From positions 36,417-100,416 of the forward strand of contig AZLU01000086.1 of the NCBI GenBank assembly GCA_002224055.1: 64,000 nucleotides of DNA, in the 5' to 3' direction. Each line of letters begins with the position of its first letter. Within the stretch, counting starts at the first letter, position 1. The DNA comes from Pezizomycotina sp. ARF18 (Eukaryota; Ascomycota). The notes below the pieces were generated by a model. The model worked only from the letters and a program-made list of their open reading frames with translations. It did no database searches and was not told where the DNA came from. Of this stretch, positions 1 to 64,000 are shown in pieces. The position numbers were made by a program, and so were the translations under genes.

Positions 1-601
1 CCGCGAATAGCAGTGCTTCATCCCTCGCGGTGGAAGATGAGAAACCGGCGCTCGCGCTTGACCCCCCAACACGCATTTCGCCCAGAATCAGTATTTGACG
101 GGGAGGGAAAAAAAAGAAAAAAAAAAAACGATTTTCACGTCTTTTGTTCCCCAGTTTCCTGTAACTGTGGTGATGGTGGACGCAATGGATTGAGCCAGAT
201 TTAAGCTTGAGGATTCGCATGATCGAGCCAGTAAAGTTTTCATATGAAGGAGCTACTAGTTTAACCTGAAACTTTCGGGACGAATTTATCAGAACACCTC
301 GAAATACTTCAGAGTAATTGACAGAACTTATTGCAATCTTAATGCGCTGCATATTACTCCCGTTTGCCGTAACTATCATAGTACTCAATTCAAAGAAACA
401 TGACATACGTTAAGTTCGGGTTTACGATCCAAGAGGTCTAACGAGGGATTATAAATATATGGTCACTTAGCCTCATTGCTCCCTTCTTCTCTTAGTTTTA
501 AAAATACTTCCTCCGGTATTTCTTCTAGAAAAGAACTTTTGCGCGCTAATATAATAAACCACGTCCCGAACTTATCGAAACGCTAAAAAAGGAAAAACTT
601 A

Positions 602-944
602 ATGTGTTATAAACAGGTTGTTTTTCTCGCCTGCCCGACGGGTGATGACATCCTCGATGTCTTTCGAGTCTTTCGGACTCGCTTCCAGAATTTCCCTACA
701 ATGGTTGCGTTTGCAAAAGAACACCTATTGGAAGCTTACTATCTCGGATGGTGCTATCTCAACATGGAAGAATGCCGTCTATCATACGCCTTGTCTTCCA
801 AACTGCCAATTTTGCCTGAAGCTTAAGGACATCGTGGAGAAAGTAATGAACAGATCTGAAGCTGCTATACAGGCGCAATGGGCGTTGCCAGGAAGCGGAA
901 GTTCCGAAGCGAGGGGAGGTGTAACAGCACTCAGTCCTCAATGA
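602..944 (+). pseudogene. Relic of a repeated protein-coding family (block A)
   Basis: Two overlapping frames together give a plausible but frameshifted coding stretch: an acidic and aromatic first part, then a second frame ending in YHTPCLPNCQFC. A second, more decayed block near 2110-2310 carries YYTPCEGNCPY at the same relative place. I do not recognise the domain. The shared Cys-Asn-Cys motif suggests two copies of one decayed gene or repeat-borne fragment. Confidence 0.22.
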
Positions 945-1565
945 ACGAATTTTTGAAAATTCTATGAAAGCGCCGACATCCTTATATGAAAGGAAGGGCT
1001 TGCGTTCATTCCGTCGGTTACCGGTTCACCCGAAGATGGCTAACGAGGATGAGGATGAATGGTTATATTTAAGGACACCATGTCAATGTCCATCAGCTCA
1101 AAAGGCTTGGCACTTGGGATAGCGGGGGATTCTCTTTCGAGTACGTAGATCCTCAGCCTGTAATACAATCGTAGTCTCAGGACGGCGTTTTTGATCAGAA
1201 TAAATTGAATCCAGAGTTTTTGATTCTGTTTTATATCGGCGTTTTTTGAGATCTAACATTCATTTGAAACAGCGCTGAATCTTTTGTTTTCCTGAAAAAT
1301 GCCGCTCAAAGGTTGTAACGTAAAATCAATCACGGACTTGAAGCTATTGGTTCAAAACAGCACAAATGGCTACAAATCACGATCGCGGTCTGACCATGAT
1401 GATCAAATGTTAATAGTACCAGGATAAGCTATTGAATATTATCCATGAAAAGCATACGTCGTCCTAGGTTTTCCAAACCCCTATTAAACTACTTGCTCGA
1501 GAAAGAGGTTTAGAACCCGCCAGCAGCTCCGTCATCTCTTTTACCGGAAATATGAACAGAGCACA

Positions 1566-1640
1566 ATGAGAGACGAGGTCCTGATCCTCATTTTAGAGGC
1601 AATCAGCGACGCCTCCTATCTGTTGGTGGGGCTGCAATAG
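1566..1640 (+). pseudogene. F-box N-terminal relic
   Basis: The frame reads DEVLILILEAISDASYLL, closely matching the F-box start of the intact gene at 40.8 kb (CDILILILEEVTDTDSL). Nothing coherent follows, so it is a fragment. F-box motifs of this shape recruit SKP1 in SCF ubiquitin ligases. Confidence 0.35.
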
Positions 1641-3136
1641 TATGTGCTAAGAAGCTTCAGCTTTAGATTAGACTCTATTCATGCGATATAACATATTTGA
1701 GCTTGGGGACTAGCTTAAACTGTAGTTCTGCTTAGGCTCAATCATGGTCAGGCAGGTTAGAAAAGACATTTTAATGTCATATCACTTATAAAGCCAGGAT
1801 TTGGATCTAATTCCGTATTGCTCCGTGTTGAACCTGCCATTCTGCAGAACGATCATTTCAATTCCACCCTCAATTTCAGGAATATTCAGTACACAAGTCC
1901 ACTGTTCATGTTCATTATAAATTGACTCTCGATACATTCCAACGCAGTTCTCTGCCAAAGTTACTCAATAGTCTATCTACTCTGAAATAAACCTCTAGGA
2001 AGGCTACTAACAGACTGCCAGTGAAAAGTAACTGTGTGAACATCCCATTCCTAAACCAAGAAGCAGTCTAAGCAAGGTCAACAATCGATTCCTCAAAGAA
2101 GATCATGTGCTGGAAAAGGCGGTTTTCGTTTCTTGCCCTAACCACTGATATCTACAACATCTTCCGAATGTACAAGCGCCCAGATTAAAATAACCCTAAT
2201 GCGATTGCCGACTATGGTCTCTTGAAGCGCATTATATGGCTTTTGCTACCTCAAATGGAGACCGCTCATTATTACACGCCGTGTGAGGGCAATTGTCCGT
2301 ACGTCCTACGCTTATCGCCATTGTGATAAAGCATGACCGTGACTCGATACCTGCAGCCCGCGAAAGCCGCGAAGACACTCTCCGTCAGATCAAAAGGTTC
2401 TTCCGCCCCATGAAGAGACCAACCTCTCCAGGTATGCGCAGACTATTCGCTCTTTGGCCGACCTTATCCACTTTCGACGGCGATGTCCAATAGACATCGT
2501 TCCATGCGTATTATTCTGTTAGAGTACACATCGGCTTGGCTGATGTTAATCCAGTGCGATAGGCCTATAAAAGAAATAGCAAGCAAGCTCATGAAACCAT
2601 AACGTCTCGTCGACTAGCTATATTCGAAATTATAGTAACGATGGCATATTTAATAGCGGGTTGCTCAGCCCGCCTACCAGATTCTTCTAAGTGCATGAGT
2701 GAAAAAACTGATTTGTATCTATAATAATCTTTCTCATTTCTATTTCAATCTTGATCGAAAGATTCAAGGTTATTGATGCTGAGGAGCGTTGTCATCTAGG
2801 GTATTTTTGCAGTTAGGAGACGCGCTATTTAGGTTCCCTCCTTGTAATTTTTTTTCTGAGGGATCGCGACTCGTATCACAAAATTTAGTGATGTTCATAC
2901 TGGGCACTGTTTCCGAACATCTCAGTTCCAAGGATGGTATCGTATCCTGACTATATCTGAGACAATACCATGGCTCAAGTTTCAGCCATCGGCGTGGTCT
3001 AGATCGTATCAACAATCTGAGAAATGCCTTGGAACGCCAGTAAAATAATAAAATACGTCAAGTCAAATTTTGCTTGGCGGGTGCCATGAGAGTAGAGGTA
3101 ATTTCTGTGGCAGAGTCGCGCTCGGTATACTCAAAC

Positions 3137-3740
3137 NNNNNNNNNNNNNNNNNNNNNNNNNNNNNNNNNNNNNNNNNNNNNNNNNNNNNNNNNNNNNNNN
3201 NNNNNNNNNNNNNNNNNNNNNNNNNNNNNNNNNNNNNNNNNNNNNNNNNNNNNNNNNNNNNNNNNNNNNNNNNNNNNNNNNNNNNNNNNNNNNNNNNNNN
3301 NNNNNNNNNNNNNNNNNNNNNNNNNNNNNNNNNNNNNNNNNNNNNNNNNNNNNNNNNNNNNNNNNNNNNNNNNNNNNNNNNNNNNNNNNNNNNNNNNNNN
3401 NNNNNNNNNNNNNNNNNNNNNNNNNNNNNNNNNNNNNNNNNNNNNNNNNNNNNNNNNNNNNNNNNNNNNNNNNNNNNNNNNNNNNNNNNNNNNNNNNNNN
3501 NNNNNNNNNNNNNNNNNNNNNNNNNNNNNNNNNNNNNNNNNNNNNNNNNNNNNNNNNNNNNNNNNNNNNNNNNNNNNNNNNNNNNNNNNNNNNNNNNNNN
3601 NNNNNNNNNNNNNNNNNNNNNNNNNNNNNNNNNNNNNNNNNNNNNNNNNNNNNNNNNNNNNNNNNNNNNNNNNNNNNNNNNNNNNNNNNNNNNNNNNNNN
3701 NNNNNNNNNNNNNNNNNNNNNNNNNNNNNNNNNNNNNNNN
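3137..3740. other. Assembly gap (604 N)
   Basis: A run of 604 N characters. Frames crossing it are artefacts. Flanks show no recognisable gene. Confidence 0.99.
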
Positions 3741-5550
3741 GGCTTCCCAAGCCAGGTGGAACCATTTGAGAACCACCTTGCGCGCAGGTTGTTGTGATTA
3801 TGACGCCGAGAATCCTGCCAACTAAATGCGCCCTAACAGTAAAAATTTACGTTAGCCTTGCAAGAGTGATATTACTTGGGCTTCCCCCATACATCGCAGC
3901 TACTTGGATATATTGGATCATGAGCGCTTACTGCGAAAATCCCCATGGAATCACCTTCCTGAACAAACGGCTAATGAGGGCAAGCGCTCCTGCTATCATG
4001 CCCAAGTAGAGTAGCGCAAACAACTAATGTACCGTACAACTCTGATCCACTTGGGGACCGGTGGATAACATGATCCATACCCATGTTTGATAGAGGTATA
4101 TAGGTTATGGAGCAAGAAGTATTCTGAAATGAGTGTTAGAGTGAAATGTATTATTTGCGACTAAAGCAGTAAGAGAAAGACTGTCAAATTTTTAAACGAG
4201 CGTCCGGTTGCCAGTGGTCTGAGTTGTATGGATCGTCGAACAAGAATATATACTAGAGCAGGAGAAACCCGCCTGGCTCTTTATACTCCGTTCCGCTCTC
4301 AAGGCGTTTTCGACGATTTGGGCGCTATACGCAGAAAGGTAGAAAAAACAGCTGATAATCGATAAGGGTTCTAAACCTCCGGGTTTTCGTATGTATGAGT
4401 GTTGTCCTTTCACCGTACTCGCGTCGTGCATGTGCATCTATTATTGATTTGTCAAACATCTTTCACGACAATATACAAGGGAGCAGACACGAGAGGTAGC
4501 ACTCTATTCCCCCCTCTCATGCAGTTTTAATGAGCCATTCCCTAATTGAGGGGTCTAGCCGCCTTCTCAAACATACCAGGGAAGTCATCGATTGGCACTC
4601 ATTTGTCCTAACCACCTGCATGCTCGTGCCGAAAGCCTTGGCTAACGCCCCCCCTTTTCGCGAGATTCTGCGGCTGTGTGTTGGAGTACCACTGCAACTA
4701 GATATAGCCTGCAGGAGAGTAAACAGAGTTGCTTCACATTGATGACGAAATTAGTCGACAGAGTCTTCAGCGTTTGCCTAATTATAGATTCTTCGCGCTG
4801 GGTCGATTCCTGTGATGGTCGTCAACTTGTTTATGTGCCGGATGCACGTCCTTACTTGGGTTCGCTTGTTCAGACGGGGGGAGGCAAAAAAGCGACATTC
4901 GAGACGAAGCCATTTCTTGGCTGCTTCGCCTTTGTTTCAATCGTCTGATAGGGCAAGCATTTGCAGAGGTTATATTAATACCAAGACTTTTACCAGAAGC
5001 TTATTATAGTTGTGGGGAAACTTCGCAGAAAAGCTTAATTAACATTTATGCGACTGTCGCGATCTTTCGGTTCGAGGGATGTCCTTTCATAGTTGAATTG
5101 ACCGGAGGGCGTTTTGGTGGAAACCGAACAGTTCATTCCTGTGCGATCTAGAGATCCAGAAACTTTTATCTGAAAATAACGAATTTGTTCGCAGCTCTGC
5201 AGCGAAGCCTAGATGACAATATCTTAACGGTTTACGCGATTGAGTCCTTCTGATCTATTTACAAGCATTCTTGTATTATCTGACGCTGAGGTCGAACAAT
5301 CTAATTATATCCAACAAAATGTCGAAAAGAGGTTTAAAATGACCGGTTAATACGGTAGGCGTTTGTAGACGAAGTATACTCTAGATCCTGATGCGCCCGT
5401 GTAGCGTCTAAGGGCGACCGGTGCTATGCGCCTCTTGCTCCTTCTCTCATATCCAAAATATAGATACTCTTCGCTAGCCATCCCACGGTAATGAGGTGCA
5501 AAAGCCTAAAGAAAAAGAAAGTACTATTAGCCATTTCCCTCGCTTATCTA
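3741..5550. other. Intergenic, no supported gene
   Basis: Short frames only (longest about 90 codons at 4676-4948), none with a recognisable domain. A weak coding-like stretch at 4530-4950 may be another decayed gene but I cannot place it. Confidence 0.4.
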
Positions 5551-5579
5551 TATCGAACTTACGTTTTATTTCCGTCGAA

Positions 5580-6342
5580 ATCGGGAATCATCGCGAAGAA
5601 CGAGGGTGGACCTCACATCACAACCTGCAGAAGCACGGAAGCCGCAATTTCCATCTTCACGATCTTGTTCTGGAAACCAAGGCAGTCATCCTCATTTTCG
5701 AAACCCATATCACTCCAGTAAGATCGCAAGCTGTCCGCCTACCGTCGCTGGGATCATTGCTGAAATTCCAGTAACCATACTCGCGGTTAAATCTCTCCAC
5801 GAAGGAGGATGCAGTGACCAGGAGACCGAAGATGAGCAAGTCCAAGATCAGGAGAAGGATCAGAATCCAGCGGCGGGTGGTGGCGCGTACGCAAAAGCCG
5901 TTAGAATGCGTATATCAAAGAAACCAAGAGCTACAGAATCAGGGAGTTAGTGTGTATTATAAGATCGCTTTCGGACTCGGACACTTCAGAGGTTTCTTAC
6001 CGCGATACCGGCGAATAGTTGGGTATTTCCCTCGTTACGTAGGTCTTGAACCGATTCTACCTCGTCATGCTTGCAAACGAAGAAGAGGATGATTGCAGGA
6101 ATGCTACAAATTGCCTGGAAGACCCGCAGTATAGTGAGCGGTGGTCGTGCTCCGCGCCATGATATTTGTTTGATATGGTCGAAACAGAACTTATGAACGA
6201 GGTTCTGTGAAGGAGTAAACAGTTTTCTTTGTACTGGTTTTGCAAAGGCAGAAGAGTATACTAACGGAGATGTATATATGGGGAGCTTTATATAAGTGGA
6301 CGAAGGGGAAGATACCCAACGAGTGATTTCCTGGCCATACAT
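5580..6342 (-). CDS. Four-transmembrane membrane protein (MARVEL-like?)
   Basis: Read on the minus strand, the first exon contains a hydrophobic helix (LTILRVFQAICSIPAIILFF) and ends at about 6001 at a GTAAGA donor. The 70-nt intron (5931-6000) closes with CTGTAG. The next exon continues with a second helix (LFAGIA/LLVSLIYAF), a third (WILILLLILDLLIFGLLV), a hydrophilic loop rich in Asn, Asp and aromatics, and a weaker fourth (IAASVLLQVV). At least two single-base frame changes are needed to join these. The four-helix plan with a loop between TM3 and TM4 resembles fungal MARVEL-type integral membrane proteins, but no diagnostic motif settles it. Start is uncertain: the listed 5' end is the upstream-most ATG, and the protein may begin at an internal one. 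The 3' end is also uncertain because of an in-frame TGA after the fourth helix. Confidence 0.45.
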
Positions 6343-9300
6343 TCTTCTAGGCCTTCCGCAGAAGACAGCATGATGTTGAGTTTCATAGACCTAATCTCGC
6401 AGTCTATATATAATCTTTTTATTTCAAACCTTATACTTTGTTTGTCGCGCCAGGGTCTAGACCAGCAAGACCACAAGATAGACATCGCCGAAGTTTGAGT
6501 TAAAATTTCACCTGATAGAGCCAGAAGTAATGAGGCACATTGCGAGCATATTGTTTCCCCGTGTTAAGAGTTCACGCTACCTAACGTGGATGGACAACCA
6601 TTTTTTAGTATACAGTCCATGGCTTTTCGAGGGTCCAAGGTTTCGTTCCCGCGTAAAGAAAATGGATAAGACTAAGGCTGTTAATGAGCTGCAGTTGGCG
6701 ATAAAAACCAGCTATCAGCCTTATCTGCATGAAGCTGTAGGCCATGAAACACTGAAAGCTCGTAGTGAGTCCTAACTTGTTCGTGGTATTATAACCGTCC
6801 AGAGCCCTTATGTGATTTGGCTGTGGTGCTACTGATATCAGCTATAAAACACTCGGTGTCTTTCTGATATTTCTTCTTCGACTTCTGGTGTTTCTTCTAA
6901 ACATTCTCTTTTGACGAGGGCATTACTCTAGATCTTGAACCTATCCAGCTCCTTACGCGCGAAAAGTAAATGGTTGGTACTTTCTCTCGTGCCATATCCT
7001 CTAGACCGAAGGGAGACGAGGCAAAGTCTCGAGATCTCACCCAGCGCAAGCGTACCGCATATCGCAGTCAATAACAAACGATATTGTCCATACCCAAATC
7101 TATCTTTAGAAAAATAATAAGTCAGCTTGCGCTAATAAATAACCTGAAGCTGTATGGATTCTGTATTATACAAGTTTATTAGTCCTGAAAACATTGCTGA
7201 AGATCTAGGATAAGTTTTTTTTCTTTTCTTAGCCTGTCTCAATATCAACTCCAGATTTCAAGTCCCTCGAAAGAATTCATTCCAGTCAAATAGTTGCGAA
7301 GCAAGGAAAAAAGGCCCTCGGGAAGAACAACGAATTACAAGGTTGGAGTTTATGTTGATCCTTGTAGCAAGTATGTAGGAAGTATCTACTGGAGGTATGT
7401 ATCTCACTCAATCCAGCGAATACTATCTCAGATCCTTGATTTCATGAATCTTCTTTTTGTCATGGCGAAGAAAGAATACAATAATTTATGCGTTCGCACT
7501 TAACTTTTACGCGACCATGAAAGCTAACCCCGCTTCACTTTTGTCCATATGGCAAAAGAAGTTCTTCTCCCTTGTGTCTCCTGGAACAACGAAACAAGGG
7601 GTTTTCCAACTTAGTGCACACTTCCTAGGCCTCAAGGAAGACTAACAACGAAGACGGTTTCACTCTTTTGCTGAAGAAGATCGTTAGGACATTACTAAAG
7701 TGCAGCATATGGACTAAATGACCCTTTAATCCTCTAAGTAGGAATTAGCAGGCTTGATATCAAAACCGTGGAGAAGGTATTTTCTATCTCTTCGGGCCAC
7801 GCTTGCTTTCCGCTTGCACGAAGGAGTGGTGGAGTAGGTCTGTCAGGTAGGCCCACCCAACGGAAACAGGCCGATCCATAAACATCCTTCGTGCGAATTT
7901 ACACAACCCAACTCGTCTGGATGCTCTCCACATAAAGGAATGACACCGAGGCCTCCACGATCGAGGATATCCGTGTTGAGTTGAGGTTTCTCGCTTTTGT
8001 TTCTTGCTAAGCCTCAGCTTCTCCATTGCTCTTCAGGAACGGTGAGGTTCCAAATTCTATCTCCCGTCTTCTTTCAATCTGCCCTCTTTCTTTGCTTTTC
8101 CAATATCGATGAATAGAATCTATATTATGCGTAAGGGTCATTTTCATTTATAATCTTATAAGAGTCTCTTAAGAGATACGCGGGTATCCTGCGGTTATCC
8201 GGGAAGACCCATCGGATTGGTATAAGCTCTCGGCGACGTGGAATGGCTCGGGATGAAATTGAAGTACAAAAATTGGCTTAACAAATTCGGAAATGCCAGT
8301 GGAACAATATAGCCCATAAGGATTTATTTACAAGCTGGTATTGCTTTTATGATGCGAAGCAATTGATAGATGGCGATGGGGTGCATGGTCGCTGTCGGGA
8401 TCCAGCGGCGCTTCAACATACCTCAGGCTTTTTCCTTCCTGAAATGGTGCTTTTCAAGGAGAGATCATGGCACTGCCGATCGGGATTAATCCTTCCAGAA
8501 GAACGTTCCCTTTCTTTTATTCATGGCAAGGAGATGTCCAGCAGATGTGAATATCGGTGGGACAGTGAGCAGATAACTGATTTATGGACTACGATGATTC
8601 CTTGGACGATTGTTACCATGTCCACGTTGATTCGCATCTGAATGAATCCTATTCTAACCTTATTAGGAATCCGCTGTGGAGAATTCTCGCAGCCCCAGTC
8701 GTGGGCTTGAAGAATTTACTGGTTCGACGTTTAAACGTGAGGTAACCTTTCCGTTCAGGCGTGAACAGCAAGGTGATTGATGAAGTCGGCGGCGGTGAAA
8801 TAAGGCTGAGCAGATTCCTGGATCAGAACTCTCCTTCCCTATCCATACTGTATCTTCTCCAATGTTGTCCGCTCCTATCCAAATAACAGACGTCACGAAG
8901 CAGGAAATTGATTCTTATCCTATAACAATCTGGGAGGGAGCACAAATACCATCTCCATTCGCCTTCGGTCAGCGAAGATGTCTCCTCTTCGGGCGAAATG
9001 CAGTGACGGATGACTTCCCTGTCGCGTACAAGCATTCGGATGGCTGGTTAAGCTTTTCTAGCAGCTGACAGTGACCACCGGAAGAGGAGCCCGTCTAGGC
9101 GGCCAAGCATCTCTCACGACCGCAACAATAGTCTTCAGAGATGAGGGAGTTTTCTAGTCTCAAATCGCGATACTAATTCCTAGTTCGCGGTGATCCCAGC
9201 CGTTGCGGAAGCTCTATCGAATACGACTTTCTTCTTATCGATGATGAGTCTGAAGAGATTATTGGTGGCCACATCAAGAGGATTTTCTTGGAAGCCCTTA

Positions 9301-10094
9301 CAAAGCAATAAAAGCGGTCGAATTTTCTAAATCTATAGAAATGTGGAGGCTTTTCTCAGGATGTGATTCTTCCCTCAGAGAAAATGGAAACTATCCCTGA
9401 AATCGTGCAATCTCCAACCCTTGGTCGTTTACAAACGACGATCTCAACACCCTGGGTAATATGCGGAGTGTCCAATCACTCATTCTTAGCGACCGTAATT
9501 ATTGTAACTGATGAACTGTCCGATAATTGTTAGCTTCTAGAAATTTATAAAGGCGGGCGGTTGGCCCTTGTGGTTTTCCCGCTTAATCATGGCAGTCCAC
9601 TTCCGCTCCCCAAAGCCTCAGTGGCAGTGATTGTGGGAAACAGATCATGGCGGCACATAAACTTTGTTTGTCCACCGTCTCGTTTTGTTGAGATAGTGAG
9701 AGGACCCGCTTGGGGTCGGCAGTGCCAGACTGACCCGCGGCTATAAGCGCAAGGGCCAAATGCAATGGCCTATTTCTGTCCGCTGGAGGCGGGAAGTCGT
9801 CGCTGTGAGCTTCAGCAATGGACTTGGCTGATCCGGAAGGTACCTGAATATAGGACCTCAGCGACGGTTACATCCTGGAACAGGCTAGACAAGCATCTGC
9901 CAACTAATTGTCCAATAATTAGCACTCTGAGAAATCGTAGAAGTTGACAGTTACTTTTCATCTCCACCTTTGCTGACCATCTGATAAGTCTATATCGTCG
10001 CGACCTTCTAGATGTTCTGTGTCTCCACATTCAGCGATACCTTTGCGTGATCGTCGCAGGAATTCGGAAATGAACTTGGTCCAAGAAGAAATTT
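6343..10094. other. Gene-poor interval
   Basis: Only short unrelated frames are seen (for example 6530-6775, 8363-8641, 8862-9068). None has a recognisable domain, signal peptide or consistent intron structure. Some moderately GC-rich patches (about 8650-9070, 9550-9760) may be decayed genes. Confidence 0.4.
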
Positions 10095-10101
10095 TATAAA
10101 A
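10095..10101 (+). promoter_or_regulatory. TATA box of OPT transporter gene
   Basis: Sequence TATAAAA lies 118 bp before the proposed start codon at 10213, a usual distance for a filamentous-fungal gene. Confidence 0.55.
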
Positions 10102-10212
10102 AGGGGACGATGTTTCCTCTTTTCCTTTCGGAGACATCTCTATCAGCGAAGCTCTCATCCATTCTGGAAAGCTTACTGTAACCCTCCTGTGTAAGCAAGA
10201 AAACAACAAGGC

Positions 10213-13200
10213 ATGGATACCACGAAGAGAGTCAACGGGGGACCATCCCTCGGGGTTGAAGAAAAGATACCCAGGATGGCATCTCCCACTCCACCGGCGT
10301 CGACACCCACTCCAATAGTAATCGGCTCAGCGCCGAAGACATACGGGCCGAAAAGCGCGCCAGCGTGATTGCAACCAACCACGAATGGGACCCGAACATG
10401 CCGACTGAGAAGCGAGAGAGCATCGAGTCCGCCGTCCGCCACCACGACCTCGACGCCGAGCGCGCCATCATCGAAGCCATCGAGGACGATTCCCCGTACC
10501 CCGAGGTCCGCGCCGCCGTCCGTAATTATGATGAAGATGTACCTGCGAGTACCATTCGCGCGTGGGTCCTCGGTCTCATCCTTGCGACCATCGGATCTGG
10601 TGTAAACATGTTGTTCTCCATGCGCAGTCCGCCCATCTCTATCACGTCTACGGTCGCGCAACTGGTCGCTTATCCGCTCGGTCTTGCTTGGGCTAAGTGG
10701 ATGCCAGACTGGAAGTTTAAGACCTTCGTTACGAGTGGTCTCTCAATCCCGGACCGTTCAATATGAAGGAACACACTATCGTTGTCGTCATGAGCAATGC
10801 CTCCTATGCAGGCGGTGCTGTGTACTCTACCGATACCCTCCTCGCTCAGATCGTCTATTACAAACAGATTTCGGCTGGGGCTTCGCCTTACTCTATACGA
10901 TTTCCATGCAATGTATGTATATTTCAAACAAGTCCATTCAACTTAGTTTACTGTCAAGATTACTAACTTATTTGAAGGTATGGGATACGGCCTCGCCGGT
11001 CTTTGCCGTCGCTTCTTGGTAAGTATACCTTTCGCCAATCTCTTCGTTTCCCCTTACTAATTCACCTTCCATCGTTAGGTTTGGCCTGCGTCCATGATTT
11101 GGCCTACCAATCTCATCAACACTACTTTGATGTACACTCTCCACAAGAACGAGAAGCCAGATCCCGCGCAGACAAATGGATGGAGGATCACGAGGTTCAA
11201 ATGGTTCATGGTTCTGGGCATAGCCGGGTAAGAATATAATTTCGCTTGTTCTGCAAGTATTCAATCCTATCAGCCAGGAAACGCAAGGTTTATGGGCAGA
11301 GCTCAAGCCTTAGCTTCGATAATGGAGTGCACAGTAGCTAACACAGTTCAATCTTGCCTAGTTTCATCTGGTACTGGTTCCCCGGATTCATCTTCACCGC
11401 GCTCAGCACTTTCACCTTCGTCACCTGGATCAAGCCTCAGGATGTCGTCGTCAACCAAATCTTCGGCGCGAACTCCGGACTCGGTATCATTCCCATTACT
11501 TTCGATTGGACTCAAATCAGTGGATTCATTGGATCTCCTTTGATCCCTCCTTTCCATGCCATCGCAAACACGATGATCGGACTTTTCTCTTTCTTTCTTA
11601 TTTTGACACCTATTCTCCATTATACCAATACCTGGTAAGCCCTCACCCCGATAAGGGATCTACTCCGAATAAAAGATGGGATTACGAAGGGAACTATATT
11701 GACAAGTTCTTTAGGTATGCGCAATATCTCCCTCTAGTCTCTCAGGCACGTTCGATAATACTGTAAGTACGAACTCTTCGGTCTACCAAAAAAAAAAAAC
11801 AAAAATTCTGAACATGCGACAATTTTATGAAGCCAATTGTAACTTTCGAAAGTTCTTACATTAAAAAGGGCGATCAATGCTGCCTTTTTTCTTTTGAGGT
11901 TGCGTTTCAGTTGTAGAAATGCTAATAAATATCTTGTATGATAGGAGCTGGATACAACACCACCCGGGTCATCACTCCGGAGAAGACATTCGATATGAAC
12001 AAATACAAAGCCTACTCTCCGCTCTAATCTACCGACGACATTTGCTGTATCATATGGCCTCAGCTTCTCGGGTTTCGACTCCTTTGCCATCGTTCTCGTG
12101 ATATATAGTCGTAAAATTATCGATATCTGCGTTGTGTGGACGTACTTCAAAATATCGCATCAGTGCTGGAGTTCGCTAACATTTCTTAACAAATCTCTAG
12201 GTATCGCGGCTACGATTGTTCACACTGGTAAGCTATCATCCATTTGTGCTCAGTCTGAAAGCCCGGAGATTACCTTGCTAATGAATCATATGCATGGGGA
12301 AAAATCTAGCTCTCTTCCACGGCAAGGAAATCTGGTACCGCTTCAAAGTCGCCCGCGAACAAGAAGAGGATGTCCACATGCGCCTTATGAAGAAATACAA
12401 GGATATTCCAGACTGGCAATACGGGGCTCTGTTCGTATGCATGTTTGCTCTCGGCCTTGGTACTGTGCTTGGTTACGATACTCATCTCGCCTGGTGGGCG
12501 TACATTATCTCGCTGCTTTTCGCCGGCGTCTGGCTCGTTCCCGCGGGTATCATTCAAGCTATTACAACATTCAGATTGGCTTGAACGTCTTCACGGAGTT
12601 CGTTATTGGATATATGCAGCCGGGCAAACCGTTGGCCATGATGTTGTTCAAATCTTATGGATACATCTGCATGTCGCAAGCGCTCTACTTTGTCCAAGAC
12701 CTCAAGCTCGGGCACTATATGAAAGTTGCCTCCTAGGTCTCTCTTCTGAGTCAAGTCGTCGCCAGGTGAGTGCCTCCCGAGTCCCTGAAGTCGATAGTGA
12801 TGATTCAGCATTGTTTTTTATTATTACCATTACCACTATTATATTATTATTTTTAGCCGGGGAATTTTCCACTAACAAATCTCAAAACAAAGTATTTGGA
12901 CAAGCATTGTTCAAATCGCGGTTATGTACTGGGCCCTGGGCAACATCAAGGGCGTTTGTACCCCGCCGAAGCAGAGGGTAACCACTTCGTCTGCCCGAAC
13001 GCCCGCGTGTACTTCAGCGCCTCCATCATCTGGGGTCTCCTCGGTCCCAAGCGCATCTTCTCGCCCGGACCCTCTACAGCCCGCTCCTCTGGTTCTTCCT
13101 CATCGGCGCCATCTCCCCGTCATCGTATGGGTCCTCGCGAAGAAATTCCCCCGCAGCCCTATAAGGTACCTTAACATGCCTGTCATCTTCTCCGGCACTG

Positions 13201-13502
13201 GTATGATCCCGCCCTCCACGGCGTACAACTACTTCTCCTGGGGCATCGTCGGCTTCATATTCAATAAGTGGATTAAGGACAGGTACCGCGGCTGGTGGAG
13301 CCACTACAACTACGCCACCAGCGCTGCGCTTGACATCGGTCTGGCGATCGGGACGCTCGTCATTTTCTTCGCTCTGACCATGCCGGGTAAGACCTTGCAC
13401 TGGTGGGGCAACGATGTCGTCGCTAAGACTGTCGACGCTGCGGGTGCCGTTCGGGCGACTGTTCCGGATGGCAGCACCTTCGGACCTTCTACCTGGCAGT
13501 AG
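10213..13502 (+). CDS. OPT-family oligopeptide transporter, nine exons, about 820 residues
   Basis: Proton-coupled uptake of small peptides or related solutes at the plasma membrane is the known role of OPT proteins. The reading frame shows the acidic N-terminal region ending in [14 protein letters not shown], the family signature [28 protein letters not shown] and [11 protein letters not shown] blocks, LFHGKEIW, and [18 protein letters not shown]. The C-terminal block contains [23 protein letters not shown] and [23 protein letters not shown]. Probable introns: 10913-10977, 11019-11078, 11228-11361, 11635-11714, 11763-11944, about 12108-12200, 12228-12309, 12766-12892, several with TACTAAC-like branch points. 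Start ATG 10213 was chosen because its frame, after one corrected base, runs directly into the conserved N-terminus. About eleven single-base frame changes are needed (near 10261, 10732, 10867, 11742, 12024, 12562, 12728, 12748, 12963, 13069, 13118), mostly one base lost from a short homopolymer. Conservation is otherwise complete, so assembly error is likelier than a pseudogene. Confidence 0.93.
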
Positions 13503-14441
13503 TGGACGACGAAGCGGTTAAGCTTCAGCTTTAAAGAGCCCGTGGTTTGTACGCCGGCCCCGAAGTCCTGCGACTTCAAGGACCATGAATTCCCTGACGT
13601 AGTTTTGATTTCCATTGCTTTTTGTTTTTTTGTTTTACCACGCTGTACACCCTGTTTGAAAGATATCCTTTTTTTGTTTTTGGAGCCCTGGAGCGTCTGT
13701 CATTTCTATAATTTCTTCCAGCATGGTTCACGGATACGTTACTCGAGCAGATACTTTCCTTCAATAGTGGTCTCTTGCGATGAGAATAAGGCTAAGAGAG
13801 TATATTCGCTCGTTTTCGCCTCATGATAATAATGATCAATCAACTCATACCGATTTGCTTGTGAAGGAAAATGTGATCTTAATACAATTTGCTTTCAAGT
13901 TGCAATCTGAGACGTTTCCACGCTACTAGTACCCCGGTTTCCTGCATTAGAAAACGTCTAGCTCTAGTCAAGGAATCAACGTAATGAGAAAGTGACGACC
14001 CGCTCGAGGATGCAATCGCCACTCCAACCAATATAGCCACTGGTCTACACAATACTTTAAGGGCCCATTGGTGCCCCGAGATCGAAACACTAGTAAATCT
14101 CAATGGGTATATGTTGAGCAGTGGGCAGTTCATCGGCGTGCCGTTATAGATACCAGAAAACATGCAGTAGGGCACAGAGCAGCTCCTAGTAGTGAGACCG
14201 AGCTCTTATGGCCTAGGACATTGAGGAGCCATAATTATATCTTTATAGTATCTCTTTCAAGCCGCATGTCCCCGTTTCGAGACCGTGAGCTCTACCAGCC
14301 GATTTATTATTTATTTATTTTGAGCACCTATATAAAATAAATTCCTTCTAACAATCAACTCAAAACAACCCTCCCCGCTAAATTCACCAACTTCCGCACT
14401 CATCGCCCAATCATCATCAACATCATACAAATCAAACAACG
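13503..14441. other. Intergenic region after the OPT gene
   Basis: T-rich stretch just downstream of the OPT stop (13610-13680) fits a 3' UTR. No gene is supported. A TA-rich stretch (TATATAAAA at about 14329) precedes the next gene and could serve as its TATA element. Confidence 0.4.
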
Positions 14442-15350
14442 ATGAAGCAGAATATAACAAGGTCATAAAAGCTACTAGGAATTTAATCGATTGAAGCAGG
14501 TCTTCTCCCCAAGCGGCTCTGCTACAACCTCAAAGTTCTCCCCAACTACGCCACCGTCCGTAACGTCTCTCTACGCCCACGGGATCTTCGAGTCATGCGG
14601 CCGGAGGGGAGGAAACGACGACCATTAGGGAGCTCTTCTTTGGCAATCAACTCGTCGACGTAAGTTTCTCCAAGTATTTCGTGGAAAAGGCTTTAGACGC
14701 GTTCTTCCGGAAGTGGGTGCTGACGAATGGTGAACTGAAGTACCTCAACGCTGCCGGCCTCAAGGGGGAACTCAAGCTCTGCAACATCCAAACCCTCCTC
14801 CGAGCCGCGCGGGTCGAGTACGACTACCGAAGCGGACAAGCACAATACGCTCGTTATCCTGGCAAGTTTCTCCTCAATTCTCAGTGTTGAGGCGCGCTGT
14901 TTGAAACTGACATCTCGTGGATCATCATTTAGTTCAAAATTGCGACGACATCTACACGACAGCATCATCACTGCCATCAGTGGCGACAAGACCACCGGCA
15001 CCAAGCCGGCCAACCGTTCGTACTACTCGTTTACTGCGTCAAAATGGTCTTCTCAAGGATGTCCTCCCGCTGCGATCAACCTACCGCTCATAATGTTCGT
15101 CAGCGGCGGAAACCTCCGCATTTAAGCCGGTTTGTAATCTTGCCAGCCTAGGACGCCTCCTGACGGGACACGATACGACGAGCAGAATCCTGAAGGTTAT
15201 CCACGTCGACGAAAACACAAGCTTGACATTCTGTGAGGGTATGGCGATCTTGCTCTTGAGCTGGTGAGGCTCACGGAGGTCATGATCGCCATGGATGTCC
15301 CAGACGTCGTTTTGAATCTCACAGAAATCCAGCCGGTGGACGATAACTGA
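14442..15350 (+). CDS. Leucine-rich protein of unresolved 5' end (LRR/F-box-type?)
   Basis: Pieces in different frames read as one leucine-rich protein. In order they are KRLCYNLKVLPNYATVRNVS, TTTIRELFFGNQLVD, ALDAFFRKWVLTNGELKYLN, LKLCNIQTLLRAARVEYDYR, NLASLGRLLTGHDTTSRILK and VRLTEVMIAMDVPDVVLNLT. The last ends in QPVDDN and TGA at 15348-15350. Probable introns start at GTAAGT (about 14659) and near 14863, the latter closing with a TTTAG at about 14931. The spacing of Leu and Asn blocks resembles leucine-rich repeats of fungal F-box/LRR proteins, but no F-box is visible. The true start is not resolved: the ATG at 14442 hits a stop at once, and one at 14595 lies in a different frame from its flank. 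Several frame changes are implied, as elsewhere in this assembly. Confidence 0.4.
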
Positions 15351-15477
15351 GGAACAGATTGGGAAGGTATTGGGATAATCTTATTCTCGTTGATCGTTTT
15401 TTTTTTATATCTACTGGTTATTCTACTATAACGGTTCTATATTGTTATCACGGTTTTAAAATGTTATAATATATGTA

Positions 15478-15838
15478 CATCCGGGGTGGGGATCCGGACA
15501 GCTGTGGGTATGAACCAAGGGAGGGTGGCAGTGGGTCAATTTTTTAGGGCTTCAGGGTCAGCTCTGTAATCTAGTCGTTTGTTCATTCTATATCCAGGGG
15601 GGTGGGTTGTCCTGGACGGTCACGTTGCGGCATCTTTCCGGATGCCCACCGGGCTACGGGTGGTTTATCCGGGGGGGTTGGTCCCGGACGGTCACTGCAT
15701 GGTGTCGGTGTCCTCGCTGGCACGGGTCGGAGTCGGGCTGTGGTGGGTTAAGAATCTGGGGGGTGGGTATTCCGGACGGTTCAGGGCATGGTGTCCTCAG
15801 TGGTGCGCAGTCCGTTCCGGGGGTGGGTCGAAACTAGT
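15478..15838 (+). repeat. G-rich degenerate repeat block
   Basis: Three diverged units share a run of six or seven G followed by a GGACGGT core, at about 15597, 15670 and 15757. A further G-rich lead-in is at 15481-15530. The strand bias (G on plus) and spaced G-runs could form G-quadruplexes. The open frames across it are side effects of composition. Confidence 0.6.
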
Positions 15839-17276
15839 CAATACACGATAAGTTCAAACATCAATATCTCCGATTCGTGAATCCACCGTGACCATGTATC
15901 CGTATCTCTCAGTTACGAATTTTCTCGACTGTAATCTTCACATTCGACTCCCAGCCGCTTCGTCTCCAGCCTTCTCCTGATCCCGCTAAGATTAGCCAGC
16001 TCCGGAGCTATTCCTGATCCTCATAGGAAACGAGAACGGTTAAAGAGTAAAGTTAATCAATAATACAATCGAACTTGGTGGGACTTATTCACAACTACCA
16101 GGTGTCTATATAATCTTCAGGAACCATTCTGCTGCCTCTTCACCCACTTCCTCTCCTATCTCTTCCCCAGAAAGATCATCACGACGTTTCAAGCGACGCA
16201 GCATCAACAAACAAAGGGGTTAGTTCGAAATATAACCGAATCTTTCCTGTCGACCGTAGTGCTATACCTGAAGATGTTAGAATAAATTCTGCTAAATATT
16301 GAAACACATCAAGGGGTTCTGCGTCCCCAACGGCTACCGCAAGTATCTTGGAGGAATGGTTCTCGCGCGAATATGGCCACATCGGAAAATGCTTAACAAG
16401 GGAAGAAAGGGAAGAAGTTAGGGAGAGACTTGGGAGCGAGTGATGTATCAGTTACACATACCAATCTGTCGGGAACAACTCAAGCTCAGCATCAATAACA
16501 AGGGTAGAAAGGTCGGTATGCAACGCCCGTCAGCGTCTCTCTAAGACATCTCAGGCTAATGAAAGATGTTTTCCATCTGACTTCCCCATTTGAAGTGAAG
16601 CTTATTTAATCGCATCGACTAGACCTGACAGTTTGAACTACAGCGGTAATGTCCGATATACAATTTCACCCTTTAATAAAGGAGAAAAAAGAACAAGGTA
16701 TTTATACCGGTACCATAGATTCAACGCTAATGGTTCCTGAGTTATAGATTTCGGGACAGCCGCGAGGCTCAAACTTCAGAGACAAGCCAGGTCACGCGAC
16801 AGGCTAAACTCGAGGGAGAATGGAAACGAAAAGGCATCAAAAGATCCCTGTCAACCTCACCACCTCGTGCTCGAGATCGCGGAGGTAATTGGATAGCACA
16901 AACTTTTGCAAAATTCCATCGAACGCTAACGATATTTCCCAGTCACCCAGTTTTACGTAAAATAGGCACGGATATGGTCTCCATCTTCTCCATTATCACC
17001 ATATTCTTGCCTTCTGGAGGATAGCTCTTGGAAAACGTCTCCGGTGTGGTGGAACCGACATGGGTTGTGGAAGGCATTTTCCTTGTTTGTTGTGTGGGTG
17101 AGCTGTGTAGGCCCCTTGGCGGCACTATATAGCGGGGGATTTGACGTTGAGTGAACGCTATAGGTAGTTTTTGCCCCTGCGTAATCAATCAATACAGCAA
17201 CAAGCAGTACGGCGAAACTAAGCAAAAAGAATCCACTGGAAAAATGTGAAGATCGAGAGTATTTGGCTTTGGAATA

Positions 17277-17807
17277 ATGTCGGCGTATGTGCCTTGCCAG
17301 CCTCCTCCTGTCGGCAACACCCAGTTTCACAGTTCTCTTGGCTCCCATTTGTGTTGGATTGGTATAGCTGATGGTGGAGTCTGCGAGCAGGCTGTGCAGA
17401 TGTTTTTTCTATCCCGGAAAGCAGTTTTCGAGCACGACGCTCCAGCAGGAATGGACAATTCGCCAGTTGCGCATCTTTTGCAGAAAATAGTAAAGCTTAT
17501 TAGTGAGAACGGCTGTTGGTTTCTTCCCGCGATCTTTGAACAACCGCTTTCGTTTCAGAAGGCGAGATTAAGCGAGCGAGGACAGAAGATACACGGAATA
17601 AACGTGGATGCTCCAGCTATAGGTCCTGTTCACGATGAGCGTATTTTGCAGAAAAAGATGGAGATCTACAATCAACGGACGGTAGGAATAGATATATGCA
17701 GTCGCAGGGGTATTTCGCTTCCAACGAGCACGGTATATATCGGCACTGAGTGCGGAATTATATTAATGTGTTCTTTGATTGTGTCTTCAAATAAAAGAGT
17801 CCTTTAA
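17277..17807 (+). CDS. Unrecognised open frame, 176 codons
   Basis: The longest uninterrupted frame of this interval. It has no signal peptide, repeat or domain that I recognise; composition is mixed and Cys residues are scattered. A single exon of this length could arise by chance in 4 kb of moderate-AT DNA. In a window where real genes are broken every few hundred bases by indels, an unbroken frame is not in itself evidence. Confidence 0.15.
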   Translation: MSAYVPCQPPPVGNTQFHSSLGSHLCWIGIADGGVCEQAVQMFFLSRKAVFEHDAPAGMDNSPVAHLLQKIVKLISENGCWFLPAIFEQPLSFQKARLSERGQKIHGINVDAPAIGPVHDERILQKKMEIYNQRTVGIDICSRRGISLPTSTVYIGTECGIILMCSLIVSSNKRVL

Positions 17808-18022
17808 TAGCGATCGGCGAAAGACGATGGAAGGTGTGTATGCGAAATAGGAACCATTTGGGAGAAAAACAATGTATTCTTCGCTCTTCCAGCTTTTGGT
17901 GGCTTTTGTCCCAGCCACATAGATTTCGTGCTTAATAAAATGATTCCGAGGGAAAACATGGATCCAGTTCAATAGTCATGTTTCAACGGAAGCGGTGCCC
18001 GGGGTTCTTGCACCAATAGAAA

Positions 18023-18062
18023 CATTGGCAGTGAAGCGAAAAGCTTGCTAGCACTGCCAATG
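18023..18062. repeat. 11-bp perfect inverted repeat
   Basis: Arms CATTGGCAGTG (18023-18033) and CACTGCCAATG (18052-18062) are separated by 18 nt. The element could be a hairpin or a dyad binding site. No gene adjoins it. Confidence 0.6.
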
Positions 18063-18397
18063 AAGACATGGTGGAGCTCACGCCACTGCAGCATTGGCGA
18101 AATGCTTAACAATCAGTGCCTGAGCTTATCTCGCGCCATTTCGACCCTTCTCGCCAAGTAAATAACTGAAAGGAGTTTCCTTGCAGATTCTTGCTTTGCA
18201 AAAAAGCTATGATGAAAGTGGACATGACTCGGTACCTCACGAGGCTTTTTTCTGAACGAAAGACAGCGGAAACAGCGGTCACGGTGTTGTCCACTGTCAG
18301 ATATTTAGTGTACAGAATACGTAGCAGGTGAAGGACAGTAAAAGATCGTTACGTTTATGAATCCTTCCAATTAGATGAACAATAATTAATTCGTGGT

Positions 18398-18772
18398 TTG
18401 TCTAGAACATGCTCCTTAATACGATATATTGATTTGTTTCCAATGAATGACTGTTTCAAGGTAAAATTTACCGCGGCTGTTATGAACATAAGCCGCCACG
18501 ATGATGAGCTTCTCCTCGAACTTTTGAGATCGAGAGTTTTTCCTATCTCCACCCTCAAGGCATACTCCAGCTCAGGCCTAGTCTGTAAGGAACGAAAGAA
18601 TTTTATAATCAAATTAGGCGAGAAAGCACGCCGTTTTTCTCCTCGTTTAAAACAAAAACCATGTGGTTTATCTGTATTATATCTCGCCGGAGTTGCCATG
18701 TTCTCGCTAGGGTATGCAGTTCATCTGTGGATACGTCTAGCCCAATGTCTCAATGATCATCCAGAGGCTTGA
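18398..18772 (+). pseudogene. Possible F-box-like relic
   Basis: The frame contains DDELLLELLRSR followed by STLKAYSSSGLVCKER. This has the shape of the start of fungal F-box-like proteins (L-x-x-E-[IL]-L-x-x-[IL]-L). Downstream sequence shows only an isolated hydrophobic stretch and no WDDW motif. Low confidence. Confidence 0.22.
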
Positions 18773-19623
18773 GGGTCAATAAACCCCCTCCAATAAGATC
18801 GCCGCGGTTTTACTGGTCCCGAGAGAAAATCTCTTACAATAATACCTACAACGAAAACCTGTGCCGTAGAGGTTAGTATACTCTGACTAGCCTCTCTATT
18901 CTTTTCGACTTTTTGTTCTAGCGTTATCATTGAAGTGCCCACTCTTCGACATGACGACAAGAGAAGCTTGTACTTTTAGCTTGTTTCCCCGCTATAACAG
19001 TACATTTACTGGGAGGTACACAACTATAGAATATTAACTTGAGCTTAAACTTAGACTATACTCACCATGGTAAATCGGAGGAAATCTTCGACCCAGTTAA
19101 TACACTTGGCCCCATAGAATCAAAGCAGACTTGATCGTGCAAGCCCCATCCGTTTCAAAGTCTCCTAAAACAAGGAAAAGAAGTAATAGATCCGGGTTCG
19201 ATATGGAGTAGTTGATGTGCCTGAGGGACTGTGTGGAGGACTGAACATTACTCAGGTCCACACGTCCACCAGGGGATAAACAACAGCAGTTGCTTATATG
19301 GCGCAATGATGGGCATCTTCCTGAGCTAACGAGTCGTGGTGTCCTCGGCGCGAGTCCCAACCGTGGGGGCAGGATGACGCCAAGTTTTCCGGCACTGGGT
19401 CTCTGGACGAGAATCAAGTTGCAGCGGCTACTGGCGATACTTCTCGTTTCCTTTCATTCTCGTTTCGTTCTCGAGTATATCCGGCTCCTCGGGCTTTCAT
19501 ATTCTCAGATACACTCATATTCTCCTGTGCAACATCAATCAGTCACCCAGTTGGCCCCACGAACACTACCACACCCCTTGAATAGGATCATCCTCCTCCC
19601 AAGGGACGCACTACACCGAGGAC

Positions 19624-19630
19624 TATATAA
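19624..19630 (+). promoter_or_regulatory. TATA box of receptor gene
   Basis: TATATAA lies 225 bp before the start at 19849, with a CT-rich leader between. Confidence 0.4.
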
Positions 19631-19848
19631 CTATCCCTCAGGAACCCTGTTTCCTGAAAAAAGTTCTTCTCAGACATTTGACAGGCCCAAAGTAAATCAA
19701 CGATCGTTCAACATAAATGTGCTGTGTACGACAATAAACGTCAAATACCTTAACGACAACCAGTCCCCTTCAACCTAGCCAGTTCTGTTCCTGAATCCGA
19801 AAAGACCCTTCAGTGCAACGTCTGTCCGGTCACACGTCAATCTTCATC

Positions 19849-21073
19849 ATGGGTGTCATAAAACCTATGCAAGCGGTCGTAAGTAATTCGTATATTTCCC
19901 TCAAGCCATTTGGATGACTGCGGAGCTAACGCACGTTTTTCACTCTTTAGAACGTAGAGTGGGGGCTGATGGCGTTGGCCGTGCCCCTCGTCGGTGCTCG
20001 CTGCTACTTTGCGATCACCCGCAAAGGCAGGCTCATGTGGTCCGACTGGTTTGTCATCGCGGCCTGGGTGATGTTCGCCTTCCAGACGGCGGCAGACTAC
20101 ACCATGCGGCGGTACTACATCGGCGGTTCCCAAGTTCACGTTGTGCAGGCCGGTGACACCCTTGGCTCCGTCGTCGCGGGCCACAACTGGGAGGAGACGA
20201 TACTGATCGCGAAGGTAAACAATCTACTTGTCACCTTTCAAAAGCCTTCCAGGATTTTCGGGCTAACAGTTGTTCGTATCAGATGAAATACGCCGAAAAC
20301 GTCACCTATTACAGCTGCATGTACTTCGTGAAATTCTCCTGGCTATGCTTCTTCCAGGATCTCCTCCCCAGAACCCTCCCCATCCTCCGAAAGGTCTACT
20401 GGGTTGTCACCGTCGTCACCGTCATCGGGTGGATCTATACCACTCTCGTTGAGGCCGTCTACTGCTGGCCGGTCAGCAGGCACTGGGCCGTGAAGCCAGG
20501 AGAGCCCTTCTGCGCTAATGCTGACTGGACCTGGATCTCCATCATGACCATCCACTCCATCACCGACGGCGTAATCTACATCCTCCCAATTCTCATGCTC
20601 CGTACCGTTCACAGTCTCTCCGTCAAGAACCGCTTCGCCGTCGCCGCGATCTTCAGTCTCGGTTTCATTTGCGTCGCATGGGCCATCATCATGCAGGTCG
20701 AGAATCTCTACTCTGTCCCCGGATCCGTCGTCTGCGTTACCGGCGCGTTCGAACAATTCTGGGCCGTCTTCGTCGTCTGCCTGCCCGCCATCAAATCGCT
20801 TCTCGCCGGACGCGTTCCAGTACTTGCAAAGTCGGCCTGGACCAGCGTTTCCGCATCCAGGGCTTCTCCACCACTGCCAAATCGTACAACGTCAGCAACA
20901 TCGATCCCACGGCTACCACCGCTTCTAGACGCGATTGGACGAAGGAGGAAATCATCTCGACTACCAGGAGTGTCGACCAGGATCAGGAGTGCGGTTCCTC
21001 CTCGAAGGGCTTGGTGAGGGACGAGACGACTGAAATCGACATGAGGAACATGAGGATGGCGGATCAATGTTAA
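19849..21073 (+). CDS. PTH11-like 'rhodopsin domain' integral membrane protein
   Basis: Three exons (19849-19878, 19951-20214, 20283-21073) encode about 360 residues with about seven membrane segments. Features of the fungal rhodopsin-domain family are visible. They include an early TM pair around CYFAITRKGRLMWSDW and VIAAWVMFAF, a conserved Cys pair (YYSCMYF and VYCWPVSRHW), FCANADWTWISIMTIHSITDG with YILPILMLR, and the last two helices (FAVAAIFSLGFICVAWAIIM; EQFWAVFVVCLPAIKSLLAG). The predicted cytoplasmic tail needs one frame change near 20815-20825 to reach SYNVSNIDPTATTASRRDW and end in DQC at 21071. Without it the tail is a low-quality Pro/Ser/Arg sequence ending at 21017. Related proteins act as surface sensors in filamentous fungi; the ligand here is unknown. 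The 10-codon first exon is supported by good GTAAGT and TTTAG splice signals. Confidence 0.85.
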
Positions 21074-23801
21074 GGGATGTTTAAGATTGGAGGTTTTTCT
21101 TTTTGATTATATTGTTCCATTATCCAATATACCCATTCTCTATATACTTATTTACTTTGAAGGGCTCACGACTACGTCGGAGGGAACAGACATAATATAC
21201 TCGGCGTTCGGCGGGAAGGGACTGGGAAAGATGAGAGCGGCATTTCTCTTCTTATTTATTCATTACTTTAATACCCATTTGCTAGAAACATCACGAGTTC
21301 TCTGAGCATGCTGTAAATCGTATGCATAGATCGAGACTTCATGAAGATTTCTAGCTTGTAATCAATACGACTGGTGACGATACGAACAAAAATAACAATA
21401 TCATAAAAATCCTTTTTGTACTTTTTCTTGACGAAAGATCCTATGCTCCTGAGAAGTTCACGATGTTCCTATAATGATTATGAGCTACTGGTACTCTGAA
21501 ACCCGAGCATGTTGCAAGTAAAGAAGGCCTTTAGCTTGCCAACGGTTATGAACTCGGAATTTCATGGCCTGTTTTGGCCCATTGGTATCTCATATTCCGG
21601 AATTTCTAGCTGTCTGCACCCAGGATTCTTCCATTCCAGTGCTATGGTCTCCTCCGAATGGCCCACTAAGGGAGACTTTTGTCTCCTAGATCTTTCTAAT
21701 AAAGCGAGTACTGGACGCCATCCAACAAGCCGCGGCGTACTATGTGCGCCGTTTAGTACACTTTAACGTTTAGTCTGGCCATTCTAATCCAAAATCCCCG
21801 TTCTCTGATCCTACGAGTAATCTATATCCGGATTGTTTATTCAATGCAGCCATGGACGAAAGGAACCTATGTCTTCACTTTTTCTTCCTCTATCTCGGGG
21901 TTACAGTTTCTACCGTGATTAAAAGCTTGAACTTGAGGCGGTTCAAGACCCCAAGGAGTCAGCACTCCTCTTTTCCATTTGCCTGAGGACCGCTTTCCTT
22001 TAGCTTTAGCTCACGATCAAGAAGAATCTTCTATAATACTCAACGAGCCAGAACATGGTGCCTCAACCGGGACAGGTCTATAGGATTTGTTAAGTTCCAC
22101 GACATGCCGTCTCAATCTGCCATTGCCTTTTTCGAACGATGATCATCAAGCCTTTTTAGCGTTAAACCTTGGTAAAATTAAAAACCTTAAGAAGCAGGTT
22201 TTCCCCACTATCTCGATTAGGACCATAAAGTGAGGAGAAGCGATTGAGCGTATCAACGCCCATGCCGATCGCCAATAAGTGGTTATTGAAATCCCCAGTA
22301 GCGGCCATACCGAACATTTAGAAATTGAATTACAATTTACAAGTATGATAAGGGCAAACCCTGCTCGTTAGCAGTAACCTTTCTATACAACATCTCATAC
22401 TACGTCTCAATGGCCAGGCGAATTCCGGGCGTCGTCTCAAGTAAACACTAACAGCGACCGCCGAGCTTTTTAACGATATTCCAAAGATCTTCGGTCTCTC
22501 CTCAAGGCTCACGGCAAAGCTCTGTGCCCTTCAGTCCCACGGCTTGATATCCAGTTATTGAGTGAAGATTCAACTAGTTGTGAATCGTCTCCTAAATACA
22601 GAGGGGACAACCAGACAGTCGAAATACGCCATGGAATATTAGCAGAAGGTTCAGTAGGGCCTTGATGAAAGCGAAAACGCCATAAAGATCAGCCTGCCGA
22701 ATGGCTTTGCAGCCCTACTGGGGGAGATTAAATATCGTGGCCCTGCCTAATCACCGGCGTATCCCAGGATAATCATGGCGCCATATATATATATATGATT
22801 ATTAACGCAAGTTAATGCTGTATTATGTATAGAACCTTGATATCTAGTCAACTAGGGCTAGTCTCATTCGGTAGAGCGCTTTCCTTAGCGGCGGCGGGCG
22901 CGAGCTGCCGAGCCTCATATCAAGATTTCGCTGCACAGAAGATTCGCCAGGAGATTCGCCAGGAGATTCACTACCAGTCTAGTGCAATATAAGTCAGAGA
23001 AGGTGCTTTTCTCGAATTTTATGAGTTAAACCGCAGAAATTGAAGAGAAACACTTTTACCATGGCTCTGTTTCCAGCTGCCAGGTTCACCATTTCGAGCC
23101 CTAAATTAGGAACCTATTCTCCGCTGAGACGCGACAACTCAGGCTTCTCTCAGATTGGAAACGTCGTGGGTCCTACGTAAAAAGAAATTGAAGATCGAGA
23201 CTGCTTACAATTTGTTCCATCTCCATGAGCCCCGTCGAAGTCTTGCCGTATGTTTTTATTCGGGCCGCTTCTGCATGAGTGGCTGAGGAGTCGAAATCTT
23301 CCAGCTTCAAGCCCCCAATCAGGTCTGCCGTTCTTTTCCGACCAATCGCGTCAATACGGTTAACGGAAACGGTTGCTTCCGCCGGGGCCTAGCCCCAGCG
23401 AAAGCGCCGCGAAAGATTTGAAAGCTTATATCTCCAGACTCATGATCAGTCTCTCAAGCCCATCCTGGGATACGCTCTGAGCCCCTATTTGCTGTTTCTT
23501 TTTGTGCCCTGAAATAGCCCTGCGGCTTGAGAAAGCGTCTGAAGCAAGACGCCACCACGCTCGGATTCGCTCGTTGATTCCGCCTCTCGCATGGAAGATG
23601 AACTTAGGGCGTTCTGGACTTCCACGTTCTTCTCGAGAGTGATACGTAAATCGTACGATTAAAGGGACACAAGGACGGGTGATCATTACACAGTCCTTCA
23701 CCCCGTCACTTCTCAGGAGTTAGCTATACTCGTCTTTCCGCTCCCTCAACTTCAAGGCTTCTTCCTCATATAATTAATAGCAATGAAACGAAGAGGCCAT
23801 C
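21074..23801. other. Intergenic, AT-rich spacer with small repeats
   Basis: No supported gene. It contains an (AT)n tract at about 22783-22796, a tRNA-like A-box segment at 22853-22920, and a short tandem GATTCGCCAGGA at 22941-22968. A TATA-like stretch (TATAAT, about 23768) sits just before the next gene. Confidence 0.4.
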
Positions 23802-24837
23802 ATGGCCAGCAATACCACAACTTCCGACAACGGTACCACGTACTGCGTCACAGCAAAGTATACAGACCTCGCCAATTTCTTCGTGGTGAACCTAATCACC
23901 CATGCGCTAACCACGGTGCTTCCCGCGGGTTTCTCGGTGTGGACCACCCTTGAGCTCATGTTCATATCTATCATGATGCCCTGCACCGGCGCCGTACGCG
24001 CGGCCAAGGCAATCTCGCACGCCGCCATTTGTGGCGGTAGCGACCTAGAAAAGGCGGCCCGAGCGGGTGCGCTGTGTGTTATCACTAGAACAGAAGACTG
24101 GTTCGAGATGGAGGAAAATAAAGGGAAGCTTGAAGGACAGATGAGGGGGCTCGCGGGAACGGTGCTGTAATCGCCGGTTCCCATTGGACGGGTGAGGGAA
24201 AACCGGGAGCTCGCGCACACCGACTCTTACCCTTGGACGAAGGGCACCCCAGCACCTCCCTCTACAAGGTATACTCCGTGATCTTCCCATCTATTCTCCC
24301 TTCTTTCACGGTGTTTAACTAACTAAGAACTTTCCCCAGGCCGTCAAGTCTCAGAACCATACCTACTACCGCACCTCCGAGAGCAGAAACCTTGGCCACC
24401 TAGCGTATCGGAAAGCCACCTTTATAGAAAAGTTCTTCCTGAAACTCAGCCTCATCCTGGCCGTTCTCACGCTCCTCGCGCCGTACATCATCATCTACAT
24501 CCTGACAAACTTCTCCACCGGTCACTCGGAGGCGAGGTTGCGCAAAGTGTTCCTCATCTGGCTCGTCGGCGCAACGTACGCCGACTTCGCCCTAGGCCTG
24601 TATAACTACGGCATCGTCGAGCGGTTTTTCAACCTGCTAAGGATCGTCATCGAACGCCGTCGCAGCGGCGGCAAGCCGTAGGTCGCAACGCCGCTTACTA
24701 GCACGCTCCAGACGGCGGTCTGGAGTGCTTTCAGTGCTGGGATAATATACTGGCGTGTCGAAGGCGTGGCGATGAAGATCATGGGTCTAGGATTTGCAAA
24801 GAAAGGTAGTAGTAGAAACTCACCGGGAGGCTACTAG
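23802..24837 (+). CDS. Compact paralogue of a fungal multi-TM protein family, central region missing
   Basis: The N-terminal part matches the paralogue at 38.4 kb almost residue for residue: NFFVVNLITHALTTVLPAG, LELMFISIMMPCTGAVRAAK, ISHAAICGG and RAGALCVITRTEDW. The sequence then jumps, with one frame change near 24150-24170, to NGAVIAGS and TSLYK. An intron (24269-24339, CTAAC branch point) leads to SQNHTYYR, EKFFLKLSLILAVLTLLAPY and LIWLVGATYADFALGLYNYG, all matched in the paralogue. Compared with that gene, about 200 codons of the middle are absent. A TAG at 24679 interrupts the frame after RRRSGGKP, yet the same frame stays open to 24837 and matches the last TM segment of the paralogue (AVWSAFSAGIIYW). 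It is therefore either a shortened gene ending at 24681 or a copy with one nonsense base. The family is conserved and membrane-bound, with no assigned function that I know. Confidence 0.6.
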
Positions 24838-25338
24838 GAGCTAAGCCTCCGGTCGCTAGTCTCGAGGAGGCCGTGTGGTGCTTCGTGTTATATAAACGTA
24901 GGATAAACACCTTAATGAAACAAATTCATAAATATGAATAGTATCTTTGAATATAGTAAGTAAATTATATATGAAAATCGTAGACTATTGATCACTAGGA
25001 TCGTCAGTATAAGTATTGCACGATTCCCACTCGTCAGATGACGGCTACTAGTACTCCGAAGTTTCCCGGAAGGCTATCTCAAACCGTACATTATGCAGGT
25101 GTAAGTCTACAAGTCGAACTGCTGCCTATCACCAGACAGTGGGTGTCCTTTCGAAGATCTAGGAGAGAGAGATGAATTAAGAATTAACTAAAATGTCTAT
25201 ATAAATAAGCGCTACATGACTACTAATACATAGAATCACAAATTACCGATCCTTGACACTAAACACAATGCAATACTCGGGCAGCTATTGAACAATATCT
25301 AGAATAAAAATTTCCCTCTATCGACAAAGCTTCTCGGT
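24838..25338. other. Intergenic
   Basis: AT-rich, no frame of note. Probably 3' flanks of two genes that converge here. Confidence 0.5.
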
Positions 25339-26022
25339 TTAAGTATACTGCCAAGCAGCAATTGGCCCTTGCTTCCCGTGATACTCCGTCGTCGTCAAAC
25401 TCACGCGTATGCACTTGCTCTGCGCATCGCAATCGGTCTCGTACTTCCATCCCTTAATACCTGCGTAGAGCTTATACGCCGTCTTGGTATGGTGCGGATC
25501 GCTCTTGCCGCTGCTATCCGGCGGGCAAGCGAACCATTTCCTCCCTTAAGGACCTTCTGATCCGTCTCCACGTACTCCATCCTTCCGTGATCTTTATCCG
25601 CATTGGGGCTATACTTAAATCCTGCTCTCAACGCGCCCGTCGGAACGAACGCGCTGTGAGCTTGTGTGTAGCTGACGCTGCCGTCTGTGTTGACGTACAT
25701 CTGCTGACCGCCTGGTACGAGGACGGAGAGGGATGCGGTCGTTCCGGCGCCGGAGGTTGCGTCGGTGCCGAGGGCGAAGACGGTGGTGTCGCCTAGAGGG
25801 CATTGCTTTTTGTCTGTTAGGGGCAGTAAGTTGCGGGAACCTTTACCATCGAAGGCGACGTAGAGAGCTTGACCGCGGCTTGGATGGGGGCGAGGTGTGC
25901 TGTTGTTCCTTCGGGGAGGCGTAGGCGCTGAAGGGCATGAGCGGGCGGGCGTTGACTGGTGTCGCCGAAGCCGAGGAGGCGAAGGAAAGTATCGCGGCAG
26001 CTGAAGCGAATGTGAACTTCAT
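25339..26022 (-). CDS. PhiA-like secreted cell-wall protein
   Basis: The protein starts with a signal peptide (MKFTFASAAAILSFASSASA) followed by AHLAPIQAAVKLYVAFDGKG. The core shows the pattern of Aspergillus PhiA and related IgE-binding wall proteins: DTTVFALG, the hallmark VPGGQQMYVNTDGSVSYTQA with HSAFVPTGA, then FACPP and a C-terminal AAWQYT stop. In Aspergillus nidulans PhiA is a wall protein needed for normal phialide and conidium development; the role here is inferred. About 228 residues, no intron. At least three single-base losses break the frame (near the SAYAS/LPEGTT junction, at AAVKL/YVAFD, and at NG/FACPP). Start and stop are clear because both ends match the family. A TATA box lies 110 bp upstream. 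The neighbour upstream is another secreted wall-active protein in the same orientation. Confidence 0.82.
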
Positions 26023-26132
26023 CTTTGAAGTACGACAGGTAGATCTTTTAAGTGAAGGGATTTATGAGTGAGAAACAGTTCTGTTTCAGTTGAAGGATTG
26101 GACGGTATAGTTTATGGTTGTAAACGAATGGG

Positions 26133-26139
26133 TTTTATA
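26133..26139 (-). promoter_or_regulatory. TATA box of PhiA-like gene
   Basis: TATAAAA on the minus strand, about 111 bp upstream of the ATG at 26022. Confidence 0.5.
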
Positions 26140-27180
26140 ACCTGATGATGGACAGCGAGATGGAAAGGTTAGACAGGGACGAAGTGGTGAATTTATACAG
26201 CCTGGGATTGCGGGATTCACGCTATTTATCCTAACCCCAGCAGCGCAAGCTAGCTCAGCTGGCACTCAAGCATCCTTTAGCTCCTCCATCGCGCTCTTGG
26301 CCGCCGGCTTGACAAATCCTGCGTCACACAAAACCGAAGAATGCAATCGTGACATGCAGTCACAAAGATCCAAAAACCAAACGTCGGAATCCCGCGAGGA
26401 TTGGACGGAAAATTATACCGCCGCCGGCTCTCCCGGTGAAAACAACGTTTTCGGTGCGTCCTTGAAAGCACAGCCTCCACCAGTCACCGCGCGACGCTGA
26501 GTGGTTAAAGTCTTCAAAGAGGCTTGTCTAAATATAGGATCGTCATTACACAACGGATTTCCAAGCAAGTCTTGGGTCGTATCGCTGTGTAACGCCTCTG
26601 CAGTAGATTAGCACTATATGGTGCGAAGGATCCGAGGAGATCCGCTTAGCTACCCAATCTTACTTCGTCTAGTCTTTCTCCTGGTAAATCTTTAAAATAA
26701 CCTGGACACGTTTCCATTCTGCTAGTTCATTCTAGAAGGGAAACGTTGCATATACTGCTCGACATTTCAGAGAAACATTTTGGCAGAGGATTAGGAGCTA
26801 TTTTGGATATCAGTTGATATTATTGTTTAGACCTACAGGACATGTCTATACAACTTAATAATAAAACATTTGTCAAACCAGCGGGCTATCGGCGCATCTG
26901 CAAGCACCACCGGTCTCTTCTCTCTAACTTTCCTTATTAGCATATTGTTCAAGATCACGTTCAAATACTAGTATGCATAGTAACAAAGTCAGGAGGTTCT
27001 TCTATCGTGAAACAGCTTTCAAAGCTTCTCTATAATTGAAATAAGCTAAAAGGAGAAAAATTGTCTATAATTAACAGGATATCTATACAGCGCTCAGTGC
27101 CGCAAGCTTAGTAGAACTGAAAAAAGAAACCAATGAAGCGCCTGCTCCCCCTTTAATCGTTACGTCTGTCGGTAGCAGGT
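26140..27180. other. Intergenic between the two wall-protein genes
   Basis: Contains the PhiA-like promoter and the 3' flank of the LPMO gene. No additional coding frame is supported. Confidence 0.5.
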
Positions 27181-28521
27181 TTACCACTGGCGGCTGCTCC
27201 TGTAGGAACCGTCGTCACCGTAAGCGCCATTTCCCCGGTAAGAGCCATCATCGCTTCCGTAGCCGCTGTTACCGAGGTAAGAGCCATCAGAGTCGCCGCC
27301 GTTGTAGGAGCCGTCGTTGTCAGAGCCCGGATTGTAAGAGCCGTCGTCACCACCGAAGTTGCCGCCGAAGTCTCCGCCGTTTTGGTCACCGCCGTTGCTG
27401 CCAGGTCCGTAAGGGTTTCCGGGGAAGCCACCGTTCTGGTCTCCACCGTTCTGGTCTCCACCGGATTGGTCGCCGCCGGATTGGTCGCCGCCGTCCTGGC
27501 TGCCGTCGTCGGAGCCGGAGCCACCTGGAGAGCCGGCGCCGGGACCGTACGGGTTGCCGCCGGAAGGACCGGAAGGAGGGGAAGGAGGAGAAGGAGGAGC
27601 GGTAGGTCCTGGGTTCGGCATGGTCATGAGCGTAGTCGGCGAAGGAACGGGTGCTCCGGGCCGTAAGGGTTTCCACCCTGGTTTCCTCCCGGAGGAGGAG
27701 GGGAGATCCACCTTGGTTTCCACCCGGAGGAGATCCGCCGTTACCGCCCGGAGATCCGCCGGTGTTACCACCAGGAGGAGATCCGCCGGTGTTACCTCCA
27801 GGGCTACCGCCGAGACCGCTACCGCCACCGGGGTAGCTGCACTGTCCGGATCCGGACTTTCCGTCAGATGCAGACGGCTGCTTCCCGCTCCACATGCCAC
27901 CGTAGGTAACCTCCTGCCCCGGTTCTGGGAAACAACCTCATCTCCTTCGGCTGTATGGCAGGATCCGTGCCCCGGCATGTTCGCGATGAAGATTCCTGGG
28001 GCGTTGAAGTTCGCCCTCTTAGCGCGACCGTTGCCTTGGATGGTGACGGGGGCGCAGTTCATGTACATCTCCCTGTTACCGACCTTGTTGAACCACGTCC
28101 AGGCGAACAGGGCGTTGCCACTGGGGGCGCTGGCGGGATGGTGAACTTGTACTCCTTCTCGAGCGGGCAGCCGCCGACCATGCTCTTGATGACCTGGAAG
28201 GACTGCCCATATCGTAGGACAGCGAAAGCTGGCAGGAGCCGCCACCGTGGGTGGCCGAACCGGTAAGGGACATGGAGTATTCCTTTCCAGCCTGGTAAGT
28301 AGCAGTAGGGTTCGAAAGACCGTCCTTGTGGTATCCTTGCAGGGGAAGTTGGAGCCGTCCGAATTCAGCGGGGAGGTCATACTGTAGTCGTAGTTGTCGG
28401 AGCCGTAGTTCTTGTTGGACTTGGAGCGGAAGGGAGGGGGGTTGGTCATCTCCATGTGCGCCATGGCGGTGGAGGTGAGCGCGGTAGCCGCGGCGAGCTT
28501 GAGGAGCCAGGAAGCGGACAT
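27181..28521 (-). CDS. AA11-type lytic polysaccharide monooxygenase with Gly/Asn/Asp-rich tail
   Basis: AA11 enzymes are secreted copper monooxygenases that cleave chitin oxidatively. The signal peptide ends ...TSTAMA and is followed at once by the mature N-terminal His of [13 protein letters not shown], the first copper-brace residue. The second copper His is in [16 protein letters not shown]. Further family blocks are [66 protein letters not shown] and a [13 protein letters not shown] element. After CSYPGGGSG the protein becomes a linker of Gly, Pro, Asn and Ser repeats. It finishes with five or more DGSY units and stops at 27181. Total about 447 residues. Frame changes are inferred near 28345, 28205, 28130, 27925 and within the tail. 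The catalytic residues are intact, so I regard it as functional DNA with consensus errors. It lies 1.2 kb upstream of the PhiA-like gene, same strand. Confidence 0.88.
27190..27380 (-). repeat. DGSY-encoding repeat at the LPMO C-terminus
   Basis: The last 60 or so codons contain the tetrapeptide DGSY at least five times, spaced by 5-10 Gly/Asn/Ser residues. The DNA repeats are imperfect (GGAGCCATCG-like units read on plus). Confidence 0.7.
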
Positions 28522-31500
28522 TTTGATTTGCTTGAGAGGTTAAAAAGTATAGATAAACTATTATATATTTGGTTTTCGGGTTGGTATTTTTGCCTCTAAA
28601 GGATTCCTCGAGTTGATGATTCTCTGGATTTCTGATATTGAAGTCGTTTATGTTTCGAAGTTTTGGTTTGAATAACTGGAAGTCTATAAAGCGAAGCAGT
28701 GTGCTAAACGATTGTAAGAATGGTAGAACGAGCCTGAAGCGTTCGAAAAGAAAGGGTTTCGCGATATATCAATATCGTCTGAAGAACAGAAAGATGGAAA
28801 TGAAATGAACAGCGACCAAGAGCGCCTTGAAAATGTCTATTTGCAAAAGAGAGAAAAGAAAAACCAGAAAAACGCTCGAAGAATGTATAGAGAATGTAGA
28901 AAGATTGAAAGCTGCTTGAGGAACGAAAAAGAAGCGGTTAAGGAGCGACGGAAACTCCCTTTATATATTCATGATCATATCTGTTCCTCTACTATCAACC
29001 GATCTTGACCGAAGGGTGAACGGATGCTACTACGTCCCTTCGTAGAAGCCAGCCGGGCGCCACCCTGCAGGAACTGTAAAAGAATGTCAATATCGATAAG
29101 ATCGAAGTTTGAACGATAGGGATTTACTTTGATGAAAAATTGGCAGGGACGGGTAATTCCAGAAGGTAGCCGCTTACAATACGTACCATACCATACCCAT
29201 GGCGCAGATATTGGGGGACACTACTCCTCAGCTGTTTAGCATTACATGATACACAGCTGAGGAAAAAAACCCACCGGAGTGGCTTGGCTCTCTGGACGTA
29301 AAAACGGGTTTGAATAATCCATTTTATTATTATTACCTCTTTGCCGGGGATTGATGTGGTTTAACTGAAACGTTAGGACGGCAAGGGTACTACTACCTCG
29401 TTCACTCTCATTACCCCATACTTTTTGGATATTCGCCGTATTCGAGTCCGTAAGGGTTCAAACGAAGGATCTGCCCGAAAGGCGAAGTTCTCTTCAGCTT
29501 TCGACGATCGCCATACTCGGCAGGTTTACTGTTCGAGTTTCGCGGTAAAAACGTTCTGTTAGACTCGAAATAGTGACCGATCATCAGAGGCTGAAAACAG
29601 TTCCGATATCTGAGCGAGGAGAAAGGGGTCCGCTATTGAAGTAAAATTACTTCCTCTCCATAACATGGCGTGCTTTCTCTTCCTTCGACCTGCTACCGTC
29701 GCGTAGAATAACGACATATAGTCCAAAATGGAAAGTGGCGACGTCGAGAGCAGTAATTCGATACGGGGGGGTTTGATAGTTTGATAGTGAAAGGGAAGAG
29801 GCTTTGTCGCAGGTTGTCAGACCTCAGCCCGCCGAGACAAGCAAAAATACGGGCACACACTAAACCCTCATGGGCACTTTTTTTTTTTTTAATAATACGG
29901 GCCTCCTGTACCCTCCTCCCTTTCTTATCGGCATCCTTGATCGGCAACGTTCTTCTTTAATGTTACATTTTTAGCAAATGATCTGCCGGTTAGCCATGAT
30001 AGCCGATCTTCTGTACCCGGTTAGACGTGTCTTTCCCAACCCTCTTTGCTTCGTACTCTGGTGCCTCAAGCACGAGAACTAGTCAGTCTTTTACGAGTTT
30101 GCTGGAAGAAATTCGGAATATCTATTCAAGAATGCTAGCCTGCGGCATCCGACATTGCGGGTAGCTATCGCTCGTCTTGGACTTTACCGCGAAGGCTTCG
30201 AGGCTGGCGATGTCTCTAAGCCCTGTTCATGGTTTAGTACGATCAGCTCCGCGCACGAATATATTCAGCGCACGGACAATTATGCACATATGCAGAGATA
30301 TGGTTGAGCAACGTGACAGCTGCTGCCGAATATCGACTGAGCAAGGCTTTAAGATTCTCAGGGACCATGAAGAGAATCGGATGATAACCCGTTATCATGA
30401 GATATCCTTGATCGATAACGAATGGAAAACCACCACCTCTCGTAGCCGCTATCATCTCATGCAAGCGCTAGAGTATTAAGGACCGGTACTGTACTATCTG
30501 CTTCGTGAGATTCTAGGTAAATCCCAGCTTGGTTATTTCTTCAATTAAATATCGTCGTTCGTCCCTGTGGAAATCTCTTTCTCATTAGAACTCGGCGAAC
30601 GAATGATGTGACGTTAATTAATCAATATTTTCCATTACCATGTTGAAATGGCCGTCCAATTCGAGTTGAGCTTGGAGGGCTTACTTCGGACACGTTTTCT
30701 GTATTAGTAAGGTTGAGAATTTCATTCGAGATAAATTGAGCGACAGAAGATGTGTAGGATGATACCGTTTCACCAGCCGTCCCAGTGGAGAAAAACGCTC
30801 AACATGGCCAAGGAAGATCGAGATAATTTTCTTTGAGCCTTCAATTTTACTCTTTCAGTCGGGTTGACCGCTTAGTTTTCATTACTGAGGGTTTAGTCAG
30901 TCCAAGGCCACAGCGCCAACTTTGAGGTTTTCTAGAAGCCTTCCTGAATTTTCCAGTGCTCCACCAGAAAGGGAAATGGTGATGAGACACTGTTGAAGAG
31001 ATCATAGAAAAAATGAAACGAGCAAGAAACCCTCAATCTGAGTAGTTGAATGAACGAGAAACCTGCTGCCGTCTTGTCAAAAATCCATAACCGTAGGTTG
31101 GTCATCAATAGCATTAAAACTCATTCTCATAGAGATGAGTTTCCGGGAACCAATCAACCGTTATAACTTATTGCGACGTTTCCTAACCTAATCGAAAAGG
31201 GACTCTGGTATTTTGCATAGAGGGAGAAGAACTCAGAACATCTCTCGGACGAATACCGAATAGACTAGGTGCTTCTGTATCGAATTGGGCGATGGAACGT
31301 CTTCGATTTTAACCGTGATCGCCGCAGTTGTGAATTTCTCATGGAACACCCCCACAGGACCAGGCCCCAAGAGCCTCGAGGTTCTCGACAGCTCATTTCC
31401 AATCTTCCTCGCGCTTATATATCCCAAGTAGTAAAGTGCTAATGCCAAAGAGATGTCAGGTAATTATTACAATCGCCCTGAAATTTTCCGAATGATCCTG

Positions 31501-32662
31501 CGCTTAATCGATCCCGAGTAGTGAAGTCACAACCGGTCAAATAAGAAAAAGGCTTCTATCGCAATAGATTAGTATCACAGTTTTGATATCGCTACGTTCT
31601 GAGCTTGTTTCAGGTATAGCAGCCAAGCGCTTGTCGTACCGTGCGGCTTATATATTCCACACATCGAGATCATGGAAATGCTTGTTCCTTCGGAAATTTT
31701 TGGTGAGCAATCAGGAATTTTTCCCCCAAGAAGAACCGTTAGAAGCTAGGAAGAAGCCTAGAGCTCTTGCTTGCTTCCGTGCTCCGAACGAACCGCTGGG
31801 TCACAATGCTTGGAAGAGGCGACTCCCGTTACGTTACCAGAAATTAAAAAGGAGGTTCTAGAAGCAAGGAGGCTAACAGGGAATAGCCTTATAAACGATA
31901 GGTAGGTGTATCTTGGCGGGGGGGGGGGGGGGCGTTTCCATGTAATACAAAGCAATAAGAGAAGAAGCTCAGGGCTCGAACAAAGCTTTCCCATTTTCGT
32001 AGCAGATTCGCTTTTTTTGAATGCTTTCACGTCGAGCATATGAAGCTATAGCTGGATAGTGTGGTATGTAACTGAGCACCCAGACAAGTAACACAGAGCG
32101 GAAACAAATCATGATATTCATTTCGGTTTTTGACTGTGCTGCCAGAAAGACCTCCGTGAGCTCTTGATCAATGCATAGCACCCCACAGTGGATTCTCGAG
32201 GGGATTCCCAGCCCCAGCCCGAGAGATTTCCTACGCTTGAGACGCAGTTCAAGAAACTTAAACTTGTTTTTAAACCCAGATATTGCCGAAACCGGCGCGG
32301 TTTAATCTCCACCAATGCACCTCGGCCTCCGAGGCTCCGACCACCGGCCCTGAATAAAATTCGTGCGAACCTAACCGGCTCCTGCCGGGTTTTCCTTGTC
32401 TAACCCTCGCAACAACGCGTCCCCACGCGTCTTCCCAGCAACAACGCGAAAAACGTGAATCATGGAGCGCGTTGACCCGCTCTTCGGCTTTATCTTTCCT
32501 CCTGCTAAATGCGATAGGAAATCAAATCTCGTCATTTCAAGGAGGTGATTCGCTAACCTGAACAAATAGGAATCTAGCAGATGGTGGAGTGAATCCGAGT
32601 GACTCTTCCTCCCTACCCGTGAAAGGATGTGAGTTGAGAACGGGATATCAAGTGCCGAGACA

Positions 32663-32697
32663 ACTTATCAGATCGTCTATTAATCGATCTGATAAGT
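32663..32697. promoter_or_regulatory. Inverted pair of ATCTGATAA (GATA-factor) sites
   Basis: A perfect 13-bp inverted repeat (ACTTATCAGATCG, 9-nt spacer, CGATCTGATAAGT) holds two head-to-head ATCTGATAA sites. This equals the ATCWGATAA consensus of fungal iron-repressor GATA factors (SreA/SRE/Fep1). A third perfect copy stands at 32860-32868. The target gene is not evident. Confidence 0.5.
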
Positions 32698-33075
32698 CGA
32701 AAAAGTCAAACGAGGGACGGACGTCGTATCTTTCCCTCCTTAAATTAAGTGAAGTACCGTGTACCGGATGACTCTTACTTTTGTTTACATTTTGGATACG
32801 GTGTACTTCCTGAAGAAGGAAGGGGCACTTGAAAGTATTGATCTGGGTGAAGGTATTTGATCTGATAAGATGTCCATATAATCCTGTGGTTTTCCTCTGA
32901 AATGGTCTCCTCGATCCTTCCATTATTGCATCCAGAAACCAGAAACCAGTCACCACATCCTTAAAATCCTTCACAAAGCTCATCGTCTCACCATCCTCTG
33001 ACGTCCTTTTTCGCCTCCGGAATCCAAGGCACACGGGAGCCTAGCCGCTATGGAAAAGCAAGCAGTTCCCACAAC

Positions 33076-33432
33076 TTGAACGCCGTGCAGCAGCAGCAGC
33101 TTAATCCGGCACAAAGGAATACATCTTTGTTTCCAACACCCGCCTTACAGCACGGTAACTTCTCCTACTACTTCTACTCCCGTTTCAACGCCTCCTCGGC
33201 ATACCAGCGAAAGCTCGCCAGTGCTCTTACTCCTCTGGACACGACCACACAGTCGAACCGGCATCCGATCCACGATCGGTGGATATCTCGAAATACTCCT
33301 TTTCGGAATGTAAAGATACCCGCCTCGTACAGATCTGCCGTACAAAACTTTCCCAGACAGATTGGACGACCTGGGAGGGGAAAAACCGATGCATTTCAAA
33401 TACAACTCAAAGGAATCTGGGAAAAGCTGTAA
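33076..33432 (+). CDS. Unrecognised open frame downstream of GATA sites, 118 codons
   Basis: The frame opens with MNAVQQQQLNPAQRN and is rich in Arg, Ser and Tyr. No domain, signal peptide or intron is visible. A competing minus-strand frame covers the same DNA. It is listed only because it lies 208 bp from three GATA sites. Confidence 0.15.
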   Translation: MNAVQQQQLNPAQRNTSLFPTPALQHGNFSYYFYSRFNASSAYQRKLASALTPLDTTTQSNRHPIHDRWISRNTPFRNVKIPASYRSAVQNFPRQIGRPGRGKTDAFQIQLKGIWEKL

Positions 33433-34388
33433 ATAGAACCGTTCGAAGAATTTCTGGCATCCCATACTTTTCGGGTGTCGGAACGGGGGTTTTTTTCTTT
33501 GTTCGTAGCCGCACAAAGGCGCGTATAAACAATATTGTTGTAACACCAAAGGGCTCTTTCTTTATATCCAGGAACTCGAAGGCGTTTCTACATATTCCCC
33601 GCCGCTGTAAATGTTAGAAGGGAACCGGGAATCACGGGGAATGCTGTTTATACGCCATGACCAGCGGGTAGCTCATTCATCTTACGACCTGGAAAGCCCG
33701 AGAAGCATCAAAAGAAGAGAAGAACAGGAGAAGTTTGATTAAGCTTTCGAGATACAGACATTGACTGTTTATATAGCACTTGAGGTACACATTTCATACT
33801 CATACTTGTCCAAACGTCACTTTGTGCTTCAAGTTCGAAATCTCTTTCAACACCTTGCCTCCATTCCACTTTCCCCTCCTTCTCCTCCTTATGAACCTTA
33901 GCGCTTGTTCCATTCTCTCTGGCTAGCGGTCTAGCATTTAATGCCGTTTTTTATATCCTTATAAGTAAGAGAAATGTACCATAATTTATATTTTTTGATC
34001 TTCTATCGGTGCCGAATAGCACAGTAGCAGAGTAATAATAATTAAATAAAATATATTTTAATTTCGTTAATTTTTTTCGTAGTGGGTGTGTTTTTCCCTT
34101 GTTCGTTTCAATATAATAATATTATTTAACAACAACCAACCATCGAAATAAACAAACAACAAACATCAACTACACCACTACTATTATTAAACCTACAGTC
34201 GTTTGTTTCAATCAAGATAAAAATAAATAAATAGTAAATAAATAGTAAATAAATAAACATTCGACTCGGTCGCTACTTCCTCTTTCTACCACCATCGACC
34301 TCGTCCAGAGCAACTTGAACCCTATTTATTCAGTAAGATATATATATATTCCATGTCCTTCTCCGCCATCCTCCGCCATCTCTAGACA

Positions 34389-34453
34389 TCATCATCATCA
34401 TCATCATCATCATCATTATCATCATCATCATCATCATCGCCATCGCCATCAAG
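34389..34453 (+). repeat. (CAT)n microsatellite in 5' leader
   Basis: A CAT/CGC-interrupted trinucleotide run just upstream of the exonuclease-type gene. It is in frame with the ATG at 34480 and open from an upstream ATG at 34315, where it would encode a poly-His tract. Most likely 5' UTR. Confidence 0.8.
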
Positions 34454-34479
34454 TGAAACACAATCGCCGACGGCCCAGC

Positions 34480-37126
34480 ATGACCTCCAAGTCCAGCAAG
34501 AACTCAAACATCTACCCGTACGACATCGACTTCGATGAGGACTCCTGGGGCACTCCAGATCGCAGCTACAACAATGTCCGGCAGCCGGATACCCTCCTCA
34601 GCGTCAAGCGCTCGAGCAACAAGCAGTACTACTCCTCCAGCCATGGTAAACAGCCTACCCGCGGTACCACCCGGACCCCTCTCAAGGCCCACCGTTGGCT
34701 TTCCGACGACGAAGAACTGCCCCGCAAGGGGATTTTCGCAAAGAGGGTTCGAGGATGCCGGGGCGTGGTGTCAACTACGACGCACGCGAAGAACAGAAGC
34801 AGGTGGAAGAAGAAGAAGAAGAAGAAGAAGAAGACGAGTGGAAGGAGGAGAGGACCTTGACGACATTATCTCTCGGAGGACGAGGGAATTGGAAGGGGTA
34901 GTAGAAGAACTCAGCTACAGCGACCGCCGGGAAGAACTCTCATACAGCGACCGTCGAGACAGCAACTTCCACGAGCGCTGCAGGAGCCCAAGGGGTCGCA
35001 GTGACGAGAGGTACTTCTACAACTACAACCGGACGAACCAGAATCAGAACCAGAAGCAGTACCCGTCGCAGCAGCGCGGTCGCGGCGGGAAGGGTCGGTC
35101 GAGCGGACAATCGTCCGGTCGACAGTTCGCTGAGTCAAACGCCGGATTGGGAGCTTTGGACGAGTTCGGGAGGCCGCAGTACTCGCAAAGGAGACAAGCT
35201 ACGGCTGTCCCGTTCCGTTCGCAGCCGATCAAGTTTGTTTATAGAGAGACGCAGGGCGGCGATCAGGGCAAGCACAACGAGTCGCTGCGGGTTCCTCGGG
35301 CTGTTCCTTCTGTTGACGAAGGTGTTAACTTGAAGCCGGGGAGACGATATTAGGGAAGAAGCTTCACGATCTTCATGTCGCCGACGTCGACGACCGCCAA
35401 CCGTTCCGGTTCCACGATCTGGGGGAGGTTGAACAGATCCGCATACTTAAATCCCTTCCGGTTTCGAAAGTTCTAGAATTCGAACTGCAAGTTTAGACAA
35501 GCAAACTGTTCAGACTCGGACCGTCTCTACCACCTCAAGCAGACAAATTCCTCAAGTCTCCAAGGCCACGGACTCGGAGAAGCCCTCTTTAAAACAGAAG
35601 ATCATTGAGGGGCTCCCGAATCCGCAAATCACCGTCGTCCAGCTCGACTCGCATGCCCAAACCGTCACGGTCACCGCAAAGACCCCGGCTACCAGAAAGG
35701 CGGAAACCGTCAAAGTTAAACTTGAATCTCAACAAATCGACTATTCGCAGAATACCTCGCAAAACTCCGCAGCCTCGCCACCATCCCGCCGTCCTAGTCA
35801 AGCACGGCTACACGATGCGCGAAACTCTCACAGCGGCGCAGCTGCACAAGAAGAAGAGGTGTAAGGACTGCAAGAAGCGTCAGTAACCCCCTTCTCCTAA
35901 AACCACTCAATCATCCCTCCACTCTTTTGTTTGCCAATGAGTGTTCTTTCGTAGCTAACGTTTGGAGGACTATCTAGTGGCCAAAGGAGTTCTTCCAGCC
36001 CCGTCCCTCGCCGAGTCTATCACCACCCTCCGGCGTACGATCAACAGGCATTCCATCAGGCCCGAATCCCAAGACCGCAGGAGCAACGCCGCCGAACAGG
36101 CCGTCTTCGCCGAACTGCTCGCGCTCTCCGTTAAGAAGCTCAACGTCACCAAATCGTCCAACTTCTCCCCATCGCCCCCGGAATCCGCGCGGCTACTCCA
36201 CTGGAGAACGGCGGCGGCGTTGCCATCTTCGACGGCAGTGACTCCGAAGGGAAGGAACAAGAGGAGAGGCAAGTGTGCGAGTACCACCCCGGTGCGCTTT
36301 TGGACAACGTGTGTTCTCCCTTTTACTTCTTGAACTTCCGTATTGAAAATCAAGACAAAAGCTAACAATGAAAAATCGAAAATTAGATCTACTCCTGCTG
36401 CTCCCTCCCCCTGCACTTCGCCCCCTGCGCCTCCCGCTCCTTCCACATACCGTACATTACTCACCGACTTCCCACTCCGAAAACTGGACGTACACCCGAA
36501 CGCCCCTTCCCAAACCCCCCTACGGCATCCAACACCGCGCCGCCGTAGCGATCGACTGCGAGATGGCACTTCGACCACCGGCGAGAGTGAACTCATCCGT
36601 TTATCGCTAATTGATTACTTTACGTTGGAAGTATTGGTTGATTCACTTGTTTTTCCAGATGTGGAGATCGCGAGTTTCAATACTAGGTACAGCGGTGTGA
36701 CGAGGGCGGCTATGACTCGCGCCAAAGAAGCAAAGAAGGTTATTTTAGGAAGGGAAAACGCACGCCGCGAAATATTTAAATTCGTCGGACCGACGACTGT
36801 AGTTGTCGGACACGGGTTGGTGGGTGATATGGACTGCTTGCGCTGGTTCCACTATTGGATCGTCGATACACACTTGATGAGGTGCTCAGGGAGGAAGAAC
36901 GGGGGAAGGTGACGCTGTTATTGTGGGTAAGAAAGGATCGAGGAGTTTGAAAAGCCTTGCAATGAGGAAATTGGGGAGGAAGATACAGGTGGTGGCGAGG
37001 GTGGGAAGGAGGGCACGATAGCGTTGAGGATGCGGTTGCGGCGAGAGATTTGGCGGATTGGGCGGTTATGGAGGGGGAGTGGCGGGGGAATGAAGGGAGG
37101 GAAAAAAAAAAAAAGGGGGCGATTAA
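34480..37126 (+). CDS. DEDDh 3'-5' RNA exonuclease (REX/REXO1-like) with long disordered N-terminus
   Basis: The C-terminal part is a DEDDh exonuclease. Motif I is VAIDCEMGTS, followed by ESELIRLSLIDY and TRYSGVTRAAM. Motif II is VVVGHGLVGDMDCLRW with DTHLM, then GSRSLKSLAMRKLGRKIQ and motif III GHDSVEDAVAARDLADW. Upstream are Cys/His motifs typical of fungal members: KKRCKDCKKRQ, VCEYHPGALLDN, then after an intron (about 36309-36386) YSCCSLPLHFAPC with FHIP. The N-terminal half is low complexity: a Glu run, a duplicated EELSYSDRR, an RG/Gln-rich stretch, ALDEFGRPQYS. It runs, with frame changes near 35335, 35495 and 35800, into LGKKLHDLHVADVDDRQPFR and IIEGLPNPQITVVQLDSHAQ. A second intron is likely at about 35883-35967. 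REX enzymes trim the 3' ends of small RNAs. Length about 820 residues if one gene. A two-gene reading (first ending at 35353) cannot be excluded. The stop is set by the A-tract near 37101-37126 and is uncertain. Confidence 0.75.
34802..34836 (+). repeat. (GAA)n tract encoding poly-Glu
   Basis: About ten GAA/GAG codons inside the exonuclease gene. The correct reading frame changes around this tract, a likely spot for length error. Confidence 0.7.
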
Positions 37127-38439
37127 TTATACGGAACGAAGGAAACTTCACGACAACGACGACAAACAACGAAGAGGCAAGAGATACAAACAGGGAGAAC
37201 AGACTAAAACTACTATCTATCAAACAAGGCTGGAAAGCAAACAACTTTTTGAAAAAAAAAAAAAAAAAAAAAAAAGATACCGGAAGGAACAGATATAACT
37301 ACGCTCTACTAACAAAGCAAGACCTTCGGACGGCCACACCCTACTTTCTTCAATGAAAAAGTGGGGCCGAAAAGAAATACGCAAAAGGATTTGGAATATA
37401 CTTAAATAACTATGCCAATAGATATATCGAAAAAAAAAAGGAAGCAGTTATCCAATATCCCATGAAATATTTCCTTCCATACGAAGCGGGTTCTTGAATC
37501 GGCATTTGATCTAATTCTGATTACGCGTATCTAGACACACGTATTTTCTGGAGGCCTTGCCCTCCAAGTTAGCCAACGTCGAACAGGCTTCGCGCACGGC
37601 AGATATGCGAGTGCAGCAGAGACATTATTGCTATTTTTATGAAGGTATTCCTCGTGTTGGATCCGCCCTAAGTGACTCAACATCGCGGATGAGACTCGTA
37701 TTTTGGTAGTTCAATTGAGCGTACCGGTACGTAAATTGGCTTGACCAAGAGGGCTTCCAAAGCCATGCAGAGCGCCTATGGCGGCAATGTGGTGGAAGCC
37801 TCGTTCCTCGTCTCTTGGAATCGGTCCAGACTTCACGATATCCCAAGTAGTTCTGGCCGATTCTTTCACTCTGTTTGTGACCTGGCTGAGGATCGGATAA
37901 TGGGAGGCGCCAGGACGGAAGGGAAAGGATACGTAGCTACAACGGGCATGAATGCTTTTTTGGTATTTGTTATTTTTTATTTTTTATTTTTATTTGTTAT
38001 TTTCCTTTTTCTACAAAATAGACGTAAGATATTAAACGGGATGGATTTTCGGGATTATAAAACCGCGACCGGGAATATACGCAGTATGCGCACGAGAAAA
38101 GGTGAATGCCAACCAGGTGGTTTCCATTTTATTAAATATTATTCCTCAGCCGCGTCATGCACGGTCCACCGCGTCCAATCAGTGCCAGGCGACGGTATTT
38201 TGCAAAGTATCGCGTAACTTGAAGAGTTTTGACGGACTCATAGGCGGCGCACTGTTCTTCTATAAAGCCGAGTCCTCTTGGCCCTTGGCCCACCCTTGTT
38301 CGCAAAGCAAAGCAGATTCTATTCTGTTTATTCGATATCTTCTTTTCCCTGCTTGCCCGTTTCTTCTTCTTACCGTGACCACCGGTACGCCCCGGGAAAA
38401 AGAAGTTTTCAGAGAAACAAAGAAAGAAAGGAGTATCCC
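37127..38439. other. Intergenic, promoter of the long paralogue
   Basis: Includes an A-run (37252-37275), a T-rich tract (37960-38010) and a TATAAAG at 38261, 179 bp before the next ATG. The 158-codon frame at 37741-38217 takes its hydrophobic run from the T-rich tract and is not supported. Confidence 0.45.
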
Positions 38440-40212
38440 ATGAATTCCACCGAATCAGACAGCACCGGTAGGGGAATTGCAGACCCGCGCAGCTCAATGA
38501 TATCCTCAATTTCTTCATCGTCAACATGGTCACGCACGCCCTGACCACGGTCCTCCGGCCGGCTGCTCCGTCTGGACGACGTTGGAACTGATGTTCATCT
38601 CCATCATGATGCCGTGCGCCGGAGTCGTCAGGGCCGCCAAAGCCATCTCCCACGCCGCTATATTTGGGGGCAGCGCCCTAGAGCGGGCAGCGAGAGCAGG
38701 TGCCTCTGCGTTATCACGAGGACGGACGAATGGGAGCAGCTTTACGGGAACCAGAACAAGCCGGAAGGCCAAGTCACCCGCGAGCGGCGGAAAGAGGAAG
38801 CGAAGGGGAGAGACTGGAGAAGGAAGCGAAAAGACTACCACGCCGGTAAGCCAAAGCTCTTAGCGATACTTTCTCCTCTAATAAGTTCTGGTCCAGAAGA
38901 ACCTAGCTACATCCCGAGTCGCACGGTATAGATGATTTAGTAGCAGCACAAGAGTCCCAAACGAATATAAGGGCCTCCCGGCTCTTCACCGCACCGCACC
39001 GCCTGGAAATGCTGAAGACATCGATATATAAGTACGCGATCCATGGGCAGGTCGAGCTGGTCGACGGGTATGGCTGGTCGACGGTATGACATTGTACCGC
39101 TCCCCGTTCGTCGAGGTGGTAGACATCAAGCCGGCAGAATTGAACCCTACCGCGCTCGCGTCGAAAAACAGTCTCGTCAAAGCAGCGTCGCGATCGTGCA
39201 AACGGTGAACGGCGCTATGGCGGTCGCTAGGAGCTCGAAGACTCCAGATTATGATCCACCTGCTTCAGCCAAGGACCCTCCCGAGTGGTACTACTATTCA
39301 GAGGGCTTGTTGGATGCGTACCAGTACCTCGCGTACACCGTCACCGTGATCCCGTTCGTGCTCATGTCGCTGCTCAACCTCATGGCGGCGCTGACGTCGA
39401 GGAGTATTCCAGCGTCTTCCTGGTCGAGAGCAGTGTTTCCGATGAAGCGAGAGCGAACGGCTCTACCATCGTCGGCGCCATCGTAGGGTCAAGGAACGCG
39501 ATCCGACAGAGAAATCCGAGAGCTCTCACCCTTGGACAAAAAAGCCACCCGTATGGCATCGCTTTACAAGGTATTTACTCATCAGGACCAGCACAGTAAC
39601 TAATTCACTCAACGCCCTTTAGATTATTATGTACTTACGCGTTGTTTTTGGAAACTGCTACTAGATCATCAACTCCCATAACCACACCTACTACCGCGCC
39701 GAGGACTGCAAAAGGCTCGGCAACCTGGTGCATCGCCAGGCTAGCCCACGGAGAAACATTTCCTGAAGCTCAGCATCTTCCTTGCGGTCCTGACTCTGCT
39801 CGCTCCATACATCATCATATACCTCATCACAGGTTTTAGCTTAGCAGATTCCAACCCGTCGTACTACACCAAAGGGATGCAAGTCGTGTTCTTCATCTGG
39901 CTGGCCGGCGCACGTGGTCAGCGCCGGCCTCGGGCTGTACAACATGGAGTCATCGAGCGGTTCTTCCACGAGATTAGAGACTTGGCAAGGAAGAGGAGAT
40001 CTGGCCGCACCCGCCTCGAGTGGTTCAAGATGGTCTTCCATAACGTGCTGCAGCTGATCCTTTACAGCGCTATCTGCGTGGGTGTTCTTTGGTGGTATTA
40101 TTACGTCGCGTGGGAGATCTTTGATTTCGGACTCTGTGAGAGGCCTAAGGGAAAGCCAGGCCTACGCCATCTAGTTGATCTCTGGGCCCGGAGAAACGTT
40201 CGGATGAGATAA
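38440..40212 (+). CDS. Full-length member of a conserved multi-TM protein family of unknown function
   Basis: About 540 residues over three exons. The N-terminus reads, after a lost G and a lost C, NCRPAQLNDILNFF, MVTHALTTVLPAG, LELMFISIMMPCAGVVRAAK, HAAIFGG and GALCVITRTDEW. A first intron opens at GTAAGC (38846). The middle contains KYAIHGQVELVDGYG, FVEVVDIKPAEL, SVAIVQTVNGAMAVARS, EWYYYSEGLLDAYQYLAYTV, IPFVLMSLLNLMAAL and SSVFLVESSVSDEA. A second intron (39571-39664) precedes IINSHNHTYYRAED. The end has KHFLKLSIFLAVLTLLAPY, MQVVFFIWLAG and a last helix (LILYSAICVGVLWWYYYVAW), stopping at 40210. This layout (two N-terminal helices, soluble middle, repeated helices) is one I recall from uncharacterised ascomycete proteins. 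At least six frame changes are needed. The gene at 23.8 kb is a shortened paralogue. Confidence 0.75.
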
Positions 40213-40801
40213 CAGATAATCATTAGGATTCCGGATGCATCAATACTTTACTTTATTTTTTTTACTTTTTTTTGTATTCATTTATTTATTTCTATCGATT
40301 AGATAAAAGCTGTAATTAAGCCTGTAATTAGTCAAGTCGTCCAGGATTTCTATATTGGCATTTCTATTTTCTGATATCTGCTTCCATAGACCGTCGAGTA
40401 GAGGTTGGCTCGACTAGCTTCTAGAAACAACCGATCAGCATTTAGACACGGGAAATCATACAAAACTTAACACCAATCGGTTCGCGTGGGGGGAGCCAAC
40501 CCAAGAACAGATTATGAACCATATGCGCGCCCCTTCTTTAAGGCGCTAAGCCCCCACAACTATAACTCTTCTTGAACAATTGTGCTCTCCCATGAATTTA
40601 TAATATGGCCGGACAAGAACGGATACAGGATAGGAATTCGTTATTCTGTTCTTTCTAAAACATACGCAAACGTTACAATCCTACAGGAATCCAAGTCATT
40701 TCGCTCATCACCGGTTCACATTGAAGTCGAGCGGAATGAAGACGTCGAATCGCATCTTGCATCAGGTGGAAAACGGTAGTCCACTTAGAGGATCCGATGA
40801 A
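40213..40801. other. Intergenic
   Basis: T-rich 3' flank (40251-40300) then moderate AT sequence up to the F-box-like gene; no other feature. Confidence 0.5.
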
Positions 40802-42088
40802 ATGCAGATAAGTCGGATAACAATATCCGCCCTGCCGTGCGACATCCTCATCCTCATCCTCGAAGAAGTAACCGATACCGACTCCCTGATATCTTTCGTA
40901 CTAACATGCGCGCGCCATACGCGACGCTTTCAAAATCTGCGAGAGGAAGATCCGTTCTAGTGTCCTGTTCAACTAGACCTGTATCCGCGGGAACGAGAAG
41001 ATAAAGCGGGAAGTCATAGTTCTGTACGAGGCGCAGACCCTCTTGAACCTATCCGACAACGATGGTACCGGCGCAAATACCAAAACCTCCCCGAGTTCGT
41101 CCGCGAGCGTTTCCCTCCCTACGAGGAAAAGGGGGAAGCGGATGACGGGAGTCACTTGCCGTCGATAGCGCCCAGGAGATTACGCATCATTCTTGATCCC
41201 GGAGCCAGAGACCGCCTTTGGAATAATCATATCGTCGCCACACGTCTAGCGGACCGATTCCCTCAAAGCGACTATTGACCGACACTCCGAAGCACCTAAA
41301 GCCATCCCCACCGAGCAAACGCGAAAAACGTCGCGTTCTACTCGGCGTTTACCACTTTTGGATACTTAACATCCTCTTCAGCTCCCTCGATCCACGCACA
41401 GCACCGAAACCCCCTCCACACGCGAAGAAGCTGAAGCAGCCTACCGCAGGGCTAGGAGACGTCAGGCGGCCTATACAGGCACAGGATAGATTTACTCTAT
41501 GGCTTCATGGGTAGTTATCATTCTGGTCCGCTCGCGTGATGAAACAGGTGCAGGACTTTCTATTCGAGGAGCTGGAACCGTACTACCGACCGCCTTCGGC
41601 TTTCACCCCAAACCCAACTTTCAGGTTCCGAATATTGGGCGAAAACCCATTCAAAAGCCTCGTGATATACCGCGAGTCGGATGGCAGCTGGAGAAATTCC
41701 GGCTCGCGGTTTGCGAAGTACTCACGGTCCGGTTACAGTTCGACGGCGTGCTATCTCTCCTATCGCAGGAGCCCGATTCTACGGGCGCAGAAGACATTAT
41801 AGAGCCGTTGGCCTCCAAGTTGGTGCCGACCGAATTCGGAAACCTGTTCATTTTCGGCCGGCACACGATGAAGTCACTATTAGATAACACCAGGTGGCGG
41901 TTCACAGGAGGTACGGACGTACGGGAATGTCCACGCCGAAAAGGATATTTCGCGAGAACTGGGATAGGTTCGAGCCGTCGGGCTGGGAGTGGGCATTCAA
42001 CGAGGAGAAGGTGGATATTCACGCATGCGTGTGGGATGATTGGAAGTTAGAGCAGTGGGGATACCATTTGCCGTATAATCAATCATAA
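40802..42088 (+). CDS. F-box-like protein with C-terminal WDDW motif
   Basis: The N-terminus ITISALPCDILILILEEVTD followed by SLISFVLTC and AIRDAFKICERKI has the F-box pattern that binds SKP1 in SCF E3 ligases. Later blocks in three frames include EVIVLYEAQTLLNLSDND, EELEPYYRPPSAF, FRLAVCEVLTVRLQFDGVLS, DIIEPLASKLVPTEFGNLFI and FRENWDRFEPSGWEWAF. The end is VWDDWKLEQWGYHLP, stop 42086-42088. The WDDW element near the C-terminus is shared with the gene at 54.4-55.7 kb, so both belong to one family. About 430 residues. Internal frame changes are many (for example near 40908, 40975 and 41690), so introns cannot be separated from indels with certainty. The ATG at 40802 is the last before the F-box; an upstream in-frame start is possible. 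Substrate unknown. Confidence 0.6.
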
Positions 42089-43091
42089 GGGCAGGGTTTT
42101 GAAGAACTATCCGAATAAGAACGTGGCAAGAGCGCAGTGTAGTCAACGATGAAATTACTCAGTACGGAAGATATAGCCTTTTTTAGATGTATAATCTATA
42201 TCAAAGTCCACTCGGCGGAGTAGACGTCAAAACTACGAGAATATCTCGGTTTTCTTTCTAAATGATGCGGAAATATCAGTTAACTCTGTATCTTCCATCT
42301 CACACCTCGTCACCGTTCTGGGAATTAAAGTTCTGCGAGTACACGTGATATCCCCAAGCTTCTGAAGAACGACCTTCGGCCTTCCTCATCTCAGCCGCAT
42401 GGCATCCTGTTATCATGTCAAATCTCCTCTTATCGACATCCCACCAGTACTAGCGCTTCTCAGGGCAAAGCTTTGTGATCTTCTGGAGGGAAGAAAGGAA
42501 GAAGCATTTTACGTCTTCGTTGTTCTCGCGTGCTTTCGGTGTGGTAGTATGCAGCCTGCATGCAGGGCAATTGCTTGGAGGTGAACCGCTGATCCCAAAA
42601 GCTTGGCCCCCAACTCTATCGCTAAACGATGTCATTGCCCAATTCTGAATCGTGAAGGGAAAAAGGTAGTGAATAGGTCGATAATGACATGAAGATGCAG
42701 CGATTCAATCATGAGAGCTAAAGGGGTCGCCATAGAGCAAGTTTCACGAAGATACTGACTGATTTGTTTTGTCTGGTGGAATTTTTGAATTTCAAAAAGA
42801 CTGAAAAGCTGTAAACTAATTACAATGGCGAAAAACAAAAACTGTGCTCCCAATGCCGAAAAGAAAGAAAACAAGAACATGGCCTATAGACAATGAATGA
42901 CATGAGAAAAGGAATACGTTTTTTTTTGTATGAACCCTTCGCAGAATGTATGGATATATTTGTTGAAAACAAGGATATAATGAAATGCTTCTCCTCCAAG
43001 CTCTTTCTAGCTTCCACTCAGCTCAGCTCGACTCCACTTCCTCAAGACGACCTGCCATTTACTCCAAACGGCTCGCTGTGGGGCGATCCGC
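42089..43091. other. Intergenic
   Basis: Nothing firmly supported. A 61-codon frame at 42399-42584 (LALLRAKLCDLLEGRKEEAF) looks coding-like and may be a fragment of a further gene of the F-box-like group. Confidence 0.35.
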
Positions 43092-43428
43092 TTAGTAGTA
43101 GTACCAGCTGTTGCGGTGTCCGTCCCAGCGGCGGTTCCAGTACCAGCGACCGTTCCAGTAGTACCTGCCGTTGTGTCCGTAGTGGTTGCGGCCATAGTCG
43201 TCGCGGTCGTGGCCGTAGTTGCCGCCGTAGTTGCCGCCGTAGTTGCTGCCGCCGCCGTAGTAGTCGCGCTTCTCGAGGGAGCCGCGTTGGGCTCGGGAGC
43301 GGGCTCAGGCGCGGGGTAAGCTTCAGGCTCCGGAGCAGGAGCGGGAACAGGCTCGGGTTCGGCGTAAGGAGCCGGAGCGGCGAGGACACCGCAGACGAGG
43401 TAAGAACAGTGACAATGGCGACCTTCAT
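43092..43428 (-). CDS. Secreted Kex2-type precursor with Gly/Asn/Tyr/Trp-rich mature peptide
   Basis: The precursor begins MKVAIVTVLT...GVLAAPAPYAEPEP, a signal peptide followed by an Ala/Pro/Glu-rich pro-region (PVPAPAPEPEAYPAPEPAPE). After it comes LEKR, a classic Kex2 dibasic cleavage site, and then DYYGGGSNYGGNYGGNYG, HDRDDYGRN, GRYYWNGRWYWNRRWDGHRN and SWYYY, stop. The mature part (about 58 residues) is almost only Gly, Asn, Tyr, Trp, Arg, His and Asp, with no Cys. Two or three lost bases break the frame: one after VLTS, and one between the pro-region and LEKR. The intact frames on each side leave little doubt about the design. It resembles the protein at 48.3 kb in layout, in the MKVAI start and in the NGRWY motif. 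Function unknown; Tyr/Trp-rich Cys-free peptides can be structural or adhesive wall components, or effectors. That is inference. Confidence 0.72.
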
Positions 43429-43598
43429 TGTGATCGGTGTGGTTGTTTTTGTTGTTTGTTTGAAAAGGAGGAAAGATGGTTTTTTGTTTGGAGGATTGCT
43501 TTGTATTGTAGATTGTTGATTGAGGATTGTTGTTCTGATTGCTGTGCTGAGTGATGATGATAAAAAAAAGTTCGATTGAGGAGGGAGGAAGGGTGAGG

Positions 43599-43605
43599 TT
43601 TTATA
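43599..43605 (-). promoter_or_regulatory. TATA box of the minus-strand secreted-peptide gene
   Basis: TATAAAA on the minus strand, 171 bp upstream of the ATG at 43428, close to the spacing seen for the related gene at 48305. Confidence 0.5.
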
Positions 43606-46600
43606 GACGAAATGATGAGCTTTGAATTTCGATATTCGAATAGCTTTTGGGCGGTGTCGTGAACAGTAAGTTCAGCGCGATGCGGGTTTACTATCAGCTC
43701 TCACATATTGTTTCCTGTCACCTCTCGATTGTTTGTCGTTAGCTTCATGGGGCTGAAGCTCCGCGTGTGCTCGAGCCCTTGATCTCTCTTGGTATTCACA
43801 AAGAGCAAGAATGTTCTATCATGATAGCCGAGTGTGTAAGATGATAGACAATGTTAACATCTGTCCGTGTGTTGAGAAGACCAAAAGAACAAACGGTGAC
43901 AATTACAAATATGAGCAGTCTCACTCGACGTTGAAGTTCTTTAGTTACCCGCTAAATAAGCTCAGGGCTGAGTCCTGATCTCTTTCATGGTTGTGTTTTC
44001 ACAAGACGACAATGTAGGGCTGGAAAATGGTGCATTTCCTATTTCCAGCCGTAAGAAACTAAACGAAAAACGGCTTAATAAACATTCAACATTCTCTTCG
44101 TTAATTGTCTAAAAATCGTCTAGTTTATCGAGACCTCCATTATTGAATAGCCGGTGACAGCAAAGTCTTAAAAGTCCTGGCAAAGTATTTTTCCAGTCTG
44201 CCATGTATAGAGGGTGACAATGCGTCTGTGCTCACCAGGATGACAGCCGCGATAGTTAGGATGGCAAGGGAAGGAAGACTCAGCCCCAGACAGCGGAATA
44301 TAGTTTGTGAGCAATCGTTAGAAATGAGGGGAAAAGACTGCCCAGAAAAATGCTTAGCCAGGATGCATTTTTAGCACGTTGAGATCGGCTCCCGGAGCAG
44401 CACACTGCTTGTCTCCGATTGGCTAGTCGAGGCAGAATCCCGGTGTGCCTCCCACTAAGAAAATTAGCGGGAGAGTGACAAATACTGCGATTAGCCCATT
44501 CTATTTCTTTCTCGCGAATGCTTGGAGGCCAGAGCGCGGCTGCTATCATTCGTCTCCAAGAACATAACGACAAGGTACCCTCTCGGCTAAGTTATAGTGA
44601 GTGGATACCTGGATTCCATTTCTCGTCTCTCACACCCTCTTAGAAATCCACTTCGCCAATGTTTAGGGCTGAAGGCTGTGAGTGGGGAAAAACGAAATAG
44701 AAAACCGAACAACAAAGGAATCTCTATCCCTGCCATAATTTTTTCTTACATGCGTCTGTCTCTCTTCAGCCTCACCAACTCATTCTTACTTGACATGGCA
44801 TCATCGTGCTCGACTCTTTTACCGTTCTACCGGCCGATTTTCCGGTCTGAAGGGTTCGGCGTATTAGTCAGATCTTTGGTCAGCGTCCCGATGCCGGGAA
44901 GCAGAGCTTCAAATTGAACCGGGAACCGAGCCGGAGCTAGGCTTACCCAGACTGAATGTCTGGGTTCGTCTAGACGCGAATGACCTTTCTCACTATCGAT
45001 ACACTCTTGACCTTAGATACACTCTTGACCTTACCCTTTAGCTCTTTATGGGATATTTTCACTGGCGATTCTACCAACTGACGCACGTGGAGCTCAATAG
45101 TGCCAGACATTCCTGACACCCCCAAAAAAAAACCAACTACAGCATCACCTAAACTACAGCCTCACCTAATCCCGTAAAAATCGGCCAGCGGAACGGTTCA
45201 TTTCCGATGCTTTCGCGCACATTGAGTAGCAAATTCCTTCGCTAAGGCAAGACCTATTTCGCGGTAGTATTCTGGATGGGACTTAGAAACCCGACTCTAA
45301 GGCGTCTTCAGCCTCCAGCTCAGGAGGCTCCATACCTATGTTTCCAACTAATAACATTTACTAAGCACACAGACGGATGTATGTGTTCAGTCTTGATATA
45401 TGATACATCACGTTATGCTTATTTCAGAAAGCATCAGTACATGGTGGATACTATGTCTAGAATATTTGTCTGAGTGGTCTGAGTCGATGATAGCGTGAAG
45501 CTGACTAAAACGAATCTGATATTATTGCGTTGTCCTCCCTGTTAATACCATGTCTGTAGCGCATGTCCTAATACACAAACTTGAAAGACCACTACCTAGG
45601 TCCTAATTTTAGAGCAAAAGAACTTTATCTGCATCGACTGTGTTTATTCTAATAGAACATACTGCTATTGCTACTATTACGAGGATCGGGTTAATGCTAT
45701 TTTCACGTTTTATACTTTTGATGAGAAGTTCATGTTGAAGTCCACCTGGGTATAGTAAAGACGCTTATGATGCAGTACATTTTCCACCCACCTAGGTTCC
45801 GTCAAAAATAAATGGGGGTTTTTTTTTAAGTTTTTTTTTTGGGTCAAAAATTGTTGTATAAGCGCATACGTTAGATACTAGCAGTATCACAATACATACA
45901 CACGACTTGGTCTATGAGTGATATGAACCAGGCAACAGTTGAAAACAGTCGTCCATGATGGAAACACAAGATCACAACTTTGCAAATCTGGTCCTGGTAA
46001 CCTACCTTTGTGAGAGGATTACGTACCCTCACGATTTAGAGGCGAAAACTCCTAGCAATCTCTGGGTAAATCAGTGCTACTGCGATTGCTGGGCGTCGTG
46101 CACATGTGTAATTCTCCCAAGACCCCTTTTTGCACCACAAGGATTTCTTTCCAGGCTCATGGTACTTGAAGCGTAAAAGCCTCATTAAATTATCGCCCAG
46201 ACGGTATTTGTTTCCAGGCCCAATAATATACGTTCAGTCTGATGTAGAGGCTCTGATTCCGCTACGTCCGTCCGTCGAATGAGCTTCTTGCTGATTGACC
46301 CCAACCACCCTCTAAACCCGACAGGCGGTCTATAGCAAGGCCCGATGCCTAAGCACACTGAGCCTGTCATGTTAGGATTCAATGATATGCTCGGTCTAGA
46401 TCAACGCCGCTTCCAATGCATCCTGCTCAAAAAGAAAAGTGAATAAAAAACAACATCTAAATGTAGAAGAAAGCACGGATCCGACACTTCCGAATGATAA
46501 TCCTGAGCTAATAGAGGTGTCTCGCACTGACTGACTCCGGTACCACGTCCTTACATCTGCATCCAAGTTTTCATCGAACGGGGGATAATCCTGTCACCGC

Positions 46601-48131
46601 CGTCTTACTGTTCACTGGACGATCCTTCACATATTGAATATCGTTTTTCTAAATTTGTCCGTTCAGGAACGGAGAACTCAGGGAGGACTTCCCCGATGTC
46701 TCAAAATCCCTCATTGTTGTTTACTTCACCCTCAAGCATTCCGATGTGTTTGATGCTGATAGCTTCGATTCCGCTTGCATCGTAAGATCGCAATCATGAC
46801 GATCCTGTCACTATTCATTTCCTGTTTTTTTCTTTCCATGGCTTTTGTTGTTCCTATAGTTTCTATAATTGTTTGCTTTTATGAAAGCGGACGAACGATT
46901 CCCCCGTAATTCCACGTCTAGCCGTCATAGAAAGCAGGAAAGCCTCGCGGAGTCGGATTTAAGACACTTCAGTGTTATTCTGTCGTGATTGTATCGATTG
47001 TATAATACCGTCGCGAAGGATCGCTTTTTTTTTTTTTTGTATATTATTCGCTTGGATTATTTCTATGGATCCCCTTGTTGTACCAGCAAAACCTTGTTCC
47101 ACTCGCCAAGTTAAGCGGGGAGCATCCTGTTCACGGCACAACAAGGTACCCGGAAACATCCGAGACAAAATTAGGCACGATGTTTTTTTTTCTGGCTATT
47201 TGTTGCAAAACAAGGACGAGATTCAGACGTTGCTTCTGCAGGAAGGCTCCCAGAACTCATAGTAAACTCACGAAAATAGAAACAATTCTGATCGTTGAGT
47301 ACGTCCTGAGCGTTGAACATGCGTCGCGAATCCTTCATTGTGTCTTTCACGCGCGTCGGTTCGTTCGGAAATGAAGGGGAAAACAAGGCTTGGACAAAAT
47401 GTCAAGTAATACTATTGATCGTAATAATACTTTAGAGTGATGAATTTGGAATATACATGACTGAAAAGTCTATATGCCTCTCTTTGCTCCGAGTCCTCCT
47501 GTTAGGCATTCTCTTTCGAATAGTAAGCAGGTATGCACGGTGCCCTGCCACGATTCGATACGGTATAACTTTTCATTTGCTGGCAGCCTCAATGCCGCCC
47601 CTCATAATTATCCTGCTCCGAGACTGCCGACGCCAGATCCGTGGGAAATGGTGTGCTCGTTTAGTCGCTATTTGCACCAAGGATGAGGTTGAAGACTGCA
47701 AGTACAATGCAAATACAGTCTATACTAGTTCCTCTCAAAGAACAATAAAATTGTATACGTAAATAATAGAAGTCTACCATAATTTGATTCCTATTATAGG
47801 ACTAGTCAGTAAGTATAGAGCGGAATTTCTAATAGGTTTCTATTTTCTGTGCGGCGAGTGAGCTAAGCCTGACATTGGCTTAGTCCAGTTCATTGTTTTG
47901 ATTTGCCGGAAGCCGAAAAACATCCCTACCAAGCTACTCTCTTGGAAAACCTCTCCCCAACCACGTCGTCGTACGTGATACAATATCAAATCATTTTGTC
48001 GTAGCTCGCAAATTCGACGTGTACTACATGCGGCGATAGTCGAGAGGCTTGTACTTACAACCCAAAAGGATGATAACTAGTCCAGTATACTGGGAACATC
48101 TATTTCGTGAAGACTCCAGCATAGAGATTTG
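43606..48131. other. Intergenic region between the two secreted-peptide genes
   Basis: About 4.5 kb with no supported gene. It has a tandem 18-bp repeat (GATACACTCTTGACCTTA) at about 44997-45032, T-runs at 45820-45840 and a T17 run at about 47022-47038. The frame at 47457-47762 is hydrophobic in its first half but otherwise unsupported. Confidence 0.4.
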
Positions 48132-48142
48132 TCTATATAATC
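48132..48142 (+). promoter_or_regulatory. TATA box of the plus-strand secreted-peptide gene
   Basis: TCTATATAATC, about 165-170 bp before the ATG at 48305, followed by a CT-rich leader, an arrangement common in strongly expressed fungal genes. Confidence 0.55.
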
Positions 48143-48304
48143 CCCTTCATCCTCCCCTCCTGAAAGATCTTTTTCACTCAGCATCCAGCAACGATCTCAT
48201 CGATCATCTTCTGTCTCCTCCAACAATCTTCCACATCTTCCAAAAAACAAACAATCGTTAAAGCCTTTTCTGCAAAAGCTTACAAAAAACAAAAACCATC
48301 CACA

Positions 48305-48758
48305 ATGAAGGTAGCCATCATCGCTTCCGTCTTCGCTCTCGCTGCCGGCGTCATCGCCGCGCCCGCTCCCATTGCTGAGCCTGAAGCTGCCCCAGCTCCC
48401 GCTCCGGTCGCTGAACCGGTCGCCGTTGCCGAGCCTGTAGCCGTTGCCGAGCCCGTCGCTGAAATCGAGGCCCGCGGCCGCGGCCGCTACTACCACAACA
48501 ACAGGTACTGGAACTACTACTGGAACGGTGACTACTATGATTACTACTGGAATGGTAACTACTGGAGGTACAGGTGAACGACGACTACTACAACTACCAT
48601 GACGGTAACAACTACTGGAAGTACAGGTGGAACGACGATTATTACAATTACCACGATGGCACAACTACTGGAGGTACAGGTGGAACAACAACTATTACAA
48701 CTGGTACCACGGTGGCAAGTACTACAGGCACTACAACAACGGTCGCTGGTACAACTAA
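48305..48758 (+). CDS. Secreted repeat protein, Tyr/Trp/Asn-rich, with Ala/Pro/Glu pro-region
   Basis: The precursor starts MKVAIIASVFALAAGVIAAP (signal peptide) and continues with an Ala/Pro/Glu/Val pro-region containing three EPVA-type repeats. EIEARGRGR follows, a basic processing-type sequence, and then the mature chain YYHNNRYWNYYWNGDYYDYY. Next come three tandem copies of an 18-residue unit (NYWRYRWNDDYYNYHDGN and variants) and an end HYNNGRWYN, stop at 48756-48758. A single lost G at about 48576 makes an apparent early stop at 48575-48577, and a second loss near 48662 shifts the frame again. With both allowed, the repeats line up exactly. No Cys is present. About 152 residues. The layout matches the gene at 43.1 kb (minus). 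The family is not one I recognise. Confidence 0.75.
48557..48718 (+). repeat. Three tandem 54-bp coding repeats
   Basis: Units begin at 48557, 48610 and 48663 with AACTACTGG. Each encodes about 18 residues. The observed lengths of 53, 53 and 54 bp fit one base lost in each of the first two units. Confidence 0.8.
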
Positions 48759-51299
48759 ATGGCTCCTATTGCTACAGAGCCATCTTAGAAGCGACAGGAT
48801 GATGAGGATTGGGAGGAGGACCATAATGGAGATGTAACAGATAGTTTTACTTTTTTTTACTTTCATTTCACGACATTCCTTTAAAGATAGCATTGCATAG
48901 TGGAGCATTTTATGTTTTGGTATACAGGCCGTTCTTTTTTTTAATCTAATCTAGAAGATTTACAATAATAAATACTTTCCTGTAAAACAACTCTCTTCCA
49001 ATCTTGATTGCGATCTATGACCATGAGTTGTGAAATTCAAAGTATGAAGACTAAAATGCCTCTAACAAGACATAATATAGCTCTTATCGTTAGAGCGACA
49101 TAATCTGCTTTCGAAGTCCTCTGAGCAGATTGCTTCTACATAGAAAACTTGACATGGCTATATTAATCAACTAAGAGCTTCCAGAGTTATGTAACCACGC
49201 GTCGATGTCGCCAAGGTCCTCATATCACACCCAAACGCCGGAATATCTTTGTATTTGAGATTCGAACCTTGAGCCCTGAATGCCGCACATCAGACGGCGT
49301 CCGCTTGGAATTCTTGGCCTTGAATATCCATGCTACAGCATTCATGATCGCCTCGGCGCCGTTATTGCGAGCGAAAATCAGTACTATTTTGTTACAACCG
49401 CACAGCTTCCGAAGGTCCGAGCGACTGCAAGTTCCGAGTCTCTATTCTGCGGAGAAACTAAAATGAGATACATCTACACTAAACGGGGATCCACATCCTT
49501 AATAATAATATGTTTATTTAATGTTGCCTTGCAGATTGACACGAATCTTGGTTTCTAAGTGTTCTGCTTCGACGTGAGAAAAACTGTCACGGTCTAGTTG
49601 TCGTGAGATGTCGTTTGTTCATAGTAGCAGAGAGCTCTTGGTTTTTCACATTGAAAGAGTTAGAAAGTATCAATAAAGTACGGCTGGTTTGACCAAGAGA
49701 AAGTTCGTGTTGGCGAGACTAAATGACAAGACAGATTGTAAGGAAAGCAAAGACTGGAGTGGTGCTTATGGCTACGGGTGGAACTTCCAAGGAAGAGTGG
49801 AATTGCTGTTTGCAGCTTTATCTCGGATAGTTTCCCCAGTCTCGAAGGGTAAAAATGGACTTCGTCTCTGTACTATTCTCGAGACATTGTTCCGCTCACT
49901 GGGAAATCTAACTGCTAGGATTCTCCTACGACCAGGACAAGGAAGTCCAATCCTCTATAGTAAGCACTTGGCGCCTTGAAAATTTTTTTTTTGAACAATG
50001 GCTTCATCTAGAGGATACATTCTCTATAATCGAATAAAAATGATTCCGCACTTTAAGAGCCTATCCACCACGACATAATCTCTGTTTTGTGAAAATACCT
50101 CAGAGAGCCGCCGGGGCTTGCCTGTGGGACGAAGGGTGCTCACACGTCAGCTCACAAAAAGTTTAAGAGAGGAAAACAAATATATAAGCCCGTGCGAATA
50201 ATGTTATGCCATGTTTATTGCTTATAGTAAATAGCAATTATGGTGCAGTGGCAGGATTTGCCGCAGAAAATGCGTTCTCTCTGAGTTCATTTCCGGGAGG
50301 TTGGATGCGACTTTTTCCGCAAAAGCAGGCTAGATTGCAAGATCACCAAGTTTAGAAACGTAGAAGCGTCACCGGGACCTTTTCCAGACGTACACAAGTA
50401 CAGTACAGTACACCCTGAATTGATGAAAGAAAATATTTCGTTGATAAGAAACCGAAAGCAGCCTCTCCACCGCAGCCTAGCTTTGCAGTTTTACACCCAC
50501 GAAAGAAGACGTTGCGGAGATCATGAGGCACAAGCTTTCGCGTTTTTTACCAAAATGACGCCTGCATGGTATCCACTAACAGCCGAATTCCGGCCACGGA
50601 AGCGAGCGAGTGCCCTATTTGTGGGAAGATGTTCTGCCGGGAGGATTGGCACAACATGGAAGCAAGCGTCGTGTGTTCACCGCACGATATGATTCGACGA
50701 CGGCTTGAGCCATTTGTTGAGTCGCGATGACCTGAGTAGGACTCGAATGATGCTCTTTGCCTAATGTGGTTGAACTAATTGTGATGATGAGGAGATTCTC
50801 CCGCGAATCGTGATCCTGTAGTGTCAATCTTAAGACTCCTCTAGAAGCCTTGCCTAAACAAGTTATAACCGTTTTCTTTGTTTGTTTTCATTTCCTATTC
50901 GGATTCCTCTGAATCCGTCTTGGGATGCACCTGCACCTGCAGACTAATTTTAGATCTCACGAGATACAAAACCTGCTCTCTGCAATTGCACACAAGGCTG
51001 GACGTTTTTTTCAATCCAGTACGCATACCAAGTTAACACCTCGGACATCCAAAGTGGACTCGAGCTATAATAATAAACATCCTATACTTCGAAACTCAAC
51101 AAAACAAATAGTTTCAATGTTAGAACAATATGACAGTTGACGTGCTTTTCTTAATCAATCCAACGGAAACAAAGACATCCGGTCCTCTATCCCGCTCATC
51201 TCCGTTCAATAAACCAGCGGGCCCAAGCCTTACACGTGTTGACACTTCGTTGTCCGATTGCTTGATATCCTGTTAGCTCGATTTAGAAGCGGTCTGCAC
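48759..51299. other. Intergenic, no supported gene
   Basis: Moderately AT-rich. Only short frames are seen (for example 49689-49979 and 50420-50692), without domains. Confidence 0.45.
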
Positions 51300-52255
51300 A
51301 AGCATTACGTATAAAACAAATACCAAAATGTATAAACACGTTAACGACCTTTTATAGGTATGGTAGATTTGTTGGTATCTTTTGACTACAGGTGCGGGAC
51401 GAATTACATTTCTCCCCGCCTTCTCCACGAAAGCCTTCTTTCCATCGCGATTTAAGACTTCTCATGACTTGGTAGAATCAACCGATGATGATATCTTCTA
51501 GTTCCTCTCGCACGACAAGGAATTCATATCCTAAAAGCGGCTTCGATGAGAGTGCTTGGGTGAATATCCTCCGTTTGGAGAACCAATCACCTGGAATCAT
51601 AATGACAACGAGTTGAAGGACTCATAAAACCTGTTTTCTTCTTTACGAATGAGCGCCAAAGAGCGTATACACACGGTTAACGTACTCTGTCAGCAAGTTT
51701 ATGTCACTGACAGGTACCATGCTCGTATATGCCGCAAGAACGACTTCTTTCTCTCGCGAACCGACTCGGATCTCCGAGGACTGAAAGTAGGACCGACATA
51801 GACTGATGATGATGTCTTCGGTTTCTCTTGTACAACAAGGAGGTTTCCAGGGAGTCGATATTTTCTTTTCTTCTAGGAGCCCTAGTGAAAGTCCTAGTCC
51901 ATGATGACTCGATACTAAAGAATAGCCTCACTTTCGCAAAAATCTCTTCTTTACGCTTGGAACAGTTGCTTATGTACAAACACGTCAACAGCTCTGAAAG
52001 TAGGCTTTTAGTTAGTGTTTTACTTATCTTTGTTGCAGATCCGGGCGAATTACAATACCCGTGTCCACACATGCCTCAGAAGGCGAGTTGGATTTACAAC
52101 GACGCAGTAATGTACTAGCGCATCGAGATGATGTCTTTGATTCACGTTACTCTTTCAACTGTCAGGATCGAGAATCCATCTCCCACCGCCGCGGCCAGGG
52201 TGATCTTTCTTTGTATGCTCATTTCTTGAAAGTACGGAGGCATTCCATCACTTAG
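51300..52255 (+). repeat. Diverged tandem repeat, about 320-bp period, three units
   Basis: Anchor GATGATGATATCTTCTAG at 51485 recurs as GATGATGATGTCTTCGG (51807) and GAGATGATGTCTTTGATTC (52125). A second anchor, an AAACACGTTAAC-type element, lies about 150 bp before each. Units are strongly diverged, partly by C-to-T/G-to-A changes, as in an old repeat under RIP. Confidence 0.55.
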
Positions 52256-52579
52256 AAGTTTGGATCTAAGATCTTACTAGCATAATGATCCTGGAGCTGC
52301 TAATCATGTCTGTAAAGGCGGCCTTCCCCTTTAATCGTGACAATTCCAATACCCTAACTCGCGGTTTACCAGATCCTATCGTAGATTCTCTACATCTTTG
52401 CGATCACTCTCGCTGCCTGTAGGATCCTTCACATCATAATCAATAAACAAAATCTCGAGGTCTTATGTGCTAACTAAATACGCATTTGACTGTAGGATTC
52501 TGGAACATATTCATACCGCTTCGTATTTCCTTGCAAGATACTACAGTCTCTCTTTGGCGAACTAGAAGATTAGTAAACC

Positions 52580-52900
52580 TTTAGCCAAAGTTTTTTATTT
52601 ATCGACTTTATAGCTACGTATTACTTCTAAGTTCTCCGGTCCCTCGTTAGGTATTATTAATAACTAAAATAGGTATTAAATTAACTAATATTAAGGGAGT
52701 TTAACTACCCCTAAGTATAACTTAGGAAGCATTTATCATTACCTCTTTACTACCGTTTTTAACAGTAAAATTTTTTTAATATTACTAGTTAACTTAGAAT
52801 CGCCGTCTACGTTAAAGACTATACTTAATATACAGGCCTCACCCTTTTAATCAAATATCGAGTCCTAAAACCAATACTTATTTTATCTTGTTTTCCTTCT
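52580..52900. other. AT-rich, RIP-like block
   Basis: Long stretches consist mainly of TA, TTA and AAT steps (for example 52650-52700), sharply poorer in G+C than the flanks. This is typical of repeats degraded by repeat-induced point mutation. No element identity remains. Confidence 0.5.
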
Positions 52901-54282
52901 AATCTAATACCCAGTTACAATCCTCTCATATCAAACGGCTTACCGAGTCCTACTTTCCATGATTATCTATACAGTCAACTTTGGCGTACCGTCATTTAGA
53001 ATAGTAATAGAAATTCAAAAATCTTTAATAGTATGCAATATCGCGAAAGTGCTCAAATAAAACCCTCATTGCCGAACGTCATCACAGGTGGAAAGATATT
53101 CCCAGCGGAATGATGCGCTCATCCGGCCGGTCTCATTGAAGGAATATATTGTTTCCCACCTTCGTCTTCGTACGGCGGCCATCCGCATCCAGTTTCGATG
53201 TCTTCTTTGCAAGATCAAGCAACTTGAATTATCCCGCATACACGATCTGGCTACTCCTCTCATTTGCTAAATCAACCCCTTGCAGTTGAAGAATCTCCCC
53301 TCATCGGAATACCCTTCTTCTGGTTGATGAATGCCCAAGTACAGCTGAGCTTGTGCGTCGTGACGGTACGGTAAAGAAAAGTGACCTACGTATCAGTAAA
53401 TGCGAGACGAGTGTTCTATGCCGTAGTACGTCCCATTACTAACTAGTGTGGACAGACCAGGGAAATGTCTCTACTTCTCTTCCTCTTTATGCAGTACGTA
53501 ATTGAAACTTGAACCAGTACGCCTTTGAACCTTTTGCCCTAGGGCTGTATGTTTTTCCTAAGTACACGCTGGAGCGTCCCTTTCCCTTCACTTTTCCTTG
53601 ATCAACATTGCCACCTGTGGGATTCTTCACATCACAATCAAGGAAACATGATTTGTTGAATTAAAAGCCATCAATGTGCGACATTGCATTTTAACTGGAT
53701 TTGGCTTTCCGTCTGGTACCCAGGTCTCGACGGAGGCTGTCCTAGAAACGCCCGTGTGGGTAGGTATGGCTAAACTTCGCGGCTAAATACGCCGAGTCGA
53801 GTATTCAAATCTTCCAGAAGACGCTCAAACCCACAATCGGTGGATTGCACAAATTATTGGTTTAGGTAACTCCTCAGGTCCTGTCGATGTTTTCGGCCTC
53901 TAACTTGATCGAGATGCTTAAGTAGCAACGTGGACTTGCCCAGCCGAGAGGCTACATCGAATAAAGTAGTAAATGTGACACACAACTTGCAAGCCCCTCC
54001 GTATCCTGAAAGTATCCCAATCCTGAGACTTGGAGTTCATACTTAATTCATTGAAACTTTTCCATGGAAATAGCTATTCCTACGTGGCACGACACAATGT
54101 AGGTAAAACCCGACGCGACATTGCTCAACATAACCTCACGAACCTATGAACGCTTAGAATATACATATGATCATAGTAGTCGATCCGCCTCATCAGCTTC
54201 ACGATCTCACTGTAGACTTTCAGACCTCTCTACGCCTCGACTACTCTTTTTTTTTTTGCTCTCAGCTTGTATTCTTTATATT
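52901..54282. other. Intergenic, no supported gene
   Basis: A motif of about 40 bp around CACATCACAATCAAGGAAAC (53630) resembles CACATCATAATCAATAAAC (52430), another dispersed repeat pair. No gene is recognised. Confidence 0.4.
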
Positions 54283-54390
54283 TTTTACTAAATCACGATT
54301 ACAGGGCTTAGGCGAAACATGACCCCCCATTGTCTCTTTTACTAATCACGATTACAGAGGCTTAGGCGGAAACATGACCCCCATTGCTCT
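54283..54390. repeat. Near-perfect 54-bp tandem duplication
   Basis: Copies at 54283-54336 and 54337-54390 share TTTTACTAA(A)TCACGATTACAG, CTTAGGC and AAACATGACCCCC. They differ almost only by homopolymer lengths (AAA/AA, C6/C5, G/GG). It lies just beyond the stop of the minus-strand F-box-like gene. Confidence 0.8.
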
Positions 54391-54401
54391 CCGTTCCATC
54401 C

Positions 54402-55711
54402 TCAAGACTGTAAAGACCCGCGCGACGTCCCTCGGTAGTAACACCCCGCCGCCTCAATCCTCCAGTCGTCCCAGAGGCTCACGTGCGGGCACTCCAGCTG
54501 CTCGCGGCGGCAGTCGCAGGGGTAATTTTCGCCCGGTGTGGCTCGCCACGCGGTATACGAGCTGGCGCGCCGGTACGGAACAACCTCAAAGTCCCGCGGA
54601 ACTCGGGACCGCGATGGCGCAGCAGCGATGTGTTCCTCAGGTAAGCCCGAAGGCGGCGGCGAAGCTGTGGTCCGGGATGTAGTACCGCGCGAAGGGCTCT
54701 ACGATGTCCCGCGCCGCGGCGGAGTCAGGAGATGCGGAGAGGAGGCGGACGATGGTGGAGAAGTGCCGCGTTTGCAGGAGGTTGTTGGTGTAACAATCGG
54801 CTGAGGCGTCTTGCCCTGTGTAAGGGAAGAAAAGAGTGTCAATAAAAAAAAACCAACAATAAATATAAATATACAGGAGGGTACAAGACCGTACCCTAGA
54901 ATAAAGCTGCGGCGCGTTAAACATGTCCATCGGATCGCCCTCTACCCTGTAACGAAGACAATCCTCGTGTACGCTCCAACTCGTCCAGTAGGAAGCGGTA
55001 CACGCACACGACGCGTCGCTCTTCCCAGATGGGTATCACGCCGAAGACCTTTTCGAAATCGCCTTTTTGGAGGACCTGCGAAGCTTCCCGCCTTTTACTG
55101 TGCGGGCATGTTTCGCTCTATACCTTGACAGGAGAAGCAAGATCCATAGCCTGTAAAAAGCCAGTAGAATATTCCGCTCTCCGTTCCGTCGGCGGGACTT
55201 GGGCTCCGTGGCCGTGAACAGCTCCAATCTCTTTTCCGCGAAGAGCTTTCCGAGGCTTTTACGGCTCGATAGCTGGATACGAACGCGTCGACGCTTCGAA
55301 GGCCGTAGCCGCGTACGTTCACTGCTTCAACGGCTTCTCCGTGGGCTTCGGGGTAGCACTGAGCATCCCCGCTTCATTGGTACCAGGGGCGTGGTAGTTC
55401 TCCTTGACGAGCTTCCTCATGTCCGCCAAGGTCGTTTTCTCCGTGCCGAGCTTCGTCTGAACTTCGTATAGTACGCAAGCCTCGCGTATGAGCGGGAGGT
55501 CTCGCCGAGCCGTGCAGAAGACCGCGAGCCTTATGGACAGTCGGAATAGCGAAAAGACTTCGTAGTACGCCGGCGATGAAAGCACCAAGACCAAAGCTCT
55601 CGGGTTCGCGGATTTCTTGAGGATCGCAACTTTGATGTCGAGAGGTAGGTTTTCTAGCGTTGCGTCCTCGCCTGCGTCTTGTGTCTTCAGAAGGATACTT
55701 GAGATACGGCA
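54402..55711 (-). CDS. F-box-like protein with C-terminal WDDW motif
   Basis: Minus-strand reading: MPYLKYPSEDTRRR, then after a frame change the F-box-like start DATLENLPLDIKVAILKKSA with PRALVLVLSSPAYYEVFSLF. Further blocks are REACVLYEVQTKLGTEKTTL, NVRGYGLRSVDAFVSSYRAV, KLFAEKRLELFTATEP, NILLAFYRLWILLLLSRYRA (the RAFYRLW-type helix common in this family) and FGVIPIWEERRVVCVYRFLL. An intron (about 54816-54894) lies before DCYTNNLLQTRHFSTIVRLL and ARDIVEPFARYYIPDH. The end is PHVSLWDDWRIEAAGCYYRG, stop at 54402-54404. About 410 residues. It shares the F-box start and the WDDW end with the 40.8-kb gene. Several single-base shifts interrupt it. Confidence 0.65.
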
Positions 55712-58450
55712 TGATGGTTATGGTTGCGGAACCCTGGATGGCGCTTAACACGACTGGAAGAAGCACAGCAATATGAACCTGAGGAAAGCCTGGAGTGTTT
55801 AGAATTGTGATTAAGAAGTTAGCCCCTTGAGCATCTAACGGAATACGGACAGGAATTGCTCATGATTTAGGTCTTTGAGCAAGCAGTTGAACGTTGTCCT
55901 AAAAGTCCCGACCCGCACACTCATCAAGCAGTTGAGGATACCAATATAAAGCCTGCGCGTCGCGTCTCTGTTACCTGTTTCTTGAGTGTTACCCGTCCAG
56001 CACGATACAAAAGCTCTGGGGCCTAGCGCATGTCGTAGTAAAACGAAAAGGTTATAAACAGCGCAGACTTTTGACGAAAGATGTTCTGGAAGATAAAAAA
56101 GGGGGCAACAAAATGAAGATGTTCCCCGAGATTACGAACCAGAGCCCCTTCGTATTAATAAAGTGCTTCATTACGGCAAGCATGCCTGATCCAGAGGTAT
56201 GAGCACCAACACATATACACCGGAAGGAAGAGGAACTGGAGAGAAAGGGGATAGCTTCCAGGAACGATGGTCACACAGGAGCGTTTTCTCTTTGTTCCAG
56301 ATTTGGACTTTATCCGAACCCCTCGTGCCCTCCAACCCACACATTCCCTTTTCTCGCTCGCTTGTTTCGTTGCCTCAAGCATTTCATCCAACGGCTTTTT
56401 TTTCGTAATGCCGCAAAAACAACGCCCAACAGCTCAAGTGGATAGCATCTATTGCGCGTAAATAGCCATAACCATACAAGGAGAACCGTGCGTAGGCTGA
56501 AAGAAACAGCAGGCGCAAGCCAACATGCAGAGAATGTGACCAATTACTAATGCTATTGTTTAGACGGTTTGTTTTAGTCCATCGAAGTCCAGGACATCCC
56601 GATTGCCCCAATAAACGATATCAAAGAAAAAATGTATCCGATATCTCATTCGCCCAGACTACACGGCGGGGATTCAAACGCCTGGTCCAGGAGTTCTAGA
56701 CTAGAGCCCCTTTCCAGCTTTACCGCCTGCGACTGTTCATTGTTTCTCTCCTATGGCGTTCTAGACTTGATGCCATCACCAGGGGTGTGCGATATTTACA
56801 GTACCGTAGGCAAACAATGAAATTCGGGAAGTTTTCCATCCAGAAAGGCTTCGTATCCGCATCGCGTCTCTGTAACGCTGAATCCCTGGCTAAAACGGGA
56901 ATATCAACCGGCAGACGCTCAGCTTCTCTATATAGGACTTTGAAGTCAAGACTATCCCCTTGGCGTAGAACAGAGATGATCAGACCTGCAAACGACACTG
57001 GGGTAGATTTACGTATACTGCCGGTATCATTCCCTCCCCCCTCGCTGCCACGTTCTTCGCCGTACCGGCTCCATCAGCTGCCGAACCTTTGATTCCCCTG
57101 ACCGCACTCGAAGTGTAAAGAACATCAAGACTTGTAATACCCCTTATCGGGCCGTTTTCTTTCTCCCGTGTATTTCCACCCTCTGCTCTCATTACGCACG
57201 CGTCAACGAAACAAACAAGCAATCGGCGTCTTCCTAAGTTCCTTCCCAGCCAGAGCATCCTCTTCGCTCGGAAACATCCCGTGGGGTTGCATCGGCGTTT
57301 TCCATTAAAAGATGCTGGTGTCCTCTGATTCTTCTTGGACATTCTGCTTTTTCTCACACCGCTCCCGACGTCTCAACCTTCATTCCGTGGCCAAAAAGGC
57401 GTTGCCGTTATTAATGGACTCAACCTTTCATGCTCAATTCAGAGTTGAAGAACACCTTTGAAAATACAAGCACAGCTCACCGTAACCTCGAGATTCCCAC
57501 GATATCGACCATGTCTGTTCTCGAAGATATATGTACAGACAATGATATTTTAGTCAACGATCGACAAAAGTTAACGCTCTTTCGCGGAACGTCTTTTTCC
57601 GGAAATCATGCCACTGAAGAACTCTATGAGAACATCTCGAGATTTAGTGTCTCCCCCCCCCAGCTCCTCCGGAGTATCGAGGCGGGTTGTTCTTTGCAAA
57701 AATTTGATATCATGAATCTTTGCATTCGGACCAGACAGAGAAATCAAGATTCAAGAACTTAGTTTTTTTTACTAGAACCAGTAGTCAGGCTGAGTGCTAT
57801 ATAAAACGATAGAAGGTGAGTGGGTTATAAGGTGAATGTTTTCCTTCTGAATATATTTATTTCTCTCTATAAATACCTTTATTCTTAAGCAAAGTACTCA
57901 ATTCGAATTTATTTGAACCCTATACTACCAAGAATAGTCAATAGTCTCGTGTCTAATCTAATATTCCTTGCTGGAAACAAAATCTCACAAGCGGAACATT
58001 GAGGATCTCCTTCAGACTGTGAAGCAATTGGGTTCTTAACTAAGACAACGAAGGAAAAAGAATACCTGTAGAAAAAAAGGAACTCGGCCAAGGCTTCAAA
58101 CTGGAATTGAACATCAACCATGCAAACTTCCGTGATCCTTCGAAGACTACCTGCTGTGCGGTTCAATCTTGGTGAGTTCGAGATTCCGAGTCTGCCTTTC
58201 CAACGCTGCCACCCGTGCTCCGGCACCTTTCTTTATCTCTTCAATCACGCCGTACTGTCCGTGAAGAAATAAGACTCGATTCAGTTGCCAGTGCTTAGTA
58301 CAACATAACTAGCCTGGTTTGAATTTAGTGTAATGCAGAATATGGCTGTGGATAGCCTTTATGTGGCAAACTCTACCAGCGCGTATCTGCATTCCCTTGG
58401 TTAGCTTCTCAACGTCAATAACCCTTTCACCTCCCTTGTTCTCCAAAGAT
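55712..58450. other. Intergenic, no firm gene
   Basis: Unrelated short frames only. The 110-codon frame at 57430-57762 has no domain. A C-run lies at about 57652-57660. A minus-strand exon-like piece at 58147-58254 is described separately. Confidence 0.4.
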
Positions 58451-58509
58451 ATGATGGCACTATACCTCCGTTCAACCAATTGCCCCAAAACTCTACACAA
58501 ACATGTCAA
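58147..58509 (-). CDS. Possible short minus-strand gene fragment
   Basis: Two coding-like segments are seen. One is at 58309-58509 (QLVERRYSAIISLENKGGER, VIDVEKLTKGMQIRAGRVCH). The other starts near 58254 (YGVIEEIKKGAGARVAALER, QTRNLELTKIEPHSR) and stops at 58147-58149. The second has the look of a helical C-terminus. A splice between them lacks a good GT donor. The first overlaps the start of a better-supported plus-strand gene. I do not recognise either. Confidence 0.22.
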
Positions 58510-58793
58510 TCACCACACTAAACCCCTCGTCCCTTCACAGTCCGCGCCTTCGCTACGTACCTCCCCACTACTTCCCCACCCACCAGCGCACCGGGCGGCT
58601 CATCGGCGTCACAATCCCCTCCAGCGCAAAAGTCTGATCCCGCAAAGCCGACGCGCAGAGTGCCACGCCGGGATCCCACGAGACGTCCGGTACGCTGTGG
58701 GAAGGGTTAGGCAAACCCGCGCCGCCGAGGCAGAAGAAGGAGGACAAGAGCGGGAACTTCGACGAGACGGATCCTGATGTTCACGACATGTGA
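58451..58793 (+). CDS. Small protein with mitochondrial-type presequence
   Basis: The reading MMALYLRSTNCPKTLHKHVN then, after one shift, VRAFATYLPTTSPPTSAPGG is a basic, Ser/Thr-rich start like a mitochondrial targeting sequence. It continues as a Pro/Ser/Ala-rich linker. After a second shift near 58645-58655 it gives SATPGSHETSGTLWEGLGKP, APPRQKKEDKSGNFDETDPD and VHDM, stop at 58791. About 115 residues. The charged C-terminus, preserved codon pattern and GC-rich content argue for a real gene. A TTCACAG at about 58534-58540 could be a splice acceptor, which would explain the first frame change. I do not recognise the family. Confidence 0.5.
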
Positions 58794-59820
58794 GGGGGAT
58801 CTCGAAGGAGAGGGGATCAAGGGGGTTGTGAGAAGGAGGTACTGAAATGTACAAAATGACAAACACCTTTCTCTCGCACGGAGTAAATTCTCCTTGAGAG
58901 GCTGGAGCAGGGGATCTCCAAAAAAAATTTACAGAACAAGTCACGGGTAGCAGAAAAAGAGGCAAATTGATATTTCCGCGGAGTAAAAATTGTACAAACA
59001 ATTATCTATTCCTGTTTGGACTCCATCTGTGTAGCATATTATTTCCCGGCCCTTCGCTCTCTTCCTTTTCAACCGCTAATATCAAGTTAAGTAAATATGC
59101 GTTTGTATGTACATAAAGAACATTTCCAGAAGAAGGAAAAAAAAAAAAAGTCGACCCTTGATCCAAGCACCATCTTACGACTCTCTCCAAAGACATTCGC
59201 GAATCCATATTATTGTTATCTAGTTATCTGTTTTTAGATGAGGATATTAACGCCTGTTTCCTTGAAAGTGGAAAATGTTTCGCCGGGCGAAGCATGGCTC
59301 CTACATTAGCGCTTGAAATGTGCCTCGCGCCTATTAACGTCTGGAAGAGGTAGACGAGAAACCCGATAACTCGACAAATCAGGGCACGTAACGGTCTTTT
59401 GTAATTTCACCGTACGAAGACGATATAAGCCTAGGCGCCCGCCGATTGACAAGCTTCGGCGTTAAAAATGTCTCACTTTCGCCCCCGATCCTTTTGCGAT
59501 ATCTTTCTAGAACGATCCCGAATTACTTTCCGTACGATCATACAACAAATTGTATCGTTCGATGCCGGAGACACAACCTCATTACGGCATTCCAAGAGGT
59601 TCTGTCAATGATCTCCGTGTCTCGATCAAAGCTTTTCCTCCGGATCTGATCCGGCTTTCGGAACGTGGTTTTCCAGAGTTTCATTCTACCCCGGCTTCTA
59701 TTGTTTATCTGACGCAAGTGCGGAAAGGTGAGATAGTATGATTAGACAAGATCTAGAAGTTTTCACGGAAAGACTGGGCCGATCCGCGGAACTCTATGAG
59801 CGTATTGTGAAAGATATATA
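58794..59820. other. Intergenic
   Basis: No supported gene. A-run at about 59139-59150. Confidence 0.45.
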
Positions 59821-60988
59821 TCACAAATTTTTTTTTTTTTTTTTTTTTACAATCACGTTAATAAAAAAAGATCGCATCCTCTGCTGTATATCCGCGACAG
59901 TACCGAAATCTCCCCGAGGTCCTACGGTATTCGATTCGAGAAACAGAATAGGACCCTTGCTTTGTGCTATTCATACGATGAGCGTACCGAAAGCCGAAAG
60001 CAGTTCAAATGGCATCGGTGAGACGTTCTCGTAATGGCAACTCGAAGAAATTTGAGGACATGATCATCGATATGTATTATCGAACGAGAAAATCCTTCGA
60101 TTCTCGAACGTCGTTCCATCCAGGCGAGAAAGTTTTTTCAAGACCTTTCTTCGGGATCCGTTATATATCTGCTACAAGCGATCTAGAAACTATGGAGAGA
60201 AAAAAAAATCGGATCTTATGTTTCGTCCGCCGGTAGGGGCGCATATTCAAGTATCGATGGTTTAAAGATTCGTATTTTTTTGCGAAACGTTTGTTTTCCA
60301 TCATCAACTTTTAAAAGATCTTGGAGAGTGTGGCTACATAGATGGGTCCCTTGGAGATATTACGTACTAGAATGTTGAGATCGTGATAGGGGGCAAGGAC
60401 GATGGAAGCTGACGCTCAGCTAAGCGGAATCTAGCTCCTCACTATGTTGTATTTCTTTTTTTTTTTTTTTTTTCTGCATCAGTAATCAAATATCAATAAA
60501 CTGAATGCCGTCTATCGTGTTTCTTTTTCCTTTTCTCTTGAAAATTTGTTCATGAGTATATGAAATTACCCTATTATTCTAGCATATATGGGAGAGACTT
60601 GGAGCATGTTTCCGCCCGGCTTATCTAAACAGTTCCCTTAGGATCTAAACGTCACATAGGGGCGACATGGGCTAGTAAAAGTTTTTGCAAAAAAAGCTCG
60701 AAACCGTTTCGTCTTCTTTTTCCCACGATATATGCCGCCAAAGATCATCCGGACGGAAGAAAGAACGCCTTCAAGTTCTCCGTTTCACGTTTTTATCCGG
60801 ATTTATCATTGAAGGATATCCTTTGAACCGCAGGGGAAAAAAAAAGAAAGAAAGAAAACGCTCTTGTGCCTACGACTGTATCTATTAATCCGGGCATCGC
60901 GGGAAAAAGCGTGATAGATTCTTTGCTAAAAAAAAAAAAAAAAAAAATCTTCTAGATCGAAGGCTTCGATATTCCTCTGTCTCTCTAT

Positions 60989-61017
60989 AAAAGAAAGAAA
61001 GAAAGAAAGAAAGAAAA
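60989..61017 (+). repeat. (AAAG)n microsatellite
   Basis: About seven AAAG units following TCTCTCTATAA. Confidence 0.9.
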
Positions 61018-61203
61018 ATAAAAGCTTAAATAATAATGAACAAGACCATTCTTTCCTCGATGCGAGCGACCCCAGGATGACATCGGCCTGCCACCGCCAT
61101 TTCCCCCAGACTTAGCATGTCCGAAGAGGTACGGTAAAAAAAATTCCCGCGCGAAATCCAAAATGCTCCCTCGGGCTCGAGTATGGTTCATAGTTTAAGT
61201 ATA

Positions 61204-61360
61204 CTCCTAGCCGCGAGGCATTCGTCACTTTTCCCCCCATAAATATATCCGATACACGACCTCTAATCGTCTGAGAACGGTTTCTTACTCGCAATTTTTT
61301 TTTTTTTTTTTTTTTGAGCGCAATAGATCAGAGAGACATTCAAAAAAGTGCGGGAAAAAA
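61204..61360 (+). repeat. A-tailed interspersed repeat, copy 1
   Basis: Shares ordered blocks with copies 2 and 3: CCTAG..GCGAGG, CCATAAATATA, GATACACGAC, ACGGTTT, then GAGCG, AGATCAGAGA and AAGTGCGGGAAAAAA. A T22 run is inserted in the middle. Confidence 0.5.
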
Positions 61361-61432
61361 TCTGGAAAATCCAATAGTTCTTTAGATAATTGCGATGCTC
61401 GCCGTCGTGATATCATGATGCTTTTTTTCTTT

Positions 61433-61465
<33 letters not shown>

Positions 61466-62151
61466 CTTTTTTATTTCTTTTTTTTTCTTTTTGTTTCTTT
61501 TTTCTCTTCGTATATAGATTCTTTAGATTTTGATCAGCTTCTTGGAGCTGACGGAAAACACTCCTGTAACAATAGTGGGAAAAAAGTATGTTGGACCAAA
61601 AGCTTCATTATCTCCCCTCGCAGGGCAGGGGAGCTTTGGTCATTAAAGGGTCTCTGGTATGAGGAATAACAGTCGCCCGGCGGCGTTAGTTACTGTTGAT
61701 TGTCGAAGAAGATAAGATCCTGCAGGAATAAACCCCTGGTTCCAGGTTCTAAAGGAATATATTTCTCAAATTCTCTCCTCTTTGTTTTCTTTCTTTTTTT
61801 TTTTTTTTTAACGCCAATCCTCGTCATCACAAGAAAGCTCCCATCGAGCGCTTTTAATCCCGCCGTGTCCGTCGAACCAGCCGGAAGGGCACTACGCGGC
61901 ATTATTGAATAGAAAAGCCACGAGGCATACAAAGTGACGGAGGTTATACTTGTATCACGAACTCGAGCTTTTACAGGTATAATTCCTCGATATAATTGTT
62001 AATACTGCTGAGGGTTTTTTTTTTTTTTTTTTTTTTTTTGGATGATCCTATGCCTCGTTCTCTGAACCCGGAGCGATCGCCTTGCAATATAGCAGGTCGA
62101 GGACACTAAGGGAATCCCAACACCCGTTCGAAATGGTTCCATGGTTAATAT

Positions 62152-62337
62152 ATATTTCTAGACGCGAGAGCGTTTCGCCTTCCCCTTCTCCATGAATATA
62201 CTGCGACACTTAACCCCCCCCCCCAGTAAAGTTTCCCTACCCCGCTAGTTTTTGAGCGGGAGCATATATATCAAAGACACCTAGATGTGCGGAACGGCAA
62301 TCGAACGACCTTAAAAAAAAAAAAATAAAATAAAAAC
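62152..62337 (+). repeat. A-tailed interspersed repeat, copy 2
   Basis: TTCTAGACGCGAGAGCGTTT, TCCATGAATATACTG, CTACCCCGC, GAGCGGGAGC, ATATCAAAGACACCTAGATG, TGCGGAA, then a poly-A tail with TAAAATAAAA. It aligns along its length with copy 3. Confidence 0.65.
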
Positions 62338-62620
62338 GCGGCAGAAGGAGGGAGGGGGCGCTTCATCGTTCTATAAATTTTTTTAAACGAGCATACCATA
62401 ACGGCCCTCAAGAGTGAGAGTGAGAGTGATGCACTTACCTTTTTCCCGTCATCGTAAAATCGAGGGGAATTGCGGAACTTGAAATACGATCGTCGTGTCC
62501 CGCGCCATACCTCCCCCTCCCTTTCATTCGAACGCGGTCACCCCAAGCGTTCTATTTTTTTTTTTTTTTTCTCCCCTTCCCGCCATAATACATCTGCTAC
62601 ACGTTCCTTCTAAAACAATC

Positions 62621-62651
<31 letters not shown>

Positions 62652-62870
62652 GTGCGTGTATACATGTAGTTCTACACTCACGAATAATATATACGAATTC
62701 GCTCTCCGAGTCTTTTTTTCCCCAAACATGGTAAAGTAATACGAATGCTCTTCTTCCCCCCGGGAATCATTTTTTTTTTTATAAAATAAAGTGGGCCTTC
62801 GGGGAGGGGGCAAACTTCTACGACACCCGCCATTTTTAATCGCCCGTCCCATGTGTTTAAAAAAAAAAGG

Positions 62871-63093
62871 TATATCTTCTAGAACGCGAGCGTTTTTCGA
62901 CTTTTTTTTTTTTTTTTTTTTCCTTCCTCCATGATATATACCTGATACGACGCGTCAAACGCTGATCGTATGGGTAAGTACGGTTTTCTCTACCCGCCGC
63001 CCGAGCGGAGCGTACAGATCAAAGGCATCTAGAAGTGCGGAATTCCGAAAAAAAAAAAAATAAATAAATAAATAAATAAATAAAAAAAAAAAA
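62871..63093 (+). repeat. A-tailed interspersed repeat, copy 3
   Basis: TTCTAGAACGCGAGCGTTTT, TCCATGATATATACCTG, CTACCCGCC, GAGCGGAGCG, CAGATCAAAGGCATCTAGAA, GTGCGGAA, then poly-A and (AAAT)n. The poly-A/AAAT end is like that of a retroposed SINE-type element. Confidence 0.65.
63058..63082 (+). repeat. (AAAT)n microsatellite
   Basis: Six TAAA units ending repeat copy 3. Confidence 0.9.
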
Positions 63094-63912
63094 TCAACAG
63101 GATTTCTTTCAACACCAAGCTGCCGAAATCGTGATCGTGAAAAAAAGATCCCGTTCGTTCTGGATCCCGCTACTCGGGTTTCGAAACATCAAACGCATCC
63201 GTCAAAAGGATATCTCCTTACGTCCAAAATTCAACGTTCGTTCACGATTAGAAACGCTTTGAAGAGGTCACCGTGGTGCGAAGTATTCAGAAAGAAGAAA
63301 TTTTATCCTTTTTTTTTTTTTTTGCCATTTGGTATCTTTTACTTAGATAATACAAAGAAAGAAGAAAAAAAAAAAAAAGAAAAAAGTGTTGCTTTGTTAA
63401 TGAAGCCCCTTTTTTTCCCCCATTCTCCCTCCTCTCCGCCGGCTGCTTCCATCCGCCTCCCTAACGGGGTCTTCCTGAATGTATTGTATAGGGGTATATA
63501 AAAGTAAACAAAAAACCACCATTGGTAGTTCTATAAAATAGAATAACCCAACAAAAAAGAAAACTCCATTATAAAATAAAAAAAAATAAAAGGTAAGATA
63601 AGGTAAAGGAAAACAATTGGACCGTTCTGGTGGAAGACTCTCGTTTACACACAAACGAGGAAAAAACAAAAAAAAGGGCATTACAAAATAAGAACTCTTC
63701 CCACTTCGACAAAAATATATAACTGACGAAGGAAGGGGTGTACAATAATAGTGTGAAAGACGGACGTGAACAGAGAGAAGAAGAAAAAAAAGGTACTGGT
63801 GCAAAAGTGCAAAGGAAAGACGAGAACGTATAAGACCACCAGGGAGTAATAATAATAAAAAAACCCTAACCCCCCTCTCTTCTTTAATCTAATCCCCTTA
63901 TCAAATTTAAGC

Positions 63913-64000
63913 TCACTGCTGCCCAACCATCCCCTTCAATACGTTAAACTTCCCCTGCAAGCTGACATCACCCCCTTGCAGCATTCCGCCAAACCTCATT
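63913..64000 (-). CDS. C-terminal end of a gene continuing beyond the window
   Basis: The minus strand reads MRFGGMLQGGDVSLQGKFNV then LKGMVGQQ, stop at 63913-63915, with the frame open to the window edge. Composition changes from AT-rich flank to coding-like exactly here. The compact Gly/Gln-rich end is not enough to name the protein. Downstream A/T-rich sequence would be its 3' UTR. Confidence 0.45.
   Translation of the reverse strand, partial: MRFGGMLQGGDVSLQGKFNVLKGMVGQQ

What the first reader, a model, noticed from the sequence alone, without database searches (positions are those of the whole stretch)
43092..48758. Divergent pair of Cys-free Tyr/Trp/Asn-rich secreted precursors
Two genes 4.9 kb apart on opposite strands share a design: a MKVAI signal peptide, an Ala/Pro/Glu pro-region, a basic cleavage site (LEKR in one, EARGRGR in the other), then a mature chain made mainly of Tyr, Trp, Asn, Gly and Arg with a common NGRWY motif. 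Each has a TATA box about 170 bp upstream. I know no described family with this composition. Tyr/Trp-rich peptides could cross-link, stick to surfaces or act as effectors.
Basis: partly seen in the sequence, partly recalled or inferred. Interest (0 to 1): 0.78.

Follow-up and report, generated by a model that had tools for sequence, protein, structure and literature searches.

The report
Fungal secreted Tyr/Trp hairpin-repeat protein family
The two genes appear to be real members of a small family of secreted fungal proteins built from stretches very rich in tyrosine and tryptophan, perhaps folding into sticky sheet-like surfaces outside the cell; their broken reading frames are most likely errors of the draft genome.

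Summary
Both genes are where reported (ATG 43428 to stop 43092, minus; ATG 48305 to stop 48758, plus), each split over three frames. HSP70 genes of the same assembly are split as badly (about 20 intron-less frame changes in about 10 kb), so the breaks fit draft-assembly indels. The "pair" is part of at least five loci in this 46-Mb fungal genome. They share a signal-like start (MKV in four, MKL in one), a Glu/Pro/Ala pro-region, a Kex2-like [IL]E[KRA]R junction (clear in four, plausible in the fifth), an aromatic Cys-free mature part and a CTATAWA box 147-178 bp upstream (5 of 5). Gene 2 and its C23 paralogue carry an 18-residue repeat, roughly YWKYxWNGDYYNYxxxGx, with protein-level constraint (pS 0.76, pN 0.33 over 45 pairs), modelled at low confidence as a beta-hairpin meander. 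Gene 1 belongs by start, leader, pro-region, junction and promoter; its mature part resembles gene 2 hardly beyond composition. No credible Pfam or PDB relative for the pieces tested. Best reading: Kex2-matured aromatic hairpin protein that binds or coats surfaces. Function untested.

The parts
43092..43428 (-). gene 1: coding span, ATG 43428 to stop 43092-43094, split over three frames
43600..43605 (-). TATA box of gene 1 (context GTCTATAAAA), 177 bp upstream of the ATG
43402..43428 (-). gene 1 signal-peptide start MKVAIVTVL
   Evidence: read by eye, no predictor available
43277..43396 (-). gene 1 end of signal peptide and Pro/Glu/Ala pro-region, in a second frame
43266..43277 (-). gene 1 Kex2-like junction LEKR, in the third frame
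   Evidence: motif rule from PMC8528282
43095..43265 (-). gene 1 mature part, 57 residues, Gly/Tyr-rich then Tyr/Trp/Arg-rich, no Cys
   Evidence: AlphaFold2 one hairpin, mean pLDDT 57.5
48134..48139 (+). TATA box of gene 2 (context GTCTATATAA), 171 bp upstream of the ATG
48305..48758 (+). gene 2: coding span, ATG to stop, split over three frames
48305..48361 (+). gene 2 signal peptide MKVAIIASVFALAAGVIAA
   Evidence: read by eye, no predictor available
48362..48463 (+). gene 2 pro-region, Ala/Pro/Glu/Val-rich
48464..48487 (+). gene 2 junction IEAR followed by GRGR
   Evidence: same place as in paralogues
48488..48574 (+). gene 2 mature part, first piece, with 18-residue repeat unit 1 (48506-48559) and the first half of unit 2
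   Evidence: modelled as four-strand meander, mean pLDDT 62.4
48577..48660 (+). gene 2 mature part, second piece (second half of unit 2 and unit 3)
48663..48758 (+). gene 2 mature part, third piece (repeat unit 4, partial last unit, stop)

Best explanation
These are precursors of small secreted proteins. A signal peptide sends them to the secretory pathway. A Glu/Pro/Ala-rich, probably disordered pro-region accompanies the aromatic part and is cut off by a kexin-type protease at [IL]E[KRA]R. The mature part of gene 2 and of the C23 paralogue, an array of 18-residue units (strand, NG turn, strand, G turn), forms an antiparallel beta-meander. One face is lined with Trp2, Tyr4, Trp6, Tyr11 and Tyr13 of each unit; the other is mostly Lys/Arg/Asn, with Tyr1 and Tyr10. 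It works outside the cell as an aromatic surface-binding or coating protein, sticking to wall glycans or to a partner or substratum surface, perhaps cross-linked later through Tyr. Shown here: five loci of one design, shared promoter element and mostly shared leaders, a conserved repeat, protein-level constraint. Modelled at low confidence: the hairpin fold. Inferred: secretion, cleavage, binding, and that gene 1, which lacks the 18-residue unit, does the same kind of job.
For: Five loci with the same layout. CTATAWA at 147-178 bp upstream in 5 of 5, against 21 of 1,876 ATGs of the window with CTATAWA at 134-185 bp (the five share descent, so they are not independent). 180-bp leaders alike in 7 of 10 pairs (score reached by at most 2 of 1,000 shuffles). 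Repeat units: Trp2 in 9 of 9, Tyr11 in 10 of 10, Tyr/Phe4 in 9 of 9, aromatic at 13 in 9 of 10 and at 6 in 7 of 9; none at 3, 7, 8, 9, 12 and 16-18. Gene 2 units 2 and 3 differ by 6 synonymous and 0 non-synonymous changes over 10 codons; all 45 pairs pS 0.76, pN 0.33. AlphaFold2 gives strands 6-9, 12-17, 20-25 and 28-32 with two-residue turns. One locus with a kexin-type P domain in the genome. Precedents for aromatic hairpin repeats as binding modules: choline-binding repeats (PMC4929436, passages seen) and the Bap1 57-residue adhesive loop (PMC12965690, abstract and outline seen).
Against: Model confidence is low (mean pLDDT 62.4, pTM 0.26, single sequence), and the PDB fold search gave 15 matches at E 10 or less, none at 0.001 (best 5.8). 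Gene 1 shows no 18-residue unit by eye, one modelled hairpin, and a mature part that finds only itself in the genome. The junction IEAR of gene 2 and C23 has Ala at P2, not among the top P2 residues listed in PMC8528282. Leaders of gene 1-C23 and C67b-C23 are at chance (250 and 706 of 1,000). Codon bias does not set the family apart (76-97% C-ending in four members, against 79% for window transporter and rhodopsin pieces and 64-94% for HSP70 pieces), so high expression is not shown. No ligand is known and no transcript was seen.
Confidence: 0.42

Rival explanations
1. Self-assembling hyphal coat, working like the repellents of Ustilago maydis: the aromatic beta-segments polymerise into amyloid-like fibrils on hyphae or spores.
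For: Repeated short strands, Asn/Tyr/Gly-rich, Cys-free; Rep1 is a Kex2-processed precursor of amyloid-like surface fibrils (PMC8528282, part 1 of 3 read).
Against: No internal KR/RR/KK/RK pairs in the gene 2 and C23 mature pieces counted, so no release of many short peptides; many charged residues, placed by the modelled alternation on one face.
Confidence: 0.2
2. Tyr-based cross-linked structural protein: tyrosinase or peroxidase oxidises the tyrosines outside the cell and hardens a wall or glue layer, as in trematode eggshell or mussel proteins (recalled analogues).
For: 20-31% Tyr in the 7 pieces counted, with Lys, His and Arg; 18 tyrosinase-domain matches on 9 contigs of the genome, a lower bound.
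Against: None of these matches lies on C86, C67 or C23; near-invariant Trp and a fixed pattern suggest a fold rather than mere Tyr content.
Confidence: 0.15
3. Secreted antimicrobial or partner-directed peptides, gene 1 resembling glycine/tyrosine-rich cationic peptides.
For: Net charge +3 to +5 in 6 of 7 pieces, some of which include junction residues; Trp and Arg content; a removable pro-region.
Against: One gene 2 piece has net charge -4; the regular repeat is more than such an activity is known to need (inference); no evidence on lifestyle.
Confidence: 0.13
4. Relics: the genes are decaying pseudogenes, or low-complexity DNA without product.
For: All five loci have broken frames, with more breaks per kb than the HSP70 average; an uninterrupted 208-residue antisense ORF covers gene 1.
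Against: HSP70 loci are broken too (about 20 frame changes without intron-sized gap in about 10 kb); synonymous changes dominate between repeats; promoter element and most leaders are shared.
Confidence: 0.07

Closest known systems
Kex2-processed pro-domain (K2PP) secreted proteins (SnTox3 type; PMC8528282)
   Same: N-terminal pro-region with disorder-promoting residues, KR/RR/LxxR-type junction, one mature chain
Kex2-processed repeat proteins (KEPs; PMC6339444, PMC7329392)
   Same: Secreted precursor with tandem repeats; Tyr-rich KEP peptides are noted in Rhizophagus irregularis (PMC6339444, passage seen)
   Different: No KR/RR/KK between the repeats of gene 2 and C23, so the array is not cut into peptides
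Choline-binding repeats / Choline_bind_1 (PF01473)
   Same: Aromatic-rich units of about 20 residues, hairpin with an NG turn and a WYY strand (PMC4929436, passages seen)
   Different: Fungal, 18 residues, more Tyr; no PF01473 match in the family
Bap1 57-residue adhesive loop of Vibrio biofilms (PMC12965690)
   Same: Aromatic-rich core that becomes a beta-hairpin, with pseudo-repeats adding avidity (abstract)
   Different: Part of a bacterial adhesin; no sequence relation tested or claimed
Dikaritin RiPP precursors (ustiloxin type)
   Same: Fungal secreted precursor with Tyr-containing repeats
   Different: No UstYa match on C86, C67 or C23; no Kex2-bounded short cores in gene 2 and C23

Membership tests
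K2PP-type secreted precursor | N-terminal signal peptide | tested here: inconclusive
   MKV start, hydrophobic core and Ala-rich end read by eye in gene 2; no predictor available; in gene 1, C67b and C23 the signal region itself meets a frame break
K2PP-type secreted precursor | Kex2 motif (KR, RR or LxxR) after a disorder-promoting stretch in the first half | tested here: met
   LEKR in gene 1, IERR in C67a and LERR in one frame of C67b; gene 2 and C23 have only IEAR, a weaker variant; rule
K2PP-type secreted precursor | Pro-domain absent from the secreted form | not testable with these tools
   needs secretome mass spectrometry
KEP | In-silico cleavage at KR/RR (or KK) giving at least four fragments, with at least three repeats | tested here: not met
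   none in the three gene 2 and two C23 pieces; two in gene 1 and two in C67a, one of each being the junction; C67b not counted; rule from PMC6339444 passages
Dikaritin RiPP (ustiloxin type) | UstYa/DUF3328 gene beside the precursor | tested here: not met
   four matches, three on C87 and one on C96, none on C86, C67 or C23
Choline_bind_1 (PF01473) | Sequence match to the repeat model | tested here: not met
   absent from hmmscan of 7 pieces at E 10; own-genome search gave 2 matches below the cut-off, on C27 and C5
Any Pfam family | Match above the curated cut-off | tested here: not met
   0 of 7 pieces; C67b pieces and the gene 1 pro-region were not scanned
Ustilago repellent-like amyloid | Amyloid-like fibrils on hyphae | not testable with these tools
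   needs purified protein

The most novel reading that the evidence does not exclude
A previously undescribed fungal module: tandem 18-residue Tyr/Trp hairpins, convergent with bacterial choline- and glucan-binding repeats, released by a kexin and used as an aromatic, Cys-free glue or lectin-like coat, possibly towards an algal or other partner if the fungus proves to be lichen-forming.
Probability: 0.25. Interest if true: 0.68.

Novelty: new variant of a known kind. Interest (0 to 1): 0.5.

Why it matters
A compact, cysteine-free repeat in which Trp and Tyr occupy fixed places of a predicted hairpin would be a new natural design for a secreted binding or adhesive protein in fungi. Low-complexity filters and broken draft frames could hide such genes from annotation, so families of this kind may be undercounted. 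The five loci give a directly testable set.

Tried and rejected
A sixth candidate, C399:5470-5601 (E 0.02), was read and dropped: no signal-like start and no comparable aromatic stretch, with stops in all frames around it. The antisense 208-residue ORF at 42893-43519 was set aside because promoter, leader, start and pro-region similarity follow the minus strand; it was not searched on its own.

Mimicry of nematode peptides (YGG-like) was looked up; the listings of two searches showed no paper on such fungal precursors. Searches for Tyr-rich or aromatic-rich fungal secreted proteins listed none that matches (one search returned no paper). A search on lichen secretomes was seen as a listing only. 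The library is open-access, so none of this shows absence from print.

Post-stop DNA of the five loci was compared: 0 of 10 pairs stand out (best 99 of 1,000 shuffles). Codon bias did not separate the family. The PDB fold search of the 33-residue model gave nothing credible; the gene 1 model was not searched. A scan of viral contigs found no relative.
Full report
What is there. The window lies in a 46.4-Mb genome of 408 contigs (G000:C86:36417-100416). A fungal rhodopsin domain, an AA11-like LPMO and eukaryotic rDNA make it a fungus, probably a filamentous ascomycete (inference). Gene 1 runs on the minus strand from ATG 43428 to a stop ending at 43092, gene 2 on the plus strand from ATG 48305 to a stop ending at 48758. 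Their spans, 337 and 454 bp, are not multiples of three; each protein reads on only by changing frame twice.

Broken frames. HSP70 served as a yardstick. Its 38 scored pieces lie on seven contigs; 20 neighbouring pieces change frame with less than 45 bp between them, too little for an intron, over about 10.0 kb. Eight changes with larger gaps were not counted. The count is approximate: pieces with in-frame stops were kept, and some overlapping pieces on C70 and C3 may be shadows of one match. The cleanest case, C49, has 6 changes in 1,783 bp. At about 2 per kb a gene of 340-450 bp would be broken about once; two breaks each is somewhat more, but not remarkable. The breaks are therefore most likely draft errors. 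They were not mended.

Family. A single-frame piece of gene 2 found two loci on C67 (E 1.5e-7 and 7.9e-4) and one on C23 (best piece E 0.003); the C23 repeat in turn finds gene 2 at 3.8e-4. The gene 1 mature piece finds only itself. The five loci begin MKV (four) or MKL (C23), have an Ala/Pro/Glu pro-region and a Tyr-rich part without Cys in the 7 pieces counted. The junction reads LEKR in gene 1, IEAR in gene 2 and C23, and IERR in C67a; in C67b, LERR lies at the expected place in one frame. Each has CTATAWA upstream of the ATG, at 177, 171, 160, 147 and 178 bp (gene 1, gene 2, C67a, C67b, C23). Among 1,876 ATGs of the window, 86 have TATAWA and 21 have CTATAWA at 134-185 bp. The 180-bp leaders resemble one another beyond block shuffles in 7 of 10 pairs (at most 2 of 1,000 shuffles reach the score); C67a-C23 is reached by 13 of 1,000, and gene 1-C23 and C67b-C23 are at chance (250 and 706 of 1,000). 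Gene 2 and C23 share a run of 21 identical bases in the leader. The mature part of gene 1 is not demonstrably homologous to the others: in its 8 comparisons with pieces of the other members, 14 to 468 of 500 composition-kept shuffles reach the score. Its membership rests on start, leader, pro-region, junction and promoter.

Repeat. Gene 2 and C23 share an 18-residue unit. Ten units or parts of units were aligned; left out were the first half of gene 2's unit 2, the C23 unit that spans a break, and the partial last unit of each gene. The columns read Y-W-[KR]-Y-x-W-x-G-[DN]-Y-Y-N-Y-x-x-x-G-x, with Trp2 in 9 of 9 and Tyr11 in 10 of 10. Codon comparison shows protein-level constraint: units 2 and 3 of gene 2 differ by 6 synonymous and 0 non-synonymous changes in 10 codons, and all 45 pairs together give pS 0.76 and pN 0.33. 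Pairs are not independent and synonymous sites are near saturation, so this is a direction, not a rate.

Fold. AlphaFold2 on a 33-residue single-frame piece of gene 2 gave four strands with two-residue turns (mean pLDDT 62.4, pTM 0.26). On the 57-residue gene 1 mature part it gave one hairpin at residues 34-43 (mean pLDDT 57.5; best ten-residue block 79). Both are single-sequence models. If the meander is right, positions 2, 4, 6, 11 and 13 share one face (inference from alternation), making it almost fully aromatic, while positions 3, 5, 7, 12 and 14 make the other face mostly polar. PDB sequence searches of 4 pieces (gene 1, gene 2 first piece, both C23 pieces) gave nothing below E 0.19.

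Function. The secretory design, one locus with a kexin-type P domain (C56) and a regular aromatic face argue for an extracellular binding or coating protein. Two known systems use aromatic hairpins in this way: choline-binding repeats (about 20 residues, NG turn, WYY strand; PMC4929436, passages) and the Bap1 adhesive loop (PMC12965690, abstract). The family is not a choline-binding repeat by sequence. It is not a KEP, because no KR/RR/KK sites divide the repeats of gene 2 and C23 (rule in PMC6339444, passages). It is not a dikaritin cluster, because UstYa matches lie only on C87 and C96. It fits the wider class of Kex2-processed pro-domain proteins (PMC8528282, first of three parts read), with IEAR as a weaker motif in two members. 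Tyrosinase matches occur on nine contigs, none of them a family contig, so tanning by tyrosinase is possible but unsupported.

Lead on lifestyle. The rDNA locus L047 carries a group I intron between the SSU match and the ITS (Rfam E 2.3e-17). A conserved SSU end (recalled motif) follows it, so it seems to interrupt the 3' end of the SSU gene. Such introns are common in lichen-forming fungi (recalled) but occur elsewhere, for instance in Phialophora (PMC3160393, passages). A lichen-forming host is a lead only.

Verdict. The genes are real, ordinary in their precursor design, and unusual in the mature repeat. The most surprising claim, a new aromatic hairpin glue, is open and testable.

Noticed in passing
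27184-28539 (-): AA11-like lytic polysaccharide monooxygenase with a long Gly/Asp/Asn/Ser-rich tail; a 50-residue N-terminal piece matches PDB 7p3u (named 'Endoglucanase, putative') at E 9.5e-12 and the AA11 entry 4mah weakly (E 0.15); the longer ORF gave no Pfam match. Frames also look broken.
   Followed up: partly
10260-13499 (+): OPT oligopeptide transporter in several pieces; two pieces matched PF03169.
   Followed up: partly
20157-21014 (+): Fungal rhodopsin domain protein, PF20684, E 2.5e-17.
   Followed up: partly
23787-24167 and 38501-38860 (+): Two stretches encode closely similar peptide segments (SVWTTLELMFISIMMPC...), suggesting duplicated genes inside the window (by eye).
   Followed up: no
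42893-43519 (+): Uninterrupted 208-residue ORF antisense to gene 1; probably a by-product of the GC-rich codons of gene 1.
   Followed up: partly
3137-3740: Stretch reading as N in the window.
   Followed up: no
54283-54391: Tandem duplication of a unit of about 54 bp, 91% matches.
   Followed up: no
L047:816-1095 (G000:C189): Group I intron between the SSU match and the ITS; four 5.8S matches 11 to 22 kb apart on C189.
   Followed up: partly
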